Shown piece after piece: positions 1 to 64,000 of a stretch of 64,000 nt of DNA (its first letter is position 1; each line of letters begins with the position of its first letter). The notes under the pieces are model-generated. The model did no database searches, was not told the DNA's origin, and saw only the letters and a list, made by a program, of their open reading frames with translations. Origin of the DNA: Shinella pollutisoli (GTDB lineage: Bacteria > Pseudomonadota > Alphaproteobacteria > Rhizobiales > Rhizobiaceae); NCBI RefSeq assembly GCF_024609765.1, contig NZ_JANFDG010000004.1, positions 186,001 to 250,000 of the forward strand, read 5' to 3'. Made by a program: the position numbers and the translations under genes.

Positions 1-257
1 CTCGGCGCCGCGTGATGTTCAGGGTTCGTTCGAGCTTAGCGCAGGATTTTGAACACATCTTGTTCCGACCCCCATATGCTTAAAATTCCTCGTTTGTCAA
101 AAGGCCTCGGTCCTGCCAGTTTCGAGGCAACGACATCATCGAAAAGCTTTGAAACGGAGTGGCGCGGCCAGGAACCCGGGTTAGCGCGTCCCTTCAGGGT
201 TAGGAATTTTTGTCCATGGCCCGATCAATAACGAATGTCCCAACTCGAGGAGCCCTT

Positions 258-789
258 ATGACCGAGCTACGTGCCCCCAGCGCTCGCGCCTGGCGTTTTG
301 CGCTGATCCAAGGCCCCCAACATGTCCGCGCTGAGCAAACGCAATCCTGAGCTGTTCGGCTTAATCCGGTCGCTCGACGATCTTAACCGCACCGTGGACG
401 AATTCGCGGCAAAAATTGGTGTGCGCGTGCGACACTTCACCTCGAACATCGAAGGGGAGATACTGGATTACGTTCACAAGACTGCCAACGAAGTCGATGC
501 TTTTCTCATCAACCCGGCAGGCTTGACTCAGTTCGGCATGGCCACCCGCGACGCCCTCATGGAGCCTGGCCGCCCCTATCTCGAAGTCCACTTCGCCAAC
601 CTTGCCCGCTGGTTTCATAGCACCGGCACCTACGACGACTCGTCGATCTTCAGCTTCGGCGCAACGGGCGTTATGGAAGGATTGCGCCATCACGGTTACC
701 TGGGCGGGTTGCTCGCGCTCACTCTCGCGCTCGACGACACGGCGTTTCTGGGAGCCGGCGCACCGCCGGTACCACCGGGTGATGCCTGA
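258..789 (+). pseudogene. Type II 3-dehydroquinate dehydratase-like protein, frameshifted
   Basis: Downstream of position 322 the reading frame carries the dehydroquinase II core: KRNPELFG, then INPAGLTQFGMATRDAL and EVHFAN, which correspond to the family's active-site loop, its INPGALTH-type segment and its EVHxSN catalytic histidine. The first part of the domain (RFALIQGP) is in another frame that begins at the ATG at 258, which has a good GAGGAG ribosome site. The two frames meet at the C-run 314-318. With one C fewer the sequence would read GPNMSALSKRN, the family's GPN motif, giving about 176 residues. The usual catalytic tyrosine of the YG pair is phenylalanine here, and the arginine-rich stretch after EVHxSN is missing. 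True shikimate-pathway activity is therefore doubtful even if the frameshift is a sequencing error. Family call fairly sure; function unsure. Confidence 0.7.
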
Positions 790-1045
790 CCCCATGTCCT
801 GCGGGATGAGGCACGGCAGGATGCGGCAGGCGTTTCGATACGCCCGCGGCTCCATCAGCGTCGTACTCTGTCGTAAACTCTCATCTATGTCCTGCTGTCG
901 ACCCTTTCAACGCATATGGTGATAGATCAGCGGCCCGATCGCCAGTCCATAGATGACCGCGCTCAGCATGATGCCGATTTCGCTCACGAGAATCGGATCG
1001 CCCGCTTGTACAGGAAGCCGCGCGCCGCTGGAACCGCGCCCGAGC
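789..1045. other. Intergenic region between convergent genes
   Basis: About 257 bases lie between the dehydroquinase-like gene and the end of the glycosyltransferase gene. On the minus strand a 26-codon hydrophobic reading frame (GTG at 987 to TGA at 907, with MLSAVIYGLAIGPL in it) could be a membrane-protein scrap. It has no clear ribosome site and I do not call it a gene. No terminator is obvious. Confidence 0.3.
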
Positions 1046-4000
1046 CTATCCCTCGATCAGGGCGTTGAACGCGTCGATCGCGGTCTTCGCATAGGCGTCG
1101 GCGGCGAAGGGCCGGGCCTCGTAGCGGCCCTCCAGGAAGGCCAGCATGCCCCCGGCGAGCCCGGCGGCCGAATTCTCGACCAGCATCCCCTCGCCGTTCT
1201 CCAGAACGCTGCGGCAGCCGACGACGTCGGTCGAGATCACCGGCTTTGCGAGCACCAGCGCCTCCAAGAGGACGATGCCCTGCCCTTCGTGGTTGGAGCT
1301 CAGGACGAAGCAGTCCATCCGCGCGAAGACGGGCATGGGATTGTGCATCATGCCGGCGAGCAGGACCGCGTCCTGCAGGCCGAGCTCGCCGATCTGCCGC
1401 TGCAGCGCCTCGCGCATCGGCCCGTCGCCGACGATGACCAGCCGCGCCTGCGGCCAGGCGCGATGGACGTCGGCGAAGGCGAAGATCAGCTTCCTGTGAT
1501 CCTTCTCGAGCGAAAGCCGTCCGACCGTGGCGAAAAGCGTTCGTCCCTCCGCCCATTCGGCGATGTCCTCGCGCAGCGGTTCCCCGGCCCGCTCCCGCAG
1601 CGAGGCGGGCAGGATGACGTTTCCGACGATCCGGAACCTGTCGGGCGGCAGGCCGTAGGCCTGCGAGAGATTGGCCCTGTTCAGCGCATAGACGCTGGGT
1701 GACGGCGAGACCAGCTTGGCATAGTCGCGATAGAACTCGAAAACGCCGGCCAGGGCGGGAACGCGGGTCTTGCTTTCGCTGACCATGTCGTTGTGGAGAT
1801 AGATGATTCTGTCGGCCGGCGCCGGCGCCGCCGCGAACATCGCCGCCCAGAAGCGGGTGAACCCCTCGAAGTTCACCACCGCCTTCCAGCGCGCCGAGCC
1901 GAAGGTGCGCTCGAATTCCCCGCGCATCGCGGCCGTCAGCACGGCGCGCATCTCCTCCGACGGAATGACGCCCATCGCGTGAAAGCTCTCGTAGGCCCAG
2001 CGCTGTTCGTGGGTGAAGAGCGCAAGCCCCACCCGGCCGAGAACGTGCAGCGCGTCTGGAAGCTCCGCGAGCTTGGCCCTGTTGTCGGGTTTCGGCGCGA
2101 CGATGTTCGTGTCGATCGCGACGGATATGTCGTATTTCTCTGTCGGCAGTGAGCGCAGGAGATCGATGCAGGACGACGTGATGCCGTTGGGCGCGAAATG
2201 CCCGCCGAAGAACAGGAGCCGTTCCCTGTCGCTCCGGTAGCGCGTCACCAGGCGGCTTTCCTCGCCGCGGAAGAAGAAATCGGTCGCGCGCCTTGCCGAA
2301 AGGTCCTCCCGCGGATCGCCGGTTTCCGCCAGCTTGCCGGCGAAGGCCGATGCGACGTCGTTGCCGTGCATCAGCAGGTCGGACGCCTGCGCGTCGGGGC
2401 TTGCGACATGGGTGGCATGGAGGATGTTGCGCGCCATGTTGCGGTGACCCATGAAGCCGGGATCGGCCGCCGGCCCCTTTTCCCTCGCCGCCGCCGTGCT
2501 TCCGTCCCAGGCCAGCAGGTAGGATTGCTCCGGCCGCCGGGAGAAATAGGCCGGAAGGGGCGCGTTGCTGACGAGGTACCGCGCCTCGGCCAGATAGCGC
2601 AGATACCTGTCGCTTCCCTTCGCGACGAGGATCACGTCGGGCCGGCCGGCATGGGCAGGGGGAGGCGGCGCGTTCTTCGCGAGGCTCCACACATGCAGGA
2701 AGCCGGAGAAGCCCGGATGGTCCAGCAGATGCCCGAAGATCGCCAGGGGTTGGCCGCCCGCCGCTTCCCCGAGATCGCTCTCGTAGAGGATGACCTTCTC
2801 GCGGATCGCCAGGCGCTGGCGGTATTCGGCATAGTTCGCCACTGCCTTCTGGGTGGCGCTCGTCTCGAAGGGCCGCGTGTCGAATCCCACGGCGCTCCAG
2901 CGTATCCGCATCCCGCGGAAGGCTTCGCAGGCTTCGCCGAGGCGGCCCGTGCGGGCAAGCGCTTCGCCGAGCGTGCGGTAGATCGCCGGGGCGTGGGGGT
3001 TCGAGCGGTCGGCGGCGGCGCGGCAGGCATCGATGGCCAGCTCCGGCCTGCCGCCGTCGAGGGCGGCGCGGGCGAGATCGAGGAATTCCGTGGCGGTGCC
3101 GGACCCCGGCAGGATGTCGGGCAGCGGGACCGGCGGCCTTTCCGGCCTGCTTGCGTCGTCGCGCGAGGCACGATAGGCCTCGGCGGCCTCCTCCAGCCGC
3201 CCGCCTGCTCCAGGACATAGGCGAGGCGGAAGAGCCAGTAGGATTTCGTGCCGCCGTCCAGCGCGATCGCCGTCCGGTAGGCGGCGGCCGCATCGTCCCA
3301 GCGGTGCTGGCGCTCGCGGACGAAGCCGAGCCGGTAGTGCCACGGCGCCATGTCGTGCTGCAGGGCGATTGCGCGGCCGTAGCTCTGCTCGGCGAGCGGC
3401 CATCGGTAGCAGCGGTCATGGGCGAAGCCCAGCCGGTAATGCAGCTCGGCATCGTCGTCGCGGCCGGCGAGCGTTGTCGCCAGGGCCGGGGCGGCGAGAT
3501 GCCAGAGCTGCTCGCGGGCGTGATAGGCGCCGATGCCGAACCGCTGCGCCTTGAGGGATCGGTCGAGGGCGACGGTGCGCGCATAGGCCGCCCCGGCGGC
3601 CGTGCCTTCGCCGGACCGCTCCAGCGCCAGGCCGAGGCGATAGTGCCACTCGGCGTCGTCCGGCCTCAGCGCGATCGCCGACCGGTAGGCCTCGACGGCC
3701 GCGCCGAGACGTCCGAGCTTGTCGAGGGCCCTGGCGCGCCGGAACTGCCAGCCGGCATGGCCGTCCTCCAGGGCACAGGCGCGCTCCAGCGCCTCCGCCC
3801 CTTCCCGGTTCCGTTTCAGCCGATAGAGCGCCTCGGCCAGGAGATTGTGATAGTCGGCCGCATCCGCGGCAAGGTCGACGGCGGTCGCAAGCGCCTCGGC
3901 CGCCGATGCGTGGTCGCCGAACTCAAGCAGGCACCGGCCGCGCTCGCCGTGGAGCACCGCATCCTGCGGGCGAAGCCGGCATGCCTCGTCGAGCAGGGGC

Positions 4001-4179
4001 AGCGCCTCGCCGAACGCCTTCCGCCTGATCAGCAAGAAAGCGAGGTTCGCCAGGATGCCGGCATCCTGACGGCGCAAGCCGAGCGCTCGCCTGTATGCAG
4101 CTTCGGCTTTCGCCTTCGCCCCCTTGCGCTCGTAGAGCCTGCCCGCGGCGTTGAAAAAGTGGCCGGCGATCCCCTTCAT
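1046..4179 (-). pseudogene. TPR repeat / GT4 glycosyltransferase, one gene split by a frameshift
   Basis: Two overlapping minus-strand frames together make one protein of about 1045 residues. The first part (start at 4179, MKGIAGHFFNAAG) is a row of about eight tetratricopeptide repeats (for example ALGLRRQDAGILANLAFLL). The second part (to 1046) continues the repeats with LEEAAEAYRA. It then has a region of unknown fold and ends in a GT-B family 4 glycosyltransferase with TVGRLSLEKDHRKL, VIVGDGPMR and the donor-site motif NHEGQGIVLLEAL. The frames meet at the C-run 3200-3202, and one extra base there restores EQAGRLEEAAEAYRA. The gene is last in a run of minus-strand genes after wecC, so it probably adds a sugar of the ManNAcA-containing glycan. 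Either it is inactive or the base is a sequencing error. The sugar specificity cannot be read. Confidence 0.75.
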
Positions 4180-4277
4180 GCCCGATTGGCCTCGCATTGT
4201 CCCAACGGGCCTGGAACCCGCCCGCCACATGTCTTACCTGTCTTGTCCGTCATATCCGTGACGGACGCGCCGGAGCG

Positions 4278-5540
4278 TCAGCGTCCTGCCCAAACGCCGC
4301 GCGTATCGATGACGACGCCCTGCGGCTTCGGCATCGACTTGAAGCCGGAATGATCGACCAGCATGACATGGATGTCGGCGCCGGCACATTCCTCGGCGCT
4401 GGCGAGGCGGGCGTTTTCCAGGGTTTTCGGCAGGGCCGCGATATTCGGCTCGACCACCGCGATGGGCCGGGGAAGCATCCTCGCCAGTTCCGAGGCGATG
4501 GACAGCGCCGGGCTTTCCCGCAGGTCGTCGATATCCGGCTTGAAGGCGAGGCCGTAGACGGCGACTGTGAGGTCGCCGGCCGTGCGCCCGGGCTGGTCGA
4601 GCAGCGTGGCGGCGACTGCATTGCGGACCTTGTCCAGCACCCATTCCGGCTTGGCGTCGTTCACCTCGCGCGCGATGCGGATCAGACGGGCCGTGTCGGG
4701 CGCGCTCGAGACGATGAACCAGGGGTCGACCGCGATGCAGTGTCCGCCGACGCCGGGGCCGGGCTGGAGGATGTTCACGCGTGGGTGGCGGTTCGCCAGG
4801 CGGATCAGCTCCCACACGTCGATGCCGAGTCCGTCGCAGACCAGCGAGAGCTCGTTGGCGAAGGCGATGTTGACGTCGCGGAAGCTGTTTTCCGTCAGCT
4901 TGGCCAACTCGGCGGTGCGGGCATCGGTGAAGATGCAGCTTCCTGTCACGAAGAGCTTGTAGAGCTGTGCTGCGGTTTCCGAGCATTTCTGCGTCAGCCC
5001 GCCGATCAGGCGGTCGTTGGTGATGAGCTCCTGCATGACGCGGCCCGGCAGGACGCGCTCGGGGCAATGGGCGATGCGGATGTCGGAATCGGCGCCATGC
5101 GTGGCGGGGAACGTCAGGTCGGGGCGGGCCTCGGCGAGGATCTCGGCCATCCTCTCGGTCGCGCCGACCGGCGAGGTCGATTCCAGCACGACGAGGTTGC
5201 CGCGCGCCAGCACCGGCGCGATGGTCCGCGCGGCCGCCTCGACATAGCTGAGATCCGGCTGGCGGCCGGGGCCACGGAACGGGGTCGGGACCGCGATCAG
5301 GAAGCTGTCCGCGGGCTCGGGCACGGTCGTCGCGCGCAGCCAGCCCTCGGAGACGACGGAATGGACGGCGATGTCGAGATCCGGCTCGACGATGTGGATC
5401 TTGCCGGCATTGATCGCCTTGACCACGTCGGGGTTGACGTCGACGCCCACGACCTTGATGCGGCGCGAGGCAAACATCGCTGCCGTCGGCAGGCCGATAT
5501 AGCCGAGGCCGACGACGGAAATGGTCTGGTTCTGGGACAT
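4278..5540 (-). CDS. wecC: UDP-N-acetyl-D-mannosaminuronate dehydrogenase
   Basis: 420 residues, the usual length for this NAD-dependent nucleotide-sugar 6-dehydrogenase, which oxidises UDP-ManNAc to UDP-ManNAcA in the cytoplasm. The Rossmann start is VVGLGYIGLPTAAMFA. The central domain has VVLESTSPVGATERM, and AELAKLTENSFRDVNIAFANE holds the active-site lysine region. GPGVGGHCIAVDPWF contains the catalytic cysteine. The C-terminal UDP-binding domain has YGLAFKPDIDDLRESP. It lies 9 bases after wecB, so the two steps from UDP-GlcNAc to UDP-ManNAcA are translated together. The neighbours are glycosyltransferases, which fits use in a capsule or O-antigen rather than in enterobacterial common antigen. 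Assignment to the WecC branch rather than to UDP-glucose dehydrogenase is strongly supported by the wecB partner. Confidence 0.93.
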   Translation of the reverse strand: MSQNQTISVVGLGYIGLPTAAMFASRRIKVVGVDVNPDVVKAINAGKIHIVEPDLDIAVHSVVSEGWLRATTVPEPADSFLIAVPTPFRGPGRQPDLSYVEAAARTIAPVLARGNLVVLESTSPVGATERMAEILAEARPDLTFPATHGADSDIRIAHCPERVLPGRVMQELITNDRLIGGLTQKCSETAAQLYKLFVTGSCIFTDARTAELAKLTENSFRDVNIAFANELSLVCDGLGIDVWELIRLANRHPRVNILQPGPGVGGHCIAVDPWFIVSSAPDTARLIRIAREVNDAKPEWVLDKVRNAVAATLLDQPGRTAGDLTVAVYGLAFKPDIDDLRESPALSIASELARMLPRPIAVVEPNIAALPKTLENARLASAEECAGADIHVMLVDHSGFKSMPKPQGVVIDTRGVWAGR

Positions 5541-5549
5541 TTTTCTACT

Positions 5550-6701
5550 CTAGCGGCTGGATGATGTGGCGGAGGACGTGCGGCGCGCATGCCAGGCACG
5601 GATGAAGTCGACGATCCGTGCGGCCGCGTGGCCGTCTCCATAGGGATTGCGCGCGGCCGTGGCCGATGCGTCCGGCATTTCCACGTCCAGCATGTGCGCG
5701 ACGCGGGCGACAATGAGCTCCGTGTCCGTTCCGACGAGCTGGACGGTGCCGGCCTCGACGGCCTCCGGCCGTTCGGTCGTGTCGCGCATGACGAGCACGG
5801 GCTTTCCAAGCGAGGGGGCTTCCTCCTGCACACCGCCGGAATCGGTCAGGATGATGTCGGCGCGATTCATCAGGTACACGAAGGCGAGGTATTCCTGCGG
5901 CTCGATCAGCTTCACGCCGGGAAGGTGGCCGAGCAGGCGCTGGACCGGTTCCTTCACGTTGGGATTGAGATGCACCGGATAGACGATCTCCAGGTCCGGC
6001 CTTTCGGCAAGTTTCGCCAGCGCCGCGCAGATCCGCTCGAAGCCGAGGCCGAAGCTCTCGCGGCGGTGGCCGGTCACGAGCAGCAGCCGCTTGCCGGCGT
6101 CACGCGGAAACTGTTGTGCGAAGCGGTCGGCGAGCGACCGGTCCTCGTCGAACCGCCTCACCACCGATTTCAGGGCGTCGATCACCGTGTTGCCCGTGAC
6201 GAGGATCGTGTCGGCGGCGACGTTCTCGGCGAGGAGGTTTTCCCTGGCACGCGCCGTCGGGGCGAAATGAAGGTCCGCGATCGTGCCTACCACCTTCCGG
6301 TTGGCCTCCTCCGGCCAGGGCGAGCGGATGTCGCCGGTCCGCAGGCCCGCCTCGACGTGCCCGACCGGGATCTGTGCGTAGTAGGCTGCAAGCGAGCATG
6401 CGAACGTGGTCGTGGTGTCACCGTGGACGAGGACGATATCGGGCTGGAACTCGGCCAGGACCGGCTTCATCGCGACGATCGCTGCGGCGGTGAGGCCGAA
6501 CAGGTCCTGGCCCGGCCGCATCAGGTCGAGATCGAAGTCGGGCGTGATGCCGAAGAGCGCGAGCGCCTGATCGAGCATGTGCCGATGCTGCGCCGTGACG
6601 CAGACCTTCGCGACGACGCCGGGAGCCTCCTGCAACGCAAGCACCACCGGCGCCATCTTGATCGCCTCGGGGCGGGTTCCGAAAACGGACAGTACTTTCA
6701 T
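5550..6701 (-). CDS. wecB: UDP-N-acetylglucosamine 2-epimerase (non-hydrolysing)
   Basis: Interconverts UDP-GlcNAc and UDP-ManNAc. From the ATG at 6701 the protein is 383 residues and opens with [20 protein letters not shown], the classic WecB N-terminus. The frame extends upstream to 6791, but that extension has no family similarity. Other family marks are [54 protein letters not shown] and [18 protein letters not shown] with RDTTERPEA. It is the first of the wecB-wecC pair. A second, CapG-type 2-epimerase is present at 37-38 kb and serves a different sugar. Confidence 0.95.
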
Positions 6702-6809
6702 ATTGGATGCCTTATTCCACCTTGATACCGATTGGGAGATTGGCCGAGCAAATTCGCGGCGGACAATAGAGTTTTCAACCTCGGGCAGCAAGGCTGCGGT
6801 AAACGGACC

Positions 6810-7520
6810 TCAGCGCATCGTGATCTGACGGATCGTAGCCTCGTAGAGCGCCGGTACGTAATGGAAGGGGGAGATGCCCCATTTGTGTTCGGTATCCGCG
6901 ACCAGGGTCACCGGCTCGTATGTGAGGAAGCGAACATCCGGCCGGGTTTCAAGGATGTGATCGTATTGCTTCCTCAGATAACCATTCTCTACCTCGAAGG
7001 GAGCCTTCGGTAGCACATTCCCACTGCTGTCGCGGGAGGCATACCAGACCTGGTTGACGACGAGCTTGCCGATATTGCCCGTGTCGGACATGACGTCGAG
7101 CAGCTTGGCCCAGCCCTGCTTCCAGAGCTCCCATTTCTGGTTCGAATACGAGGGAATGACGCGCTCGCGGTCCCAGTCGCCCTCGACCTTCCGCAAGCCG
7201 GATGCATACTCGTTCGAAAGCGTATGGATGCTGCCGTCCTTGTCGAGAAGCAGGTTGAACCGATCGTCGATAAAATCCATGAGGAGCAGATCGAACGCGT
7301 TGCCACGGATCATATCCCAGAGTGCTTTCTCCATATCGGCGCGCACGATCCGGCGCTGGAACGGACTGCCGATCTGCTCGATGATGTCTTCCCGAACGGA
7401 CGGCAGCGTCACCTGCGATCCAAGGCTCGATCTGGCGAGGTAGTTGTCAAGCTGCACGATGCCTGTGCCGTACACGGCATCGGCGCTGACGCAACTTCCA
7501 AAGATAGACACTTTCAGCAT
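6810..7520 (-). CDS. DUF6270-like protein of the polysaccharide operon
   Basis: 236 residues. The start MLKVSIFGSCVSADAVYG carries the GSC motif at the N-terminus that marks the DUF6270 group, a set of SGNH-like proteins often found beside glycosyltransferases. Further on is LLLMDFIDDRFNLLLD, and the C-terminus has SPFHYVPALYEA, where an HY pair sits where a catalytic histidine might be. There is no signal peptide, so it should be cytoplasmic. It sits between wecB and an alpha/beta-hydrolase-like gene 24 bases upstream, with all genes in the same direction, so it is probably co-transcribed. A role in modifying the glycan or its precursor (acyl transfer or removal) is inference only. Confidence 0.6.
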   Translation of the reverse strand: MLKVSIFGSCVSADAVYGTGIVQLDNYLARSSLGSQVTLPSVREDIIEQIGSPFQRRIVRADMEKALWDMIRGNAFDLLLMDFIDDRFNLLLDKDGSIHTLSNEYASGLRKVEGDWDRERVIPSYSNQKWELWKQGWAKLLDVMSDTGNIGKLVVNQVWYASRDSSGNVLPKAPFEVENGYLRKQYDHILETRPDVRFLTYEPVTLVADTEHKWGISPFHYVPALYEATIRQITMR

Positions 7521-7544
7521 GACATCCTCCGGTCGGTGCAGCAG

Positions 7545-8801
7545 TCACACCAGGTCGGCAGACTCAACCTTGACCACATGTATGTTCGGTGCATTTTGTG
7601 CATGGCGAGCGAACACTACGACGGATAGTCTGGCTGGATTCTCGATCTCGGTGAGGAATGTTGTGTTTGCCTGAGAGGAGTACCAATTCACAGCGACCCG
7701 GGCACCGTCTTCCATCATGTAATACGCGTAGGATAGACCTTCAGGCGATCTGTCGACATCTACCGTAACGTGCACTCGTCCATCCTTGAAAATAGCGCGG
7801 GCACGCAAGTCATAGTCGGGATCCGGCTCCAGCTTAATTGTACTTTCCAGGATGCCCTGTAGCGCGTTGGGGACAAAATCTAGTGGATCCCTTTGTCCGG
7901 AATCCTGAGTGAGTAAAGCCACCATTGCCTTGACGAGGGCATTTGGCGGCACCGCGTGCCCGCTGCCCCAATTTCCGGTTCTGACGATTATTCTACGGTC
8001 GTGAGAAATCTTGGTCAGATGATCATAATCATGCCAGAGGCCGCAGCGGGCCAGAAAAGGCTCCATATGCTTCCCGACATGATGGTCGCTATCGTTTTGC
8101 AGGTAAACCAGACAGGACGGAGCCTTATAACTCGCAGAACAAACATCCTGATCGACACCGGCTGCAACGAGAATATCTCGAAGAGAGTCGTTCTGCTTGG
8201 CATTGGAAATAGCTACATCTATATATTTTTGTACAATATCCGCGTTATATTCGGCGATCTGGGTTTGCGGATTCCAGACTAGCCCCCTTGCCGGCATCGC
8301 CATGTAGCGCATCGTGCTAATGGTAGCGAAGCCGCCGCCAGACCCCCCGATCAGAACCGGAATGCGGCCAGTGACATTTGAGACGTAGTCGATTACACGC
8401 GCAACATTGCGCGGATGATCGAAGCCGCCTTCTCCCCCCGCGTACCACGCGAGGGTGACGGCGCGGCTGGCGCTGACAACGGGATCGGCAAACGCCAGAA
8501 GCGGCATTTTCAAGCTACGTGACAAGTTGATGCCAGAGAATAGCGGCGCCGCAATCGCCGAGCGGTTTGTCATCGCGCCGGAAAATCCAACCAAGAAGAA
8601 ATCGGCCTCAGGTAGGCTCCCTGGCCCTGCATTCTCCAGTTTGAACTCTACTTTTCCCAGACCGTCGCCAATACGAATGATTCCACTGGAAGGAAGCTTG
8701 TCAGCAAGAAAAGCCTCGATTGTCGTATAATCAAAAACGTCAGTTTTCCAGATGCTTACATCATAGGAGGGAATTTCGGCTGTAGAGATGGGGTCAGCCA
8801 T
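7545..8801 (-). CDS. Alpha/beta-hydrolase-like protein in polysaccharide operon
   Basis: 418 residues with no signal peptide or membrane segment. The centre has PVLIGGSGGGFATISTMRYM, a GxSxGG nucleophile elbow, and GSGHAVPPNALV looks like the catalytic histidine loop; together they suggest a serine hydrolase or acyltransferase fold. The C-terminal 110 residues (from about RAIFKDGRVHVTVDVD) look like a separate beta-rich domain. Base composition is clearly more AT-rich than in wecB and wecC, which suggests a separate origin within the operon. It lies 24 bases before the DUF6270-like gene, so the two may act together. I do not recognise a named family and the substrate is unknown; acetylation or deacetylation of the sugar chain is a guess. 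Confidence 0.5.
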   Translation of the reverse strand: MADPISTAEIPSYDVSIWKTDVFDYTTIEAFLADKLPSSGIIRIGDGLGKVEFKLENAGPGSLPEADFFLVGFSGAMTNRSAIAAPLFSGINLSRSLKMPLLAFADPVVSASRAVTLAWYAGGEGGFDHPRNVARVIDYVSNVTGRIPVLIGGSGGGFATISTMRYMAMPARGLVWNPQTQIAEYNADIVQKYIDVAISNAKQNDSLRDILVAAGVDQDVCSASYKAPSCLVYLQNDSDHHVGKHMEPFLARCGLWHDYDHLTKISHDRRIIVRTGNWGSGHAVPPNALVKAMVALLTQDSGQRDPLDFVPNALQGILESTIKLEPDPDYDLRARAIFKDGRVHVTVDVDRSPEGLSYAYYMMEDGARVAVNWYSSQANTTFLTEIENPARLSVVVFARHAQNAPNIHVVKVESADLV

Positions 8802-8843
8802 TTCATTTTACCTGTACATAGGGCGCCATTCGGGCATGCTCCG

Positions 8844-11800
8844 TTATCGGTCGTCGCCGGCCGGTGAGACGGGTGAAAACAGCGCCAGTTCCGCCGCGAT
8901 CACCTTGTTCTTGGCGCTCTGCCGCCGCACACGCTCCGCCGCCGCTCGCGATTTCTGCAGGAAGGTTTCGGGGTTCTTCCACAAATCCTCGATAGCCTGG
9001 GCAAGGCCTTTGGCGTCCTCGGGCTCAGCCATGTAGCCGCAGCTTTCATCGACGAACTCCGGAATGGCCGCGACACGGGTGGTGACGGGAACGAGGCCGG
9101 AACTCATCGCTTCGTCGCGAGAAACGCCTTGTGCGTCCATACGGGTTGGACTGAGGAAAACACCGTAGTCGCGATGCAAAGCCGCAATTTCAGGCTGGCT
9201 CAGAAAACGCCGCTCACATTTAACATTAGCAATCCCTGCTAGAGGAGCTGTGATCTCTTCAAACTGAACGCCGTCTCCAATGATGTGAAAATCGAGGTCC
9301 TTGAAAAACTCTTGTTTCCTCAGTGCCAGGATCGCGGCGACTGAGAGGTCATTGGCATATTTTGCCGATGCGAAGGGCCGGATCGACAGAATCTTTCCTC
9401 GCTGTTCGAGCGGCTTTTCATGCCAAGCAAACAATTGACCATCGATCGGATTGTGAATAACTTCATACTGCTCGGCAGGGCACTCAACTGCGAGATCTTC
9501 GAATACCTCGTCAGCAAAATATTGCGATACGAAGACGAAGTGCACATTCTTGGATAGGGGGGCAAAAATGCTGCGCCAGAAATCAAGGCGTTTGTCACTC
9601 GCCTTCTTCGCCTTGGCGAGCTCTTCCTCGGTAGTATAGTTAAACTGACGTCGCCACCAAGGCTGTACTTCAGCTCCGTGAACCCAAACGGTCACCTGAA
9701 TCCGGTCTATGTGGCGAGCCAGAACCTTCCACATATGCTCATCGAGGAAATGAACCAGTACATGGTCGTATCGACCGTTGGCCAGCATCGCATCAAGCTG
9801 TTCGGCCGAGCCGGTCATGCAGGTGATGTTCTGAAATTCGTGCCACGTTGGCTCCTGCCCCTGACGCAGCCGATAGACATCCGGCGTTGTCCCTCCCAAT
9901 TCCCGATAGGCTCGCACCCTACTATGGACAAAACCATTGCGGTAGAGATCCTGATAGGAGGGATAGTGGTTGGTCAACAAGAGGACCTTGGATTGCGAAA
10001 TGACGTCCAGAGGCGCAGTATGGCGCTTGCCGAGAACGAGACCACGAATACTGCACGTTCCCGGCCCATGGAGTCTTACTCCAAAGCGCACGAATTCAGT
10101 ACCTTCCGGTGGCTCCAGTCGGTGGTTCTGATTGGCCAATACTATTTGATTGCCGAGCTTTTCCATCGCCTTGTCATAGAAGACCGCGACGAACCTCACC
10201 TTCAGGCCTGGACTTATCCAGCCATGTAGCCTTAGTCCATCTTTCCTCGTCAGTCGCGAAAGTGGGCGGCTTTCCTTCTCATAGAGATAGATGTGCTTGT
10301 TGTCCGCGAGCTGGCTCGTCACGATCCAGTCCTTACCTTCGATGCGCGATTTGATTTTATTAGCGCCGGGCTGGATACGGGCGAACAGGTCGCTACCCGA
10401 AATGAACGGATCCGTCACATTCATGTCGATCGCCGGCGCCATCGCTGACGCGCGCTCCAGAAGCTCCGAGACCGGTAGCCCAGCGGCGAAGCCCGGCAGG
10501 TCATCCACGATGGCCTCGATCTCGCTGTCTTGCAGCGGGTGGGCGGCTCCCTCCTGGCAATAGTTGAACGGATCGAGCGCCAGCATGTCGTCGGCGTCGA
10601 TTTCTGCGTCGGGTAGCGTGCGCAGCCAGGTATCGAGGCGATCGTTGAGGACGGCATCCCAGCGCAGTGCCGCGCGACGGGTGGCAAGGGTCCTCACCGG
10701 CCTGTAGGTCGGGCCGTCGATATATTCGACGCCGTTGGCTCCGACACGGTGATGGGCTGCCTTGCCGAGGACCGGTGCTTTGCTGAACCGGGTGGCAAGG
10801 ATCAGATCCTGCAGATAGTTCGCGCCATAATGATCGGTCGGCGCGAATCCTGCGACCCACTCTCCCGGACCGATCAGGTCGTGGAGCCACATCTTTCCGG
10901 CTTCAGCCATGGCAATGCGACGAATGCCCGCCGGCAAGGCAACTCCGGACAGAGTCAGCCCGTCCGCGGTGACCAGAATCATCCGGGCGCCGGTCAGGGT
11001 CTGCCGGGAAAATTGTGCGATGAACCGCTCGCATTCTTCCCGCGTGGTTGCCATCGCAAGAACCGTGACCGGCGGCAGCGCACTGCTGTCGGGAAAATCC
11101 AGCCCGGCCTGGCGTACCACATAGGCCAGCCGGTGGCTGTAGGTATGCTCCGACATGGCCTTGCGCAGCCCGGCCAGTCGAATCCGCCCCGTCCAGCCGG
11201 CGTCATCCTGCTTGCGGATACGGCGCAGAGCCTCCTCTCCGCTGTCGGTCGACACCACCAGGTCGCCGAACATAAGACGCAGGCCCACCGAATAGTTGCT
11301 GACTACCCGTGTGTTGCTGGCGAGAAGCTCATAAATGCGTCGTGCAAACATACTCTGTGAATTCTTCACAGAGTTCATATTAATTCCAAATGAGTAACCC
11401 TTATACGCCTTGTCGATCTCTTTGGGGGAAAGAGTCCCGATGATATACTTCCGATACTTTTCCGGGAACATATAGTCTGGACGATCCTGGCCGAAATTTC
11501 GGTCGAATATCTCGAACGACCGATGGTCGCTCAAGCGGGCGAGAAAATCGTCGAGATCGCGAATCCGATCAGGGTATCGAACATAATAGGCGCCCGCAAA
11601 GCAGAACGCATCGATGCGCTCGCCGATTTCGATCGGATTGTGAAGCTCGGGCTGGCAGGCGAAGGGTAAAAGGTAGACCCGATCATGACCGAGCTTTGCT
11701 TTGTAGTGCGGAATGCAATCGATGTCGGTGGTGAAGACCAGATCGAATTTCTGAGCGGTCGTTATAAAATTCTCGAAATGAACCGGGTCTTCCTTGTTCC

Positions 11801-13436
11801 AGAAGACGGTCGGAACCCCTTTGGCGCGGCACCATTCCAGGATTCCCTGAACTTCCCGGCTGAGCTGGCCGACTTTCGGGCCCCATTCGCCCCACAGCCC
11901 GCGCCAGGCGGACTCGATCAACAGAAGTTGCGGCCGGAAGATCGAAAGCTCGGCTTCCCAGTTGCCGACGGAAAGCTGCTGCAGGTCGCACTCAGGTCCG
12001 TAGCCGGTGGCGGTAAACTCGTCCATGATCGCGGCGACACGCAGTCTGCTGCGTACGGCTTGTTCGCAGCGCGCACGAAGCTCCAGGCCGGTATGACCGG
12101 CGCGTGCCAGCGCCAGAAGCCGCGCCTCGCGCGAGGAGAGGTTCAGTTCGCTGGCGATCGGCTCCAGGACATCGAGCCCGCCCTTTCCATCGCCTGCCTC
12201 TATGAGCGCAAGCCCCAGGAGCCGGGCCGTCTCGGGCGTGGGATTCAATTCCTGTACGGCCCGGAGCAAAGCGACAGCCTGCTGCTGGTTTTCGATCATG
12301 AGGCAACGGGCCAGCCCTGCCCAGATCTTGGCAATCTCCGAAGCCGGCAGCGGCAGGGCCAACGCCCAGGCACCGACAAACTCGGGCGCTATCGTCGATC
12401 CCGCTGGTACGGATTCCTCTTGCGACGAATCCGAAGAGCTTTCGATCGCCTGCCCCGTAAATTGGTAGTGCAATAGTCTTTTAAGATTACGAACCTCGCC
12501 TTCGAGAGCCGTGGTCTTCTCACGTAGCTTTGCAAATGCCGCGTCTGCAGCGTCGGCCCGGCTGGTTTCAGTGGAAACCCTCTCACGATAGGCGTTCAAT
12601 CGCGCACTGCTCTCTCGATACTTCAGATTGGCCGCATCGAGGGTTGATTTCATTCTCATAAAATCTGCCGCTCGGCGATAAGATTCCGCGACTTCCCGAA
12701 TCTTCAATTGCTGGAAGTGCCGGAGATATTGTTCGGGAGGGACAGCCTCGGCCGGCAGGAACAGATGTGTGGGCGTTGCATTGAATGTGCCCCAGAACAA
12801 ATAGTTCCGTGCCGACAGAAAGGCCATGGCATTGTGAAAATCGTCCTCGGCCATACATTCGATGTAGAAAGCGGGCCGATCTCGCGCGATCAGCCTGTCG
12901 GCACCGCGCAGGACTGACATTTCCATGCCCTCCACATCGATCTTGATTGCCTTCACGGGTTGTTCAAACTTGCTTCTGTCCAACGTGGTGATCGCCAGAT
13001 CACCCTGGCCCGGTATCAGTTTCTGCCCACCGAGATTTTCCTCGATCTTCTTTTCGAACTGGCCTTTTCCGACCACTTCGCCGACCCCTTTTGCATGAAC
13101 ACGAATTTGCTTGCCGAGCCCGTTCAGCTTGGCGCTCTGGACGATCGCGTCCGCAAGGTGGGTGTTCGGCTCGTAGGCTACGACATGGCAGCCACAGACG
13201 GCAGCCAGATAGAGACTGTGATTACCGACATTCGCGCCGACATCGAGAACGAGATCTCCGGGCTCCAGTCGGCCTGCCATATCGCGCAGCATATCGAGCT
13301 CATATGCGACGCCGGATTGGTAAACCTTCTTCTGGATGTAGTCCGTCGCGTGGTCGGGCAGAAATATCTGATAGGACTTCTCACGGTCGGATAAAATGGC
13401 AATATTATCCTTCAAATCATCTCGCCGCCGCGCCAT
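8844..13436 (-). CDS. Giant FkbM methyltransferase / multi-glycosyltransferase fusion
   Basis: 1530 residues, intact. Domains in order (approximate residues): 1-235 FkbM-type SAM methyltransferase (VLDVGANVGNHSLYLA, then IKIDVEGMEMSVLRGA); 250-330 coiled coil; 350-450 TPR-like helices; 455-790 CgeB/DUF3880-like GT-B glycosyltransferase (FWNKEDPVHFENF, DLVFTTDIDCIPHYKAKLG, FARRIYELLASNTRVVSNYS); 800-950 a GT2-like region (GPGEWVAGFAPTDHYGANYL); 1010-1140 a beta-rich, possibly carbohydrate-binding region; 1150-1530 a GT4 glycosyltransferase (VLLLTNHYPSYQDLYRNGF, SPTRMDAQGVSRDEAMSSGL). The start ATG at 13436 has GGAG about 10 bases before it. It is the first gene of the minus-strand polysaccharide run. 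It probably adds more than one sugar and a methyl cap, but order and specificity are inference. Confidence 0.8.
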   Translation of the reverse strand: MARRRDDLKDNIAILSDREKSYQIFLPDHATDYIQKKVYQSGVAYELDMLRDMAGRLEPGDLVLDVGANVGNHSLYLAAVCGCHVVAYEPNTHLADAIVQSAKLNGLGKQIRVHAKGVGEVVGKGQFEKKIEENLGGQKLIPGQGDLAITTLDRSKFEQPVKAIKIDVEGMEMSVLRGADRLIARDRPAFYIECMAEDDFHNAMAFLSARNYLFWGTFNATPTHLFLPAEAVPPEQYLRHFQQLKIREVAESYRRAADFMRMKSTLDAANLKYRESSARLNAYRERVSTETSRADAADAAFAKLREKTTALEGEVRNLKRLLHYQFTGQAIESSSDSSQEESVPAGSTIAPEFVGAWALALPLPASEIAKIWAGLARCLMIENQQQAVALLRAVQELNPTPETARLLGLALIEAGDGKGGLDVLEPIASELNLSSREARLLALARAGHTGLELRARCEQAVRSRLRVAAIMDEFTATGYGPECDLQQLSVGNWEAELSIFRPQLLLIESAWRGLWGEWGPKVGQLSREVQGILEWCRAKGVPTVFWNKEDPVHFENFITTAQKFDLVFTTDIDCIPHYKAKLGHDRVYLLPFACQPELHNPIEIGERIDAFCFAGAYYVRYPDRIRDLDDFLARLSDHRSFEIFDRNFGQDRPDYMFPEKYRKYIIGTLSPKEIDKAYKGYSFGINMNSVKNSQSMFARRIYELLASNTRVVSNYSVGLRLMFGDLVVSTDSGEEALRRIRKQDDAGWTGRIRLAGLRKAMSEHTYSHRLAYVVRQAGLDFPDSSALPPVTVLAMATTREECERFIAQFSRQTLTGARMILVTADGLTLSGVALPAGIRRIAMAEAGKMWLHDLIGPGEWVAGFAPTDHYGANYLQDLILATRFSKAPVLGKAAHHRVGANGVEYIDGPTYRPVRTLATRRAALRWDAVLNDRLDTWLRTLPDAEIDADDMLALDPFNYCQEGAAHPLQDSEIEAIVDDLPGFAAGLPVSELLERASAMAPAIDMNVTDPFISGSDLFARIQPGANKIKSRIEGKDWIVTSQLADNKHIYLYEKESRPLSRLTRKDGLRLHGWISPGLKVRFVAVFYDKAMEKLGNQIVLANQNHRLEPPEGTEFVRFGVRLHGPGTCSIRGLVLGKRHTAPLDVISQSKVLLLTNHYPSYQDLYRNGFVHSRVRAYRELGGTTPDVYRLRQGQEPTWHEFQNITCMTGSAEQLDAMLANGRYDHVLVHFLDEHMWKVLARHIDRIQVTVWVHGAEVQPWWRRQFNYTTEEELAKAKKASDKRLDFWRSIFAPLSKNVHFVFVSQYFADEVFEDLAVECPAEQYEVIHNPIDGQLFAWHEKPLEQRGKILSIRPFASAKYANDLSVAAILALRKQEFFKDLDFHIIGDGVQFEEITAPLAGIANVKCERRFLSQPEIAALHRDYGVFLSPTRMDAQGVSRDEAMSSGLVPVTTRVAAIPEFVDESCGYMAEPEDAKGLAQAIEDLWKNPETFLQKSRAAAERVRRQSAKNKVIAAELALFSPVSPAGDDR

Positions 13437-13794
13437 TCACCGGTTCTCCAATTCTACAGCCGCCATTTGATAGTCGATACCAATACGCATTGCAATTGTC
13501 CCGTCCGGTCAAAAAAGCTGTTACTGTACAATCCGATAGCGGAGCGATCGCGGACAGTCCGAGGGGAGCGGCGGGGTTGCCGCCGGCAGATCGAAGCCGC
13601 CGTTCGGACCCGATTCGATCATGCTTCCCGCCACTATCACCCCAGCTCCCTGCGCTACCGAAAGGAGCCGCGCAACACCCTTTAGGCAAGGGACGACTTT
13701 GAAAAAGTAATTCACGAAATGCGGGAAAAAGCGTATCAGACTGGCCACCGTCCTGCGAGAGATGCCGGCGGTCCAAAATTGCAGGGAGCATGAC
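13437..13794. other. Divergent intergenic region
   Basis: About 358 bases between the divergent 1530-residue gene and the coiled-coil gene; it must hold both promoters. A TTGACC hexamer (minus strand, near 13510) is a possible -35 box, but no convincing -10 sits at the right distance. A 91-codon minus-strand frame (13521-13796) crosses it, but its start overlaps the opposite gene and it resembles no family I know. Confidence 0.3.
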
Positions 13795-14202
13795 ATGACG
13801 CCAAAAGAGGCCGCTCAAGCCGCAACGTCCGGAACGGAGCGGGCAACCGTCGTCACCGGAGAAACCGAGGCGTTGCGCGCCCAGGTGAGTACCCTGCGCG
13901 CCCGCTACGGAAGAATCGAGATTGCCCTCAACAAAAGCCTGGCACGCGTTGAAGCTCTGGAGCCCTTGCGGCAACGGCTCGAATCCCAGGTTGCCGAACT
14001 GGAGCGCGAAAACAAGGGACTGCGCAAGAAATTGCAGAGCCTCGGAAACGAGAAGGAAAAGCTCGGCAAGTCCTTGGAGACGGCGGAGCGGGAGAGCAAG
14101 GATGCCAAAAGCACCCTCACCCGTCTGCGTTCCTCGGTTTCCTGGCGCATCACGGCCCCTCTGCGCCGCCTAGGCCGCTCTAAGAGCTCCAAGAAAAAGT
14201 GA
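13795..14202 (+). CDS. Small coiled-coil protein with glycosyltransferase-type tail
   Basis: 135 residues from the ATG at 13795, which is preceded by GGGAG; an upstream in-frame ATG at 13762 lacks a ribosome site. Residues about 25-110 form one long heptad-rich coiled coil (for example RQRLESQVAELERENKGLRK). The end is SSVSWRITAPLRRLGR followed by a lysine/serine-rich tail. The SWRxTAPLR motif is known as the tail of the coiled-coil segment found in many bacterial glycosyltransferase and methyltransferase polysaccharide proteins, where it usually lies inside a larger protein. Here it stands alone, divergent from the polysaccharide operon. It may be a scaffold for the glycosyltransferase complex or a remnant of a larger protein. 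Confidence 0.6.
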   Translation: MTPKEAAQAATSGTERATVVTGETEALRAQVSTLRARYGRIEIALNKSLARVEALEPLRQRLESQVAELERENKGLRKKLQSLGNEKEKLGKSLETAERESKDAKSTLTRLRSSVSWRITAPLRRLGRSKSSKKK

Positions 14203-14280
14203 ACTGCCCGGTTTGCGGCCTGTGATTTGGCCTGTTCGGCGACTCCCCGCCGGCAGAATGAAATCGTGACCCGCGGCAGC

Positions 14281-14951
14281 TCACCCGGCAGCCTCCTCCT
14301 CCGCCTCAGGCCCGTCCGCCGCGGCCAGCTCCTGCCGGCTGAGCAGGCCTGCGTCCTCCAGCGCCTCGATGTCCGGCAGGTCGCGTAGCGTTGCGAGGCC
14401 GAAGGCGGAGAGGAAGTGCTTCGTCGTGACGTAGGTATAGGACGCGCCCGGCGTCGGGCTGCGGGGGCCGGAGGCGATGAAGCCCGCGACGCGCAGGCTG
14501 CCGATCGTGTCGCGGCTGATCTCCCTGCCGAGGATCCTTTCCAGGTCGCCGCGCGTCATCGGCTGGAAATAGCCGATCGCCATCAGCGCCGTCGCTTCCA
14601 GGCCGGAAAGGTCTGCCGTCGGCGCGCGGGCCGGCGCGGTGCTCGCGCGGATCGCCGCCGCGTAGCGGGGCGCGTGCGGTACTGCCAGCCGCCGGCGACG
14701 GCGACGGCGACGATCTCGTAGGGCCGTTCGCGCAGCTCCTCGTTGAGGTCGTCGATCAGGAGGTCGATGCTGCAATCCGTCCCCACCACGCGCGCCAGCG
14801 TCTCGCGGTCGACCGGCGCCGCCGCGGCGAAGATCACCGCCTCCGCGCGGCGCATCCATTCCCGCCAGCGCGCGGATGCCGGCAGGTCCGCGAGTTCCCG
14901 GTCGAAGGCAGGCCCGTCCCCCGCCCGGCTTGCCGCGGCCGCCACGGTCAC
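14281..14951 (-). pseudogene. scpB: ScpB-like segregation/condensation protein, frameshifted
   Basis: The N-terminal half starts at GTG 14951, overlapping the TGA of the DUF1403 gene. It has WREWMRRAEAVIFAAAAPVD and ETLARVVG, typical of the first winged-helix domain of ScpB. After GWQYRTRP the frame is lost, and the continuation lies in another frame: LSGLEATALMAIGYFQPMTRGDLERILG, then RDTIGSLRVAGFIASGPRSP and SYTYVTTKHFLSAFGLATLRDLP. The switch is at the run of four G at 14667-14670 (plus strand). One extra base there restores an ScpB of about 223 residues. ScpB with ScpA and SMC condenses chromosomes; plasmid-borne forms next to DUF1403 genes occur in Rhizobiales. Decay or a sequencing error are both possible. 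Confidence 0.75.
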
Positions 14952-15670
14952 AGCCCGTAGATGCGGAAGCTTCCGCGGCCGGAGAGCTCGCGCACCGCGC
15001 CGAGCGTTTCGAGGCGCTCGAACAGCCGGCCGCTCGCCCAGCGCGAGAGGGCCGCGCCGGGGGCGGAGGCCGCCACGGCGTCCTCGTCGAGCAGCCTGCG
15101 GATGACGGGTGCCGCCCCCTTGGTCCGCACCTTCGGCGCGACGGCGACGAGCCGCCCGGCGCGCCGGGCGATCTCACCGGCCAGGCGCAGCGCGCTTGCC
15201 GCACCGTCCGCGAGCGCGAGGCAGACGGCGCGGGAAAAGGCGTCTTCGCCCGGCCATCAGCAGCGGCACGGGATGCGGCCACCCCGAGCTTCGCCGCGAC
15301 GAGCCGGTCGGCAAGCCCCCAGGCGAGCACCTCGGCACCCTGCCGTTCGCCGAAGAGCGCCGAGACGAGATCGGCTGCGGCGAAGGGCACGGCCCGGTGC
15401 GATTGCATCGCCGCGTCGAAATGATCGGCGGTCCGCGCCAGCTTCTCGTCCCAGGCGAGCGAGAGCAGTCCGGCAAGCTCCATCAGCAGGGGCGCGGTGA
15501 CGGCGTCGCGCCCGCGTCCGAGCCGGCCGAAGGCGAGGAGCACGTTGCCGGCCGGTCCTGCCTCGCCGCCCACCGGCCGCAGCAGCACGGCGTCGCGCAG
15601 CTCTCCCTCGCCGGCGCCCCGGCCGAACGGCCCGGCCGCCGCGACCGCGCATTTCAGCGCCTGGCACCCG
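14948..15670 (-). pseudogene. DUF1403 family protein, two frameshifts and truncated start
   Basis: Three successive frames give one DUF1403-like sequence. The first has CQALKCAVAAAGPFGRG, RDAVLLRPVGGEAGPAGN, then LGRGRDAVTAPLLMELAGLL and VLAWGLADRLVAAKLG. The second is short: [11 protein letters not shown]. The third has [33 protein letters not shown], then [25 protein letters not shown] and ends FRIYGL. The shifts lie in the C-runs 15282-15285 and 15249-15251 (plus strand), each of which looks like one base too many. The N-terminus is replaced by a hydroxyacid dehydrogenase scrap, so the gene is truncated as well as shifted. DUF1403 genes commonly precede a plasmid scpB in Rhizobiales, as here. 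Their function is unknown. Confidence 0.6.
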
Positions 15671-15859
15671 CGCCAGCAGCCGGCCCTTGAAGATGTCGGC
15701 GTCGACCGCCGCGTGGTGGACCTTGCCGGAGGCGAGCGCCGCGTCGAGCGCCTCGACGTCGACGAGCTCGCCGCGGTCGTAGTTGAGGAGCACGGCCCCG
15801 TCCTTCAACGCGGAAAGCACGCCTGCGCCGACGATCCCGGCATTGGCGAAGGCGTCCGT
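15671..15859 (-). pseudogene. Fragment of a D-isomer 2-hydroxyacid dehydrogenase
   Basis: About 60 codons read TDAFANAGIVGAG, ALKDGAVLLNYDRGELVD and VEALDAALASGKV, ending near ADIFKG. The stretch GAVLLNxxRGELVD with its arginine matches the NAD-binding domain of 3-phosphoglycerate dehydrogenase-type enzymes just after the Rossmann core. Neither end of the gene is present: the upstream side joins a ROK regulator remnant on the other strand, and the downstream side joins the DUF1403 remnant. This is the scar of at least one rearrangement or deletion. Confidence 0.6.
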
Positions 15860-16849
15860 CGCCGGGTCCTGCCGCTGCTCCTGCAGAACGAGGCGACGAC
15901 CCGCCTGGAGATCGGCGAGAAGACCGGCCTGTCGGCGCAGACGATCTCCGTCATCGTCCGGTCGCTGGAGCAGGAGGGCCTCGTCGTGCTCGGCGAGGCG
16001 CAGAAGGGCCGCGTCGGCCCGCCGACGACGCCGCTGATGCTTAACTCCGAGGGCGCCTATTCGGTCGGCGTCAGCGTCGGCTATCGCAACACCCATGTCG
16101 TCGTCGTCGATTTCATCGGCCGGATACAGCATCATCGCGTCATGCCGCACGTCAACGCCGACCGGTTCGATGCGCCGGAGGCCCTGGCGCGCGAGATCCA
16201 CGAGGCCGGCGCGGGGCTTTCGGAAAGCCGGCGGGGCCGCATCGCCGGCGTCGGTCTGGCGCTGCCTACCCCGCCGATCCGCTCCGGCCCCGATCACGAC
16301 GTGCTGCATCGCTACCTGGAGGTCGAGCTCGGCCTTCCCGTCTTCGTGCAGAACGACATCACGGCGGCGGCGGGCGGCGAGAGCCTGTTCGGCGCGGCGC
16401 GGCAGCTGCAGGATTTCCTGTTCTTCTATCTCGGCGCCCGTCTGCACGGCCGCCTCCTGCTCAATCACCAGATCTAGAACGGCAATTCGCCGCTGAGCTA
16501 CGATGTCGGCGTGCTCGCGCTGGAGCGCGCCCTGCCGGCGGGCGACGCCAGGGCGGAAGGGCTCTGGGGGCAGGACCCGTCCTGGCTGCCGATGGGTCCG
16601 GCGCTCGACGCCTGGCAGCAGGCCTGCGCCGAATGCCTCGTCCGGCTGACGCAGTCCGTGCTGCAGTTCATCGAGCTGAAGACCGTCGTGCTCTCGTCCT
16701 TCGTCCCCGCCGATGTCTGCGCGGCGCTGTGCGCGCTGATCCGGCAGGAAGTACCCTCGGTCGAGGCGGTCGTCGGCCGCACCTCCGTGGCCCCGAAGGC
16801 GATCGGGGCGGCCAGCCTGCCGTTCAGCTCCCGCTTCATGGTGCATTAG
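15855..16849 (+). pseudogene. ROK-family transcriptional regulator, truncated and with an internal stop
   Basis: The frame opens without a proper start in the recognition helix region of a winged-helix domain (RRVLPLLLQNEATTRLEIGE, then KTGLSAQTISVIVRSLEQEG). It continues into a ROK sugar-kinase-like domain (SVGVSVGYRNTHVVVVDFIG; GVGLALPTPP; VFVQNDITAAAGGESLFGAA). An in-frame TAG at 16475-16477 interrupts it, after which SYDVGVLALERALPAG and the C-terminus run on in the same frame to 16849. A TAC/TAT tyrosine codon changed to TAG would explain the stop. The first residues are lost at the junction with the dehydrogenase scrap. ROK regulators usually control sugar uptake genes, none of which remain nearby. 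Dead gene. Confidence 0.7.
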
Positions 16850-17211
16850 CCGGCTCGGAACGGCGAGCGGTTTCCCGTCATCTTCCCCGAAAAACCGCAC
16901 GGCTTGTCTTCCGTGCAAAACATCCGATAATCTTGCCTTATCGGACATAGCTCTCTCTACTCTATAAAGAGCGTTTTCGAGCCGTTGGCGGGTCCGTTCC
17001 GGCCCTATCGCCCGCGGGCGCCATCCGGCGGCCGCTCCGTCGAATTGCGCCGTCGCCGCGAAATTTCTTCGAGTTCCTTGCGCAAGCCCAAGGTAGCCGT
17101 CCCGATCCGCCGTCAATATGCGAAACCCCTAAAGCACCGGAGGCCGCCGGCGGGGGCGTCGCCGGCGCGATCGCCGGGGCGGATATCGGCGGCGCGGAGG
17201 AGGCGACGGCA
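16850..17211. other. Intergenic region upstream of the PAS protein
   Basis: About 360 bases with no convincing gene. It contains the inverted repeat at 16923-16945 (separate entry) and a TATAAA at 16963-16968 that could be a -10 box without a well-spaced -35. GC-rich sequence follows up to the GTG start at 17212. Confidence 0.3.
16923..16945. promoter_or_regulatory. Perfect inverted repeat, operator candidate
   Basis: TCCGATAA, seven bases, then TTATCGGA. The 8-bp arms are exact and lie in a short AT-richer stretch between the ROK remnant and the PAS gene. Size and symmetry suit a dimeric repressor site. The regulator may be the decayed ROK protein or one lost from the region. Confidence 0.45.
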
Positions 17212-18468
17212 GTGAAGACCCCGGACGATGCGACATCGTCCTCGCAGGGCGAGGACAGGCGACGGAGCGCGGGCGTGGCCGCGGCGGCGGAGAGCGAGGT
17301 GCCGTTCGGGGTGGACGAGCTGTTCTTCTCCCGCACGGAGGCGCGCGGGCGGATTCTTGCCGGCAATTCCGTCTTCCAGCGGGTGAGCCGCTATTCCTGG
17401 GCCGAGATGACGGGCCAGCCGCACAACATCATCCGCCATCCCGACATGCCGCGGGCGGTGTTCTTCGTGCTGTGGGAGCGCATCCGCGCCGGCCACCCGG
17501 TCGGCGCCTATGTCAAGAACCGGGCGAAGGACGGCGGCTACTACTGGGTGTTCGCCGTGGTGACGCCGGTGGAGGACGGATACCTGTCCGTCAGGCTGAA
17601 GCCCGGCAGCGCGCTTTTCGCCGCCGCCTCCGGGCTCTACGCGGCCGTGCGCCGGCACGAAGGCGCAAGCGCGGCAAAGCCGGCCGAGAGCGCGGGCGTG
17701 CTGATGGACGGCCTCGCCGCCGCCGGGTTCCGCGACTATGCGGCCTTCATGGCGGCGGCGCTGAGCCGCGAGATGGGCGCGCGCGAGGCGGCGCTCGGGC
17801 GCAGCCCCTGGCCCGCGCTCGGCCTGTTCGACGAGCTGGTGGCGGCGGCCGACATATTGCTGACGACGACGGGGCGCATGCTCGGCATGATCTCGACCTT
17901 CAGCTTCACGCCCGGCAACCTGCGCATACAGGCCTCGCGGCTCGGCGACGAGGGCCGGGCGATCGCCGAGATCTCCTCGAACTACGCCCGGATCTCCGAC
18001 GCCATCGTCAGGAACCTCGAAGACCTCGGCGCTTCGGCGAAGGAGGTCTTCTCGGTCGTCAACGAGGGCCTGTTCCTGACATGCGTCGCGAAGCTCCAGG
18101 CGGAGATGGCGAGCCTCTTCGACCGCGAGATCTCCGACGGCGACCGGGCGCTGAAGGACGAGGCGCAGCGCCTCGTCCGCCAGACCGAGGAGTACAAGGC
18201 GCATGCGGCGCGCAAGTTCGAGCTCATCAAGCAGCGGATCGGGCATTTCTTCGAGCTCACCGCCGACATGAAGCGCCTCCTCTCCGGCCTCGTCGCGGTG
18301 CGGGTGATGGGCAAGGTCGAGAGCGTCAACATGAGCAGCGGCATCTTCTTCGATCTCATCGCCGACCTGGAGAGGGGGCACGCGGGCCTCGCCTCGGGCC
18401 TGGAGGAGATCGGCAGGCTCAACGACCGGATCAGCGAGAACGTCCGGCAGCTCGACACGGTGGCGTGA
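17212..18468 (+). CDS. PAS-domain (Aer-like) signalling protein without MCP domain
   Basis: 418 residues from a GTG at 17212 preceded by GGAGGA. Residues about 35-135 form a PAS domain of the aerotaxis type: LFFSRTEARGRILAGNSVFQ, then RYSWAEMTGQPHNIIRHPDM and VKNRAKDGGYYWVFAVVTPV. The remaining 280 residues are predicted helical, with no membrane segment. The hallmark hairpin of chemoreceptor signalling domains is missing, so this is not a standard Aer. The C-terminal helices (MISTFSFTPGNLRIQASRLG; KVESVNMSSGIFFDLIADLE) are not a family I can name. It probably senses a flavin/haem-bound or redox cue and passes it to a partner. It ends 39 bases before the alcohol dehydrogenase start. Confidence 0.65.
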   Translation: MKTPDDATSSSQGEDRRRSAGVAAAAESEVPFGVDELFFSRTEARGRILAGNSVFQRVSRYSWAEMTGQPHNIIRHPDMPRAVFFVLWERIRAGHPVGAYVKNRAKDGGYYWVFAVVTPVEDGYLSVRLKPGSALFAAASGLYAAVRRHEGASAAKPAESAGVLMDGLAAAGFRDYAAFMAAALSREMGAREAALGRSPWPALGLFDELVAAADILLTTTGRMLGMISTFSFTPGNLRIQASRLGDEGRAIAEISSNYARISDAIVRNLEDLGASAKEVFSVVNEGLFLTCVAKLQAEMASLFDREISDGDRALKDEAQRLVRQTEEYKAHAARKFELIKQRIGHFFELTADMKRLLSGLVAVRVMGKVESVNMSSGIFFDLIADLERGHAGLASGLEEIGRLNDRISENVRQLDTVA

Positions 18469-18507
18469 GCGGCCGCATCGGTGCATTCTGCCCGAAGGAG
18501 GCAAGCG

Positions 18508-19491
18508 ATGAAGGCGATGATTCTCCATGCGCCCGGGACGCCCCTGGTTCTCGAGGAGCGGCCGGACCCGGTCCCGGGACCGGGCGAGCTGCGGCTGCGG
18601 GTGGAGGCCTGCGCGGTCTGCCGCACCGATCTCCACGTCGTCGACGGCGACCTGCGGCATCCGAAGCTGCCGCTCGTGCCCGGCCACGAGATCGTCGGCA
18701 TCGTCGAGGCCGTCGGGCCGGGCGTCGATGCCGCGCGGATCGGCCGCCGCGTCGGCGTGCCCTGGCTCGGCCATGCCTGCGGCACCTGCGCCTGCTGCCG
18801 CTCCGGCGCGGAGAACCTGTGCGACGCCCCGCTGTTCACGGGCTATACGCGCGACGGCGGCTTCGCGACCCATACGGTGGCCGACGGCGATTTCGCCTTC
18901 GACCTCGACCGGCAGGCCGACCCGGTCGCGCTCTCCCCGCTGATGTGCGCCGGGCTGATCGGCTGGCGGTCGCTGAAGAAGGCGGGGGACGGACGGCGCA
19001 TCGGCCTCTACGGCTTCGGCGCGGCCGCCCATATCGTCGCCCAGGTGTGCCGCTGGCAGGGGCGCGAGGTCTACGCCTTCACCCGCCCGGGCGACAGGGA
19101 GGCGCAGCGCTTCGCGGAAGGCCTCGGCGCCGCCTGGGCCGGCGGATCGGACGCGCCGCCGCCCGTGCCGCTCGACGCGGCCATCATCTTCGCGCCCGTC
19201 GGCGCGCTCGTGCCGGCGGCGCTCGCCGCGGTGCAGAAGGGCGGCCGCGTCGTCTGCGGCGGCATCCACATGAGCGACATCCCGGCGATGCCCTATGCGC
19301 TGCTGTGGGAGGAGCGCGCGCTCGTCTCCGTCGCCAACCTGACGCGCAGGGACGCGGAGGAGTTCTTCCCCGTCGCACGGGCGGCCGGCGTGCGCACGCA
19401 GACCGCGCCCTACCCGCTCGACCGGGCGAACGAGGCGCTCTCCGACCTCCGGGAGGGCCGCATCAGCGGCGCGGCGGTGCTCGTCCCCTGA
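18508..19491 (+). CDS. Zinc-dependent alcohol dehydrogenase
   Basis: 327 residues from the ATG at 18508, chosen because AAGGAGG lies seven bases before it; the frame is open from 18481. Catalytic-zinc ligands are in CAVCRTDLHV and PGHEIVG. The structural-zinc cysteines are in GHACGTCACCRSGAENLC, an AdhA-like medium-chain arrangement. The NAD(P)-binding segment is RIGLYGFGAAAHIVAQV, and the C-terminus has AALAAVQKGGRVVCGGIHMS. It matches the group of zinc-binding alcohol dehydrogenase family proteins that oxidise or reduce small alcohols and aldehydes. The substrate is not readable. It is followed, after 137 bases, by a flavin oxidoreductase on the same strand. Confidence 0.85.
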   Translation: MKAMILHAPGTPLVLEERPDPVPGPGELRLRVEACAVCRTDLHVVDGDLRHPKLPLVPGHEIVGIVEAVGPGVDAARIGRRVGVPWLGHACGTCACCRSGAENLCDAPLFTGYTRDGGFATHTVADGDFAFDLDRQADPVALSPLMCAGLIGWRSLKKAGDGRRIGLYGFGAAAHIVAQVCRWQGREVYAFTRPGDREAQRFAEGLGAAWAGGSDAPPPVPLDAAIIFAPVGALVPAALAAVQKGGRVVCGGIHMSDIPAMPYALLWEERALVSVANLTRRDAEEFFPVARAAGVRTQTAPYPLDRANEALSDLREGRISGAAVLVP

Positions 19492-19628
19492 GGCGGCGAC
19501 CCCTGAGGCGGCGGCGCCGATCCGTGAACGCACTGTTCTTGCCCGGCCGGGTTTGCAAAGCCGGTGCGATGCGCCATTTAGGGTGGCATATCCCGCAACG
19601 GACGCGCCCGCGTCGAGGCTTCGCAATC

Positions 19629-20651
19629 ATGAAAAAGATCGGCTTCCTCTCCTTCGGCCATTGGACCCCCTCCCCCCAGTCGCAGACCCGCTCGGCGCGC
19701 GACGCGCTGCTGCAATCCATCGACCTCGCGGTCGCCGCCGAGGAACTCGGTGCGGACGGGGCCTATTTCCGGGTCCATCACTTCGCCCGCCAGCTCGCCT
19801 CTCCCTTCCCGCTGCTCGCCGCCGTCGGCGCGCGCACGCGCAAGATCGAGATCGGCACGGCGGTGATCGACATGCGCTACGAGAACCCGCTCTACATGGC
19901 CGAGGACGCCGGCGCCGCCGACCTCATCGGCGGCGGCCGCCTGCAGCTCGGCATCAGCCGCGGCTCGCCCGAGCAGGTCATCGACGGCTGGCGCCATTTC
20001 GGCTACCAGCCGCAGGAGGGCACGACGGACGCCGACATGGGCCGCCGCCACGCCGAGGTGTTCCTCGAGGTGCTGAAGGGCGAGGGCTTCGCCGAGCCCA
20101 ACCCGCGGCCGATGTTCCCCAACCCGCCGGGCCTGCTGCGCCTCGAGCCCCATTCGGAGGGCCTGCGCGAGCGAATCTGGTGGGGCGCCGGCTCGAACGC
20201 CACCGCCGTCTGGGCCGCGAAGCTCGGCATGAACCTGCAGAGCTCCACCCTGAAGGACGACGAGACGGGCGAGCCCTTCCACGTCCAGCAGGCCGCGCAG
20301 ATCCGCGCCTATCGCGAGGCTTGGAAGGACGCCGGGCACGCGCGCGAGCCCCGCGTCTCGGTAAGCCGCAGCATCTTCGCCCTCGTCGACGACCGCGACC
20401 GCGCCTATTTCGGCCGCGGCGGCAAGGAGGAGGATTCGATCGGCTACATCGACGCGAACACGCGGGCGATCTTCGGCCGCTCCTATGCCGCCGAGCCGGA
20501 CGAGCTCGTCCGCCAGCTCGCCGCCGACGAGGCGGTGCGCGAGGCCGACACGCTGCTTCTCACCGTGCCCAACCAGCTCGGCGTCGACTACAACGCCCAT
20601 GTCATCGAGTCGATCCTGAAGCACGTCGCCCCGGCGCTCGGCTGGCGCTGA
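19629..20651 (+). CDS. Luciferase-like (LLM class) flavin-dependent oxidoreductase
   Basis: 340 residues from the ATG at 19629. The start MKKIGFLSFGHW is followed by LGADGAYFRVHHFARQLASP, the substrate/flavin loop seen in bacterial luciferase homologues. Later come TRKIEIGTAVIDMRYENPLY, LQLGISRGSP and WWGAGSNATAVWAAKLGMNL. The fold is a TIM barrel that uses FMNH2 or F420-like cofactors. Members oxidise varied small molecules and the substrate here is unknown. It follows the alcohol dehydrogenase in the same direction and may share its transcript. Confidence 0.85.
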   Translation: MKKIGFLSFGHWTPSPQSQTRSARDALLQSIDLAVAAEELGADGAYFRVHHFARQLASPFPLLAAVGARTRKIEIGTAVIDMRYENPLYMAEDAGAADLIGGGRLQLGISRGSPEQVIDGWRHFGYQPQEGTTDADMGRRHAEVFLEVLKGEGFAEPNPRPMFPNPPGLLRLEPHSEGLRERIWWGAGSNATAVWAAKLGMNLQSSTLKDDETGEPFHVQQAAQIRAYREAWKDAGHAREPRVSVSRSIFALVDDRDRAYFGRGGKEEDSIGYIDANTRAIFGRSYAAEPDELVRQLAADEAVREADTLLLTVPNQLGVDYNAHVIESILKHVAPALGWR

Positions 20652-21152
20652 GCGGGCAAGGCCGGGGATCCCGCTCCTCGCCGGCAACCGGTCGAAAGCG
20701 CCGGATTTCCGCGCGGCTTCCTTGGCTTCGTTGTCAGGCGCGACGAGCCGGCGGGCAGCGGCCGCCGGCTCGCCCTCGTGGCGAAGGAGGACGCCGGCTG
20801 AACGGGGCGGCGGCTGGCGCCGAGAGCATTTCAACGATCCGAGCCTCGCCGCTGAGGGAGGCCGGCGACCCTCTCCCGGCGGTTCCCTCTTCGCCTGTTG
20901 CAGCGCGCAAAATCGAATGGCACGGCCCGCAAGATCAGATGGCAGCACAATCTGCGTAACATCTGACACCGCTCGATGGTGCGTCGCCCAGTGCAGGCGA
21001 TCTCCTCGATCACGAAGTTCTTTTGTCAAAGACCGGAGGCCTCGTCACTGCCGCCCGGTACTGCCGGATTGCACCATTCTCGGCACGGCAGGGTAATCTT
21101 GCCACCCGACGTACTCGCGTTCATGGTGCATTGTGTATCAACGGAGGGGGCA
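20652..21152. other. Intergenic region, no gene recognised
   Basis: About 500 bases with no reading frame that resembles a family on either strand, no clear palindrome and no obvious terminator. GC content falls toward the downstream membrane-protein gene, which suggests the border of an acquired segment. Confidence 0.3.
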
Positions 21153-21767
21153 ATGTCGCGCGCTACGACTTGGCAGGTTGCAATCACGCTCATTCTTCTT
21201 TCCGGCGGTTTTATCCTTGTAGGAACCGTCGGATACTTTATGAGCCCGGCGTGGCTATCGGTGGAAGAAATATGGGCCAAAGCCGAAAAGGCAATAGTGG
21301 AACCCGCATATCCTGTCGCGCCAACGGGCCGGCAGGTCACGGAGACCCATACCCGCCAGGTGTGCACCGAGCTTCCCAAGATACTCGGGCTAGGCATTCG
21401 CATGGAGCAGATATGCAGGGATATCCATGAGGAGGTTCCAAAATTCGTAGACGCTACGACCGAAGAAATTCGGCAGTGGGAGGAACAGACGGCGGCCATG
21501 CGGAAGGCTTATCAGGACGCGGTCGCGAGTGAGGCCAATCGAATTTCTGCTCAGCAGCGCGCGGATATGAAGGACCATGTCAAGGATGTGGCGCAGATCG
21601 GTGCGGGCGTCATCGGCATGGTGTCTGGCTTAATCGCTCTCTTGATAGGTTTTAATCAAAACGGCGACAACGGTGGGAACGCCAAGAATACCAACAAGGC
21701 TAGTATCAAGGGTGCCGGGAACGGCGCGACCAAGAAAATCAGGAAATGGCAATTCCAGAAAAAATAG
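21153..21767 (+). CDS. Two-span membrane protein of unknown function
   Basis: 204 residues from the ATG at 21153, which follows GGAGGGGG; the open frame upstream (from 20976) has no such signal. One hydrophobic segment is at about 8-30 (ITLILLSGGFILVGTVGYFM) and a second at about 149-167 (IGAGVIGMVSGLIALLIGF). The loop between is about 115 residues, charged, with two cysteines (TRQVCTELPK; MEQICRDIHE), and the second half looks coiled coil. The tail is rich in asparagine, glycine and lysine. GC content is visibly lower than in its neighbours, which suggests recent transfer, perhaps with the adjacent recombinase. I recognise no family. Confidence 0.55.
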   Translation: MSRATTWQVAITLILLSGGFILVGTVGYFMSPAWLSVEEIWAKAEKAIVEPAYPVAPTGRQVTETHTRQVCTELPKILGLGIRMEQICRDIHEEVPKFVDATTEEIRQWEEQTAAMRKAYQDAVASEANRISAQQRADMKDHVKDVAQIGAGVIGMVSGLIALLIGFNQNGDNGGNAKNTNKASIKGAGNGATKKIRKWQFQKK

Positions 21768-21882
21768 CCACCACCTAAACCACTCACTCCCCTTGGCGTT
21801 CAAGCGCAGGAGCCTCGTCCGGCCGACGGCGGTTCTCGCCGCTGCCTCGCGCATTTTCCCCGCGCCTGTGCTTAATAGGGGC

Positions 21883-22932
21883 ATGAGCCGAATCATCGAC
21901 CAGGACGATATCGCAGCCGGGGCCGGGGCGCTCGCCGCCCCGCTGCCGCTGCCGTCGCATCTCGAGGACCTCGCCGACCGGGCGCGCACCTATGTCGAGG
22001 CGGCGAGCTCCGCCAACACGCGGCGCGCCTATGCCGCGGACTGGAAGCATTTCAGCGCCTGGTGCCGGCGGCAGGGCCTCGCGGTGCTGCCGCCGAGCCC
22101 GGAGGTCGTCGGCCTCTACATCACCGCCTGCGCCTCGGGCGCGGCCGGCGGCCGGCCGGCGGCGGTCTCCACGATCGAGCGGCGGCTGTCGTCGCTCTCC
22201 TGGAACTATACCCAGCGCGGCCTTGCCCTCGACCGCAGGGACCGGGCGATCGCCACGGTGCTCGCCGGCATCCGCAACCGCCACGCCGCCCCGCCGCGCC
22301 AGAAGGAGGCGATCCTGCCGGAGGACCTCCTCGCCATGCTGGAGACGCTCGACCGCGGCACGCTGCGGGGCCTGCGCGACCGGGCGATGCTGCTCGTCGG
22401 CTTCGCCGGCGGGCTGCGGCGCTCCGAGATCACCGGCCTCGACCTCGGCCGCGACCAGACGGAGGACGGGCGCGGCTGGATCGAGATTCTCGACAAGGGC
22501 ATCCTGGCGACGCTGCGCGGCAAGACCGGCTGGCGCGAGGTGGAGATCGGCCGCGGCTCGGCGGACGCCACCTGCCCGGTCGTCGCCGTCGAGAGCTGGA
22601 TCGCCTTCGCCCGGCTGGCGAAGGGCCCCCTCTTCCGCCGCGTGACCGGCGGCGGCAAGGCGGTCGGCCCGGACCGGCTGACCGACCGCGAGGTGGCCCG
22701 CCTCGTCAAGCGGACGGCGATGGCCGCCGGCATCCGCGGCGACCTCGCCGAGGGCGAGCGGGCCTCGAAATTCGCCGGCCATTCGCTGCGCGCCGGCCTC
22801 GCCTCCTCGGCGGAGGTGGACGAGCGCCACGTCCAGAAGCAGCTCGGCCACGCCTCGGCCGAGATGACGCGCCGCTACCAGCGGCGGCGGGACAGGTTCC
22901 GGGTCAATCTTACCAAGGCTGCGGGGCTTTAG
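21883..22932 (+). CDS. Tyrosine recombinase / integrase
   Basis: 349 residues from the ATG at 21883. The N-terminal SAM-like core-binding domain (about 30-130) has SSANTRRAYAADWKHFSAWC. The catalytic domain has the first arginine in GGLRRSEITGLDL, the H-x-x-R pair in GHSLRAGLASS, the third-position histidine in LGHASAEMTRRY and the nucleophilic tyrosine in RRYQRRRDRF. All active-site positions are therefore present. It resembles the plasmid-borne site-specific integrases that resolve replicon dimers or move cassettes. No att-site repeats are visible beside it. It could be an orphan resolvase of the replicon. Confidence 0.88.
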   Translation: MSRIIDQDDIAAGAGALAAPLPLPSHLEDLADRARTYVEAASSANTRRAYAADWKHFSAWCRRQGLAVLPPSPEVVGLYITACASGAAGGRPAAVSTIERRLSSLSWNYTQRGLALDRRDRAIATVLAGIRNRHAAPPRQKEAILPEDLLAMLETLDRGTLRGLRDRAMLLVGFAGGLRRSEITGLDLGRDQTEDGRGWIEILDKGILATLRGKTGWREVEIGRGSADATCPVVAVESWIAFARLAKGPLFRRVTGGGKAVGPDRLTDREVARLVKRTAMAAGIRGDLAEGERASKFAGHSLRAGLASSAEVDERHVQKQLGHASAEMTRRYQRRRDRFRVNLTKAAGL

Positions 22933-22952
22933 GGGTTATTACCCTTCGGGTT

Positions 22953-22983
22953 ACCCCCCTCTGCCCGGCAGGGCAGAGGGGGT
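22953..22983. terminator. Bidirectional terminator-like palindrome
   Basis: A near-perfect palindrome: ACCCCCCTCTGCCC, then GG or CC at the centre, then GGGCAGAGGGGGT. It lies between the convergent recombinase and ilvE genes. The same CTCTGCC/GGCAGAG core recurs at 57585-57735, so it is a dispersed repeat that may also end transcription. Confidence 0.55.
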
Positions 22984-23008
22984 GCTGCGAGCGAAACGCC
23001 CCGCTCCC

Positions 23009-24115
23009 TCAAACGCCCGAAAGCGTGTGCAGCCAGCCGTTGCGGTCGTTGGTCTGGCCGCGCTGGATGCCGACGAGGGCCTCGCGCAGCCTGGTCGTGA
23101 CCGGACCCGTCTCGCCGTCGCCGATCCGGAACTCGCCGCCGGAGAATTTCACCGCGCCGATGCCGGCGACGACGGCCGCCGTGCCGCAGGCGAAGGCTTC
23201 CTTCAGCCTGCCGCTCGCCGCGTCCGCCTGCCACCGGTCGAAGGAATAGGGCTCCTCGCGCACCGTCAGGCCCTCGTCGGCGGCAAGCGAAATCAGCGAC
23301 TTGCGGGTGATGCCGGGCAGGATCGTGCCGGACAGCGGCGGGGTGACGATGGAGCCGTCCTCGAGCACGAAGAAGACGTTCATGCCGCCGAGCTCCTCGA
23401 CCCAGCGGTGCTCGGCCGCATCGAGGAAGACGACCTGGTCGCAGCCGTGGGCGGCGGCCTCCGCCTGGGCGACGAGGCTTGCGGCGTAGTTGCCGCCGCA
23501 TTTCGCCGCCCCCGTCCCGCCCGCGGCGGCGCGCGTATAGGTCTCCGAGACCCAGATCTTCACCGGCTTGGCGCCGCCCTTGAAATAGGGGCCGACCGGC
23601 GAGGCGATGACGCAGAAGATATATTCCTTCGACGGGCGCACGCCGAGGAAGGTCTCGCTCGCGAACATGAAGGGCCTGAGATACAGGCTGCTCCCCTCCC
23701 CTTGCGGGATCCAGCGCGCGTCGATCTTCACCAGCCCCTCGACGGCGGCGAGGAAGTCCTCCTCCGGCAGCTCGGGCATGGCCATGCGGCGGGCCGATTC
23801 GTTGAAGCGGCGGGCGTTCTCCTGCGGGCGGAACAGCACGGCGCGGCCGTCGGCGGTGCGGTAGGCCTTCATGCCCTCGAAGATCTCCTGCGCATAATGC
23901 AGCACGCTCGCGGCCGGATCGATCGGGAAGGGCGCGCGCGCGGTGATCTCGGCGGAGTGCCAGCCCTTGTCGGCGCTCCAGCGGATGACGGCCATGTGGT
24001 CGGAGAAGAGGGTGCCGAAGCCGAGGGCCTCGAAGGCCTTGAGCCGGTCGGCCTCCGGCACGGGATGGGCGGTCGGCTTCACGGCGAAGGGAAGGCGCGG
24101 GGATGCTGCTTGCAT
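23009..24115 (-). CDS. ilvE: Branched-chain amino acid aminotransferase
   Basis: 368 residues, the length of the longer BCAT (fold IV) branch. It transfers the amino group between valine, leucine or isoleucine and 2-oxoglutarate using PLP. Marks are LHYAQEIFEGMKAYR, ARRMAMPELPEEDF, SLYLRPFMFASETFLGV and the PLP-lysine segment GGTGAAKCGGNYAAS. Next come VFLDAAEHRWVEELGGMNVF and LSGTILPGITRKSL. The start ATG at 24115 matches the family start. It is monocistronic, convergent with the recombinase across a palindrome, with the toxin-antitoxin pair upstream. A second, plasmid copy of a core amino acid gene is common in this group. Confidence 0.93.
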   Translation of the reverse strand: MQAASPRLPFAVKPTAHPVPEADRLKAFEALGFGTLFSDHMAVIRWSADKGWHSAEITARAPFPIDPAASVLHYAQEIFEGMKAYRTADGRAVLFRPQENARRFNESARRMAMPELPEEDFLAAVEGLVKIDARWIPQGEGSSLYLRPFMFASETFLGVRPSKEYIFCVIASPVGPYFKGGAKPVKIWVSETYTRAAAGGTGAAKCGGNYAASLVAQAEAAAHGCDQVVFLDAAEHRWVEELGGMNVFFVLEDGSIVTPPLSGTILPGITRKSLISLAADEGLTVREEPYSFDRWQADAASGRLKEAFACGTAAVVAGIGAVKFSGGEFRIGDGETGPVTTRLREALVGIQRGQTNDRNGWLHTLSGV

Positions 24116-24177
24116 GGGGATTGGTCTTTCGGATGGTATCGAAGATGGGTGCAAACTGCCGCTTTGCGATCGATTTT

Positions 24178-24696
24178 TCAACCGCTTTCCGGCGGATGGG
24201 CCCGAGAAAGCCGGTTCTCGTCGTCGATAAGGGCGAGCCGGTGCGGCGCGGCCGGTCCCCAGCGCCAGAGCACGAGGTTGAAGTCGGCGCCCGTCGCGCC
24301 GGCCGCGAAGGAGCGCACGAGGAGGCCGTGGTGGCCCGCGGCGATCAGCCGGCGTGCGAGCGCCTGGGTCGGCGCCTCGCCGTCGGCGCGCATCCTCTCG
24401 CGCCAGCCGGCATCCGCCAGCCCCGCCGCGTCCATGCCCGCCTCGGCGAGTGCCGCCGCATCGCGCGTGTCGAAGACGCGGGCGATCTCCGCCTCGTAGC
24501 AGACGAGCGTCGTCGGCTGCAGCGTGCCGACCTGGTTCGCCTCGCGCAGCGCCGTCATCACGGAAAGCGACGTGTAGAGCGCCGGCACGCCCTTCGGATT
24601 GAAACGGCCGCCGTAGAGCTCCGCGCCGCGCCCGGAGAGCGGCTCGCGGGCATGCACCGGATTGAGCGCCCGATAGAGCTTGCCGTCGTAGCGCAA
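24178..24696 (-). CDS. RES-domain toxin (NAD-degrading type)
   Basis: About 172 residues. The family's R, E and S signature is visible: LYRALNPVHAREPLSGRGAE, LYGGRFNPKGVPALYTSLSV (the GGRFNPKG core) and LREANQVG. RES toxins degrade or phosphorolyse NAD+ and are neutralised by Xre/MbcA/ParS-type antitoxins. The reading frame overlaps the end of the antitoxin gene and has no ATG near the domain start. The likely start is TTG at 24696 (or CTG at 24708), so translation probably depends on coupling with the antitoxin. Family call good; exact start uncertain. Confidence 0.82.
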   Translation of the reverse strand: MRYDGKLYRALNPVHAREPLSGRGAELYGGRFNPKGVPALYTSLSVMTALREANQVGTLQPTTLVCYEAEIARVFDTRDAAALAEAGMDAAGLADAGWRERMRADGEAPTQALARRLIAAGHHGLLVRSFAAGATGADFNLVLWRWGPAAPHRLALIDDENRLSRAHPPESG

Positions 24697-24704
24697 CGTC
24701 CGGC

Positions 24705-25055
24705 TCAGGCGTGGACGCCGGCGTCGACGGCGTCGATATAGTCGAGCACGTCCTCGGCCCGCCCGCCGCGCACGAGCTGCATCGCCGTCTGGCCGGCGAA
24801 GCCCGCCAGGGGCTCCGAGCGGTACCAGGCATAGGCGATCAGCCCCGAGCCGAAGCGCGGCTCCACCTTGTTGAGCACTTCCACCATCTCGCGCAGCCGC
24901 CGCTGCGTGCGGTCGGAGCGCAGCCGGTCCTTGCGCTGCACGGCGTCGCGGCCGAGCCCGGCGGTGCGGGCGACCTCCTCGCTCGTGGTGCTGAGCGCCG
25001 CGGCGATCTTGCGCGGGGCGAAAATTCCGCCGTCGGAATATTGCGCGAGACCCAT
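24705..25055 (-). CDS. Xre/MbcA/ParS-type antitoxin (DUF2384)
   Basis: 116 residues from the ATG at 25055, which has GGAGGTGA at ideal distance. The N-terminal half is helical DNA-binding-like (SDGGIFAPRKIAAALSTT; EEVARTAGLGRDAV). The C-terminal half is the toxin-binding domain (REMVEVLNKVEPRFGSGLIA, then YRSEPLAGFAGQTAMQLVRG and AEDVLDYIDAVDAGV). It precedes and overlaps the RES toxin, the standard order. It binds and blocks the toxin and usually represses its own promoter. A plasmid-maintenance role is likely given the repABC cassette 4 kb away. Confidence 0.85.
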   Translation of the reverse strand: MGLAQYSDGGIFAPRKIAAALSTTSEEVARTAGLGRDAVQRKDRLRSDRTQRRLREMVEVLNKVEPRFGSGLIAYAWYRSEPLAGFAGQTAMQLVRGGRAEDVLDYIDAVDAGVHA

Positions 25056-25089
25056 GATCGTCACCTCCGGAAGCCTTGCCACTCGTACT

Positions 25090-25106
25090 GACGCAATATG
25101 ACGTCA
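25090..25106. promoter_or_regulatory. Operator/promoter candidate of the toxin-antitoxin pair
   Basis: TGACG, seven bases further on TGACGTCA (25099-25106), itself a palindrome. The site lies 35-50 bases before the antitoxin start, and on the minus strand it supplies a TTGACG -35-like hexamer. A site overlapping the promoter suits autoregulation by the antitoxin. Confidence 0.4.
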
Positions 25107-25279
25107 ATTCTCGTGGATTTCAAGTCCCTGTGCCATTCCGTGACGCGTGCGTCAGAGTGTCTCGCCGGGCGTTTCCTTCAGCTTCCGTTAACGTCCGCCC
25201 CCGACAAACGAAGGCGTGCATGAATGCATCAGGACCGGGCATGACGCCGCCACCCTTAGAGCATTTCCGCCTTCCTCCC

Positions 25280-25317
25280 AATTGCGAAAACGCTCTATCC
25301 ATTTGATTTTTCGCAAT
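25280..25317. repeat. Inverted repeat upstream of the chemoreceptor
   Basis: AATTGCGAAAA (25280-25290) and its exact complement TTTTCGCAATT (25307-25317), separated by 16 bases. GAGC and GCTC arms add to the symmetry nearby. It resembles the dispersed palindromes of Rhizobiales chromosomes. It lies 56 bases before the chemoreceptor start and could act as a leader hairpin or as a terminator-like element. Confidence 0.5.
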
Positions 25318-25372
25318 TCCGGGCGCAAGGCCGCGGTTCGCACCCTTGCTGGAATTGCTCTAGGAGCGCACC

Positions 25373-27616
25373 ATGCAACTGGTCGACATTTCCATCAACA
25401 AGCGGATCCTGACGGCAGTCGCCCTGCCGATGCTCGCCGCCGGCTATCTTTCCTATGCGCAGATCTCCGACCGCTACGAGACCTATGGCGCGATGAACGG
25501 CATCGTCGCCGCCAGCGCCGATCTCGGCCGGCTCAGCGACATGGTGCATGCGCTCCAGCTCGAGCGCGGCGTGACCTCGGGCTTCATCGCCTCGAAGGGC
25601 GGGAAGAACGCCGAGGCGATGCGGAGCGCGCGCGCCGCCTCGGCGGCCGCGACCGGGCAATTCGACGCCGTCATGGCGAGCCTCGCCGAGGCGGTTCCCG
25701 TCGATCTCTCGGCGGAGGCGCAGGCCTTTTCCGCGCGCCTTGCCGCCCTCGAGACGCTGCGGCGCGGCGTCGACGCGCAGACGGCGAGCGGGGCCGAGGC
25801 GCTCGACGCCTACAAGGCGGCGATCGGCGCCGTCGTCGATCTTGCCGGCGACCTCGCCCGCGCCGCGCCCGACGCCGGGATCTCCCGCCGCATGGCCGCC
25901 TTCGTCGAGCTGATGCAGGCCAAGGAGCTCGCCGGCCAGGAGCGCGCCACCGGCAACGGCTTCATCGTCTCCGGCCGCCTCGACCCGGAACGCCTGACCG
26001 GCTTCGTCGCCATGGCGGGCGGGCAGGCGGTGCTGCTCGACGCCGCGCTCGCCGTGGAGGACGAGGGGACCCGCGCCCGCGCCGCCGCCGCGATCGCCGA
26101 CGTCTCCTCCGGGCTTGCCGCCATGCGCGGGGCGATCGTGCGGGACGGCGCGGAGGCACTCGCCGGCCTCGACAGCGGCGCCTGGTACGACGCCGCCACG
26201 CGGCGCATCGACACGCTGAAGGAGATCGAGAACGGCAAGCTCGCCACGCTCTCCGCCCTTGCCGGCGGCGAGGCCGACCGCGCCTTCCGCAATCTCGTGC
26301 TGATCGCCGTCCTCTGCGCGGCGGGCGGCCTGACGATGACGGTCTTCTCCGCGCTGATGGCGATGACGGTGGTGCGTCCGCTCGGCCGCATGGTGACGGC
26401 GATGGGCCGGCTTGCCGCCGGCGACGTCGACAGCGCCCCGCTTGCGACCGGCCGCAAGGACGAGATCGGCGCGATGGAGGAGGCCGTCGAGGTCTTCCGC
26501 CAGGCGGCGATCCGCAACCGCGAGCTGGAGGCCGCCGAGGCGGACAGCCGCGCCCGCGCCGAGCGGGAGCGCGAGGCGATGCAGCGCGCGGCGGAGGCGG
26601 AGGCCGAGGCGCGGCTGATCGAGGCGACCGACGCCTTCGCCGCCAGCATGAAGCGGCTTGCGGCGGGCGACCTCGTCTGCGAGCTCGACCGGCCCCTCGC
26701 CTCGCAGTTCGAGGCGCTGCGGCAGGACTTCAACAGCGCCGTGCGGCAGCTGCGCGAGACGCTGCGGAGCGTCGGCCAGTCGGTCGGCACCGTCACCGGC
26801 GGCTCGCGCGAGGTCTCGTCCGCCTCCGACGACCTGTCGCGTCGCACCGAGCAGCAGGCGGCCTCCCTGGAGGAGACCGCCGCGGCGCTGGAGGAGATCA
26901 CCGCCAATGTCGGTGCCACCTCGAAGCGGGCGGCCGACGCCCGCGACGTAATGCGCGAGGCCCGCGCCAAGGCCGACCAGTCGGGCGGCGTCATGCGCCA
27001 CGCGGTGGCGGCGATGGAGAAGATCGAGCAGTCCTCGCACCAGATCAGCCAGATCATCGGCGTCATCGACGACATCGCCTTCCAGACGAACCTGCTGGCG
27101 CTCAACGCCGGCGTCGAGGCGGCGCGGGCCGGGGACGCCGGCAAGGGCTTCGCCGTCGTCGCCCAGGAGGTGCGCGAGCTTGCCCAGCGCTCCGCCCAGG
27201 CGGCGCGCGAGATCAAGGCGCTGATCGGCACCTCGGAGGCTGTCGTCGGCGAGGGCGTGCGCCTCGTCAGCGACACCGGCACGAGCCTTTCGGAGATCGC
27301 CGCGCTGGTGCAGGCGGTGAACACGCACATGGAGGCGGTGGCGACGGCCGCGCAGGAACAGTCGGCCGGCCTCGTCCAGGTCAACACCGCCGTCAACCAC
27401 ATGGACCAGTCGACCCAGCAGAACGCCGCCATGGTGGAGGAGATGAACGCCGCCGGCGCGGCGCTTGCCACCGAGAGCGCGCGGCTTGCCGAGCTGCTCG
27501 CCCAGTTCCGCCTCGGCGACGAGGCCCCAGCCCGCGCCGCCGCGCCCGTCCGCCGTGCCCCGCCCGCCGCGAGAGGCAACCTCGCGGTGCGCGAGGCGGA
27601 GTGGGCGGAATTCTGA
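25373..27616 (+). CDS. Methyl-accepting chemotaxis protein with NIT sensor domain
   Basis: 747 residues. Layout: a first membrane segment at about 10-28; a periplasmic NIT (nitrate/nitrite-sensing) domain at about 45-300, opening with [20 protein letters not shown]; a second membrane segment at about 305-335 ([20 protein letters not shown]); HAMP at about 335-390 ([20 protein letters not shown]); then the cytoplasmic signalling domain with the conserved hairpin tip ([39 protein letters not shown]). The last five residues, EWAEF, match the xWxxF tether that recruits CheR/CheB. The family reports to CheA/CheW; no che genes are nearby, so it must use the main chemotaxis system. The ligand is unproven. 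A strong terminator follows. Confidence 0.92.
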
Positions 27617-27639
27617 ACCAGCCCGACCGAGTGGAAGGA

Positions 27640-27669
27640 AACGGCCCCGGAAGAGATTCCGGGGCCGTT
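27640..27669 (+). terminator. Rho-independent terminator after the chemoreceptor
   Basis: A 13-bp perfect stem, AACGGCCCCGGAA and TTCCGGGGCCGTT, with a GAGA tetraloop, followed by CGCTTTTC. It starts 24 bases after the stop codon at 27616. Confidence 0.85.
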
Positions 27670-27774
27670 CGCTTTTCGCCGGGCGGCATCTCGTCCACGT
27701 TTCGACCCGGCAAACCCGCCCGGACCTATGGGTCGTCTCTTCCTCGGCGGGGGGAGGAAGGTGCATCGCCCCTC

Positions 27775-27790
27775 GTTGACAGCTGTCAAC
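27775..27790. promoter_or_regulatory. parS: parS centromere site 1
   Basis: GTTGACAGCTGTCAAC, a perfect 16-bp palindrome of the repABC parS form (GTT, ten bases centred on GC, AAC). This is the site where RepB loads. It is the most distal of three exact copies upstream of repA. Confidence 0.88.
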
Positions 27791-28000
27791 ACGGCTTCCT
27801 GCTCGTCCCGACCCGACCCGACCCGACCGGGCCCAGCCCGGTCATGCACGTGCGACGTAACTGAGCGTACCGATCCTGATGATGGGGACGACAGGGTATT
27901 GGCCGATCCTCGCAAGGTGCGCCGCTCCTTCTCGAAGCGCCGCCGCGCGGCGGGGCGTACGCCGCGAATTGCCAACATATACAGACGCAAAGTTTTGGGC

Positions 28001-28240
28001 ATGATCGCCGTCGCTGCCGCCGTCTTTTCCCTGGCCCCGCCCGGGCGCCGTCGTTCGAGAAATCGGATGCAGCGGCCGCCCTCCTTCCGAGGTTGATCCG
28101 GGTCCTGCGCATCGCCGTGCCCGACGTCGGCAAGCCGCTCTCCTACAAGGACGGCGAAGCGCTGAAGGGCATGGACGTCGACCTCGCCAACGCGGTGGCC
28201 GACACCCTCGGCCTCAAGGCGGAGATCGGTCCCATCCCTC
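28001..28240 (+). pseudogene. Remnant of an amino-acid-type ABC transporter binding protein
   Basis: A signal-peptide-like start (ATG at 28001, MIAVAAAVFSLAPPG) is in one frame, and the mature N-terminus is in another: VLRIAVPDVGKPLSYKDGEA, then MDVDLANAVADTLGLKAEIG. This is the first beta-strand/helix unit of family 3 periplasmic binding proteins. Similarity stops near 28240, and the remaining 200 or so residues are absent. The fragment lies inside the parS array, so an insertion and deletion have remodelled this stretch. Confidence 0.6.
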
Positions 28241-28295
28241 CTCTACCGAGCGGCGACGGTACAGCCCCCGGCTGCATCTTACGCCGCCCTCACCC

Positions 28296-28311
28296 GTTGG
28301 CAGCTGCCGAC
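28296..28311. promoter_or_regulatory. Degenerate parS-like site
   Basis: GTTGGCAGCTGCCGAC differs from the exact parS at three positions but keeps the central GCAGCTGC symmetry and the GTT start. It lies between the first and second exact copies. It may be a decayed or weak RepB site. Confidence 0.4.
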
Positions 28312-28489
28312 ACGACTACACGCCGGCTCGACGCGGATCATCCACGCTGACGTTGGTGAGCGTATCGTTCCCGTCCTGGCCGGGAATGCAGACAGCGGGC
28401 GGTTGGTCGCTCGCACGAGGTACACCCGCCTCTCATTGGGCGCCGCGGAGTGCGAACGTCCCCACCGGCTGATTATGCCGCCTGCATCC

Positions 28490-28505
28490 GTTGACAGCTG
28501 TCAAC
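28490..28505. promoter_or_regulatory. parS: parS centromere site 2
   Basis: Second exact GTTGACAGCTGTCAAC. The first bases after the palindrome (CGGCTTC) resemble those after site 1, so the sites may have arisen by duplication. Confidence 0.88.
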
Positions 28506-28681
28506 GCGGCTTCACGCTCGCCCGAGGCCGGCTATCCGGCGCACGACATTGCCGGGCGGATTCTCGCTCCGGAACAGAATGTAGACGCAAATGAAAGGGC
28601 ATTGGCGAACTGCGTGAGGCACTCATGTCTCCCCGAAGCGAGCGGAGAGAAGGGTCGGCATCCACCTACTGCCGTCCATCC

Positions 28682-28697
28682 GTTGACAGCTGTCAAC
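28682..28697. promoter_or_regulatory. parS: parS centromere site 3
   Basis: Third exact GTTGACAGCTGTCAAC, preceded by CATCC as at site 2. It is four bases beyond the stop of the WGR gene and 560 bases upstream of repA. Confidence 0.88.
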
Positions 28698-28701
28698 GCC
28701 C

Positions 28702-28944
28702 TCATCCGACCCGCACATACCCTCGCCCCGCCTTGCGCCGCAGCAGTCGTGCGGCGGCGGCACGGGCGGCGGCGAGGTCGGGTTGCGGCTCGGCGCGGCG
28801 GCGGCCTACGGTGCCGATGCGGCCCCATTCGCGCACCAGCAGGACCGTGCCGAACAGGTCCCGGGTGATCGCGAGGCGCCAGTAGCGCTGCATGTTGCGG
28901 GCGGGATCGCGCCGCTCGAAATGGCGTGCTTCGTCGTCTTCCAT
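28702..28944 (-). CDS. Small WGR-domain protein
   Basis: 80 residues that are one WGR domain: ARNMQRYWRLAITRDLFGTV, then LLVREWGRIGTVGRRRAEPQ with the name-giving WGR, and RKAGRGYVRVG at the end. WGR domains bind nucleic acid and occur in PARPs, polyadenylate polymerases and free-standing bacterial proteins often carried on plasmids. The ATG at 28944 has ACGGAGA upstream, and the same ACGGAGACTGC leader is found before repA. It is transcribed away from repA and ends next to parS site 3. Its role on the plasmid is unknown. Confidence 0.8.
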   Translation of the reverse strand: MEDDEARHFERRDPARNMQRYWRLAITRDLFGTVLLVREWGRIGTVGRRRAEPQPDLAAARAAAARLLRRKAGRGYVRVG

Positions 28945-29256
28945 GCCGCGCAGTCTCCGTGCGCACGGCCCGCCCGTCCAACGACTTCGGTGAATCGGTC
29001 GGGGCGGATCGATTCACGGCGTTGATGGGTCGGAGGGCGGGGAGAAAAAGGGGCTTGACGCGACTCGGTCGATGGCCCACCGTCCCTAACGGAACCGGGC
29101 GAAGATCAGGACATTCGCCGTAACTGCCGAAGTGATCCGCAGATTTTTCCGAGCCCGTATATCCCCGGCCCGGAGAATCGCCGAGAATGGAAGGACAGCA
29201 CGCCGCCGTGGCGCCATGAGGGCGGAGCGGGCGGAAGACCAGAAACGGAGACTGCC
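28945..29256. promoter_or_regulatory. Divergent repA / WGR control region with inverted repeat
   Basis: About 312 bases that must hold the repABC promoter. GTGAATCG (28990-28997) and CGATTCAC (29010-29017) form an exact inverted repeat with a 12-base spacer. RepA usually represses the operon with RepB as co-repressor, and this repeat is a candidate operator. No confident -35/-10 pair was found. Confidence 0.45.
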
Positions 29257-30507
29257 ATGGCTTTGCCCTCGGAGCCAGCCCCGCAAACGCAAGCCCCCGC
29301 CCCGCGTCCGGCCGACGTCACCATCGCCGAGGACGCCGAGGCGCTGTCCGTCCAGCTCAAGGCGATGCGCGAGCGGCTGTTCCCGCCGGCCGCGCAGAAG
29401 ACGCTGCGCAGCTTCACCTCCGGCGAGGCCGCGCGGCTGATCGGCGTGTCGGACGGGTATCTGCGCCAGATCGCGCTGGCCGGCGAGGGGCCGGAGCTGC
29501 CCGTCGGCCCCGGCGGGCGCAGGCTCTATTCGCTCGCCGACATCGACGCGCTGCGCCGGCACCTCGCCGAGCAGGCGCGCGCCAAGGGCAATGCCGCCAA
29601 GGCCCGCGGCTACCTGAAATGGCGCGATCCGGAGCGCGGCGAGCACCTGCAGGTGATCTCCGTCACCAATTTCAAGGGCGGCTCGGGCAAGACGACCTCC
29701 TCGGTTCACCTCGCCCAGCACCTCGCCATGACCGGCCACCGGGTGCTCGCCATCGACCTCGACCCGCAGGCCTCGCTCTCCGCCCTGTTCGGCTACCAGC
29801 CGGAGCTGGACCTTGCCGGCAACGACACGATCTACGGCGCGATCCGCTACGACGGCGAGGCCCGTCCCCTCTCCGCCATCGTGCGGAAAACCTATTTCCA
29901 CAATCTCGACCTCGTGCCGGGCAACCTGGAACTGCAGGAATTCGAGCACGCGACGCCGCGGGCGCTTGCCGAACGGCGGCCGGGCGACGGCCACGCGCTG
30001 TTCTTCACCCGCGTGCAGGCGGCGCTTGCCACGGTCGCCGGCGACTACGACGTGGTCGTCATCGACTGCCCGCCGCAGCTCGGCTACCTGACGCTGTCGG
30101 CGCTCTGCGCCTCGACCTCGGTCATCGTCACCGTGCATCCGCAGATGCTCGACGTCGCCTCGATGAGCCAGTTCCTGTTCATGACCTCGGACCTGCTCGG
30201 CGTCGTGCGCGAGGCGGGCGGCGAGCTCAACTTCGATTTCCTGCGCTACCTCGTCACCCGCTACGAGCCGCATGACGGGCCGCAGGCGCAGATCGTCGGC
30301 TTCCTGCGCTCGCTGTTCGGCGAGCGGGTGCTGACCGCGACGATGCTGAAATCCACCGCCGTCTCGGACGCCGGCCTCACCAAGCAGACGCTCTACGAGG
30401 TCGGCCGCGAGAATTTCTCGCGCGGGACCTACGACCGGGCGATGGATTCGCTGGAGGCGGTCAACAGCGAGATCGAGGCGCTCATCCACACGGCATGGGG
30501 ACGCTGA
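29257..30507 (+). CDS. repA: Plasmid partitioning ATPase RepA
   Basis: 416 residues, the usual RepA length. A MerR-like N-terminal DNA-binding part (FTSGEAARLIGVSDGYLRQI; RRLYSLADIDALRRHL) precedes the ParA ATPase. The deviant Walker A is FKGGSGKTTSSVHLAQHL. Walker A' is AIDLDPQASLSALFG, and Walker B is VVIDCPPQLGYLTLSALCA. RepA moves plasmids during segregation and represses its own operon. The ATG at 29257 follows CGGAGACTGCC. repB starts just after its stop codon (or 13 bases inside, at an alternative ATG), so the genes are translationally coupled. Confidence 0.96.
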   Translation: MALPSEPAPQTQAPAPRPADVTIAEDAEALSVQLKAMRERLFPPAAQKTLRSFTSGEAARLIGVSDGYLRQIALAGEGPELPVGPGGRRLYSLADIDALRRHLAEQARAKGNAAKARGYLKWRDPERGEHLQVISVTNFKGGSGKTTSSVHLAQHLAMTGHRVLAIDLDPQASLSALFGYQPELDLAGNDTIYGAIRYDGEARPLSAIVRKTYFHNLDLVPGNLELQEFEHATPRALAERRPGDGHALFFTRVQAALATVAGDYDVVVIDCPPQLGYLTLSALCASTSVIVTVHPQMLDVASMSQFLFMTSDLLGVVREAGGELNFDFLRYLVTRYEPHDGPQAQIVGFLRSLFGERVLTATMLKSTAVSDAGLTKQTLYEVGRENFSRGTYDRAMDSLEAVNSEIEALIHTAWGR

Positions 30508-30509
30508 CG

Positions 30510-31565
30510 ATGGCCGGACGCGACCGCAAGAATTCGATCAAGGCGCTGTTCGGCGGCGACATCGTGCCGGCCGCCGATCCGCCGGGCCGCGCGCCCGAGG
30601 TGAAGTCCATGCCGGCGCCGCCGGCGGGCGACGGGCCGGGCCGGGCCGCCTCCGGCGCGGTGAAGGCGATGGGCCTCTCGCTCACCTCGATCACCCGCGA
30701 GGCGGAGGAGCTGCGCCAGGCGCTCGCCGAGGGCGAGCGCGTCGTCTCGCTCGATCCCGATCGCATCGATGCCTCCTTCGTCAGCGACCGGCTCTCCGAC
30801 GAGGAGCGCGACGATCCCGATTTCGCCGCACTCGTGGAGAGCATCCGCGAGAGCGGCCAGCAGGTGCCGATCCTCGTGCGGCCCGCGCCGGGCGGCGGGG
30901 AGGGGGGCGAGCGCTACCAGGTCGCCTACGGCCACCGCCGCGTCAAGGCCGCCCGCAGGCTCGGCGTGACCGTCAAGGCGATCGTGCGGCCGCTCAGCGA
31001 CGAGGACCTCGTGCTCGCCCAGGGCAAGGAGAACGCCGAGCGGCGCAACCTCTCCTTCATCGAGCGCGCGCTCTTCGCGCAGGCGCTGACGGCCCGCGGC
31101 TTCGAGCGCAAGCTCGTCTGCGAGGCGCTCGCCGTGGAGAAGAGCGAGCTGTCGCGCCTGCTGCAGGTGGCGGAGAACGTGCCGCCGCAGGTCGTCCGGG
31201 CGATCGGCCCCGCGCCCAAGGCCGGGCGCGCCCGCTGGATGGCGCTCGGCGAGATATTCTCCAACGACAACGGCGCGCGGCTCGAGATCGCGATCGACGA
31301 GATCTACAGCACGCGCTTCCGCGCCGCCCCGTCCGACCAGCGCTTCCGCATGCTGTTCGACCGGCTGTCGCGGCTGAGAAAGCCCGAGCCGCAGGTGCGC
31401 GCGATCGCCCGGGCCGACGGCGGGCCGCTCGCGCGGCTGGAGCGCAGGGGCAAGGCGACGGTGATCGCCTTCGCCGCCGACGTCGATCCGGCCTTCGCCG
31501 AGCGCGTCGCGGCCCGGCTTGCCGAGGATTACGCCGCGTTCCTCGCCGCCCGCGCGGAGACGTAG
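30510..31565 (+). CDS. repB: Plasmid partitioning protein RepB (ParB-type)
   Basis: 351 residues from the ATG at 30510, two bases after the repA stop; this gives the family start MAGRDRKNSIKALFGG. The ATG at 30495 is an alternative that overlaps repA. The ParB nuclease/CTPase-like N-terminal domain shows SGQQVPILVRPAP, RYQVAYGHRRVKAARRLG and QGKENAERRNLSFIERALFA. The helix-turn-helix follows (KLVCEALAVEKSELSRLLQV). It binds the parS sites at 27.8-28.7 kb and works with RepA in segregation and in operon repression. Confidence 0.95.
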   Translation: MAGRDRKNSIKALFGGDIVPAADPPGRAPEVKSMPAPPAGDGPGRAASGAVKAMGLSLTSITREAEELRQALAEGERVVSLDPDRIDASFVSDRLSDEERDDPDFAALVESIRESGQQVPILVRPAPGGGEGGERYQVAYGHRRVKAARRLGVTVKAIVRPLSDEDLVLAQGKENAERRNLSFIERALFAQALTARGFERKLVCEALAVEKSELSRLLQVAENVPPQVVRAIGPAPKAGRARWMALGEIFSNDNGARLEIAIDEIYSTRFRAAPSDQRFRMLFDRLSRLRKPEPQVRAIARADGGPLARLERRGKATVIAFAADVDPAFAERVAARLAEDYAAFLAARAET

Positions 31566-31884
31566 AGACCGATTCGGGCCGGGAAACCGGCCTGGAGAAC
31601 CCAGGTGAAACCAGCGAAAGGAAGCGCGTAGACAAGAAAAAAGGCCCCCAAAACGTACCCGTTCCGGAAGCCCTCTTCTATGTAGCAGTTCGAGAGAATC
31701 ACTTCCGACAGTCAAAGTCAAGAGTCGCGGATGCCCGCAGCGTCCCGCGCATGGATGGATTCATCCCTGTGCGGAAAGGATGCTCCGGTCCCGGATAGGG
31801 AAGCATTGCGCGAAACGGAGAACTTCGTCTGCCCGAGCGGCGGCGTCGGCGGGACCTTCTTGTCTCAGGACAGGGGACCGGACG
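31566..31884. promoter_or_regulatory. repB-repC intergenic region (inc-alpha) with repC leader
   Basis: 319 bases without a gene. This is the incompatibility region of repABC cassettes: it encodes the antisense RNA on the minus strand (separate entry) and the repC leader, whose folding decides repC translation. A GGGG box and the repC ATG pair at 31885/31888 close it. Confidence 0.7.
31635..31686 (-). ncRNA. Antisense counter-transcribed RNA controlling repC
   Basis: Minus-strand RNA of about 50 bases. Two tandem TTGACT boxes (31721-31716 and 31715-31710) and a weak TTCTCT about 17 bases later give the promoter. The RNA ends in a G-rich/U-run terminator made of GGCTTCC and GGGGGCC arms followed by six Ts (plus-strand A-run 31637-31642). 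The AAAAAAGGCCCCCAAAACGT block is the highly conserved repABC ctRNA sequence. It pairs with the repC leader and sets copy number and incompatibility. Ends are approximate. Confidence 0.8.
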
Positions 31885-33081
31885 ATGATGGAGCATATTG
31901 CAACGACGCCTTTCGGCGGCGGCAGGATGACTGCGCGCCTGTTTCGGCGCCAGCGCGCCGCGGCCGAGCGGCAGGAGAAACTGCGCGCCGGCGACGGCGG
32001 CAACGACACGGGCCGCGCCGACAAGTGGCAGCTTCTGCGCGCGCTGACGGAGGCGCGCCGCGCCTACGGGCTGGGGGACCGGACGATCGCGGTGCTGGAG
32101 GCGCTCGTCTCCTTCGCGACGGTGCGCGAGCTCGACGGCTCCGCGCCGCTCGTCGTCTTTCCCTCCAACCGCGAGCTTGCGGTGCGCGCCCGCGGCATGG
32201 CGCCGGCGACGATCCGCCGGCATCTCGCCGCCCTCGTCGAGGCCGGCCTGATCTTCCGCCGCGACAGCGCCAACGGCAAGCGCTACTGCCGCCGCGACGA
32301 GAGCGGCCGGGTGGAGGACGCCTTCGGCTTCGACCTCGCGCCGCTCGCCCTCCAGGCGGACGAGATCTTCGCCGCCGCCGAGGCCGCCCGCGCCGCCGAC
32401 CGGGCCGAACGGGCGCTGCGCGCCGAGGTGACGCTGCATCGCCGCGACATCGGCAAGATCGTCGAGGCGGCGCTGGAGGAGGGCAGGGCCGGCGACTGGG
32501 CGGAGATGGCCGCGCGCCTTGCGGCCCTTTCCGCGGGCATCGGCCGGCGCATGGCGGCGGCGGAGATCGAGGCGCGGCGCGACGGGCTGCTGCGGCTTCG
32601 CGCCGAGGTGGAAAACGCTTATCTCTCAAGCCTTTCCGAAGAGGAAATGAGCGCCAATGACTCCCATGACGAGCGCCATATTCAGAATTCAAATCCAGAC
32701 CCGACCCTTGATAAAAACGGCCATGAGTCCATCCAAGGCGAAGCCGCACCGGAGCGGAAGGCGGCGATAAGCCTTGCACGGCTGAAAAGGCTCTGCCCGC
32801 AGATCGGCGATTATGCCCGGGACGGCATCCGCAACTGGGCGGACCTCGTGGCGGCCGCCGATCTCGTGCGTTCCATGCTCGGCGTCTCGCCCGACGCCTG
32901 GCGCAAGGCGCGCGCGGCGATGGGCGACGAGGCGGCGGCGATCACCGTCGCCGTGCTGCTCGAGCGCGCCGAGACGATCCGCTCGCCCGGCGGCTACCTG
33001 CGCGATCTCACCGCCAAGGCCGAGCGCTCCGCCTTCAGCATCTACCCGATGTTGCAGGCGCTGGAGCGGGGGAAGGGATGA
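31885..33081 (+). CDS. repC: Plasmid replication initiator RepC
   Basis: 398 residues from the ATG at 31885 (or 31888), giving MMEHIATTPFGGGRMTARLF; the frame is open further upstream through the ctRNA region. The N-terminal domain has ADKWQLLRALTEARRAYGLG, VLEALVSFATV, then FPSNRELAVRARGMAPATIR and HLAALVEAGLIFRRDSANGK, the winged-helix DNA-binding part. The C-terminal domain has ISLARLKRLCPQIGDYARDG and GVSPDAWRKARAAMGDEAAA. RepC is rate-limiting for replication, and in this family the origin lies inside repC itself. Full length, so the cassette looks functional. Confidence 0.95.
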   Translation: MMEHIATTPFGGGRMTARLFRRQRAAAERQEKLRAGDGGNDTGRADKWQLLRALTEARRAYGLGDRTIAVLEALVSFATVRELDGSAPLVVFPSNRELAVRARGMAPATIRRHLAALVEAGLIFRRDSANGKRYCRRDESGRVEDAFGFDLAPLALQADEIFAAAEAARAADRAERALRAEVTLHRRDIGKIVEAALEEGRAGDWAEMAARLAALSAGIGRRMAAAEIEARRDGLLRLRAEVENAYLSSLSEEEMSANDSHDERHIQNSNPDPTLDKNGHESIQGEAAPERKAAISLARLKRLCPQIGDYARDGIRNWADLVAAADLVRSMLGVSPDAWRKARAAMGDEAAAITVAVLLERAETIRSPGGYLRDLTAKAERSAFSIYPMLQALERGKG

Positions 33082-33200
33082 GCCATGGACGCCCGTGCTG
33101 CCGCAGCGCTGCGGACCTTCCATCGAGGGAGGGTAGGGGCGGCGAGGCACCCGTCTTCCCTCCGATGGAGGCGGCCGCGAAGCGGCGGCGGGCGTCGCGT
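33082..33200. other. Convergent repC-ddl gap
   Basis: CTTCCATCGAGGGAGG and the partly complementary CTTCCCTCCGATGGAGG, with about 30 bases between, form an imperfect hairpin that could stop transcription from both sides. No T-run is present, so it is weak as an intrinsic terminator. Confidence 0.35.
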
Positions 33201-34271
33201 CTACCGGCCCGCCCGGGCGAGGCCGTGGGCGACGAGGCGGTCGATGACCTCGGCATAGCCGACGCCGCTTGCCGCCATCGCCTTGGAATACATGCTGATA
33301 TCGGTGAAGCCGGGGATGGTGTTGAGCTCGTTGATGAGAATGCGGCCGTCCGCCGTCAGGAAGAAGTCGACGCGGGCCATGCCGTCGCAGCCGAGCGCGC
33401 GGAAGGCGTCGGCGGCGAGCGCCCGCATCCGCGCCTCGATCTCCGCCGGAAGGTCGGCCGGCACGGTCAGCGCCGCGCCGTTCTCGTCGATGTATTTCGC
33501 GTCGTAGCTGTAGAAGCCGTGGCTCTCGGCGGGCGCGATCTCGCCGGGGCGGGAGACGAACAGGCTGCCGTCGACGCTCTCCAGCACCGCGCACTCGATC
33601 TCGCGGCCGGCGATGAATTCCTCCGCGAGCAGCTTGTCGTCGTGGCGGAAGCCCTCCTCCAGCGCGCCGGCGAGCTCCTGGCTGGCGTTGACCTTGCGCA
33701 CGCCGACGGAGGAGCCCTGCCGGGCGGGCTTGACGAAGAAGGGCAGGCCGAGCTCGGCCTCCAGCGCCGCGTGGGAGGGCGCGTCGCCGCGGCGCAGGAT
33801 CGCCGCGCGGGCGGCGGGAAGGCCGGCCGCGCGCAGGAGCCGCTTGGCGATGTCCTTGTCGAGCGCATTGGCCGAGCCGAGCACGCCGCAGCCGGCGAGC
33901 GGCACGCGCGCCACCTCGGCCAGCCCCTGCACCGCCCCGTCCTCGCCGTGGAGCCCGTGCAGCACCGGAAAGAGGATGTCGATCGCCGGGAAGGCCTCCG
34001 CCCGGCCGTCCTCGGCAAGCGCCACCGCCCGGCCCCTGCCGCCGGGAACGAGAGCGATCTCCGTGCCGCCTGCCGGCTGGTCGAGCGCGCCGTCGCGGTA
34101 GGAGCTCAGCAGCCAGCGCCCCTCGCGGGTGACGAAGACCGGCACGGGCTCGTATTTCGCCGGGTCGAGCGCGGAAAGCACGTTGACGGCGGACAGCACG
34201 GACACCTCGTGCTCGGCCGACCGGCCGCCGAAAAGCACGGCGATGCGCAGTCTGTCAGGGGATGCGGGCAT
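33201..34271 (-). CDS. ddl: D-alanine--D-alanine ligase
   Basis: 356 residues from the ATG at 34271, the length of the DdlA branch. It joins two D-alanines with ATP for peptidoglycan. Marks are VLFGGRSAEHEVSVLSAVNV, FPVLHGLHGEDGAVQGLAEV, GVLGSANALDKDIAKRLLRA, FVKPARQGSSVGVRKV and the metal-binding end INELNTIPGFTDISMYSKAM. The methionine after IS and the typical serine/glycine pattern give no sign of a D-Ala-D-lactate type. It is an extra plasmid copy of a core gene, tail to tail with repC and upstream of glycosyltransferase genes on the same strand. Confidence 0.94.
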   Translation of the reverse strand: MPASPDRLRIAVLFGGRSAEHEVSVLSAVNVLSALDPAKYEPVPVFVTREGRWLLSSYRDGALDQPAGGTEIALVPGGRGRAVALAEDGRAEAFPAIDILFPVLHGLHGEDGAVQGLAEVARVPLAGCGVLGSANALDKDIAKRLLRAAGLPAARAAILRRGDAPSHAALEAELGLPFFVKPARQGSSVGVRKVNASQELAGALEEGFRHDDKLLAEEFIAGREIECAVLESVDGSLFVSRPGEIAPAESHGFYSYDAKYIDENGAALTVPADLPAEIEARMRALAADAFRALGCDGMARVDFFLTADGRILINELNTIPGFTDISMYSKAMAASGVGYAEVIDRLVAHGLARAGR

Positions 34272-34348
34272 GGAAGGCTCCGGAAGGCGAAAGGCGGGAG
34301 TGCCGAGGAGGGCAGGGGAAATGGGCTTTTTGATGGACGGGAAACGCC

Positions 34349-35575
34349 TTACGACATCCCTGCCGCATCCGCCAGCGCCCGTTCCAGATCGCCATGGATC
34401 CTGTCGGCCGCGTAGTTCTCCTCGAAATAGCGCCGGGCGTTCCGGGCATAGGTCTCCCTTCGCTGCCGCGGACCGTCCATGAGGCCGGCGATGGCGGCGG
34501 CGAGCGCCTCCGGCCGGCCGGCGGGCACGGCGACGCCGGCTTCCGCCTCCGCGACGATGCGCGCGCCCTCGCCGTTGAGCGAGGCGACGATCGGCTTGCC
34601 GCAGGCCATGTAGCATTGCGTCTTGTAGGGAACCGTCAGCGCGAAGATCGGCGTGTCCTTCAGGCTGACCAGCATGGCGTCGGCATGGGCGAAGAGGCCG
34701 GGCATCGCCGCCTCGGGAAAGCGCCCGAGGAAGCGGAACCGGGCGTCCAGCCCCTTTTCCGCGACGAGCCGGCGGACACGCGCCTCGTCGCGGCCGCTGC
34801 CGACGATCACCCAGCAGAGCCCGGGCCGGTCGCGCAGCAGCGCGGCGGCGGCGACCAGCGTGTCGAAATCCTGGCTCTCGCCGATATTGCCGGCGAACAT
34901 CAGGCGGAAACCGTCCTGCGGGATCAGCGCGGCATGCTCGGGCGCCTCCTCCGGCGCCACCGGCCGGTAGAGCGGCGGGGCGGTGTTGGGCAGCACGCGG
35001 ATGCGCTCGCGCGGCACGCCGAAACGGGTGATCATCCCGGTGAAGGCGGCACTCTGCACCAGCACGATGTCCGCCCGCCGGTAGAGCCAGCCGCAGACGG
35101 CGTTCAGGACCGCCACGGCGATCCGGGAACGGATGCCGAGCGTGAAGGTCGCGCTTTCCGGCCAGATGTCCTGGACCCAGTAGACGCAGGGCGTTCCCGT
35201 GCGCCAGCGCAGCACGATGCCGGCGAAAGCCTGGAACAGGGGCGAGGGCATGGAGACGAAGGAGACGTCCGGGCGGCCGCGCAGCCTCAGCCACATCGTC
35301 CAGCTCGCGGCGAGCGGATAGACCAGATAGTTGGCGATCAGCGACAGGGCGCGCCTGCCGCGGGGAACCGTCAGGACGCGGCTGATGCGGACGCCTTCCC
35401 ACGTCTCCTCCCGCCTGGCGGTGTTCGAATAGCCGGCGGGAAACCGCCCCTCCGGATAATTCGGCACGCAGGGGAACGCGTGGACCTCGTGGCCGCGGCG
35501 GACGAGCTCGCGCGCGATCGCGTTGTTCGAGAACTGCTCGGGATGGAAATACTGGGAAATCAGCGCGACATACAT
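34349..35575 (-). CDS. WbuB-like GT4 glycosyltransferase (probable L-FucNAc transferase)
   Basis: 408 residues. The start MYVALISQYFHPEQFSNNAI and YVWVQDIWPES-like motif (here VYWVQDIWPESATFTLGI) are typical of the WbuB/WcaI group of GT-B family 4 enzymes. The donor domain has RLMFAGNIGESQDFDTLVAA, VIVGSGRDEARVR and a GRP-terminated region after ALTVPYKTQCYMACGKPIVA. In E. coli O26, WbuB is encoded beside fnlABC and adds L-FucNAc. Here an fnlABC-like set lies 3-5 kb away, so the same job is a fair inference. It may add the second sugar to the lipid-linked primer. Confidence 0.8.
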   Translation of the reverse strand: MYVALISQYFHPEQFSNNAIARELVRRGHEVHAFPCVPNYPEGRFPAGYSNTARREETWEGVRISRVLTVPRGRRALSLIANYLVYPLAASWTMWLRLRGRPDVSFVSMPSPLFQAFAGIVLRWRTGTPCVYWVQDIWPESATFTLGIRSRIAVAVLNAVCGWLYRRADIVLVQSAAFTGMITRFGVPRERIRVLPNTAPPLYRPVAPEEAPEHAALIPQDGFRLMFAGNIGESQDFDTLVAAAALLRDRPGLCWVIVGSGRDEARVRRLVAEKGLDARFRFLGRFPEAAMPGLFAHADAMLVSLKDTPIFALTVPYKTQCYMACGKPIVASLNGEGARIVAEAEAGVAVPAGRPEALAAAIAGLMDGPRQRRETYARNARRYFEENYAADRIHGDLERALADAAGMS

Positions 35576-35628
35576 GAAGAAACAACAATATGGACAGAAT
35601 TGATGCGGATGGTGCAGTATAGATATCG

Positions 35629-36555
35629 ATGACGGACGGACGCCGAGTCAAGCTTGACCTGACCGGCGCAACGGGCTTCATAGCCCGCGGCGTCATGGAG
35701 GCGTGCGCGGACGCGGGCGTCGCGTGCCGGGCGCTGTCGCGCAGCGGCCGTCCCGACTGGGTTCCGCCGGCCGTCGCGTGGCGCACCGTGCCGTCCTATG
35801 CCGATGCCGACGCGCTCGCCGGCGCGCTTTCCCGGGGCGGCTGCCTCCTGCATCTCGCCGACAATCCCGCCCGCGATGCGGAGCGCAGCGCCGACGCCGC
35901 CGCGCGGCTGTGCGCCGGCCTGATCGAGGCGGCACGGCGGGCGGGCACGGCCCGCATCATCGTCGCAAGCAGCGTCCATGCGCGCGACGCGCAGGCCGGC
36001 CCGGCCTCCTACGGCGCCGTGAAGCGGCTTGTCGAGCAACGGTTCCTCGCCGCCCGCGGCCATGGGATCGACGTCGTGATCCTGCGCCTGTCGCCGGTTT
36101 ACGGGCCGGGCGGGGCGGGAGGCTTCGCGGCCCTGTCGCGCCTCGTCGCCCGGGGCGTTCCCCTGCCGTTCGGCCGCGCCGCGGCGCCGCGGGCCTATCT
36201 GTCCCGGCGCAACCTGGTGGCGTTGGTGCTGGCGATGGCAGGCGCCGGCGATGCGGCATGGGCGGAGGCCTCCGGCCGGATCTTCGAGCCGTCCGACGGG
36301 GAGCCGATCGGCACGCGCGACCTGGTCCGCGCCATGGCCGCGCAGATCGGGGTGGCGCCGCGGCTCCTTCCCGTTCCGCCGCGTCTCCTGAGGCTGCTTG
36401 CGGGCGCGACCCGCACGGGGAGCCTCCTGTCCGGCGCCCTCGACGAGCTCCGCGTCGCCCCGCCGCTGGAGCTCGAGCGCCGCTTCGGCTGGCGGCCGGT
36501 GGAGCGGATGCCGGAGAGCCTCGCCTTCCTGGCGGCGGAGGTCAGGCGCGCTTGA
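35629..36555 (+). CDS. NAD-dependent epimerase/reductase (WreQ/WbpV-like)
   Basis: 308 residues. An extended short-chain dehydrogenase: nucleotide-binding LTGATGFIARGV, and the active-site tyrosine-lysine pair in ASYGAVKRLVEQ with SSVHARD before it. Then come ILRLSPVYGPGG, AYLSRRNLVALVLAMA and FEPSDGEPIGTRDLVRAMA. The protein is paired, tail to tail, with a small sugar transferase, as are WreQ (4-keto reductase for UDP-QuiNAc) and WreU in Rhizobium etli O-antigen synthesis. Such a role would use the 4-keto sugar made by a UDP-GlcNAc 4,6-dehydratase. UDP-GlcNAc 4-epimerase is the alternative. It is on the plus strand, 53 bases from the divergent GT4 gene. Confidence 0.7.
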   Translation: MTDGRRVKLDLTGATGFIARGVMEACADAGVACRALSRSGRPDWVPPAVAWRTVPSYADADALAGALSRGGCLLHLADNPARDAERSADAAARLCAGLIEAARRAGTARIIVASSVHARDAQAGPASYGAVKRLVEQRFLAARGHGIDVVILRLSPVYGPGGAGGFAALSRLVARGVPLPFGRAAAPRAYLSRRNLVALVLAMAGAGDAAWAEASGRIFEPSDGEPIGTRDLVRAMAAQIGVAPRLLPVPPRLLRLLAGATRTGSLLSGALDELRVAPPLELERRFGWRPVERMPESLAFLAAEVRRA

Positions 36556-37123
36556 CGGCATCGCCGCTACCCCGGCCCGCGGCCGTGAGGAGAAGGATCT
36601 TCAGGTCGCCGGCGAGATCGACGCGGCCGAGATAGGCGGCGTCCGCCTCCGCGAGCGCCACGGGCGTCGACATGTCGATGCCGGCAAGCTGGGCCGGACC
36701 GGTGATCCCGGGCCTCAGCGCATGGACGCCGCGCCGTTCGCGCTCCTCCACCAGCAGCGTCTGGCCGGGCAGGCAGGGGCGGGGGCCGACGAAGCTCATG
36801 TCGCCCCTGACGACGTTCAGGAGCTGCGGCAGCTCGTCGAGCTTGGTGCGCCGCAACAGGCCGCCGACCCGGGTGATCTGCGCGGCGGAAACCTCGTGGC
36901 TCGCGCGGTCGCCGGTATCCGCCGACATGGTGCGCAGCTTGTAGAGCATGAAGGGCCTCCGCCCGCGCCCGACGCGGACCTGCCGGAAGATCGCCGGGCC
37001 CGGGCTTTCCAGCCGGATCGCCACGGCGCAGCCGAGGCAGAGGAGGATGGCGGCGGGCGCGGCGAGAAGCGCCAGGAGAAGATCGGACAGCCGCTTGCCG
37101 CGGTTTCGGTAGAGGTCGGACAT
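36542..37123 (-). CDS. Initiating sugar-1-phosphate transferase (WreU-like)
   Basis: 193 residues, the short catalytic-core form of bacterial sugar transferases (polyisoprenyl-phosphate hexose-1-phosphate transferases). One N-terminal membrane helix is at about 14-36 ([20 protein letters not shown]), followed by [55 protein letters not shown] and GPRPCLPGQ. These cover the phosphate- and metal-binding motifs. It starts a lipid-linked oligosaccharide by moving a sugar phosphate to undecaprenyl phosphate. Its 3' end overlaps the convergent epimerase by 14 bases, and the CapG gene starts upstream. Confidence 0.88.
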
Positions 37124-37127
37124 GGCG

Positions 37128-38282
37128 TCATCCCAGATCGTTTTCGCGGATGCCGTCCCAGGCGTTGGAGAGCCTGGCCGTGCCGAGGATCAGCGCGACC
37201 ACCCGCTCGGACGTGTCGGGTATGCAGTAGTCGGCGGGGACGGGGTGGGGGAGGCCGGCCGCCTCACGCTCGGCGAAGAAGCGGGTGGCGGCCTCGACGC
37301 CGGCGAGGATCGCCTGCGGGTCGGCGCCGGTCATGACGATGGAGCCGGCGTCGAGCGCCTCCGGCCGCTCGATGGCGTCGCGCGGCGTGACGGCGGGAAA
37401 GCCGAGGATCGCCGATTCCTCGGCGATCGTGCCACTGTCGGAAACGGCGCAGAAGGCGTCCTTCTGCAGGCGGTTGTAGTCGTGGAAGCCGAAGGGCTTC
37501 AGGAAGCGCACCGGTCCGCTCCCCGTGGCCTTTCCGAGCGCCTCGAGCCGCTTTCGCGTGCGCGGGTGGGTCGAGACCACCACCGGCCGGCCGTAGCGGG
37601 CGGCGAGCGCCTCCAGCGCCGCCGTCAGCGCGGCAAGCCGGGCGCTGCTGTCGACGTTCTCCTCGCGGTGCAGCGAGGCGATGAGATAGCCGCGCGGGGC
37701 AAGGCCCAGCCGGTCGAGGACGCCGGAGGCGGCGATGCGGTCGCGGTAGTGCTCCAGCACCTCGCGCATCGGCGAGCCGGTGAGGTGGATGCGGCGGTGG
37801 GAAATCCCCTCCGCCAGCAGGTGGCGGCGGGCGTGCTCCGTATAGACGAGGTTGAAATCGGCGATGTGGTCGACGAGCTTGCGGTTCGTCTCCTCCGGCA
37901 CGTTGTGGTCGAAGGAGCGGTTGCCGGCTTCCATGTGGTAGACCGGCACCTTCATGCGCCGCGCCATGACGGCGGAGATCGCCGAGTTCGTGTCGCCGAG
38001 GATCAGCACGGCGTCCGGCCGCTCGGCGGCGATCACGCGCTCGCTGCCGGCGAGGATGCGGCCCAGCGTCTCGCCCAGCGTGCCGCCGCCGGCGCCGAGG
38101 AAATGATCGGGCCGGCGCACGCCGAGGTCCTCGAAGAAGATCTCGTTGAGCTCGTGGTCGTAGTTCTGCCCGGTATGGACGATGCGATGGTCGCAATGGT
38201 CGTCGAGCCGAGCCATCACGCGGGAGAGGCGGATGATCTCCGGCCGCGTGCCGAGGATGGTCATGACCTTGAGTTTCTGCAT
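37128..38282 (-). CDS. capG: CapG/FnlC-type UDP-sugar 2-epimerase
   Basis: 384 residues from the ATG at 38282 (MQKLKVMTILGTRPEIIRLS). Family marks are GQNYDHELNEIFFEDLGVR, GDTNSAISAVMARRMKVPVY, MEAGNRSFDHNVPEETNRK, ASLHREENVDSSARL and VSDSGTIAEESAILGFPAV. The MEAGNRSFD and HREEN forms set it in the CapG/FnlC/WbjD branch, which makes UDP-L-FucNAc from the talose intermediate, rather than in the WecB branch. It follows capF by one base. It is the last step of the CapE-CapF-CapG pathway. Confidence 0.88.
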   Translation of the reverse strand: MQKLKVMTILGTRPEIIRLSRVMARLDDHCDHRIVHTGQNYDHELNEIFFEDLGVRRPDHFLGAGGGTLGETLGRILAGSERVIAAERPDAVLILGDTNSAISAVMARRMKVPVYHMEAGNRSFDHNVPEETNRKLVDHIADFNLVYTEHARRHLLAEGISHRRIHLTGSPMREVLEHYRDRIAASGVLDRLGLAPRGYLIASLHREENVDSSARLAALTAALEALAARYGRPVVVSTHPRTRKRLEALGKATGSGPVRFLKPFGFHDYNRLQKDAFCAVSDSGTIAEESAILGFPAVTPRDAIERPEALDAGSIVMTGADPQAILAGVEAATRFFAEREAAGLPHPVPADYCIPDTSERVVALILGTARLSNAWDGIRENDLG

Positions 38283-38283
38283 C

Positions 38284-39408
38284 TTACGGCTCCAGGACGG
38301 GATCGGCATAGGTGTCGGGCCGGGCGGGGTCGAACAGGTCGTGCGTCCAGAACAGCGTCAGGAGCGGCCGCGTGCCGGTGTTCTCGATGCTGTGGGTGTG
38401 GAGCGTCGGCATGTCGACGGCCGCGGGCGTTCCGCCCTCGACCCGGTATTCCGTCACCGTCCGGCCGAGCGCCGGGCGGATGCGGATCGCCGCCTCGCCC
38501 TCCAGCACCAGGAAGCGCTCGACCTTGGACAGGTGGAAATGGTTGCCGCGCGTTACGCCCGGCTCGGTCCAGCTCAGGAAGGTCTGGCCCCCGCCGCCGC
38601 CCTTGACCGCCTCGAACAGGGTGCCGCGCCGGTCGCTGTTGAGCGCCAGCGGCCGGGGGAAGCCGTGCGGATGGAGGGCCGCGCGGTAGCTGTTGAAGAG
38701 GGAAAGCGCGAAGGGATCGGCAAGATCGGGAAAGACGTTCGCTGCATAGGCGGCATGGAAGGCGCGCAGCGTCTCCAGGAGCTCGGGCACCGCCGTCGGG
38801 CGCGCGGGCGGGCGGAGCGTGCCGGTCCTTTTCTCCGTTGCCGCGTCGATCGCCGCCTGCGCGGCCGCGCCGGCATGCAGGAGGTCGACCCGGCCGTCGC
38901 GGTTCACCTTCGGCGTCTCGCCGCGGATCACCCGGTCGATGAAGGTGGCGGTGACGTTGTTGTAGTCGGGCCGCGCGCCCTCGCCGAAGACATGCGGCAG
39001 GACGAGGTCGGTATGGGCAAGGCCCGCCGCGGCGAGGATCTCGCCCGCCCGCCGCTTGCCGCGGCCGTAGGGCGTGTCCGCGACGGCATGGACGGAGTTG
39101 GCGTAGACGATGTGCGGGGCGGCGCCGGCAGCGCGGCAGGCGGAGACGAGCGCCTCGGCGATCGCCGGGTTGGCTGCCTCCACGGCCTCGTCCGGCCCGC
39201 GGTTGACGCCGGCGAAATGCAGCACCGCGTCCGCCCCCTCGACCGCCCGGCGGAGCCCGGCCGGATCCGAGAAGCCGGCATGGTCGAGCCGGACGAGCGC
39301 GAAGGGCGGCGCCTCGCCGCGGAAGAGGGCGGCGCGGTTTTGCGCATGGAGGCGCACGGCGGCGTGCCGGCCGAGGAGGCCCGCCGCACCGGTGACGACG
39401 ATCCTCAT
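38284..39408 (-). CDS. capF: CapF/FnlB-type reductase with cupin domain
   Basis: 374 residues. The N-terminal two-thirds is an SDR: IVVTGAAGLLGRHAAVRLHA, VLHFAGVN, IVYANSVHAVADTPYGRGKR with the YGRGK active site. The C-terminal third is a metal-binding cupin: RGTLFEAVKGGGGGQTFLS, GVTRGNHFHLSKVERFLVLE and PTLHTHSIENTGTRPLLT. This is the CapF/WbjC/FnlB design, in which the cupin epimerises C3 and the SDR reduces C4 of the 4-keto sugar. It overlaps the capE stop by four bases, showing coupled translation. Confidence 0.9.
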   Translation of the reverse strand: MRIVVTGAAGLLGRHAAVRLHAQNRAALFRGEAPPFALVRLDHAGFSDPAGLRRAVEGADAVLHFAGVNRGPDEAVEAANPAIAEALVSACRAAGAAPHIVYANSVHAVADTPYGRGKRRAGEILAAAGLAHTDLVLPHVFGEGARPDYNNVTATFIDRVIRGETPKVNRDGRVDLLHAGAAAQAAIDAATEKRTGTLRPPARPTAVPELLETLRAFHAAYAANVFPDLADPFALSLFNSYRAALHPHGFPRPLALNSDRRGTLFEAVKGGGGGQTFLSWTEPGVTRGNHFHLSKVERFLVLEGEAAIRIRPALGRTVTEYRVEGGTPAAVDMPTLHTHSIENTGTRPLLTLFWTHDLFDPARPDTYADPVLEP

Positions 39409-40436
39409 GCCGCCCTCCCCCGCCAGGCGTCGAGCTCGGCGCGCACCTCCGGCAGGCTGACGAGCAGCCGCTTGACGCCTTCGACGTCGAGCCGTTCGGT
39501 GTTGTGGGAATGGTAGTCCTCATGCCGGGCGGTCGCCTCGTCGCCCTCGCTGAAATAGGCCTTGTAGTTGAGGTCGCGGTCGTCCATGCGGATGCGGTAA
39601 TAGGCGCCCATGTCCTCGCTGCGGCTGAGCTCCTGGGCGGTCGCCAGCGTCTCGTAGAGCTTCTCGCCGTGGCGCCAGCCGATCTGCTCGACCGGATGCT
39701 CCGGCGCGCCGAAGAGGTCGGCGAGCGCCGCGACGAGGTCGGCGATGGTGGAGGCGGGCGCCTTGCGGATGAACAGGTCGCCCTGCCGTGCATGGGTGAA
39801 GGCGTGGTGCACCAGCGCCACGGAATCGCTGAGCGGCATCAGGAAGCGGGTCATGCCCGGCTCCGTCAGCGTGATCGGCCGGCCGGCCTTGATCTGGCCG
39901 ATGAAGAGGGGGATCACCGAGCCGCGCGAATACATGACGTTGCCGTAGCGCACGATCGAGACGGTGGTGGCCGCCGCCGTGCCGATCGAGCGGGCGATGG
40001 CGGCGGCGACCTTCTCCATCATCGACTTGGAGATGCCCATGGCATTGATCGGCAGCACCGCCTTGTCGGTGGACAGGCACACGACCGAGCGCACGCCGGC
40101 GGCCACGGCCGCCTGGATGACGTTGTCGGAGCCGAGGATGTTGGTGCGCACGGCCTCCAGCGGGAAGAACTCGCAGGAGGGCACCTGCTTCAGCGCCGCA
40201 GCATGGAACACGCGCGTGGCGCCGGCCATCGCCCGGTTGACGCTCTCGCGGTCGCGGATGTCGCCGACGTAGAAGCGGACGCTGTTGCTGCGCAGCGCGT
40301 TGCGCAGCATGTCCTGCTTCTCCTCGTCGCGGCTCAGCACCCGTATCTCCGCGCAGCCCTTGTCGAGGAGGTCCCGCAGCATCGTCTTGCCGAAGGATCC
40401 GGTCCCGCCTGTGATGAGAACGCATTCATTCTTCAT
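39405..40436 (-). CDS. capE: CapE/FnlA-type UDP-GlcNAc 4,6-dehydratase/5-epimerase
   Basis: 343 residues from the ATG at 40436. The start is VLITGGTGSFGKTMLRDLLD, followed by IRVLSRDEEKQDMLR, FHAAALKQVPSCEFFPLEAV, TNILGSDNVIQAA, LSTDKAVLPINAMGISKSMM and VRYGNVMYSRGSVIPLF. The catalytic YxxxK tyrosine of most extended SDRs is replaced by the methionine-containing MGISK motif; the CapE/WbjB branch shows the same feature. The C-terminal ARHEDYHSHNTERLDVEG is also typical. It opens the UDP-L-FucNAc pathway. The 4-keto intermediate could also feed the WreQ-like reductase. Confidence 0.92.
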   Translation of the reverse strand: MKNECVLITGGTGSFGKTMLRDLLDKGCAEIRVLSRDEEKQDMLRNALRSNSVRFYVGDIRDRESVNRAMAGATRVFHAAALKQVPSCEFFPLEAVRTNILGSDNVIQAAVAAGVRSVVCLSTDKAVLPINAMGISKSMMEKVAAAIARSIGTAAATTVSIVRYGNVMYSRGSVIPLFIGQIKAGRPITLTEPGMTRFLMPLSDSVALVHHAFTHARQGDLFIRKAPASTIADLVAALADLFGAPEHPVEQIGWRHGEKLYETLATAQELSRSEDMGAYYRIRMDDRDLNYKAYFSEGDEATARHEDYHSHNTERLDVEGVKRLLVSLPEVRAELDAWRGRAA

Positions 40437-40446
40437 GGGGGCCTCT

Positions 40447-41637
40447 TCAGGTGAGTGCGGCGGCGGCCTGCCGACCGCCCAGCGCCGCGGTGAAAAGCAT
40501 CCGGTTCGCCTCGACGTCGGCGGACGTCCTCTGGCGCTCGCGGGCATGGGCGAAGACGCGGGTGCGCCGCGCGGCGGCCTCGCCGGGCGTCGCGGCGGCG
40601 GCGCGCTCGATTGCGGCGGCGAAGGCGGACGGATCGGCAAGCGGCAGGTCGTCGCCGACGCCGGCCGCCGCCAGGCCGCGCCAGGGCGTCGTGTCCGACA
40701 GCAGCACGGGCGTGCCCGCGCCGAGCGCCTCGGCGACGACATGGCCGAAATTCTCGCCCCGCGTCGGCAGGAAGAACAGGTCGTGCGCCGCCATGACGCG
40801 CGCCACGTGCGACGGATCGACCGGACCCCGCCAGTCGACCGCGACATGCGCGGGAAGCCGCGCGGCAAGCCTCTCGCAGTCCGCCCGGTAGGCGGCATCC
40901 TCCGGCGGCCCGACGACGGAGAAGACGACCGGCACCCGGACGGACGCGAGCACGCGCAGCGCATAGTCGAGGTTCTTCATGGGCGAGATGCGGCCCAGGA
41001 AGAGCACGCGCAGCGGCGCGCCCGGCGCGCGCGGCCCATGCGGCGGCGGCCGCGGCCCGAGCGGCGAGGACAGATCCGCCGCCACACGGACATCGGCGGC
41101 GCAGGGGCCGAGGGCACTGCGGATGTCGGCGCTCTCCTGTTCCGTAGACGCCTGCCACGCGACGGCGGTAAGCAGCCCCGTTGTCTTGCTAGCCGTGAGA
41201 TGGATTTGCTTCTTCCGCCGTTTGAGCGCCAGAGCGCCCGGAGAGAACTCCCCTCTCGGAGCAAGAATCGTGGGCCGACGGGGGATCAATCCCAACCGCC
41301 GCGCCAGGAGGGGCAGGATGGTGAAGCGGGGTGAAAAGAAGCTGTTGAGATAGAGCAGGTGGTGCGGCACCTCGCGCAGGATGCGAGAAAGACTGACAAG
41401 CGTCCGTTCTTGTGGTGCGGTGTAATAAACTTGTGCAGGCCCGACGTGAACCCAGCGGCGGCCGGCGATATCCGGGTAGGGCGCGGCGTCTCCCAGATCG
41501 CGGTCCGCGCAGATGATGCGAAAATCGAACTCGTCACTGAGCCTGTCCACGAGATTAGTGATGCTTCGCAGTGCGCCACCGGCCTTGAAGCCGGGGAGAT
41601 AGTGATCGAGCGGAGCAAGAATGACGGGGCGATACAT
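40447..41637 (-). CDS. GT4 glycosyltransferase
   Basis: 396 residues. The N-terminal acceptor domain opens VILAPLDHYLPGFKAGGALR. The donor domain has LFLGRISPMKNLDYALRVLA, VVFSVVGPPEDAAYRADCER and LFFLPTRGENFGHVVAEALG, with the E-x7-E pair of family 4. A short GC-rich linker (PLGPRPPPHGPRAPGAP) joins the two lobes. It is encoded just before capE in the same direction, so it is part of the UDP-L-FucNAc operon. The sugar added is not readable. Confidence 0.87.
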   Translation of the reverse strand: MYRPVILAPLDHYLPGFKAGGALRSITNLVDRLSDEFDFRIICADRDLGDAAPYPDIAGRRWVHVGPAQVYYTAPQERTLVSLSRILREVPHHLLYLNSFFSPRFTILPLLARRLGLIPRRPTILAPRGEFSPGALALKRRKKQIHLTASKTTGLLTAVAWQASTEQESADIRSALGPCAADVRVAADLSSPLGPRPPPHGPRAPGAPLRVLFLGRISPMKNLDYALRVLASVRVPVVFSVVGPPEDAAYRADCERLAARLPAHVAVDWRGPVDPSHVARVMAAHDLFFLPTRGENFGHVVAEALGAGTPVLLSDTTPWRGLAAAGVGDDLPLADPSAFAAAIERAAAATPGEAAARRTRVFAHARERQRTSADVEANRMLFTAALGGRQAAAALT

Positions 41638-41651
41638 GAGAGCCTGCTTTC

Positions 41652-43088
41652 CTATTTATAAGCGGGAAGCGTCCGCCGCCTCGTATCAGCCAGGTCCTGG
41701 TCTCCCACGCGAGAACGCCTGTTCGCGTAGGCCCAGCCAAGCAGGATCAGTGACAGCATGCCGAATCCTCCTGGGGAAAAGAGCGTCGCTTCTCCCAAAT
41801 TGAGCAGCAGCGCCGTGAGGCACACCGCGAATGAGGTAAAGTCGCCGCGAGCACTGCCGCGTAGAAGAAGCCATATCCACGGCGCGATCAGCATGGCGCC
41901 GATAAAGCCAAGTTCTTCGAGAACCACGAGAGGGGTAACGCCCTTCTCGGCCGCCGCACCGGTCGGTAAACCAAAAAGAGCATCGCGTTCGATGGCCATG
42001 GAGCGTGGACTGGATGCGATGCCGAATCCAATGCCTTCCAGCGGGTGTTTCTCGATATTGTCCAGCATCCGGTCCATCAGCCCCCCTCGCGACAGTTCAT
42101 AGGCAGCCAGGAGGCCGTTGACCTCCGCGCGGCCGGATTTCGTGATGAAGGTTTGCGCCCTGTCGGCAACCATGGGCGCCATCATCAGTCCACCTGCGAG
42201 TAAAATGAAGAAGGCGATCCAGACACGTTTGCTTATCAAGCCGGGTGCCATACGGATAATCGAGCGGCCTGCGAGGCCGGGGCCCGCCAGCAACGAACCT
42301 CCCACACCCAGGATAGCTGCAACGCCGGCGGTTCGGGCTTCCGACATCAGAATGGCGGCAAGGGAGGCGCCGGCCACACCCAGCAACCACCAGGGTGGAT
42401 GCGCCTCGCCGAACAACCGCGCTGTTGACCAGGCGCACAAGATAGCCATTGCTGATCCGAAGACCTGCGGCTGGTTCAAGACACCTTGAAAGCCGCTTCC
42501 GTTGGTAAGGTATCCAGTCGGCATGGCAGCCAGAGGAAAACTTGCAGCGAGCAGGATCACCAATCCCCAGAAGAGGTCTCGCGATACGTTGTCCCTTTCC
42601 CGTTTGGGCATGCTGCACCAGGCCGAAATGAGTGCCGCCATGGTCAGGGACCAGGATATGGCCTTGAGGATTGAGACGTCTGCGATCGGACTGACCAATA
42701 TGGAATGCCCGATGATGAAAAGACCGATCAGCAAGGTGTAGAGGATGAACGGGCGCAGTCTCATATCGCCCGGCAAAACGGTTCCGTGGAAGAAAACCGA
42801 CACGGCGGCCGCAAGTAATACCGCATATCGGCCTATGGACGTCCCGCCTCCGTCCTGCGCTATGCCGGGATTGATCATGGTGAGCAGGCATGAAAGCGCG
42901 AGTGCGCGGATTGCATGCCCTTGGCCCAGCAATGCAAAGGCCCCCAGGCCGAAATAGGCAAGCGTCGCGGTGCTCGCGGAGGCAAGCCGCAAGGCGACGA
43001 CAAATGCAAGCACGAGGTAGGGCCAGATACCGGCGGCAGACGCACGCGTCCGTCTCTTGCTGCGCGGTATTATCGGACGGTACGTCAT
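41652..43088 (-). CDS. O-antigen polymerase / ligase-like membrane protein (Wzy-like)
   Basis: 478 residues with 10-12 hydrophobic segments (for example IWPYLVLAFVVALRLASAST; YTLLIGLFIIGHSILV; VWIAFFILLAGGLMMAPMVA). A large loop after the middle third carries the family's typical GIGFG-containing stretch: MLDNIEKHPLEGIGFGIASS. This is the O-antigen ligase/polymerase (Wzy_C-like) design, acting at the periplasmic side of the inner membrane to join repeat units. GC is somewhat lower than in the nucleotide-sugar genes, as usual for wzy. It is the probable polymerase of this locus. Confidence 0.82.
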   Translation of the reverse strand: MTYRPIIPRSKRRTRASAAGIWPYLVLAFVVALRLASASTATLAYFGLGAFALLGQGHAIRALALSCLLTMINPGIAQDGGGTSIGRYAVLLAAAVSVFFHGTVLPGDMRLRPFILYTLLIGLFIIGHSILVSPIADVSILKAISWSLTMAALISAWCSMPKRERDNVSRDLFWGLVILLAASFPLAAMPTGYLTNGSGFQGVLNQPQVFGSAMAILCAWSTARLFGEAHPPWWLLGVAGASLAAILMSEARTAGVAAILGVGGSLLAGPGLAGRSIIRMAPGLISKRVWIAFFILLAGGLMMAPMVADRAQTFITKSGRAEVNGLLAAYELSRGGLMDRMLDNIEKHPLEGIGFGIASSPRSMAIERDALFGLPTGAAAEKGVTPLVVLEELGFIGAMLIAPWIWLLLRGSARGDFTSFAVCLTALLLNLGEATLFSPGGFGMLSLILLGWAYANRRSRVGDQDLADTRRRTLPAYK

Positions 43089-43174
43089 GCTACCCCCCGG
43101 ATTACATGACGTCTTGTCCCCGCCCGGTTGGCTTCGTCCATAATGACGGAAACGAACCGCAAGGAAGCTTGACC

Positions 43175-44266
43175 ATGAGCGAACAGACCAATCTTCTCAA
43201 CATGCCCTACATCCTGCCCTCGCAGGCGCAGAAGCATGTCACCCACAACGAGGCGTTGCGCATGCTCGATGCCGTGCTGCATCTCCGCGTTGACGGGATC
43301 GGCCGCGACGCGCCGCCGGAAAGTCCGGAGGAGGGGGAGCGGCATGCGGTGGGTGATGCGCCGGCCGGTGCCTTTGCCGGCCATGCCGGCGAGATCGCCG
43401 CCTTTCAGGATGGCGCATGGGCGTTTTTCCCGCCGCGGGAGGGATGGTTGCTGTGGGATGCGGCGGGTGAGGCCTTGCACGTCTTCCATGAAGGCAACTG
43501 GGTGGAAGCCGTGCCCGCGCCCGACCGTCTGCAGCAGCTCGGCATCGCCACGGATGCGGACGGGGTGAACCGCCTCGCCGTCGCCGCCCATGCCACGCTT
43601 CTCACCCATGCGGGCGCCGGTCACCAGCTCAAGGTCAACAAGGCGGCGGCCGGGGATACCGCCTCGCTCCTGTTCCAGACCGACTGGTCGGGCCGGGCCG
43701 AGATGGGCCTTGCCGGCAACGACGATTTCTCCGTCAAGGTCTCGCCGGACGGCGCGGCCTGGAAGACGGCGCTGCGCGTGCGCGCCGCCGATGGCTTCGT
43801 CGGGATCGGCACGACGGAAGCCCGTTATCTCCTGACCGTCGGCCAGCCGGGCACGCCGGACGGAACGCCGCATTTCGACAAGTCGATCGGCATCTCGGGG
43901 GCCGGCGCCGCCTATTTCCGGGGCGAGGATACCGTCAACAACATCCGCTTCCTGATGGGAACCTCGACCAGCGGCTATGTCCTTCTGGCGTCGATGAGCA
44001 ACCATCCGTTCGTGATCCGCGTCAACAACAGCGTCGAGGCGATGCGGATCGCGGCGAGCGGCCAGATCGGCATCGGCACGACCGTGCCGCATGCCTCCGC
44101 CCTGCTCGACGTGGCCGGCACGGCCCGCGGCTTCCTGCCGCCGCGGATGACCACGACGCAGCGCGATGCCATCGCCGCGCCCGCCGAGGGCCTGATGGTC
44201 TACAACAGCACCGACCACGAGCCGCAATTCTGGGACGGGAGCCAGTGGAGGAGCATGGCCGCGTGA
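43175..44266 (+). CDS. DUF2793 protein with phage tail-fibre-like C-terminus
   Basis: 363 residues from the ATG at 43175 (CAAGGAAG upstream). The DUF2793 domain fills about residues 1-115: SEQTNLLNMPYILPSQAQKH, VTHNEALRMLDAVLHLRV and FFPPREGWLLWDAAG. The rest resembles structural repeats of tail fibres: LRVRAADGFVGIGTTEARYL, FVIRVNNSVEAMRIAASG and LPPRMTTTQRDAIAAPAEGL, then MVYNSTDHEPQFWDGSQW. DUF2793 proteins occur in prophages and gene-transfer-agent clusters of alphaproteobacteria. Here it sits alone, on the plus strand, among polysaccharide genes that all run the other way. It may bind the glycan made here. Confidence 0.75.
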   Translation: MSEQTNLLNMPYILPSQAQKHVTHNEALRMLDAVLHLRVDGIGRDAPPESPEEGERHAVGDAPAGAFAGHAGEIAAFQDGAWAFFPPREGWLLWDAAGEALHVFHEGNWVEAVPAPDRLQQLGIATDADGVNRLAVAAHATLLTHAGAGHQLKVNKAAAGDTASLLFQTDWSGRAEMGLAGNDDFSVKVSPDGAAWKTALRVRAADGFVGIGTTEARYLLTVGQPGTPDGTPHFDKSIGISGAGAAYFRGEDTVNNIRFLMGTSTSGYVLLASMSNHPFVIRVNNSVEAMRIAASGQIGIGTTVPHASALLDVAGTARGFLPPRMTTTQRDAIAAPAEGLMVYNSTDHEPQFWDGSQWRSMAA

Positions 44267-44295
44267 ACCGGACCTGGCGCTGAGACGGGAAGCGC

Positions 44296-45336
44296 TCATG
44301 CCGCGCGCCGTATGAGCGAGGCATAGTAGCGGACATAGAACCATTGTATCAGCCGTCGCAGCCGGATCGGCGAGAGATTGATCGCCGCCATCAGCCCGTA
44401 GCGCGCCACCGTCGCCATGCCGCCCGCCCTGTTGACATGCCGGAACGGGAAAAGCCCGGCATCTTTCATCCGGGCGAGAACGGGCCGCACCATTCCCGCC
44501 TCGAGCGGATGGCAGGCATAGGCCTGCATGATCGCCGCATCGAGCAACCGGATCCGCGCGTCGATCGCCGCCGCTATCCGGCGGCCGCAGCGGGGATGCT
44601 GCCGCGTCCGGGCAAGCTGCTCGCGGACATTGAGCATCGACGTCATCCTGAACGTGGAAACCGTCGGGTTCATGCTGGCAGTGAGGGAGGATGGCCTCAG
44701 GATATAATCATAGGCGACGATGTCGGAAATGAGTAACCTTTTGGTGAACATCATAATTCTAGGGAGAATTTCCACGTCTTCCATGAAAAGTTTTTCGGCA
44801 AACATAATTTTATTTTCAATAAGAATTTCTCTTTTTATAATAAATTTCCAGAAAAAGCATTGTATATAGTTTTTCTCATAGTAATCTTCTCCTGACAACA
44901 GAGAGTTCCTTGGTCCGTTCGATATTACGGAAAAACGCTCCGGAGAATCGGGCGTCGATCCTATCGCTCGCGATCCTGCGACCATCACATCGGCATGATC
45001 ACGATCGAGAGAGGACAATATCGCCTCGATCTTTTCGTGCCGCACGATATCGTCCGCATCGACGCACCAGATATATTCGCCCGTTGCGTTTCTTATCCCG
45101 GTGTTTCGCGCCGTTCCCGGACCATCGTTTTTCGGCTCCACGATGAGCTTGAAACGCTCCGTTTGCGGCATCGTTTTCCGGACGATGTCATCGGTGCCGT
45201 CCGTCGATCCATCATCCACGACGATGATTTCGATGCGGTTGGAAATCGCATGAATCCGCGACAGGTTCTCGACGGCCCGCGCGATATAGTCGCTGCCGTT
45301 GAACACGGGAACGATAAGGCTCAGCAAATAGCTCAA
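44296..45336 (-). CDS. GT2 family glycosyltransferase
   Basis: 346 residues. The GT-A core shows LLSLIVPVFNGSDYIARAVE, IIVVDDGSTDGTDDIV, GPGTARNTGIRNATGEYIWC and VDADDIVRHEKIEAILSSL, which includes the DxD metal site. Helices follow, with MEDVEILPRIMMFTKRLLIS. The middle (about 44740-44900) is strikingly AT-rich against the GC-rich ends, so the gene is a composition mosaic. It follows the downstream end of a GT4 gene in the same direction. Donor and acceptor unknown. Confidence 0.88.
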   Translation of the reverse strand: MSYLLSLIVPVFNGSDYIARAVENLSRIHAISNRIEIIVVDDGSTDGTDDIVRKTMPQTERFKLIVEPKNDGPGTARNTGIRNATGEYIWCVDADDIVRHEKIEAILSSLDRDHADVMVAGSRAIGSTPDSPERFSVISNGPRNSLLSGEDYYEKNYIQCFFWKFIIKREILIENKIMFAEKLFMEDVEILPRIMMFTKRLLISDIVAYDYILRPSSLTASMNPTVSTFRMTSMLNVREQLARTRQHPRCGRRIAAAIDARIRLLDAAIMQAYACHPLEAGMVRPVLARMKDAGLFPFRHVNRAGGMATVARYGLMAAINLSPIRLRRLIQWFYVRYYASLIRRAA

Positions 45337-45356
45337 GGGCGATATCCTTCCGATTC

Positions 45357-46475
45357 CTACGCGGCTGGCCTCGACGGCATCAGAGTTTCGATCAGTCGCA
45401 GATAATTATCCGCCGCCGCCTCGATGGAAAATTTGCGCGCGCGCTCGCGCAGCAGATCGGGGTCCGTCGGATTGTCCAGCATACTCTCGATGGCTTGCGC
45501 CATGTCTTCAGGCCGATCGACGGGCACAAGTGCGCCATAGCGACCGCGGTCGAGGATTTCAGCCGGGCCGCCTGGGCAGTCCGTGCTGACGACCGGCGTG
45601 CCGCACGCCATCGCCTCCACCAGCACATTGCCGAAACCTTCATCCCGGGACGAAAGGACCAAGATGGATGCTCGCGCCATGTAGGCGAACGGGTTCTCGA
45701 CGAAGCCCGGCAGGAGGACATGCTCCTGCAGATCCAACTCGTGCACGAGGCGTTCCAGGGCGGGTCGTTCAGGCCCTTCGCCAAGGACAAGAAGCCGGAT
45801 CTTCCGGCTCTTTCGCAGGATTTCGAACGCGTTCAGCAAAGTGGCGAAATCCTTGGCCGGATCAAGCCGGCCCACGGCCACGACGAGGGGCTCCGACCGC
45901 AGCTCCAGCCATTCGCACCTTACGAACTCGCGTGCGCAAACGTCCATCGACGCGTGCCAAGAAGGGTTGTAGATACGGTGAACATTCCGAGGTGCCACCC
46001 CCGGCAGGCGCTTGATGTTGTCCGCGACCCCATCGCTCACCCCTACAACAGCATCCGCCAACCGGTGTGAATGCCGCAAGATCGACGTCAGCGGCCTCGA
46101 CCTGGCGTTGCTGGTGTTCTCGAACGCCCGAGTAACATAGCCATGATGAGTGAAGATCAGCACAGGGCGTGGCCGGACAAGCCGGACAGCCCACCCGGCG
46201 AAGACATTGGCGAGATCACCTGCGGAAATCACCACGTCCGGGCGCTCCCCACGGAGATAGCGAGCGAAAAGCGGAAAGCTGCTCTTTAGATGCCGTGCAC
46301 CGAGATCGACGATCCGCACACGGCTGTCTCTCTCATCCGCATAGGCATTTTCGCCGAGCCGCATCAGAACGAGATCGACCTCGTGGCCCGCGCGTGCGAA
46401 CTCGCTTGCGAGCCGAACCAGTACCCGCTCCGTGCCTCCGCGGCCAAGTGCCGTAAAATAGAGGGTTATGCGCAT
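45357..46475 (-). CDS. GT4 glycosyltransferase
   Basis: 372 residues, a full GT-B enzyme. It starts MRITLYFTALGRGGTERVLV, where the GRGGTERV loop is common in family 4. The donor half has VVAVGRLDPAKDFATLLNAF, LLVLGEGPERPALERLVHEL, VLLPGFVENPFAYMARASIL and SSRDEGFGNVLVEAMACGTP, with the E-x7-E pair. It lies 20 bases before the GT2 gene, so the two are probably one transcript. The specificity is unknown. Confidence 0.9.
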   Translation of the reverse strand: MRITLYFTALGRGGTERVLVRLASEFARAGHEVDLVLMRLGENAYADERDSRVRIVDLGARHLKSSFPLFARYLRGERPDVVISAGDLANVFAGWAVRLVRPRPVLIFTHHGYVTRAFENTSNARSRPLTSILRHSHRLADAVVGVSDGVADNIKRLPGVAPRNVHRIYNPSWHASMDVCAREFVRCEWLELRSEPLVVAVGRLDPAKDFATLLNAFEILRKSRKIRLLVLGEGPERPALERLVHELDLQEHVLLPGFVENPFAYMARASILVLSSRDEGFGNVLVEAMACGTPVVSTDCPGGPAEILDRGRYGALVPVDRPEDMAQAIESMLDNPTDPDLLRERARKFSIEAAADNYLRLIETLMPSRPAA

Positions 46476-46512
46476 CGGATGATCTCTCGGCGGCCTTAAA
46501 ATGATATGAATT

Positions 46513-47697
46513 CTAAGCCTTGCTACGTAGATATTTATACTGAAATTTTACATATTTTCTGGCAATTAAAGATATTACTCTTTGTATGAAGAATATGATC
46601 GTATCAAAATTTCTCTCATATTCCAAATCTCTTCCGTATAATTCTTCGTATTTATTGCCATCCGGCGAGGTGCTGAAGTCTCTATGGAAGCTTGTTTCCA
46701 GGAAATCATAATATGATTCCTTGGAAACCTCGTCGTTCTTCATGTGAAAGAACGTCTCTAATGCCCTTCGAACAGTGCAGTCGTCGATATCAACCCTGTT
46801 CGAGAAATTTTCCGCGAATGCGACTTTATACGTCTGCTCATGTAAAAGACACGGGGTATCCAGCTTCCGTGTCACGAAGAAAATGAACTTTCGAAGGGGC
46901 ATCGCCTCCATGACCGTTCGCCCGGCGCCGACGACACAGTCGGCGTGATGCATCAGCTCGAACGCATCTTCCGTATATTCGGGCGCGACATGGCAAACCA
47001 TGCAATCGGGCGACATCGAGCTTACTATCGAATCATGGACGTTCTTGTCCTCCACCTCGCCAATAACCGCGAGGCAGGATTTAAGTCCCCAGGAATTCAG
47101 TTCATGTACAAAGTTTATCGTCTTCAGGATATCGTTGTAATAATCGGCGCCAATCCTGGATATCCGCATGACCTTGAATGAGTCCGTCGGAAATCCCGAG
47201 AAGGGATTTTCTCGGGCAACGTTTCTTTGGCCCCTGTAAAATATCCTGTTTGGAATTAGATTGACACTTTTCGGCGGGAATAATTTCTTGTTCGAGAAAT
47301 GCTCGTAATCTGCCACATGCGTGACGACGACGTTTCTAAACGCCGGATACAGAAGCGCGGGCTTGGGCCCGCCGGCCTTGGTCACGATCAGCGGCAGGCG
47401 TGTGCGGGCTGCCAGGAGGCTGCCGAACATCCCCGATCTTTGATCGAATGAATGAATGACACTCACGCTGTTGTAGTCAAAGTATTTACATTTAATTATA
47501 TTATATATATTTAAAATGCTGTGTTTGATACAGATAATGTTCTCTACATCCCTCAGGGCGCTTGGGATTCGGTCTCCGATGACCACGACGAAATATTCGC
47601 TCGTCAGGCTGAGAAGGATCGATCGAAGATCGTTGAAGTGGCCTCCGACGCCACGTCCGTCGATCTCCCTGCTGTAGCTGATCATATAAAGGATCAT
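46513..47697 (-). CDS. Glycosyltransferase-like protein, AT-rich
   Basis: 394 residues from the ATG at 47697, which overlaps the ABC transporter stop (ATGA). It opens MILYMISYSREIDGRGVGGH. The N-lobe has FVVVIGDRIPSALRDV and SVSVIHSFDQRSGMFGSLLA; the C-lobe has VMRISRIGADYYNDILKTIN, SCLAVIGEVEDKN and DCVVGAGRTVMEAMPLRKFI, which resembles the donor loop of GT-B enzymes (GRTVMEA). Sequence is much richer in A and T than the rest of the locus, so it was probably acquired separately. It sits between the flippase and a GT4 gene. Family not certain. Confidence 0.65.
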   Translation of the reverse strand: MILYMISYSREIDGRGVGGHFNDLRSILLSLTSEYFVVVIGDRIPSALRDVENIICIKHSILNIYNIIKCKYFDYNSVSVIHSFDQRSGMFGSLLAARTRLPLIVTKAGGPKPALLYPAFRNVVVTHVADYEHFSNKKLFPPKSVNLIPNRIFYRGQRNVARENPFSGFPTDSFKVMRISRIGADYYNDILKTINFVHELNSWGLKSCLAVIGEVEDKNVHDSIVSSMSPDCMVCHVAPEYTEDAFELMHHADCVVGAGRTVMEAMPLRKFIFFVTRKLDTPCLLHEQTYKVAFAENFSNRVDIDDCTVRRALETFFHMKNDEVSKESYYDFLETSFHRDFSTSPDGNKYEELYGRDLEYERNFDTIIFFIQRVISLIARKYVKFQYKYLRSKA

Positions 47698-49577
47698 GGC
47701 GCGGCCTTCTGCGGATGCTGGAGAACGCCTCCATCCAGCCGCACCACCCGGTCGCATCCCTCCAGCGTGCTCAGCCGGTGGGCGATGATGAGGATGGTCA
47801 GGTTGCGGTCGAGCCGGTCGATCGCCGTCATCACGGCGCTCTCGGTCTCGGTGTCGAGCGCGCTTGTCGCCTCGTCGAAGATGAGCACGCTCGCCTGCTT
47901 GTAGAGCGCGCGGGCGATCCCGATGCGCTGGCGCTGGCCGCCGGAGAGCCGGATGCCGCGCTCGCCCACGTAGGTGTCGTAGCCCTCGGGCAGCGCGGCG
48001 ACGACGTCGGCGAGCTCGGCCTGCTCGGCGGCCCGGCGCACGCGCTCGCGGTCGATCGCCTCGCGCTTGACGCCGAAGGCGATGTTCTCGGCGATGCTCG
48101 CGTCGGCGAGGAAGATCGCCTGCGGCACATGGGCGATGTTCCTCTGCCAGGCCGCGCGGTTTTCGGCGAAAAGGCGCACGCCGTCGACGCGGATCTCGCC
48201 CTCCGTCGGCTCCAGCAGGCCGATCAGGATGTCCATCAGCGTCGACTTGCCGCTGCCGGTGCGCCCGGCGATGCCGATGCGCGCGCCCCGCTCGATCACG
48301 AGATCGATGCCGGACAGCGCGCGGCCCCGCCCGCCCGCATAGGCGTAGCCGACGCCGGAAAGCGCGATCGCCTCGCGGAAGGGGAGGGGGGCCGCCGGCT
48401 CGCCCGCCTCCGGCGCCCCGCGCGCGAGCAGGGCGACGACGTCGGCGAGGTTCTGCCGGTTGCCCATCGCGGAGGCCCAGCCGTTGTAGACCTGCTGGAT
48501 GAGCGGCAGGAGGCGCTGGGCGCCGAGCGCCAGCGCGCCCAGCACGGGGATCGCCGCGAGGATGCCGCCCGGCCGCCCGGCGACGCCGACGGCCACCAGC
48601 GCGATCAGCACCGTGCCGGCGCCCTCCACCAGGAAGCGCGGCGCGTGGGCGAAGAGCGCGTTCCTCGCCCGCGCGTCGCGGAAGGCCCTCTCGGCGCGCT
48701 CGTAGGCCTCGACGAAGACCGGCTGCGACCGGTCGATCAGCACGTCGCGGATGCCGCCGAGGCCCTCCTGCATCGCCCGCACGCGATCCCCCTGCGCGCG
48801 GGCGATGGCGACGCCGTTCGCCTGCAGGCGGCGGCGCGTGGCGAAGGAGACCGCCAGATAGATGGCGACGAAGCCGCCGCCGGCGGTGAGCGCCACCACC
48901 GGGTCGATGACGATCAGCCCGGCGACGATGAAGACGGCGATGACGGCGGCGACGGCGGCCGTCATCAGCGGCGACAGCACGTGGTTCGTGACCATCTCCA
49001 CCTTGTTGATCGAGGCGATGATCTCGCTGCTGTTGCGCAGGGTGTGGTAGGAATAGGGCTGGCCGAGCGTGTCGGCATAGAGCTTCACGCCGAGTTCGCA
49101 GGACACGCCGTAGACGAATTTCTGGCTCGCCCACAGCAGCAGGAGCCGCAGCACCGCGGCGAGCAGCGCGGCGCCGGCGAACAGGCCCGTCAGCGCGTAG
49201 AGGACCTGCCGGTGCCCGCTGGCGCCGAGGAGGTCGAACAGCGGCCGCAGCGCCTGCAGCACCGGCGTGTCGTCCGGCGCGGCGATGGCGGCGAGGAAGG
49301 GCAGCAGCGCGCCGATGGTGAAGAGCTCCGCCAGCGCGCCGACGAGCATCAGCGCCAGGAGCGGCGCGAGCATGCGCCGCCGTTTCGCGGAAAGATGGCG
49401 CAGCAGCGCGCGCAGCGCCGCCGGGATCGACGCCGTCTCCCCCTCGGCGGCCCTGTGCGCGATATCGGCGAGCATCCTGGTCATGTCGTTCCGTGCCGGC
49501 GCCCCTGCCGTGCTTTCGGGCGGATACGCGCCCTTGTGCGCATTCGGGAAGGCGATCGCTTGAGTGACGTCCTGCAT
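47694..49577 (-). CDS. ABC transporter, PglK-type lipid-linked oligosaccharide flippase
   Basis: 627 residues, half-size exporter with permease and ATPase fused. About six membrane helices occupy residues 55-330 (LLALMLVGALAELFTIGALL; VIAVFIVAGLIVIDPVVALT). The ATPase has Walker A GRTGSGKSTLMDILIG, signature LSGGQRQRIGIARALYK, Walker B VLIFDEATSALDTETE and the switch histidine in LIIAHRLSTLEGCDRV. The region SYHTLRNSSEIIASINKVEM resembles PglK/WlaB rather than MsbA. PglK flips lipid-linked oligosaccharides, which would replace a missing Wzx here. Lipid A or multidrug export remain possible. Confidence 0.8.
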   Translation of the reverse strand: MQDVTQAIAFPNAHKGAYPPESTAGAPARNDMTRMLADIAHRAAEGETASIPAALRALLRHLSAKRRRMLAPLLALMLVGALAELFTIGALLPFLAAIAAPDDTPVLQALRPLFDLLGASGHRQVLYALTGLFAGAALLAAVLRLLLLWASQKFVYGVSCELGVKLYADTLGQPYSYHTLRNSSEIIASINKVEMVTNHVLSPLMTAAVAAVIAVFIVAGLIVIDPVVALTAGGGFVAIYLAVSFATRRRLQANGVAIARAQGDRVRAMQEGLGGIRDVLIDRSQPVFVEAYERAERAFRDARARNALFAHAPRFLVEGAGTVLIALVAVGVAGRPGGILAAIPVLGALALGAQRLLPLIQQVYNGWASAMGNRQNLADVVALLARGAPEAGEPAAPLPFREAIALSGVGYAYAGGRGRALSGIDLVIERGARIGIAGRTGSGKSTLMDILIGLLEPTEGEIRVDGVRLFAENRAAWQRNIAHVPQAIFLADASIAENIAFGVKREAIDRERVRRAAEQAELADVVAALPEGYDTYVGERGIRLSGGQRQRIGIARALYKQASVLIFDEATSALDTETESAVMTAIDRLDRNLTILIIAHRLSTLEGCDRVVRLDGGVLQHPQKAAP

Positions 49578-49604
49578 TCCTCCCCGCCGCCCCCGCGGCG
49601 GGGT

Positions 49605-50780
49605 TCAGTCCATGCCGAAGATGTCGCGGGTGAAGATCTTTTCCGCCGCGTCGGCGATCTCCGGGGCCATCCGGTTGGCCGCGATCAGGTCCGCCTCGGC
49701 CTTGAAGGCCGCGAGGTCGTTGACGACGCGCGCGCCGGAAAAGACCGGGACGGCAAGCGCGGGCTCGTGGACGATGACCTCGACGCCCTTCGCCTGGAGG
49801 CGGCGCATGATGCCCTGCACGGAGCTCTGCCGGAAATTGTCGGAATCGGTCTTCATCGCCAGCCGGTGGATGCCCACGCAGCGCGGATTGCGCGCGAGGA
49901 TCGCCTCGGCGATGAAATCCTTGCGCGTGCGGTTGGCGTCGACCACGGCGCGGATGAGGTTCTGCGGCACGTCGGCATAGTTGGCGAGCAGCTGCTTGCT
50001 GTCCTTCGGCAGGCAATAGCCGCCGTAGCCGAAGGAGGGATTGTTGTAGTGGCCGCCGATGCGCGGATCGAGCCCGACGCCCTCGATGATCTGTCGCGCG
50101 TCGAGGCCGTGGGCGAGCGCATAGCTGTCGAGCTCGTTGAAATAGGCGACGCGCAAGGCGAGATAGGTGTTGGCGAAGAGCTTGATCGCCTCCGCCTCGG
50201 TCGGGTCGGTGAAGAGCACCGGCACGTCGGCGTCGAGCGCGGCCTCGCGCAGCAGGCCGGCGAAGACCTGCGCCCGCTCGCCGCGCCCGCCGACGACGAT
50301 GCGCGAGGGATGGAGGTTGTCGTGGAGCGCCTTGCCCTCGCGCAGGAATTCCGGGCTGAAGAGGATCCGGTCCGTGCCGAGCCGCTGCGAGATGTCGCGG
50401 GTGAAGCCGACCGGCACGGTGGACTTGATGACGATGGTGGCCTGCGGGGCGAGCCGGAGGACATCGCGCGCGACCGCCTCGACGCTCGACGTGTCGAAGT
50501 AGTTGGAGACGGGATGGTAGTTCGTGGGTGTCGCCACGACCACGAAATCGGCATCCGCATAGGCTTCCGCCGGATCGGTCGTCGCCGTGAGGTCGAGCGG
50601 CGCCTCGGCGAGGTAGCGGGAGATGTCGGGATCGATGATCGGGCTCTCGCCGGCCCTCAGCCGGGCGACGCGGGCGGCGTCGACGTCGAGCGCCCGGACG
50701 CGGTTGCGCTGCGCGAGGAGCACGGCATTCGACAGTCCGACATAACCGATCCCAGCGACGGCGACGATCTTCCCCGACAT
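49605..50780 (-). CDS. ugd: UDP-glucose 6-dehydrogenase
   Basis: 391 residues from the ATG at 50780 ([20 protein letters not shown]). It oxidises UDP-glucose to UDP-glucuronate with two NAD+. Marks are [37 protein letters not shown], the lysine/asparagine region [20 protein letters not shown] and the catalytic cysteine in [19 protein letters not shown]. The single-Rossmann start and YGGYCLPKD mark the UDP-glucose branch (compare GGHCIAVDPWF of the wecC product). It gives a third nucleotide-sugar acid to the locus. It lies 27 bases before the flippase gene, same strand. Confidence 0.92.
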
Positions 50781-50896
50781 GACCACCCGTTCCAAAGCGA
50801 TTGCCGACGGAAAGCCGCACCGCAACTTCCCGGCGATTTTCTAGCAGCTTTGCGGGCGGATAGACAGGCCCTGCGGCGTCGCGCCTCGCGTTAACG

Positions 50897-51994
50897 TTAA
50901 GCGGCGGGGGAGGCGGCGGCCTCGAATTCGCGCGCGAAGCGGCCGGTGGCGAGGAAGGCGGCGACCTCGTCCTCGGCCTTGCGGCAGTCGAGCCCGCAGG
51001 CGGCGAGCCAGTCCTCGGCATAGTAGGTGCGCGAGTAGCGTTCGCCGGGATCGCAGATGAGCGAGACGAGCGAGCCCCGCTCGCCGCGGCGGATCATGGC
51101 GGCGGCCTTCCAGCAGAGGGCGGCGAAATTGCTGCCCGTCGAGCCGCCGACGCCGCGGCCGAGATGGGCCGACAGCGCGCGCATGGCGCCGAGTGCCGCC
51201 TCGTCCGGCACGCGCACCATCTCGTCGATGATCTCCGGGATGAAGGAAGGCTCGACGCGCGGCCGGCCGATGCCCTCGATGCGCGAGGGCCGCTCGCAGG
51301 TGACGGCGCGGCTGCCCGTGCGGTAGCTCTCGAAGAAGGCGGAGAATTCCGGGTCGACGCCGAGGAGGCGCGTCTCCAGCCGCTTGTAGCGGATGTAGCG
51401 GCCGATCGTCGCCGTCGTGCCGCCCGTGCCGGCGCTCATGACGATCCAGCGCGGCACGGGGTGCTCCTCGCGGGCGAGCTGGTCGAAGATGCTCTCGGCG
51501 ATGTTGTTGTTGCCGCGCCAGTCGGTCGCCCGCTCGGCATGGGTGAACTGGTCGATGTAGTGGCCGCCGAGCTCCTGCGCGAGGCGGGCGGCCGCCTCGT
51601 AGAGCGAGACGCCCGGCGCCACGAAATGGCAGCGTCCGCCGTAATGCCCGATCGCCGCGATCTTCTCCGCCGAGGTCGCCTCCGGCACGACGGCGTAGAA
51701 GGGCACGCCGATCATGCGGGCGAAATAGGCCTCCGACACGGCCGTCGAGCCCGACGACGCCTCCACCACCGGCACGCCCTCGCGGATCTTGCGGTTGACC
51801 AGCGCATAGAGGAAGAGCGAGCGGGCGAGCCGGTGCTTCAGGCTGCCGGTCGGGTGGGTGGATTCGTCCTTGAGGTAGATGTCGACGCCGGCAAAGCCGG
51901 TCTCGAGCCTGAGGAGATGCGTGTCGGCCGAACGGCGCTGGTCCGCCTCGATCAGCGCCACCGCCCGGTTCGCCCATTGCCTGTCGTCGGTCAT
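50897..51994 (-). CDS. PLP-dependent cysteine synthase family protein
   Basis: 365 residues with the fold-II beta-family core: [20 protein letters not shown] (PLP lysine in SLKHR), [20 protein letters not shown] and the phosphate-binding [35 protein letters not shown] and [14 protein letters not shown] follow. It belongs to the Cds1-like branch, reported as L-cysteine desulfhydrase in mycobacteria, rather than to CysK/CysM. The reaction may therefore be cysteine breakdown to pyruvate, sulfide and ammonia. Monocistronic; flanked on the upstream side by palindromic repeats. Confidence 0.85.
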
Positions 51995-52070
51995 CGGTCC
52001 CGTCCCTGGTGCGTTGCGATCACCCCCTCAAGGGCAGGCCCATCGCATGGAGATGCGGCCTTGCCGCTTT

Positions 52071-52205
52071 TCCCTTCTCCCCGCCGGGGAGAAGGTGGCC
52101 CGAAGGGCCGGATGAGGGGGCAAGTTCGCCGCATCCTGCCTGTGGCCCCCTCATCCCGCTGCCGCGACCTTCTCCCCGGCGGGGAGAAGGGGCAGAAGGC
52201 ATCCT
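52071..52205. repeat. Paired RIME-like palindromic elements
   Basis: Two opposing copies of the same unit with a short spacer. The first reads CTTCTCCCCGCCGGGGAGAAG, then GTGGCCCGAAGGGCC and GGATGAGGGG; the second is CCCCCTCATCCCGCTG, then a CTTCTCCCCGGCGGGGAGAAG stem. The strong stems resemble Rhizobium-specific intergenic mosaic elements. They fill the gap between the cysteine-synthase-like and DUF1989 genes. Confidence 0.8.
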
Positions 52206-52248
52206 CGTCATTCCATATGCGACGGCCCCGCCCTTGAGAGGTTGGGGA

Positions 52249-53109
52249 TCACATCCCATGCGACCCGTCATAGCCGTTGACGGGCGGCGGGGTCCAGCCT
52301 TCCGGCCGGCGCGGGGCCCTGTAGACCTCCACCAGCATCGGATGGCAGACGGCGGCGTCGGAGGAATGCTCCGACGAGCAGTCGCCGCCGGGGCAGGCGG
52401 ACATGCAGGCGAGGAGGTCGATCTCGGCGAAGAATTCGAGATAGTCGCCGGGGCGCACCGGGCTCGCCTTCATGAAATACTGGCCCGTGTCGCGGGTGAA
52501 GCCTGTGCACATGAAGACGTTGAGCACGTCGTGGACATGGGCGGCGGCCGCCTCCCTCGGCATGCCGGTGTGGTTCGCCAGCGCCCGGGTGAGGTTGGAA
52601 TGGCAGCAATGGTGGTACTGGCCGCCATGGCTGAGCAGGTTGTGCGTGTAGGGGTCGCAGCGCGTGCCGATGACGTCGTGCACCGAGCCGCCGAATTCGT
52701 CGAAGCCGTACCAGTCGAGCGTGTCGTGGGTGATGGTGGCGATCGGCCGCATGTAGGGGAAGGAGGAGAAGAGCTGGTCGCCGAGGCCGACATGGGTGCC
52801 GGAGAGCGCGCGCGTCTTGCCGCTGTAGAAGCGTTCCGAAAGGTCGTGCAGGTTGAACAGGTTGAGGTCGCCCACCTGCGGGCCCTCGCTGCAGACGAGG
52901 CGGCAGAAATGGCCGGCCGGCACCTGCCAGGCGGCCGCCTCGCGCGGCGGCACGGTGACGGTCTCGACGAGCTCCAGGTCGTCGCGCAGCGCCCGGTAGG
53001 CGGAAAGGTCCGGGCGCGGCAGGCTTTCCACCGGATAGCAGACGACGGGCTTCACCGCCTTGCGCGCGGCGGCATCGGCCGGGGCCTCGGTGATGGGGGC
53101 TGGTTTCAT
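52249..53109 (-). CDS. DUF1989 (urea carboxylase-associated) protein
   Basis: 286 residues from the ATG at 53109. Marks of the family are VTVPPREAAAWQVPAGHFCR, QVGDLNLFNLHDLSERFYS, YGFDEFGGSVHDVIGTRCDP, HCCHSNLTRALANHTGMP and CMSACPGGDCSSEHSSD. Histidine- and cysteine-rich blocks suggest a metal site. DUF1989 proteins come in pairs beside urea/guanidine carboxylases, where they act as carboxyguanidine deiminase, and singly elsewhere. Here a single copy lies downstream of the biotin carboxylase gene in the same direction, separated by repeats, so a link to that pathway is plausible but unproven. Confidence 0.8.
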   Translation of the reverse strand: MKPAPITEAPADAAARKAVKPVVCYPVESLPRPDLSAYRALRDDLELVETVTVPPREAAAWQVPAGHFCRLVCSEGPQVGDLNLFNLHDLSERFYSGKTRALSGTHVGLGDQLFSSFPYMRPIATITHDTLDWYGFDEFGGSVHDVIGTRCDPYTHNLLSHGGQYHHCCHSNLTRALANHTGMPREAAAAHVHDVLNVFMCTGFTRDTGQYFMKASPVRPGDYLEFFAEIDLLACMSACPGGDCSSEHSSDAAVCHPMLVEVYRAPRRPEGWTPPPVNGYDGSHGM

Positions 53110-53165
53110 GGCGTGGTCTCCGTGTCGGTTCCTGTTGTCGTGCGTATGCCGCTGCGAGGTTGCCG

Positions 53166-53311
53166 TTTCCCTTCTCCCCGTCGGGGAGAAGGGGCCCGAA
53201 GGGCGGATGAGGGTGTGAAACACGGCTTGGCGATCATGATTTCGCCTGCGGCGCCCCCTCATCCCGCTGCCGCGACCTTCTTCCCGACGGGGAGAAGGGG
53301 CAAGAAGCGCC
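53166..53311. repeat. Paired RIME-like palindromic elements
   Basis: Same design as the pair at 52 kb: CCCTTCTCCCCGTCGGGGAG with CCCGAAGGGCGGATGAGGG, then the opposing CCCCCTCATCCCGCTG unit ending GACGGGGAGAAGGGG. They separate the DUF1989 gene from the biotin carboxylase operon and may attenuate transcription between them. Confidence 0.8.
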
Positions 53312-53358
53312 CTCGTCGTTTCCGGTGCGATTACCCTGGATCAAGGGGAGGGGCCGCC

Positions 53359-55062
53359 TCACTCAACCACCGCCAGCTCTGCCCCGAGCGCCACGGTCCT
53401 GCCGGCCTCGGCGGCGATGCGCAGGCGGCCGGCCTTCGGCGCGAGCACGCGGGTCTCCATCTTCATCGCCTCGATCAGCGCCACGGCCTCGCCTTTGGCG
53501 ACCTCCGCCCCGTCCGCGACCAGCCATTGCTGCAGCGTGCCGGGGATCGGCGCCGTCACCGCGCCCGGCCGCTCGGCGGGGCCTTGCGACGGCTGCGCGG
53601 CGGAGAGGCCGGAGAAGAGCGCGGCGGGCAGGCCGAGCCGGTGGCGGCGGCCGTCGATCTCGACGAAGGTAGAAAGAAGCCCGCCCTCGGCCGGATCGAC
53701 GCGCGGGGCAGGGGGGACGCCCGCAAATTCCGTCTCGATCCAGTTCGTGTAGACGGAAAAGCCGTCCTCGCCGGTGAAGGCCGGTTCCGCGAGCACCGCG
53801 CGGTGGAAGGGCAGCACCGAGGCGATGCCCTCGATGACGAATTCGCCGAGCGCGCGCCGGGCGCGGGCGAGCGCCACCTCCCGCGTCGGCCCGCTGACGA
53901 TCAGCTTCGCCATCAGCGAATCGTAGAGGCCGGGGATCTCCGAACCCGCCTCCACGCCGCTGTCGAGCCGCACGCCCGGCCCCGACGGCGGACGGAAGCG
54001 GGTGATGCGGCCGGGCGTCGGCAGGAAGCCGCGGCCGGGGTCCTCGGCATTGATGCGGAATTCGAAGGCGTGGCCGCGCGGCTCCGGCGTCTCCGTGAGC
54101 GCCAGCGGCAGGCCGTCGGCGATGCGCAGCTGCTCGACGACGATGTCGAGGCCGGTCGTCTCCTCCGTGACGGGATGCTCGACCTGCAGGCGCGTGTTCA
54201 CCTCCAGGAAGGAGAGGACGCCCCCCTCCGACAGCAGGAACTCCACCGTGCCCGCCCCGACATAGCCGGCGGCCGCGCAGATGGCGCGGGCGGCCTCGTG
54301 GATGCGGGTGCGGGTCGTGCCGTCGAGGAAGGGGGCGGGGGCCTCCTCGACGAGCTTCTGGTTGCGCCGCTGCAGCGAGCAGTCGCGGGTGCCGAGGACG
54401 AGGGTGTTGCCGTGCCCGTCGGCCAGCACCTGCGCCTCGATGTGGCGCGGCCGGTCGAGGAACTGCTCGGCATAGCATTCGCCGCGGCCGAAGGCCTCCG
54501 TCGCCTCGCGCACGGCCGAATCGAAGAGCTCGCCGACCTCCTCCAGCCTCCGCGCCACCTTCATGCCGCGCCCGCCGCCGCCGAAGGCGGCCTTGATGGC
54601 GAGCGGCAGGCCGGCCTCCTTCGCGAAGGCGACGGCGTCCGCCGCCGTGGCGAGCGGCCCGTCCGAGCCCCTGACCAGCGGTGCGCCGACGCCGGCCGCG
54701 ATGCGCCGCGCCTCGACCTTGTCGCCGAGCGCGGCGATGACGGCGGGCGGCGGCCCGACCCAGGTGAGGCCGGCATCGATCACGGCCTTCGCGAATTCCG
54801 CCCGCTCCGACAGGAAGCCGTAGCCGGGATGGACGGCGTCGGCCCCGGCGCGGCGGGCGATGTCGAGGATCCTGCCGATGTCCAGATAGGTGTCGGCCGG
54901 GCGGCCGGGGCCGAGCCCGTAGGCCTCGTCGGCGGCCTCCGCATGGAGCGCGCCGGCATCGTCGTCGGAATAGACCGCCACGGAGGCGACGCCGTAGTCG
55001 CGCGCGGCGCGGGCGATGCGCACGGCGATCTCGCCGCGGTTGGCGATGAGCAGTTTCTTCAT
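53359..55062 (-). CDS. Biotin carboxylase fused to biotin carboxyl carrier domain
   Basis: 567 residues. Residues 1-450 are biotin carboxylase: [37 protein letters not shown], then [20 protein letters not shown] (ATP-grasp loop), [20 protein letters not shown] and [16 protein letters not shown]. The last 80 residues are the biotinyl domain with the biotin lysine in [20 protein letters not shown]. It carboxylates its own biotin using ATP and bicarbonate. No normal carboxyltransferase gene is near; instead it overlaps (ATGA) the pxpBC gene, whose product resembles the carboxyltransferase half of urea carboxylase. Family certain; substrate of the complex unknown. Confidence 0.93.
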
Positions 55063-56702
55063 CGGTCGGTTTCCCGGATGAGAGGACGGAAGGCGGTGAG
55101 CGCGTTGAAGCGGATCCGCGCGCCGATCGGGATCTGGCCGGCGAGGCCGAGATGGTGGCTCGCGACGACGCCGATCACCGGATAGCCGCCGGTCAGCGGA
55201 TGGTCGGCGAGGAAGAGCACCGGCTGGCCGCTGTGCGGCACCTGGATCGCCCCGCGCGGCGTGCCCTCGGAGGGCAGCTCGGCGGCGTCGTGCCGCTCGA
55301 GCGGCCGGCTGCCGGCAAGGCGCATGCCGACGCGGCTCGATTCGGCCGTCACCTCCCAGTCCTGCGCGGCGAGCGTCTCCACGCCCCTGTCGGTGAACCA
55401 GTCGGTGCGCGGGCCGGGCACGATGTCGAGCGTCACCGTCTCGCCCGCCTTCGGCAGCCTTGCGGGCGCCGGGCGGAAGGGATCGACGGCGACGGCGCGG
55501 CCCTCCGCCGGCATGAGCACGTCGCCCGCGGTAACCGGCGCGGGGCCGATCTTCGCCAGCGTATCCGTCGACGCCGAGCCCAGCACCGGCGCGACCGCGA
55601 AGCCGCCGCGCAGCGCCAGGTAGCTGCGCATGCCCTCCGGCGGCAGGCCGAGCGTCAGCTCGTCGCCCGCGTCGAGCGCGAAGGGCCGGCCGGAGGGGAC
55701 GGCGACGGTGCGGCCGCCGGCGGTGCGGATCGCGAGCGGGCAGGGGGCGCCGGCGACGGCGAGCGTGACCGGCCGGTCCGCCCTCAGCGCGAAGCCGCCG
55801 AAGGCGATCTCCAGCGCCGCCGTCCCGGGCGGGTTGCCGACGGCGAGATTGGCCTCGGCGAGGCTGTCGCGGTCGAGCGCGCCGGATTCCGCCACGCCCT
55901 GGTCGGCCCGGCCGGGGCGGCCGCGGTCCTGGAACAGGGCCGGGCGGTCGGTGCGGGTGACGCGGAGGCCGCCGGCGGGCCGGCCATCCCCCTCCGGCCT
56001 GCCTGCCGCCTCCTCCTGAACGGGGGAGATCGGCCGGGGGCGGGGCGGGGTGGGCCGGAGGGAGGTGCTTTTCTCCAATGCCGCCATATCGCGGAACCGC
56101 ACCCGGTCGCCGGGGGCGAGCAGGGCGGGGCGGAAGCGGCTCGTGTCCCACATCGCAAGCGGCGTGCGGCCGAGGAGCTGCCAGCCGCCGGGGCTGTCGG
56201 AGGGATAGATGCCGGAGAATGGCCCGGCGATGGCGACGGAGCCCGCCGGGATGCGCACGCGCGGGCTCTTGCGGCGCGGCACGTCGAAGCCGGGATCGTC
56301 GGAGGTCATGTAGGCGAAGCCCGGCGCGAAGCCGGTGAAGGCGACGGTATGGGTCGCCGCGGTGTGGCGGCGGATCACCTCCTCCACCGTCCAGCCGAGG
56401 ATTTCCGCGACGTCGGCGAGGTCCTCGCCGTCGTAGACGACGGGGATGTCGAAGGTCTCGCCGACGCGCGCGCGCCGCTCGGAGAGGTCGAGGGCGGCGA
56501 TCCCGTCCGCGAGCCGGGCGGGGCCGGTGACGCGCGGGTCGAAGCGCACCATCAGCGTGCGCGCGGCCGGCACCAGCTCGGCGACGCCCTCCGGCCGGGC
56601 GGCGGAAAGCGCGTCGAACAGCGCCAGCGTCGCCTCGAGATCGTCGAGCTCGACCAGGACGGCGTCGCTGCCGGCCGGCAGGAAGCGCAGCCGCTCAGCC
56701 AT
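55059..56702 (-). CDS. PxpB-PxpC fusion (5-oxoprolinase / urea-carboxylase CT-like)
   Basis: 547 residues from the ATG at 56702. The N-terminal half is PxpB (AHS1/KipI): [60 protein letters not shown] and [21 protein letters not shown] proline-rich linker (about 235-260) joins PxpC (AHS2/KipA): [40 protein letters not shown] and [18 protein letters not shown]. coli PxpB and PxpC are separate; fusion is common elsewhere. With PxpA it opens 5-oxoproline to glutamate using ATP. Both halves are homologous to the carboxyltransferase of urea carboxylase. It overlaps pxpA upstream and the biotin carboxylase downstream. Confidence 0.9.
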
Positions 56703-57459
56703 GGACGAAGGGTTGCAGCGCGACGCCCTCCGCGGAAAGCGCCTCGCGCAGCGTCCTCGCGATGGCGACGGCGGCCGGCGTGTCGCCGTGGATGCAGATC
56801 GACTGCGCCTCGAGCGCGATCTCGCTGCCGTCGATCGCCGTGATGCGGCCCTCCGTGACGAGGCGCAGCATGCGGTCCGCGACCGCCTGCGGATCGTGGA
56901 TGACGGCGCCCGGCAGCCTGCGGCTGACGAGCGAGCCGTCGGCATTGTAGGCGCGGTCGGCGAAGGCCTCGCAGACGACGGTGAGCCCCGCCGCGCGCGC
57001 CTGCGCGACGATCGGCGCGCCGGAAAGCGCCATCAGCACGAGCGCGGGGTCGACCGCCCTGATGCCGGCGATCACGTCGGCGGCCTGGCGGGCGTCGTTC
57101 GCGATGGTGTTGTAGAGCGCGCCGTGCGGCTTGACGTAGCGGACCCGCGTGCCGGCCGCCGTCGCCAGGCCCTGGAGCGCGCCGATCTGGTAGATCGTGT
57201 CGGCGACAAGCTCGGCGCTCGACGGGTCCATGTCGCGCCGGCCGAAGCCGACGAGGTCGCGGTAGCCGACATGGGCGCCGACCGCCACACCGCGCTCCGC
57301 CGCCGCCTTCAGCACGGAGAGGATGCCCGCCGGGTCGCCGGCGTGGAAGCCGCAGGCGATGTTGGCGCTGGTGACGATCGACAGCATCGACACGTCGTCG
57401 CCCATCGGCCAGGGGCCGAAACTCTCGCCGAGATCGCTGTTGAGGTCGATGCTTGCCAT
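56695..57459 (-). CDS. pxpA: 5-oxoprolinase subunit PxpA (LamB/YcsF family)
   Basis: 254 residues from the ATG at 57459 ([20 protein letters not shown]); the open frame to 57525 adds residues not found in the family. Marks are [78 protein letters not shown] and [11 protein letters not shown], with many histidines and aspartates of the metal/active site. It is the first gene of the operon and overlaps pxpBC by eight bases. Its promoter faces a divergent GntR gene. Confidence 0.93.
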
Positions 57460-57759
57460 GGCCGCGTCCTTCGTGATGGATTCCGCTTGGAATTGTTGGA
57501 TAACACGGATATGATTGTTCAACAATATGGCCGGGTGAAAAATACCGAAGGGACCGGATATGATGATGCATGCGCCGCCGCACGCCCCTCTGCCCTGCCG
57601 GGCATCTCCCCCTCAGGCCGGGAGATCGATCGGGGCACTGCCTTGCCCGTCGCCGGGGGTGCGGCTTGAGCACGGTTTCCGCTTCTTGCCGGTCTGCCCC
57701 CTTGAGGGGGAGATGCCCGGCAGGGCAGAGGGGGGCATGCCGGCCCCGGCCGCCGCCGC
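57460..57759. promoter_or_regulatory. pxpA / gntR divergent control region
   Basis: 300 bases. An exact palindrome ATTGTTCAACAAT lies at 57514-57526, and a related half-site pair TTGTTGGATAACA lies at 57493-57505. This short AT-rich stretch is 35-70 bases before the pxpA start and is the likely binding site of the divergent FCD-type GntR protein. The rest is filled by two opposing copies of a CTCTGCCC/GGGCAGAG repeat. Confidence 0.6.
57585..57735. repeat. Opposed palindromic repeats, second family
   Basis: CCCCTCTGCCCTGCCGGGCA followed by TCTCCCCCTCA, and the opposite copy TTGAGGGGGAGATGCCCGGC followed by AGGGCAGAGGGGG. The same core forms the terminator-like palindrome at 22953-22983. The second copy runs to within 25 bases of the gntR start, so it probably lies in the gntR leader. 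Confidence 0.7.
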
Positions 57760-58428
57760 ATGACCGCGCGCGACGGCGGCCGGCCGCTCTCCGAGCGCGT
57801 GGCGGGCGAGATCCGCGACGGGCTGATCGCCGGGCGGTTCGCGCCGGGCGAGCGGCTGTCGGAGCACGAGGTGGCCGCCCGCTACGGCATCTCGCGCAAC
57901 ACGCTGCGCGAGGTCTTCCGCCTGCTGACGAGCCAGGGCCTACTTGCCCATATCCCCAACCGCGGCGTCTTCGTCGCCTCGCCGGATGCGGCGGCCGTGC
58001 TCGACATCTACCGCGCCCGCCGCGTTATCCAGCGGGGCGCGGTGGAGGCCGCCGTGCCCGGCCACCCGGCCTTCTCGCGCATGGCGGCGCTGGTCGCGGA
58101 CGGCGAGGAGGGGCAGGCGCGCGGCGACTGGCAGCGGGTCGGCACGGCCAACATGGCGTTCCACCGCGCCATGGTGGAGCTCTGCGACAGCCCGCGCCTC
58201 TCCGCCTGCTTCGACCTCATCCTCGCCGAGCTGCGCCTCGTCTTCGGCCGGCTGGAGGACACCGCCCACCTGCACGCGCCCTATGTCGCGCTCAACGCCG
58301 CCCTGCTCGTCCGCCTGCAGGCCGGCGACCGTGCCGCCGCGCTCGCCGGCCTCGACGCCTATCTCACCCGCTCCGAGCGCTCCGTGCTCGCCGCCCTCCA
58401 GCGCGGGAAGGCGGCGGAGCGCTCCTGA
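57760..58428 (+). CDS. GntR-family (FCD/FadR) transcriptional regulator
   Basis: 222 residues. The N-terminal winged helix has GEIRDGLIAGRFAPGERLSE and HEVAARYGISRNTLREVFRL, then LTSQGLLAHIPNRGVFVASP. The all-helical FCD ligand domain follows (VLDIYRARRVIQRGAVEAAV; ANMAFHRAMVELCDSPRL with the metal/ligand histidine). Divergent from pxpA and close to the palindrome at 57514. It is the likely local regulator of the pxp operon, sensing a carboxylate intermediate. The nearby repeats in its leader may affect its level. Confidence 0.9.
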   Translation: MTARDGGRPLSERVAGEIRDGLIAGRFAPGERLSEHEVAARYGISRNTLREVFRLLTSQGLLAHIPNRGVFVASPDAAAVLDIYRARRVIQRGAVEAAVPGHPAFSRMAALVADGEEGQARGDWQRVGTANMAFHRAMVELCDSPRLSACFDLILAELRLVFGRLEDTAHLHAPYVALNAALLVRLQAGDRAAALAGLDAYLTRSERSVLAALQRGKAAERS

Positions 58429-58442
58429 GATGACGAGGGCGT

Positions 58443-58640
58443 CCCCTTCTCCCCGGCGGGGAGAAGGTGGCCCGAAGGGTCGGATGAGGGGGTAGACAGG
58501 CGCTGGCGACCCTGCTTTCGCCTGGCGCGCGTCCCCCCTCATCCCGCTGCCGCGACCTCTCCCCGGCGGGGAGAAGGGGCAGAAGGCGCCCTCATGGTTC
58601 CATATGCGACTGCCCTGCCGGCGGGGAGAAGGGGGGACCG
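58443..58640. repeat. Paired RIME-like palindromic elements plus half copy
   Basis: An opposing pair as at 52 and 53 kb (CTTCTCCCCGGCGGGGAGAAG at 58446-58466; CCCCCTCATCCCGCTG unit at 58535-58590). A half element GCCGGCGGGGAGAAGGGGGG at 58617-58636 follows. They lie between the convergent gntR and FAD oxidoreductase genes and may end both transcripts. Confidence 0.78.
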
Positions 58641-58643
58641 CTC

Positions 58644-59870
58644 CTAGTCGAAGGCAAAGAGGTCGGCGTCGGGGTCGCGGGTGCCGTTGACCGCGGCGGA
58701 GACGATCTCGGCGGCGATCTGGCTGAAGGTGATGCCGTTGCCGCCGAAGCCCATCACGGCGTGGACGTTGGCGAGGCCGGGCACGGGGCCGATCAGCGGC
58801 AGGCCGGTCGCCGTCGCGCCGAAGGCGGCGGCCCAGCGATAGGCCGGCGCGCCGAGCTTCACGCCGATCAGCGCCTCGACCTTGCGGCGGATCGCGTCGG
58901 TATGCGTGACGAGTTTCCCGGCGGAGCGGAAGGCCTCCTCGTCCTCCTCGTCCTCGCCGCCGGCCACCAGCCGGCCGGCCGCGTCGACGCGGAGGTAGAG
59001 ATAGGGGTCGGAGGCCTCCCAGACGAGGCGGTCCTTCAGCCAGCCGGGTACGGCGAGGCCGGGGCGGCTTGCGAGCGCCCAGGTGGAGATGATGCGGTGG
59101 CGCTTGTCGGCGAGGCGCTTGAGGAACTCGTAGCCGGTGCAGAAGATGGCGTGCCCCGCGCCGATCAGCCGGCCCTCGCCGGTCGCCATCACCACCTCCT
59201 CCGACAGGCTGCGAAGGTCGGTGATCTCCGTGCCGGCGACGATCTCCACCCCGCGCCTCTGCAGGTCGCGCAGCAGGCCGGCGGTGAGCTGGCCGGGATT
59301 GGCCGAGGCCGATATCCCGCTTTCGATCGCGCCCGTCCGGTCCAGTCCGTAGGTCTCGCGCAGCGTCGCCGCATCGAGGAAGCGCGCGCCGATGCCGGCC
59401 GCTTCCCGCGCCTTCGCCTCGGCCTTCAGCGCCCGCGCGCCCATCTCGTCGCCGGCGAGGTAGAGCGCGCCCTTGCGGCGGAAGCCGCAGGAGAGGCCGA
59501 GCGTGTTCACCGTCTCCTCCAGCCGCAGCACGGCGCCGGCCGAGCGCTGCCAGGCCCGCGCCGCCCGCTCCCGGCCGATCATCCGGCCGAGCCGCGTCAG
59601 CGGCACGTCGATCTCGTGCTGGATCATCGCCGTGCTGGCGATCGAGCTGCCGCGCACCGGCGGCCGGCGGTCGACGATCAGCACCGAGCGCCCGACGCCG
59701 GCGAGCGCATGGGCGACGAGCGCGCCGCTGATGCCGGCCCCCACCACGACCGCGTCGTAGCGCGACAGCGAGGGATGCGTGCGGGTGCGCACGGAGATGC
59801 GGGGGCTGTCGAGCCAGAGGGGGCGGGACCGGCGCAGCTCCCGCTCGTGCGTCAGGGACGGTTGGTTCAT
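58644..59870 (-). CDS. FAD-dependent amine/glycerol-type oxidoreductase (DAO family)
   Basis: 408 residues from the ATG at 59870 (AAAGGAC upstream). The dinucleotide-binding loop is YDAVVVGAGISGALVAHALA, at about residue 38, after a short arginine-rich lead. Later come GSSIASTAMIQHEIDVPLTR, SGISASANPGQLTAGLLRDL, GHAIFCTGYEFLKRL and the C-terminal NVHAVMGFGGNGITFSQIAA that contacts FAD. The fold is that of D-amino acid/glycine oxidases and GlpO-type enzymes. The substrate is probably an amine or amino acid, given the aminotransferase genes upstream. It overlaps no neighbour but is 26 bases from the TIGR02588 gene. Confidence 0.85.
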   Translation of the reverse strand: MNQPSLTHERELRRSRPLWLDSPRISVRTRTHPSLSRYDAVVVGAGISGALVAHALAGVGRSVLIVDRRPPVRGSSIASTAMIQHEIDVPLTRLGRMIGRERAARAWQRSAGAVLRLEETVNTLGLSCGFRRKGALYLAGDEMGARALKAEAKAREAAGIGARFLDAATLRETYGLDRTGAIESGISASANPGQLTAGLLRDLQRRGVEIVAGTEITDLRSLSEEVVMATGEGRLIGAGHAIFCTGYEFLKRLADKRHRIISTWALASRPGLAVPGWLKDRLVWEASDPYLYLRVDAAGRLVAGGEDEEDEEAFRSAGKLVTHTDAIRRKVEALIGVKLGAPAYRWAAAFGATATGLPLIGPVPGLANVHAVMGFGGNGITFSQIAAEIVSAAVNGTRDPDADLFAFD

Positions 59871-59895
59871 CGCTGTCCTTTCACGGGTGAGCCTT

Positions 59896-60294
59896 TCACG
59901 GGTCGGCATAGCCGGCGACGGCGAGCGCGAGGCCGCCCGCGCGCGGGTCGCCGCGGAAGAAGAGGGCGCCCTTCTCCCCGGATCGCGCGGCGACGTAGTC
60001 GAAGGTGACGTCGGCGCTCTCCCCGCCCGAAAGCGTGCCGCGCACCTCGACGCCGGCCGCCGCCGTGGACGCGGTGTTGCGCACCTCGAAGGCGACGCGC
60101 CAGCCGCCGGACTCGGGCGTGACGGAGACGACGTCGACGGTGAAGGCGGGCGGGTCCTGCCGGTACTGGAGCGCGTCCCAGGCGAGCCAGCCGAGGAGGG
60201 CCGCCACCAGCAGGGCGGAGACCCCGCCCGCCAGCCATTCCACCCAGTGGGCCTCCGCGCTCTCGACGGAGCCGCTGCGGGACGATCTCGTCAT
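59896..60294 (-). CDS. TIGR02588-like membrane-anchored protein
   Basis: 132 residues. After a short cytoplasmic lead there is one membrane helix (WLAGGVSALLVAALLGWLAW), then a secreted beta-sandwich-like domain of about 85 residues (FTVDVVSVTPESGGWRVAFE; VRNTASTAAAGVEVRGTLSG). It resembles the TIGR02588 family, always encoded beside TIGR02587 as here. No function is known. It starts just after the TIGR02587 gene on the same strand, so the two are probably made together. Confidence 0.75.
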   Translation of the reverse strand: MTRSSRSGSVESAEAHWVEWLAGGVSALLVAALLGWLAWDALQYRQDPPAFTVDVVSVTPESGGWRVAFEVRNTASTAAAGVEVRGTLSGGESADVTFDYVAARSGEKGALFFRGDPRAGGLALAVAGYADP

Positions 60295-60305
60295 GGTGCC
60301 CTCCT

Positions 60306-61154
60306 CTACAGAACCAGCCGCGCCGAGGCCGCGCCGACGGCGGCGGGCAGCCCGAGCACGACGGCGGCGGTGACGGCGGGCGAGAAGCCGGTATGGTCGA
60401 GCCGGCCGAAGGTCCACAGCGCATAGAGGCTGACGGAAAGCGCGATGACGTAGCCCGGCAGCGTGAAGCGCAGGAACGGATCCCACCAGGCGCGACCCTC
60501 CGCCGGGCGGTGGCTGCCGCGGAAATGCAACGCATAGACGAAGCCGTGCATCAGCGCGACGGAGACGATCACCGCGAGAAGCGTGTGGAAGGGGGTGATC
60601 TTGTAGGCGATCAGCACCATCTCCTCCGTCGGCGCCATGTTGAGGCTGAAGAACAGCGCGCCCGTCATCATCATGAAGAGCTCGTGCACATAGCCGGTCT
60701 CGCCGCCGTCGTCGCCGTCCTCCGCGTCGCGCTCCTCCGAATGGCGGCCGAGCTGGCTGCGGCCGAGCAGCGCGCCGATGCCGGCGGGCACCGATTGCAG
60801 CGCCACCTTGGCGGCGATCGTGTCGGCCGTCGGCTGGTCGTCGAGGATGCCGAAGAGGAGGAGGACGGCCGCGCCGAGCAGGATGCCGAGCCCGTAGGCG
60901 ATCAGCGCGTCGCGCACCGCCGCCGGCCAGGAGGTGACGTTCTCGAAGCCGATCAGCCGGGCGAGCACGACGAGGAGCGGCAGGGCGAGGAGGCAGAGGA
61001 GGAACAGCCGGCTGCGCTCGACATAGAGGCCGAGCGACCACATCTCCATGGTCATCAGCATCGGCAGCGCGAAGAGCAGCGCGCCGGCGAGCCCGCGCGC
61101 AAGCCCGACGAGGAAATGCCGCGTCTCGTCGTCCCCTGTCCATGTCTCGCCCAT
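60306..61154 (-). CDS. TIGR02587-like membrane protein
   Basis: 282 residues with about seven membrane helices in two groups: LARGLAGALLFALPMLMTME, LFLLCLLALPLLVVLARLIG and LIAYGLGILLGAAVLLLFGI, then a charged cytoplasmic loop (GRHSEERDAEDGDDGGETG), then HELFMMMTGALFFSLNMAPT and further helices. It matches the TIGR02587 family, linked to TIGR02588. The motif NMAPTEEMVLIAYKITPFHT is well conserved in what I know of the family. Function unknown. Its partner follows after 11 bases. Confidence 0.78.
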   Translation of the reverse strand: MGETWTGDDETRHFLVGLARGLAGALLFALPMLMTMEMWSLGLYVERSRLFLLCLLALPLLVVLARLIGFENVTSWPAAVRDALIAYGLGILLGAAVLLLFGILDDQPTADTIAAKVALQSVPAGIGALLGRSQLGRHSEERDAEDGDDGGETGYVHELFMMMTGALFFSLNMAPTEEMVLIAYKITPFHTLLAVIVSVALMHGFVYALHFRGSHRPAEGRAWWDPFLRFTLPGYVIALSVSLYALWTFGRLDHTGFSPAVTAAVVLGLPAAVGAASARLVL

Positions 61155-61192
61155 GACCCCTCCGGATGGCGGGGATACGCATGACGGTGGCT

Positions 61193-61315
61193 TTCCTTCT
61201 CCCCGGCGGGGAGAAGGTGGCCCGGAGGGCCGGATGAGGGGGACGGCACGCCTTGCCTTCGGCCCCCTCGTCCGCCTGCTTTCCCCTTCTCCCCGCCGGG
61301 AAAAGGGGAAAGCAG
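61193..61315. repeat. Paired RIME-like palindromic elements
   Basis: CTTCTCCCCGGCGGGGAGAAG with GTGGCCCGGAGGGCC and GGATGAGGGGG, then the opposed CCCCCTCGTCCGCCTG unit with CTTCTCCCCGCCGGGAAAAG. Same layout as the pairs at 52, 53, 58 and 63.8 kb. It separates the TIGR02587 gene from the aminotransferase. Confidence 0.8.
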
Positions 61316-61390
61316 CACCCTTGTCATTTCATTGCGATCACCCTCGCATTCGCCGGGGAAACGCGGCATCCGCCAAAGGGTTCCGCGGCG

Positions 61391-62707
61391 TCAGCGCGCC
61401 CGCAGCACGTCGTCCAGCGCCGCGACCAGCGTGTCGGCATTCTCGCGGGAGAAGACGAGGGGAGGGCGGATCTTCAGCACGTTGGCGCGTGGGCCCGCCG
61501 CGCTGATCAGCACCCGGCGGTCGCGCAGGCCGTTGACGATGCGGGTGGTCAGTGCCGCGTCGGCGCGCTTCTCGGCCCGGTCGGAGACGATCTCGACGCC
61601 GACGAAGAGGCCCGCGCCGCGCACGTCGCCGATGGCGGCATGCCGGCCGGCGAGGTCTTTCAGCCCGTCCGCGAGATGGCGGCCGACCTGCAGCGCGTTT
61701 TCCTGCAGCCCTTCCTCGCGGATCGTGTCGAGCACGGCTCGGCCGGCGGCGGCGGCGACGGGGTTGCCGCCGAAGGTGTTGAAGTAGCGGGCGTTCGGGC
61801 CGAAACCGGCGATCACCTCGGGCCTGAGCACGAGGCCCGCCATCGGATAGCCGTTGCCCATCGGCTTGCCGAGCGTGACCATGTCGGGCGAGACGCCGTG
61901 GCGCTCGAAGCCCCACATCGCCTCGCCGGTGCGGCCGAAGCCCGGCTGCACCTCGTCGGCGACGAAGAGGCCGCCCGCCGCATGGATCGCCTCGACCGCC
62001 GGCTTCAGGAAGCCTTCGGGCCCGGCGAAGATGCCGTCGCTGGAGAAGATCGAGTCGGCGATCAGCATGGCCGGCCGGATGCCGTGGCGCTTCAGGTCGG
62101 CGATGGCGGCGGCGACGTCGCGGCCGAACCGCTCCATCGCCTCGCCGGGCGCGCCGCGGTAGCTGTCGGGCGCGGGCACGGTGCGCACGTGCGGCCCCAG
62201 CGTCACCGCGTCGCCGAGCGAGGGCGAGAACTCGGCGACCGCGCCCGTCAGCCCGTGATAGGCGAGCTCGGTGGCGATGATGCCCGTGCCGCCGGTGACG
62301 TAGCGGGCGATGCGGACGGCGAGGTCGTTCGCCTCGCTGCCGGTGCAGGTGAACATCGCCTGGGCGAGGCCCGCGGGGAAGGTCGCCGTCAGCGCCTCGG
62401 CATAGTCGACGATGCCCTCGTGCAGGTAGCGCGTGTGGGTGTTGAGGATCGCCGTCTGCCGCGTGATCGCCTCGACCACGCGCGGATGGCAATGGCCGAG
62501 CGAGGCGACGTTGTTGTAGGCGTCGAGATACCTCTCGCCCGCCGCGTCGTAGAGGAAGACGCCCTCGCCGCGCACCAGATGCAGCGGCCGCTCGTAGAAC
62601 AGCCGGTAGGCGGGGCCGAGCACCTTCTCGCGCCGGGCGATCAGCGCCCGGTCGGCGGCGTCGAGCCGCTCGAAATCCTCGCTCGTGAACGCATTCACCA
62701 TCGACAT
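61391..62707 (-). CDS. Class III PLP aminotransferase (phospholyase-like)
   Basis: 438 residues. Marks are YLDAYNNVASLGHCHPRVVE, ILNTHTRYLHEGIVDYAEAL, FTCTGSEANDLAVRIARYVT, LFVADEVQPGFGRTGEAMWG and the PLP-lysine loop VTLGKPMGNGYPMAGLVL. The pattern NNVASLGHCHP and HTRYLH is that of the ethanolamine-phosphate and 5-phosphohydroxylysine phospholyase group rather than of plain GABA aminotransferase. It lies four bases before the end of an APH-fold kinase gene on the same strand, a pairing that fits kinase plus phospholyase. Ordinary transamination of an omega-amino acid is the alternative. Confidence 0.85.
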   Translation of the reverse strand: MSMVNAFTSEDFERLDAADRALIARREKVLGPAYRLFYERPLHLVRGEGVFLYDAAGERYLDAYNNVASLGHCHPRVVEAITRQTAILNTHTRYLHEGIVDYAEALTATFPAGLAQAMFTCTGSEANDLAVRIARYVTGGTGIIATELAYHGLTGAVAEFSPSLGDAVTLGPHVRTVPAPDSYRGAPGEAMERFGRDVAAAIADLKRHGIRPAMLIADSIFSSDGIFAGPEGFLKPAVEAIHAAGGLFVADEVQPGFGRTGEAMWGFERHGVSPDMVTLGKPMGNGYPMAGLVLRPEVIAGFGPNARYFNTFGGNPVAAAAGRAVLDTIREEGLQENALQVGRHLADGLKDLAGRHAAIGDVRGAGLFVGVEIVSDRAEKRADAALTTRIVNGLRDRRVLISAAGPRANVLKIRPPLVFSRENADTLVAALDDVLRAR

Positions 62708-62711
62708 GGGA

Positions 62712-63755
62712 TCAGGCCTCCGCGGGGTTGGGCGCGAGCCGCTTCAGGCCCGCCGCCGTCAGGTCGGCGATGTTGCGCAGGCCCGCCCAGGCGGCGGCGT
62801 GGTTGCGCATGATGTAGGCGCGGTTCTCCGGAAAGCGCGCCGAGCGCCATTCCGCGACGATGATCGACATGGCGAGCCGCGCCCGGACGAGCACCGGCAG
62901 CACGGCGAGCTCCGGCTCGAGCAGCGGGCGGGCGGACAGGAAGCCCTCGAGATAGGCGCCCGCGCGCGCCGCCCAGTCCTCCGTCGCCAGGTGATAGGAG
63001 AGGCCGACGGCGAGGTCGTTGACCATCGGCGCGCGCACCATGTCGCCGAAGTCGATGATGCCGACGACGCTGTCGGGGGCTGCGGGATCGACGAGGATGT
63101 TGTGCGGGTTGAAGTCGTTGTGGATGATCTGGCGCCGCTCCAGCGCCGCAATCGCCGGCAGGGTCCGCTCGAATTCGGCGAGGACCGCCTCGGCCTGCCC
63201 GCGCCGCTCGGGCGCGACGTGGTCCACCACCGCGACGAGGTCGAGCGTGTGCGAGATGTCCCACATCAGCTTGCCGGCGGGCGGCTGCCCGTCATAGCCG
63301 GACAGGCCGAGGCCGAGGGCGGCGAGCGCCCGGCCGACGGCGCGGCTCTGCGCGAGCGCGGGCGGCGTGCGGTATTGCAGCTCGCCCGGCAGGAAGGTGA
63401 GCAGGCGCACGATGCGCGGCCCGTCGACGGTCGCAAGCGCATGGCTGTGCCCGCCGCCCCGCGTCGGCACGATGCGCGGCACCGGCACGGCCGGCGCGTG
63501 GCGTTCGAGGTGGAGGAGCGCGCCGTCCTGGAAGTCGAGCGCGGCCGGGTCCTCCGCCGGATTGGCGATCTTCAGCGTGTACCGCGCGCCGTCGGCGGCG
63601 GAAAACAGGAAGGTCTCGTCGCGCTCGCTCGACAGGCGCTTCGCCGTTCCCTCGATGCCGTAGACCGCGGCGACGGCCGCCGCCGCTCCCGCAAGCGACG
63701 TCTCGCTCCAGGACGCCGACATGGCGTCGCCGCGTCCCGCCGTCTCTTCCGTCAT
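62712..63755 (-). CDS. Hydroxylysine kinase-like APH-fold phosphotransferase
   Basis: 347 residues from the ATG at 63755, with GGAG upstream. The kinase shows YTLKIANPAEDPAALDFQDG (ATP-lysine), VRLLTFLPGELQYRTPPALA, the catalytic Brenner motif QIIHNDFNPHNILVDPAAPD and the metal-binding GIIDFGDMVRAPMVNDLAVG. This set matches hydroxylysine kinase (AGPHD1-like) and other small-molecule kinases in the aminoglycoside phosphotransferase superfamily. Together with the next gene it could phosphorylate a hydroxy-amine and then eliminate phosphate and ammonia. An antibiotic-resistance role is unlikely from context. Confidence 0.82.
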   Translation of the reverse strand: MTEETAGRGDAMSASWSETSLAGAAAAVAAVYGIEGTAKRLSSERDETFLFSAADGARYTLKIANPAEDPAALDFQDGALLHLERHAPAVPVPRIVPTRGGGHSHALATVDGPRIVRLLTFLPGELQYRTPPALAQSRAVGRALAALGLGLSGYDGQPPAGKLMWDISHTLDLVAVVDHVAPERRGQAEAVLAEFERTLPAIAALERRQIIHNDFNPHNILVDPAAPDSVVGIIDFGDMVRAPMVNDLAVGLSYHLATEDWAARAGAYLEGFLSARPLLEPELAVLPVLVRARLAMSIIVAEWRSARFPENRAYIMRNHAAAWAGLRNIADLTAAGLKRLAPNPAEA

Positions 63756-63789
63756 GGTGTCTCCGTTGCCCGCGTGGCCTGGCGACAAG

Positions 63790-63907
63790 GCCCCCTCATC
63801 CGCCTGCCGGCACCTTCTTCCCGAGGGGAGAAGGGAAAACCGCCGGCGCGTCCTCCTCCCTTCTCCCCGCCGGGGAGAAGGTGGCCCGAAGGGCCGGATG
63901 AGGGGGT
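63790..63907. repeat. Paired RIME-like palindromic elements
   Basis: CCCCCTCATCCGCCTG unit, then the opposed CTTCTCCCCGCCGGGGAGAAG with GTGGCCCGAAGGGCC and GGATGAGGGGG. It lies upstream of the kinase gene, so any promoter for kinase-aminotransferase must lie between it and 63755 or transcribe through it. The last 90 bases of the window hold no recognisable gene. Confidence 0.8.
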
Positions 63908-64000
63908 ATGCACGGCGGCTCCGGCCCTCACCTATATTTGGCCCGGCCTCCGGCTTGAAACAAGCGAAAAAAGATGCATCAAGTATGTTGTTGACAATTG

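Follow-up and report, generated by a model that had tools for sequence, protein, structure and literature searches.

Why does a pxp operon of Shinella pollutisoli, in which all three subunits of a 5-oxoprolinase are present, also carry a gene for a biotin carboxylase? The operon lies in a window of 64,000 nucleotides (the whole stretch of DNA that was analysed). The union of pxp and biotin carboxylase genes in one operon suggests that the lactam ring is activated by attachment of CO2 before it is cut. Our proposal, held with moderate confidence, is a biotin-dependent amidohydrolase for lactams that is built from three proteins; its substrate would most likely be 5-oxoproline, which would make it a 5-oxoprolinase, or a closely related compound. 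Our literature search, which covered titles, starts of abstracts and passages and had most subscription journals outside it, found no paper on a biotin-dependent PxpABC, no explanation of the way in which PxpABC uses ATP to open the ring, and no wet-lab evidence on carboxylation or the substrate of this operon. The features of the locus are as follows.

52249 to 53109, minus strand: DUF1989 protein (PF09347), accessory in the rhizobial branch.
53359 to 55062, minus strand: biotin carboxylase-BCCP (BC-BCCP) gene by Pfam, 567 aa, AccA3-like by PDB sequence matches and tree.
53368 to 53559, minus strand: BCCP domain, residues 502-565 (PF00364, 46.7 bits).
53461 to 53463, minus strand: codon of Lys534, the putative biotin acceptor (EAMKM motif).
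53734 to 55062, minus strand: biotin carboxylase part, residues 1-443, active-site set complete by residue check.
55059 to 56702, minus strand: pxpB-pxpC fusion, 547 aa, carboxyltransferase-type protein (Pfam CT_C_D then CT_A_B; Foldseek).
55104 to 55898, minus strand: PxpC (CT_A_B) domain of the fusion, residues 269-533 (Pfam PF02626, 276.2 bits).
56118 to 56687, minus strand: PxpB (CT_C_D) domain of the fusion, residues 6-195 (Pfam PF02682, 215.6 bits).
56274 to 56276, minus strand: codon of Arg143 of PxpBC, aligned with the general base Lys1605 of urea carboxylase.
56695 to 57459, minus strand: pxpA (LamB/YcsF, 254 aa), presumed metal-dependent lactam hydrolase (PF03746, 336.9 bits; NF003814, 379.8 bits against a cut-off of 226).
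57515 to 57525, no strand: TTGTTCAACAA palindrome, a shared upstream motif and candidate operator, 56-66 bases upstream of pxpA.
57760 to 58428, plus strand: GntR/FCD regulator (PF00392 and PF07729), divergent from pxpA.

The three genes pxpA, pxpBC and BC-BCCP are joined by overlaps of 8 bases (56695-56702) and 4 bases (55059-55062), exactly where the preliminary description had placed them, and no Rfam family reaches its gathering score in the window. PxpA belongs to the LamB/YcsF family (Pfam LamB_YcsF), and its N7, D9, E12, H39, D68, R74, H112, D168, H224 and D226 are 100% conserved in 78 PxpA rows. PxpBC passes TIGR00724 (236.1 against 230.2 bits) and misses the curated PxpB and PxpC equivalog cut-offs (TIGR00370, 130.7 against 145.55; NF045499, 170.3 against 500). 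Its predicted model (pLDDT 84.9) matches TTHA0988, Msmeg0435-0436, YbgJK, urea carboxylase and 9yx5 in Foldseek; the kinship of PxpB and PxpC to the carboxyltransferase part of urea carboxylase, stated in the preliminary description, holds both in Pfam and in the predicted structure. The third gene carries Biotin_carb_N, CPSase_L_D2, Biotin_carb_C and Biotin_lipoyl, and by Pfam it is the only one of the three with an ATP-binding domain, none being found in PxpA or PxpBC. All ten residues taken as the BC active site are present (K116, K159, H209, K238, E276, E288, N290, R292, E296 and R338, in AccC numbering that we set on the Pluralibacter AccC). The biotin lysine of the BCCP is kept, as had been noticed (EAMKM, K534), and the biotinyl-lysine motif occurs in 30/30 proteins, those of the window and of 29 relatives of type III, as we call the pxp class of the window's operon. 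Judged by these residues, the BC-BCCP looks functional.

The co-occurrence of the gene order across genomes was counted by scanning contigs with the PxpBC protein as a single query, which picks up close relatives only. In 22/22 such loci the order is pxpA, pxpBC in one frame and BC-BCCP in one frame, and these loci span several families and two phyla; given this, the arrangement is not due to chance. With automatic choice of starts, pxpA and pxpBC overlap by 8 bases in 13/22 loci and by some length in 20/22; the other two have gaps of 4 bases (L020) and of 780 bases with an extra gene inside (L036). The fusion remains one frame even where it is about 110 residues short (L037, 427-residue frame) or contains insertions (L038). 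PxpA is found in all type III loci examined, and PxpB and PxpC are fused in all of them except L076.

The linkage of pxp with biotin carboxylase is widespread. It is seen in 11/31 non-urea-carboxylase loci of a Pseudomonadota sample and in 10/31 of an Actinomycetota sample, where its absence means no match above 100 bits in a fetched stretch of about 19 kb or less, so that short contigs, e.g. L098, L139, L141, L148 and L171, could hide a biotin carboxylase. The trees show that the linkage recurs in other pxp lineages, and each of the three pxpC genes in the window's own genome lies less than 3 kb from a biotin carboxylase. This genome contains eight biotin carboxylases in 5.2 Mb; one of them, on C7, has no adjacent carboxyltransferase.

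Do PxpBC and the BC-BCCP work together? PDB sequence search with the BC-BCCP gives two top hits at 678 bits, and the next hit scores 445. One of the two is AccA3 as present in the 9yx entries; the other is 5mlk, which we take to be AccA3 too. The window protein is 57% identical to Promicromonospora AccA3 over 588 columns, whereas its BC part reaches 43-50% identity with the five biotin carboxylases that the same genome encodes without pxp linkage. In the tree Promicromonospora AccA3 falls together with the type III BC-BCCPs in a single clade (SH-aLRT 100, 23 rows, eight near-duplicate type III loci left out). Similarly, type III PxpCs form one clade of 17 rows (support 100/99) inside a 32-row group with MSMEG_0435, in a careful tree of 44 rows chosen from 89 plus MSMEG_0435, with the outgroup set by hand; the 89-row tree is without L097, L098, L171, L172, L173 and the too short L037. 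MSMEG_0435 and MSMEG_0436 are homologues of PxpC and PxpB, and PDB entry 9yx5 is a Mycobacterium smegmatis acyl-CoA carboxylase complex titled “with MSMEG_0435-MSMEG_0436 bound” that includes AccA3. The entry thus supports the partnership and gives a precedent for PxpBC, the carboxyltransferase-type protein of the operon by Pfam, as carboxyltransferase partner. We know it by title and chain names, the literature search having found no paper on it, and the binding could be regulatory or to another subunit. The conserved operon, the phylogenetic background shared with the AccA3/MSMEG_0435 pair and 9yx5 all agree with the earlier view of PxpBC and BC-BCCP as one unit; the two appear to belong together, and we infer that they form a complex in the host species.

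A distant carboxyltransferase as the partner, the alternative raised in the preliminary description, is unlikely according to the genome inventory. No PF01039 beta subunit is found beside the BC-BCCP or anywhere on contig C34. The genome has four matches to this family, on C1, C2, C23 and C5, and they are accounted for: two genes stand beside biotin carboxylases of their own (C1 and C2), and the two partial-domain matches are presumed to be accD and accA. The inventory thus offers no better partner than PxpBC.

The operon might instead encode an ordinary, biotin-independent PxpABC 5-oxoprolinase. The BC-BCCP would then be just a passenger, or would regulate the enzyme, or would supply acyl-CoA carboxylases elsewhere in the genome with a second alpha subunit. 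A reported in vitro reconstitution of 5-oxoprolinase from PxpA, PxpB and PxpC of Bacillus subtilis speaks for this reading. So does the arginine at the Lys1605 position, which type III proteins have in common with PxpABC that lack a linked BC (15/15 of one actinobacterial group and 21/22 others). A different pxp class, represented twice in the window's genome, keeps lysine there, and so does L148, which is classed as unlinked and branches beside that linked class. Furthermore, the available passages of PMC8453981 attribute ATP hydrolysis to PxpBC, and those of PMC11001197 describe AccA3 as a subunit common to several acyl-CoA carboxylase complexes. Against it stand the conservation of the pair in 22/22 loci over several families and two phyla, the linkage that appears again in other pxp lineages, the PF01039 matches that are accounted for, and 9yx5, where homologues of PxpBC are bound to a complex with AccA3. 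We consider the biotin-independent reading rather unlikely.

For the biotin-dependent lactam amidohydrolase that we favour, we propose the following order of events.

Step 1: The BC-BCCP would make carboxybiotin on Lys534 from ATP and bicarbonate.

Step 2: The biotin arm would swing into PxpBC, where the carboxyl group would be moved to the lactam amide, thus activating the ring carbonyl.

Step 3: The activated lactam would be hydrolysed by PxpA.

Step 4: The resulting N-carboxy amino acid would lose CO2 and be left as a free amino acid, which in the case of 5-oxoproline is glutamate. With this loss of CO2 the bicarbonate would be a recycled activator.

Which ring is opened? In Corynebacterium glutamicum the NRAMP-family PxpT and PxpABC are needed for growth on 5-oxoproline, and the cluster consists of pxpTABC and pxpR, a GntR repressor that binds 5-oxoproline (available text of PMC13274462). 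The word “carboxylase” is absent from that text, and the make-up of the cluster counts against a need for biotin. NRAMP homologues lie near 5/29 type III loci and D-glutamate cyclase genes (PF07286) near 4/29, both together in L182, L183 and L185 of the plasmid collection. Since related operons have such a 5-oxoproline-type transporter and the cyclase, the substrate points to 5-oxoproline. Near loci of the rhizobial branch neither gene was found, the exception being L184, which has a relative of D-glutamate cyclase some 5 kb upstream; absence of NRAMP or GntR means little in L022, L023, L025 and L037, with less than 1.5 kb upstream. Most of this branch is thus without these genes, and DUF1989 is present instead in 12/28 type III loci, which makes the substrate of the window's operon less certain.

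In rhizobia the same biotin-dependent machine might act on another cyclic amide or an amidine-bearing compound, with DUF1989 processing the N-carboxylated product as related proteins process carboxyguanidine. We assume that carboxyguanidine deiminases of that kind are DUF1989/UAAP proteins. The precedent, from the available part of PMC12186494, concerns proteins with a urea-metabolism annotation that turn out to be carboxyguanidine deiminases. The DUF1989 gene of the window is the sole copy of its genome. Eight alignment columns, six of them in PxpA and one each in PxpB and PxpC, set the rhizobial branch (20-21 rows) apart from the nine other type III rows, which also favours a different substrate, as does the lack of PxpT-like and cyclase genes near most of this branch. 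An ABC-transporter cluster near 11/28 loci, whose representative resembles polar-amino-acid transporters, is a weak hint in the same direction because such genes are common. However, none of the eight columns is among the residues at least 90% conserved over all classes. DUF1989 was not found with 16/28 type III loci and thus is not needed for the core reaction, and the window's protein is far under the UAAP cut-offs (46.8 against 284.7 bits). Its full-length solved relative is 3di4, and its own predicted structure (pLDDT 58.6) is too poor for structure search. We regard a substrate outside the 5-oxoproline type as possible, at a low probability.

The preliminary description had also seen in the operon a split urea-carboxylase-like machine, and here the alignments disagree: the position of Lys1605 is arginine in 30/30 type III proteins (Arg143 in the window) and lysine in 15/15 urea carboxylase-type proteins, so the carboxyl transfer step cannot follow that of urea carboxylase. 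The two proteins are separate, not a single BC-CT-BCCP chain, and in TIGR02712, whose cut-off is 1303.85, they score 494.9 and 144.8. In the tree, type III PxpC and the urea carboxylases are separated with high support. A split urea carboxylase or a urea/guanidine-type carboxylase, to which the common CT domains, the structural match to the Kluyveromyces lactis enzyme and the nearby DUF1989 would point, is ruled out as to urea carboxylase identity by this arginine, the profile cut-offs and the tree, and is very improbable overall, pxpA being present in all examined type III loci.

The proposed biotin-dependent enzyme can be compared with several known systems. Like the PxpABC 5-oxoprolinases (E. 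coli YbgJKL, B. subtilis YcsF/KipI/KipA, C. glutamicum pxpTABC), type III loci encode all three subunits, and near several of them lie genes for an NRAMP transporter, a GntR regulator and a member of the D-glutamate cyclase family. They differ in the fused PxpB-PxpC, in the dedicated BC-BCCP directly behind it, and in a PxpC clade separate from that of E. coli. The M. smegmatis AccA3 complex combines a homologous CT pair with a homologous BC-BCCP, and the window's PxpC and BC-BCCP group with MSMEG_0435 and actinobacterial AccA3, respectively; by title and chain names, the alpha subunit there is shared with acyl-CoA carboxylases, whereas here it is in the pxp operon. Urea carboxylase and urea amidolyase (K. 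lactis, 3va7 and 5i8i) have the same BC, BCCP, CT_A_B and CT_C_D modules, with an amide nitrogen as the likely acceptor, unlike the window's system in its separate chains, arginine for Lys1605 and lactamase-type PxpA. Caprolactamase CapAB and OplA-type 5-oxoprolinase also open lactams at the expense of ATP, and CapAB requires bicarbonate; however, they belong to the hydantoinase/oxoprolinase family, and caprolactamase is stated to be not similar to prokaryotic PxpABC 5-oxoprolinases (available passages of PMC8453981).

If the proposed mechanism is true, lactams join the list of biotin-enzyme substrates, and genes whose annotation goes no further than urea amidolyase family or biotin carboxylase domain obtain a role. 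The 9yx5 complex hints that a housekeeping biotin carboxylase could serve PxpBC in trans. One may then speculate that all PxpABC 5-oxoprolinases are biotin enzymes, with PxpBC as a lactam-amide carboxyltransferase everywhere and housekeeping AccBC or AccA3 acting in trans where the operon is without a BC; we hold this generalization to be doubtful. If it were so, the window's operon would be the version with the hidden subunit made visible. An operon with its own BC makes lactam activation by a biotin-borne carboxyl group directly testable with three proteins.

The divergent GntR regulator probably controls the operon via the TTGTTSAACAA candidate site. Of the 28 type III loci, some with only a short stretch of upstream sequence, 17 have a GntR homologue. 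The TTGTTCAACAA palindrome occurs in 13/23 upstream regions, has one match in the window and none in 100 shuffles, and the entire genome contains a single copy of its 13-base form. We also note that a Klebsiella plasmid carries the pxp/BC arrangement, and four further Klebsiella plasmids are listed with PxpBC matches of about 50% identity.

The operon, whose arrangement we call type III, consists of three overlapping genes: pxpA and the pxpB-pxpC fusion share 8 bases, and the fusion and the biotin carboxylase-BCCP (BC-BCCP) gene share 4. Coordinates and Pfam domains agree with the preliminary description of this layout.

57459-56695, minus strand: pxpA (Pfam LamB_YcsF)
56702-55059, minus strand: pxpB-pxpC fusion, PxpBC (Pfam CT_C_D and CT_A_B)
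55062-53359, minus strand: BC-BCCP gene (Pfam, three biotin carboxylase domains and a biotinyl domain)
57515-57525, upstream of pxpA: TTGTTSAACAA palindrome, candidate operator (motif match, shuffle test)
57760-58428, divergent, upstream of pxpA: GntR/FCD regulator (Pfam)
53109-52249, downstream of BC-BCCP: DUF1989 gene (Pfam)

Two palindromic intergenic repeats separate the BC-BCCP and DUF1989 genes. They are of the dispersed intergenic type CCTTCTCCCCGNCGGGGAGAAGG, often in facing pairs, which is found at 53166-53310 and at six further places in the window (52073-63893). Of 23 upstream regions, 13 have the TTGTTSAACAA palindrome, with its start 59-70 bases before pxpA: that of the window and those of 12 other loci. 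A GntR homologue accompanies it in 11 of these 12, the exception being L028, where the palindrome is present and GntR was undetected. For the window's palindrome 100 shuffles gave zero matches, and in its 13-base form it is unique in the genome.

The component families are known, and the coupled pxp-biotin carboxylase operon is a conserved variant, a description of which was not found in the literature searched. Public annotation assigns the name “biotin-dependent carboxyltransferase family protein” to relatives of PxpC, and “urea amidolyase family protein” to the type III protein, so annotators are aware of the kinship. A scan of 84,980 species, one genome each, with a single PxpBC query that reaches close relatives only, yielded 22 loci, mostly from Rhizobiales, plus Paracoccus, Pluralibacter and two Promicromonospora. 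The preliminary description had proposed counting co-occurrence of the gene order, and pxpA, one-frame PxpBC and one-frame BC-BCCP follow each other in all 22. Across 120 evenly sampled Pseudomonadota genomes the PxpC profile PF02626 has 48 matches in 34 genomes: 14 urea carboxylase-length frames, 3 from the window's own genome and 31 others. At 11 of these 31 a biotin carboxylase lies within the fetched stretch: 5 have a separate accC and 6 are type III, including L076, whose pxpB and pxpC are unfused. Among 149 Actinomycetota genomes 34 have matches; 35 loci were taken, after exclusion of four frames of urea carboxylase length and of the Promicromonospora type III locus from the genome scan. 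Four of the 35 are urea carboxylase-like and lack a BC domain; of the 31 that remain, 10 have a biotin carboxylase, as part of a type III operon in 1 case and as a separate accC in 9. The window's genome (5.2 Mb, 79 contigs) has three pxpC genes, each within 3 kb of a biotin carboxylase.

The window's biotin carboxylase carries 10 of 10 AccC active-site residues. The biotinyl lysine, claimed earlier from its EAMKM motif, is retained in 30 of 30 proteins (EAMKM in 28, EAMKA and DAMKM in one each). The acyl-CoA carboxylase carboxyltransferase profile PF01039 has four matches in the genome, on contigs C1, C2, C23 and C5, and none on the window's contig. The C1 and C2 genes each adjoin their own biotin carboxylase; those of C23 and C5, with partial profile coverage, are read as accD and accA. 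Among the genome's 8 biotin carboxylases, that of C7 (L179, about 5816-7998) has a BCCP beside it and no adjacent carboxyltransferase, and clusters in the tree with the biotin carboxylase of pxp locus L083.

Two PDB sequences, both at 678 bits, are closest to the window's biotin carboxylase (the next has 445): the alpha3 subunit of an entry set including 9yx5, and 5mlk, which we take to be AccA3. Known here from its title and chain names, 9yx5 is a Mycobacterium smegmatis acyl-CoA carboxylase complex with MSMEG_0435-MSMEG_0436 bound, and among 11 PDB matches to the window's PxpBC its PxpC and PxpB chains come third and fourth. In a quick biotin carboxylase tree of 50 rows, made without bootstrap, Promicromonospora AccA3 is nested among the 22 type III rows, and together they form one clade (SH-aLRT 100). 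The careful PxpC tree (45 rows) unites 17 type III rows (100/99), and these with 14 actinobacterial PxpCs and MSMEG_0435 in a 32-row group (100/99), apart from E. coli PxpC, urea carboxylases and the accC-linked forms that served as outgroup. A wider quick tree agrees (44 rows, support 99); the PxpC rows closest to the window's are from Rhizobiaceae. The 9yx5 pair and the two halves of the operon therefore have a common background.

We suggest, at slightly better than even confidence, the following scheme, in which the substrate is 5-oxoproline or one of its close analogues.

Step 1: BC-BCCP, which holds the only Pfam ATP-binding domain in the operon's proteins, would make carboxybiotin.

Step 2: PxpBC would transfer the carboxyl to the lactam amide.

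Step 3: PxpA would hydrolyse the lactam.

Step 4: CO2 would be released.

Some type III operons (Klebsiella plasmid L182, Shinella plasmid L185) combine GntR, an NRAMP transporter, pxpA, a D-glutamate cyclase family gene, pxpBC and BC-BCCP; NRAMP homologues accompany 5 of 29 type III loci and the cyclase 4 of 29, with L182, L183 and L185 additional in both cases. This resembles C. glutamicum, whose growth on 5-oxoproline requires pxpTABC, including an NRAMP-family transporter, and whose GntR repressor binds 5-oxoproline, according to an excerpt of PMC13274462. By analogy, these neighbours favour 5-oxoproline. In the rhizobial branch the NRAMP and cyclase neighbours are mostly missing, DUF1989 is found at 12 of 28 type III loci and an ABC-transporter cluster (representative of polar-amino-acid type) near 11 of 28; the window's substrate may thus have changed. 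Eight columns separate this branch from other type III proteins (six in PxpA, one each in PxpB and PxpC), none among residues conserved over all classes. That the same scheme serves another cyclic amide we consider unlikely. Beside a complete type III operon L182 carries, at 339-3329, GntR and DUF1989 genes and a second, shorter BC-BCCP frame adjacent to an IS1 element.

The carboxybiotin scheme is weakened by the Bacillus subtilis enzyme, reportedly reconstituted in vitro, and by Arg at the position of the urea carboxylase general base. It is weakened too by a passage of PMC8453981, citing another paper, in which co-purified PxpB and PxpC are said to hydrolyse ATP. A biotin-independent enzyme, with another role for the biotin carboxylase, seems improbable to us. 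Our estimates for the scheme and these two alternatives overlap, because a close analogue grades into another cyclic amide. More doubtful still is the wider idea that all PxpABC enzymes rely on a borrowed biotin carboxylase.

The preliminary reading as a split urea carboxylase is not supported. PMC5770610 names Lys1605 as the likely general base of K. lactis urea amidolyase and reports severe inhibition by K1605A. A PDB alignment places it at the Lys of TKYNPSR. All 15 urea carboxylase-type proteins compared, of which 12 are full-length and 3 lack the BC domain, keep this Lys, as do 9 of 16 accC-linked PxpBs. Unlike these urea carboxylase-type proteins, all 30 type III proteins have Arg (Arg143 in the window), so the carboxyl acceptor site differs, whatever the substrate. 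Among unlinked PxpBs, Arg is likewise found in the whole actinobacterial group (15 of 15) and in 21 of the 22 others; L148, which sits on a short contig, is the exception. The window's genome has both: Lys at the C21 and C3 loci, Arg in type III. Four actinobacterial urea carboxylase-like proteins (L142, L151, L156, L160; frames of 640-793 residues with CT domains) have no biotin carboxylase match in the fetched stretch and may borrow a housekeeping one.

In Pseudomonas protegens pxpA, pxpB and pxpC mutations lessen plant root attachment, as an extract of PMC13390462 states. In the window a class-III aminotransferase (62707-61391) adjoins an APH-type kinase frame (63788-62712), and each of the two matches part of PRK06148. 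The pair recurs in the genome's third pxp locus (L015, C3:44000-63000), where pxpB, pxpC, kinase, aminotransferase and accC stand in a row, kinase and aminotransferase resembling the two ends of PRK06148; pxpA lies at a distance of some 6 kb, adjoined by a GroEL-like protein of 482 residues (L015 3431-4876).
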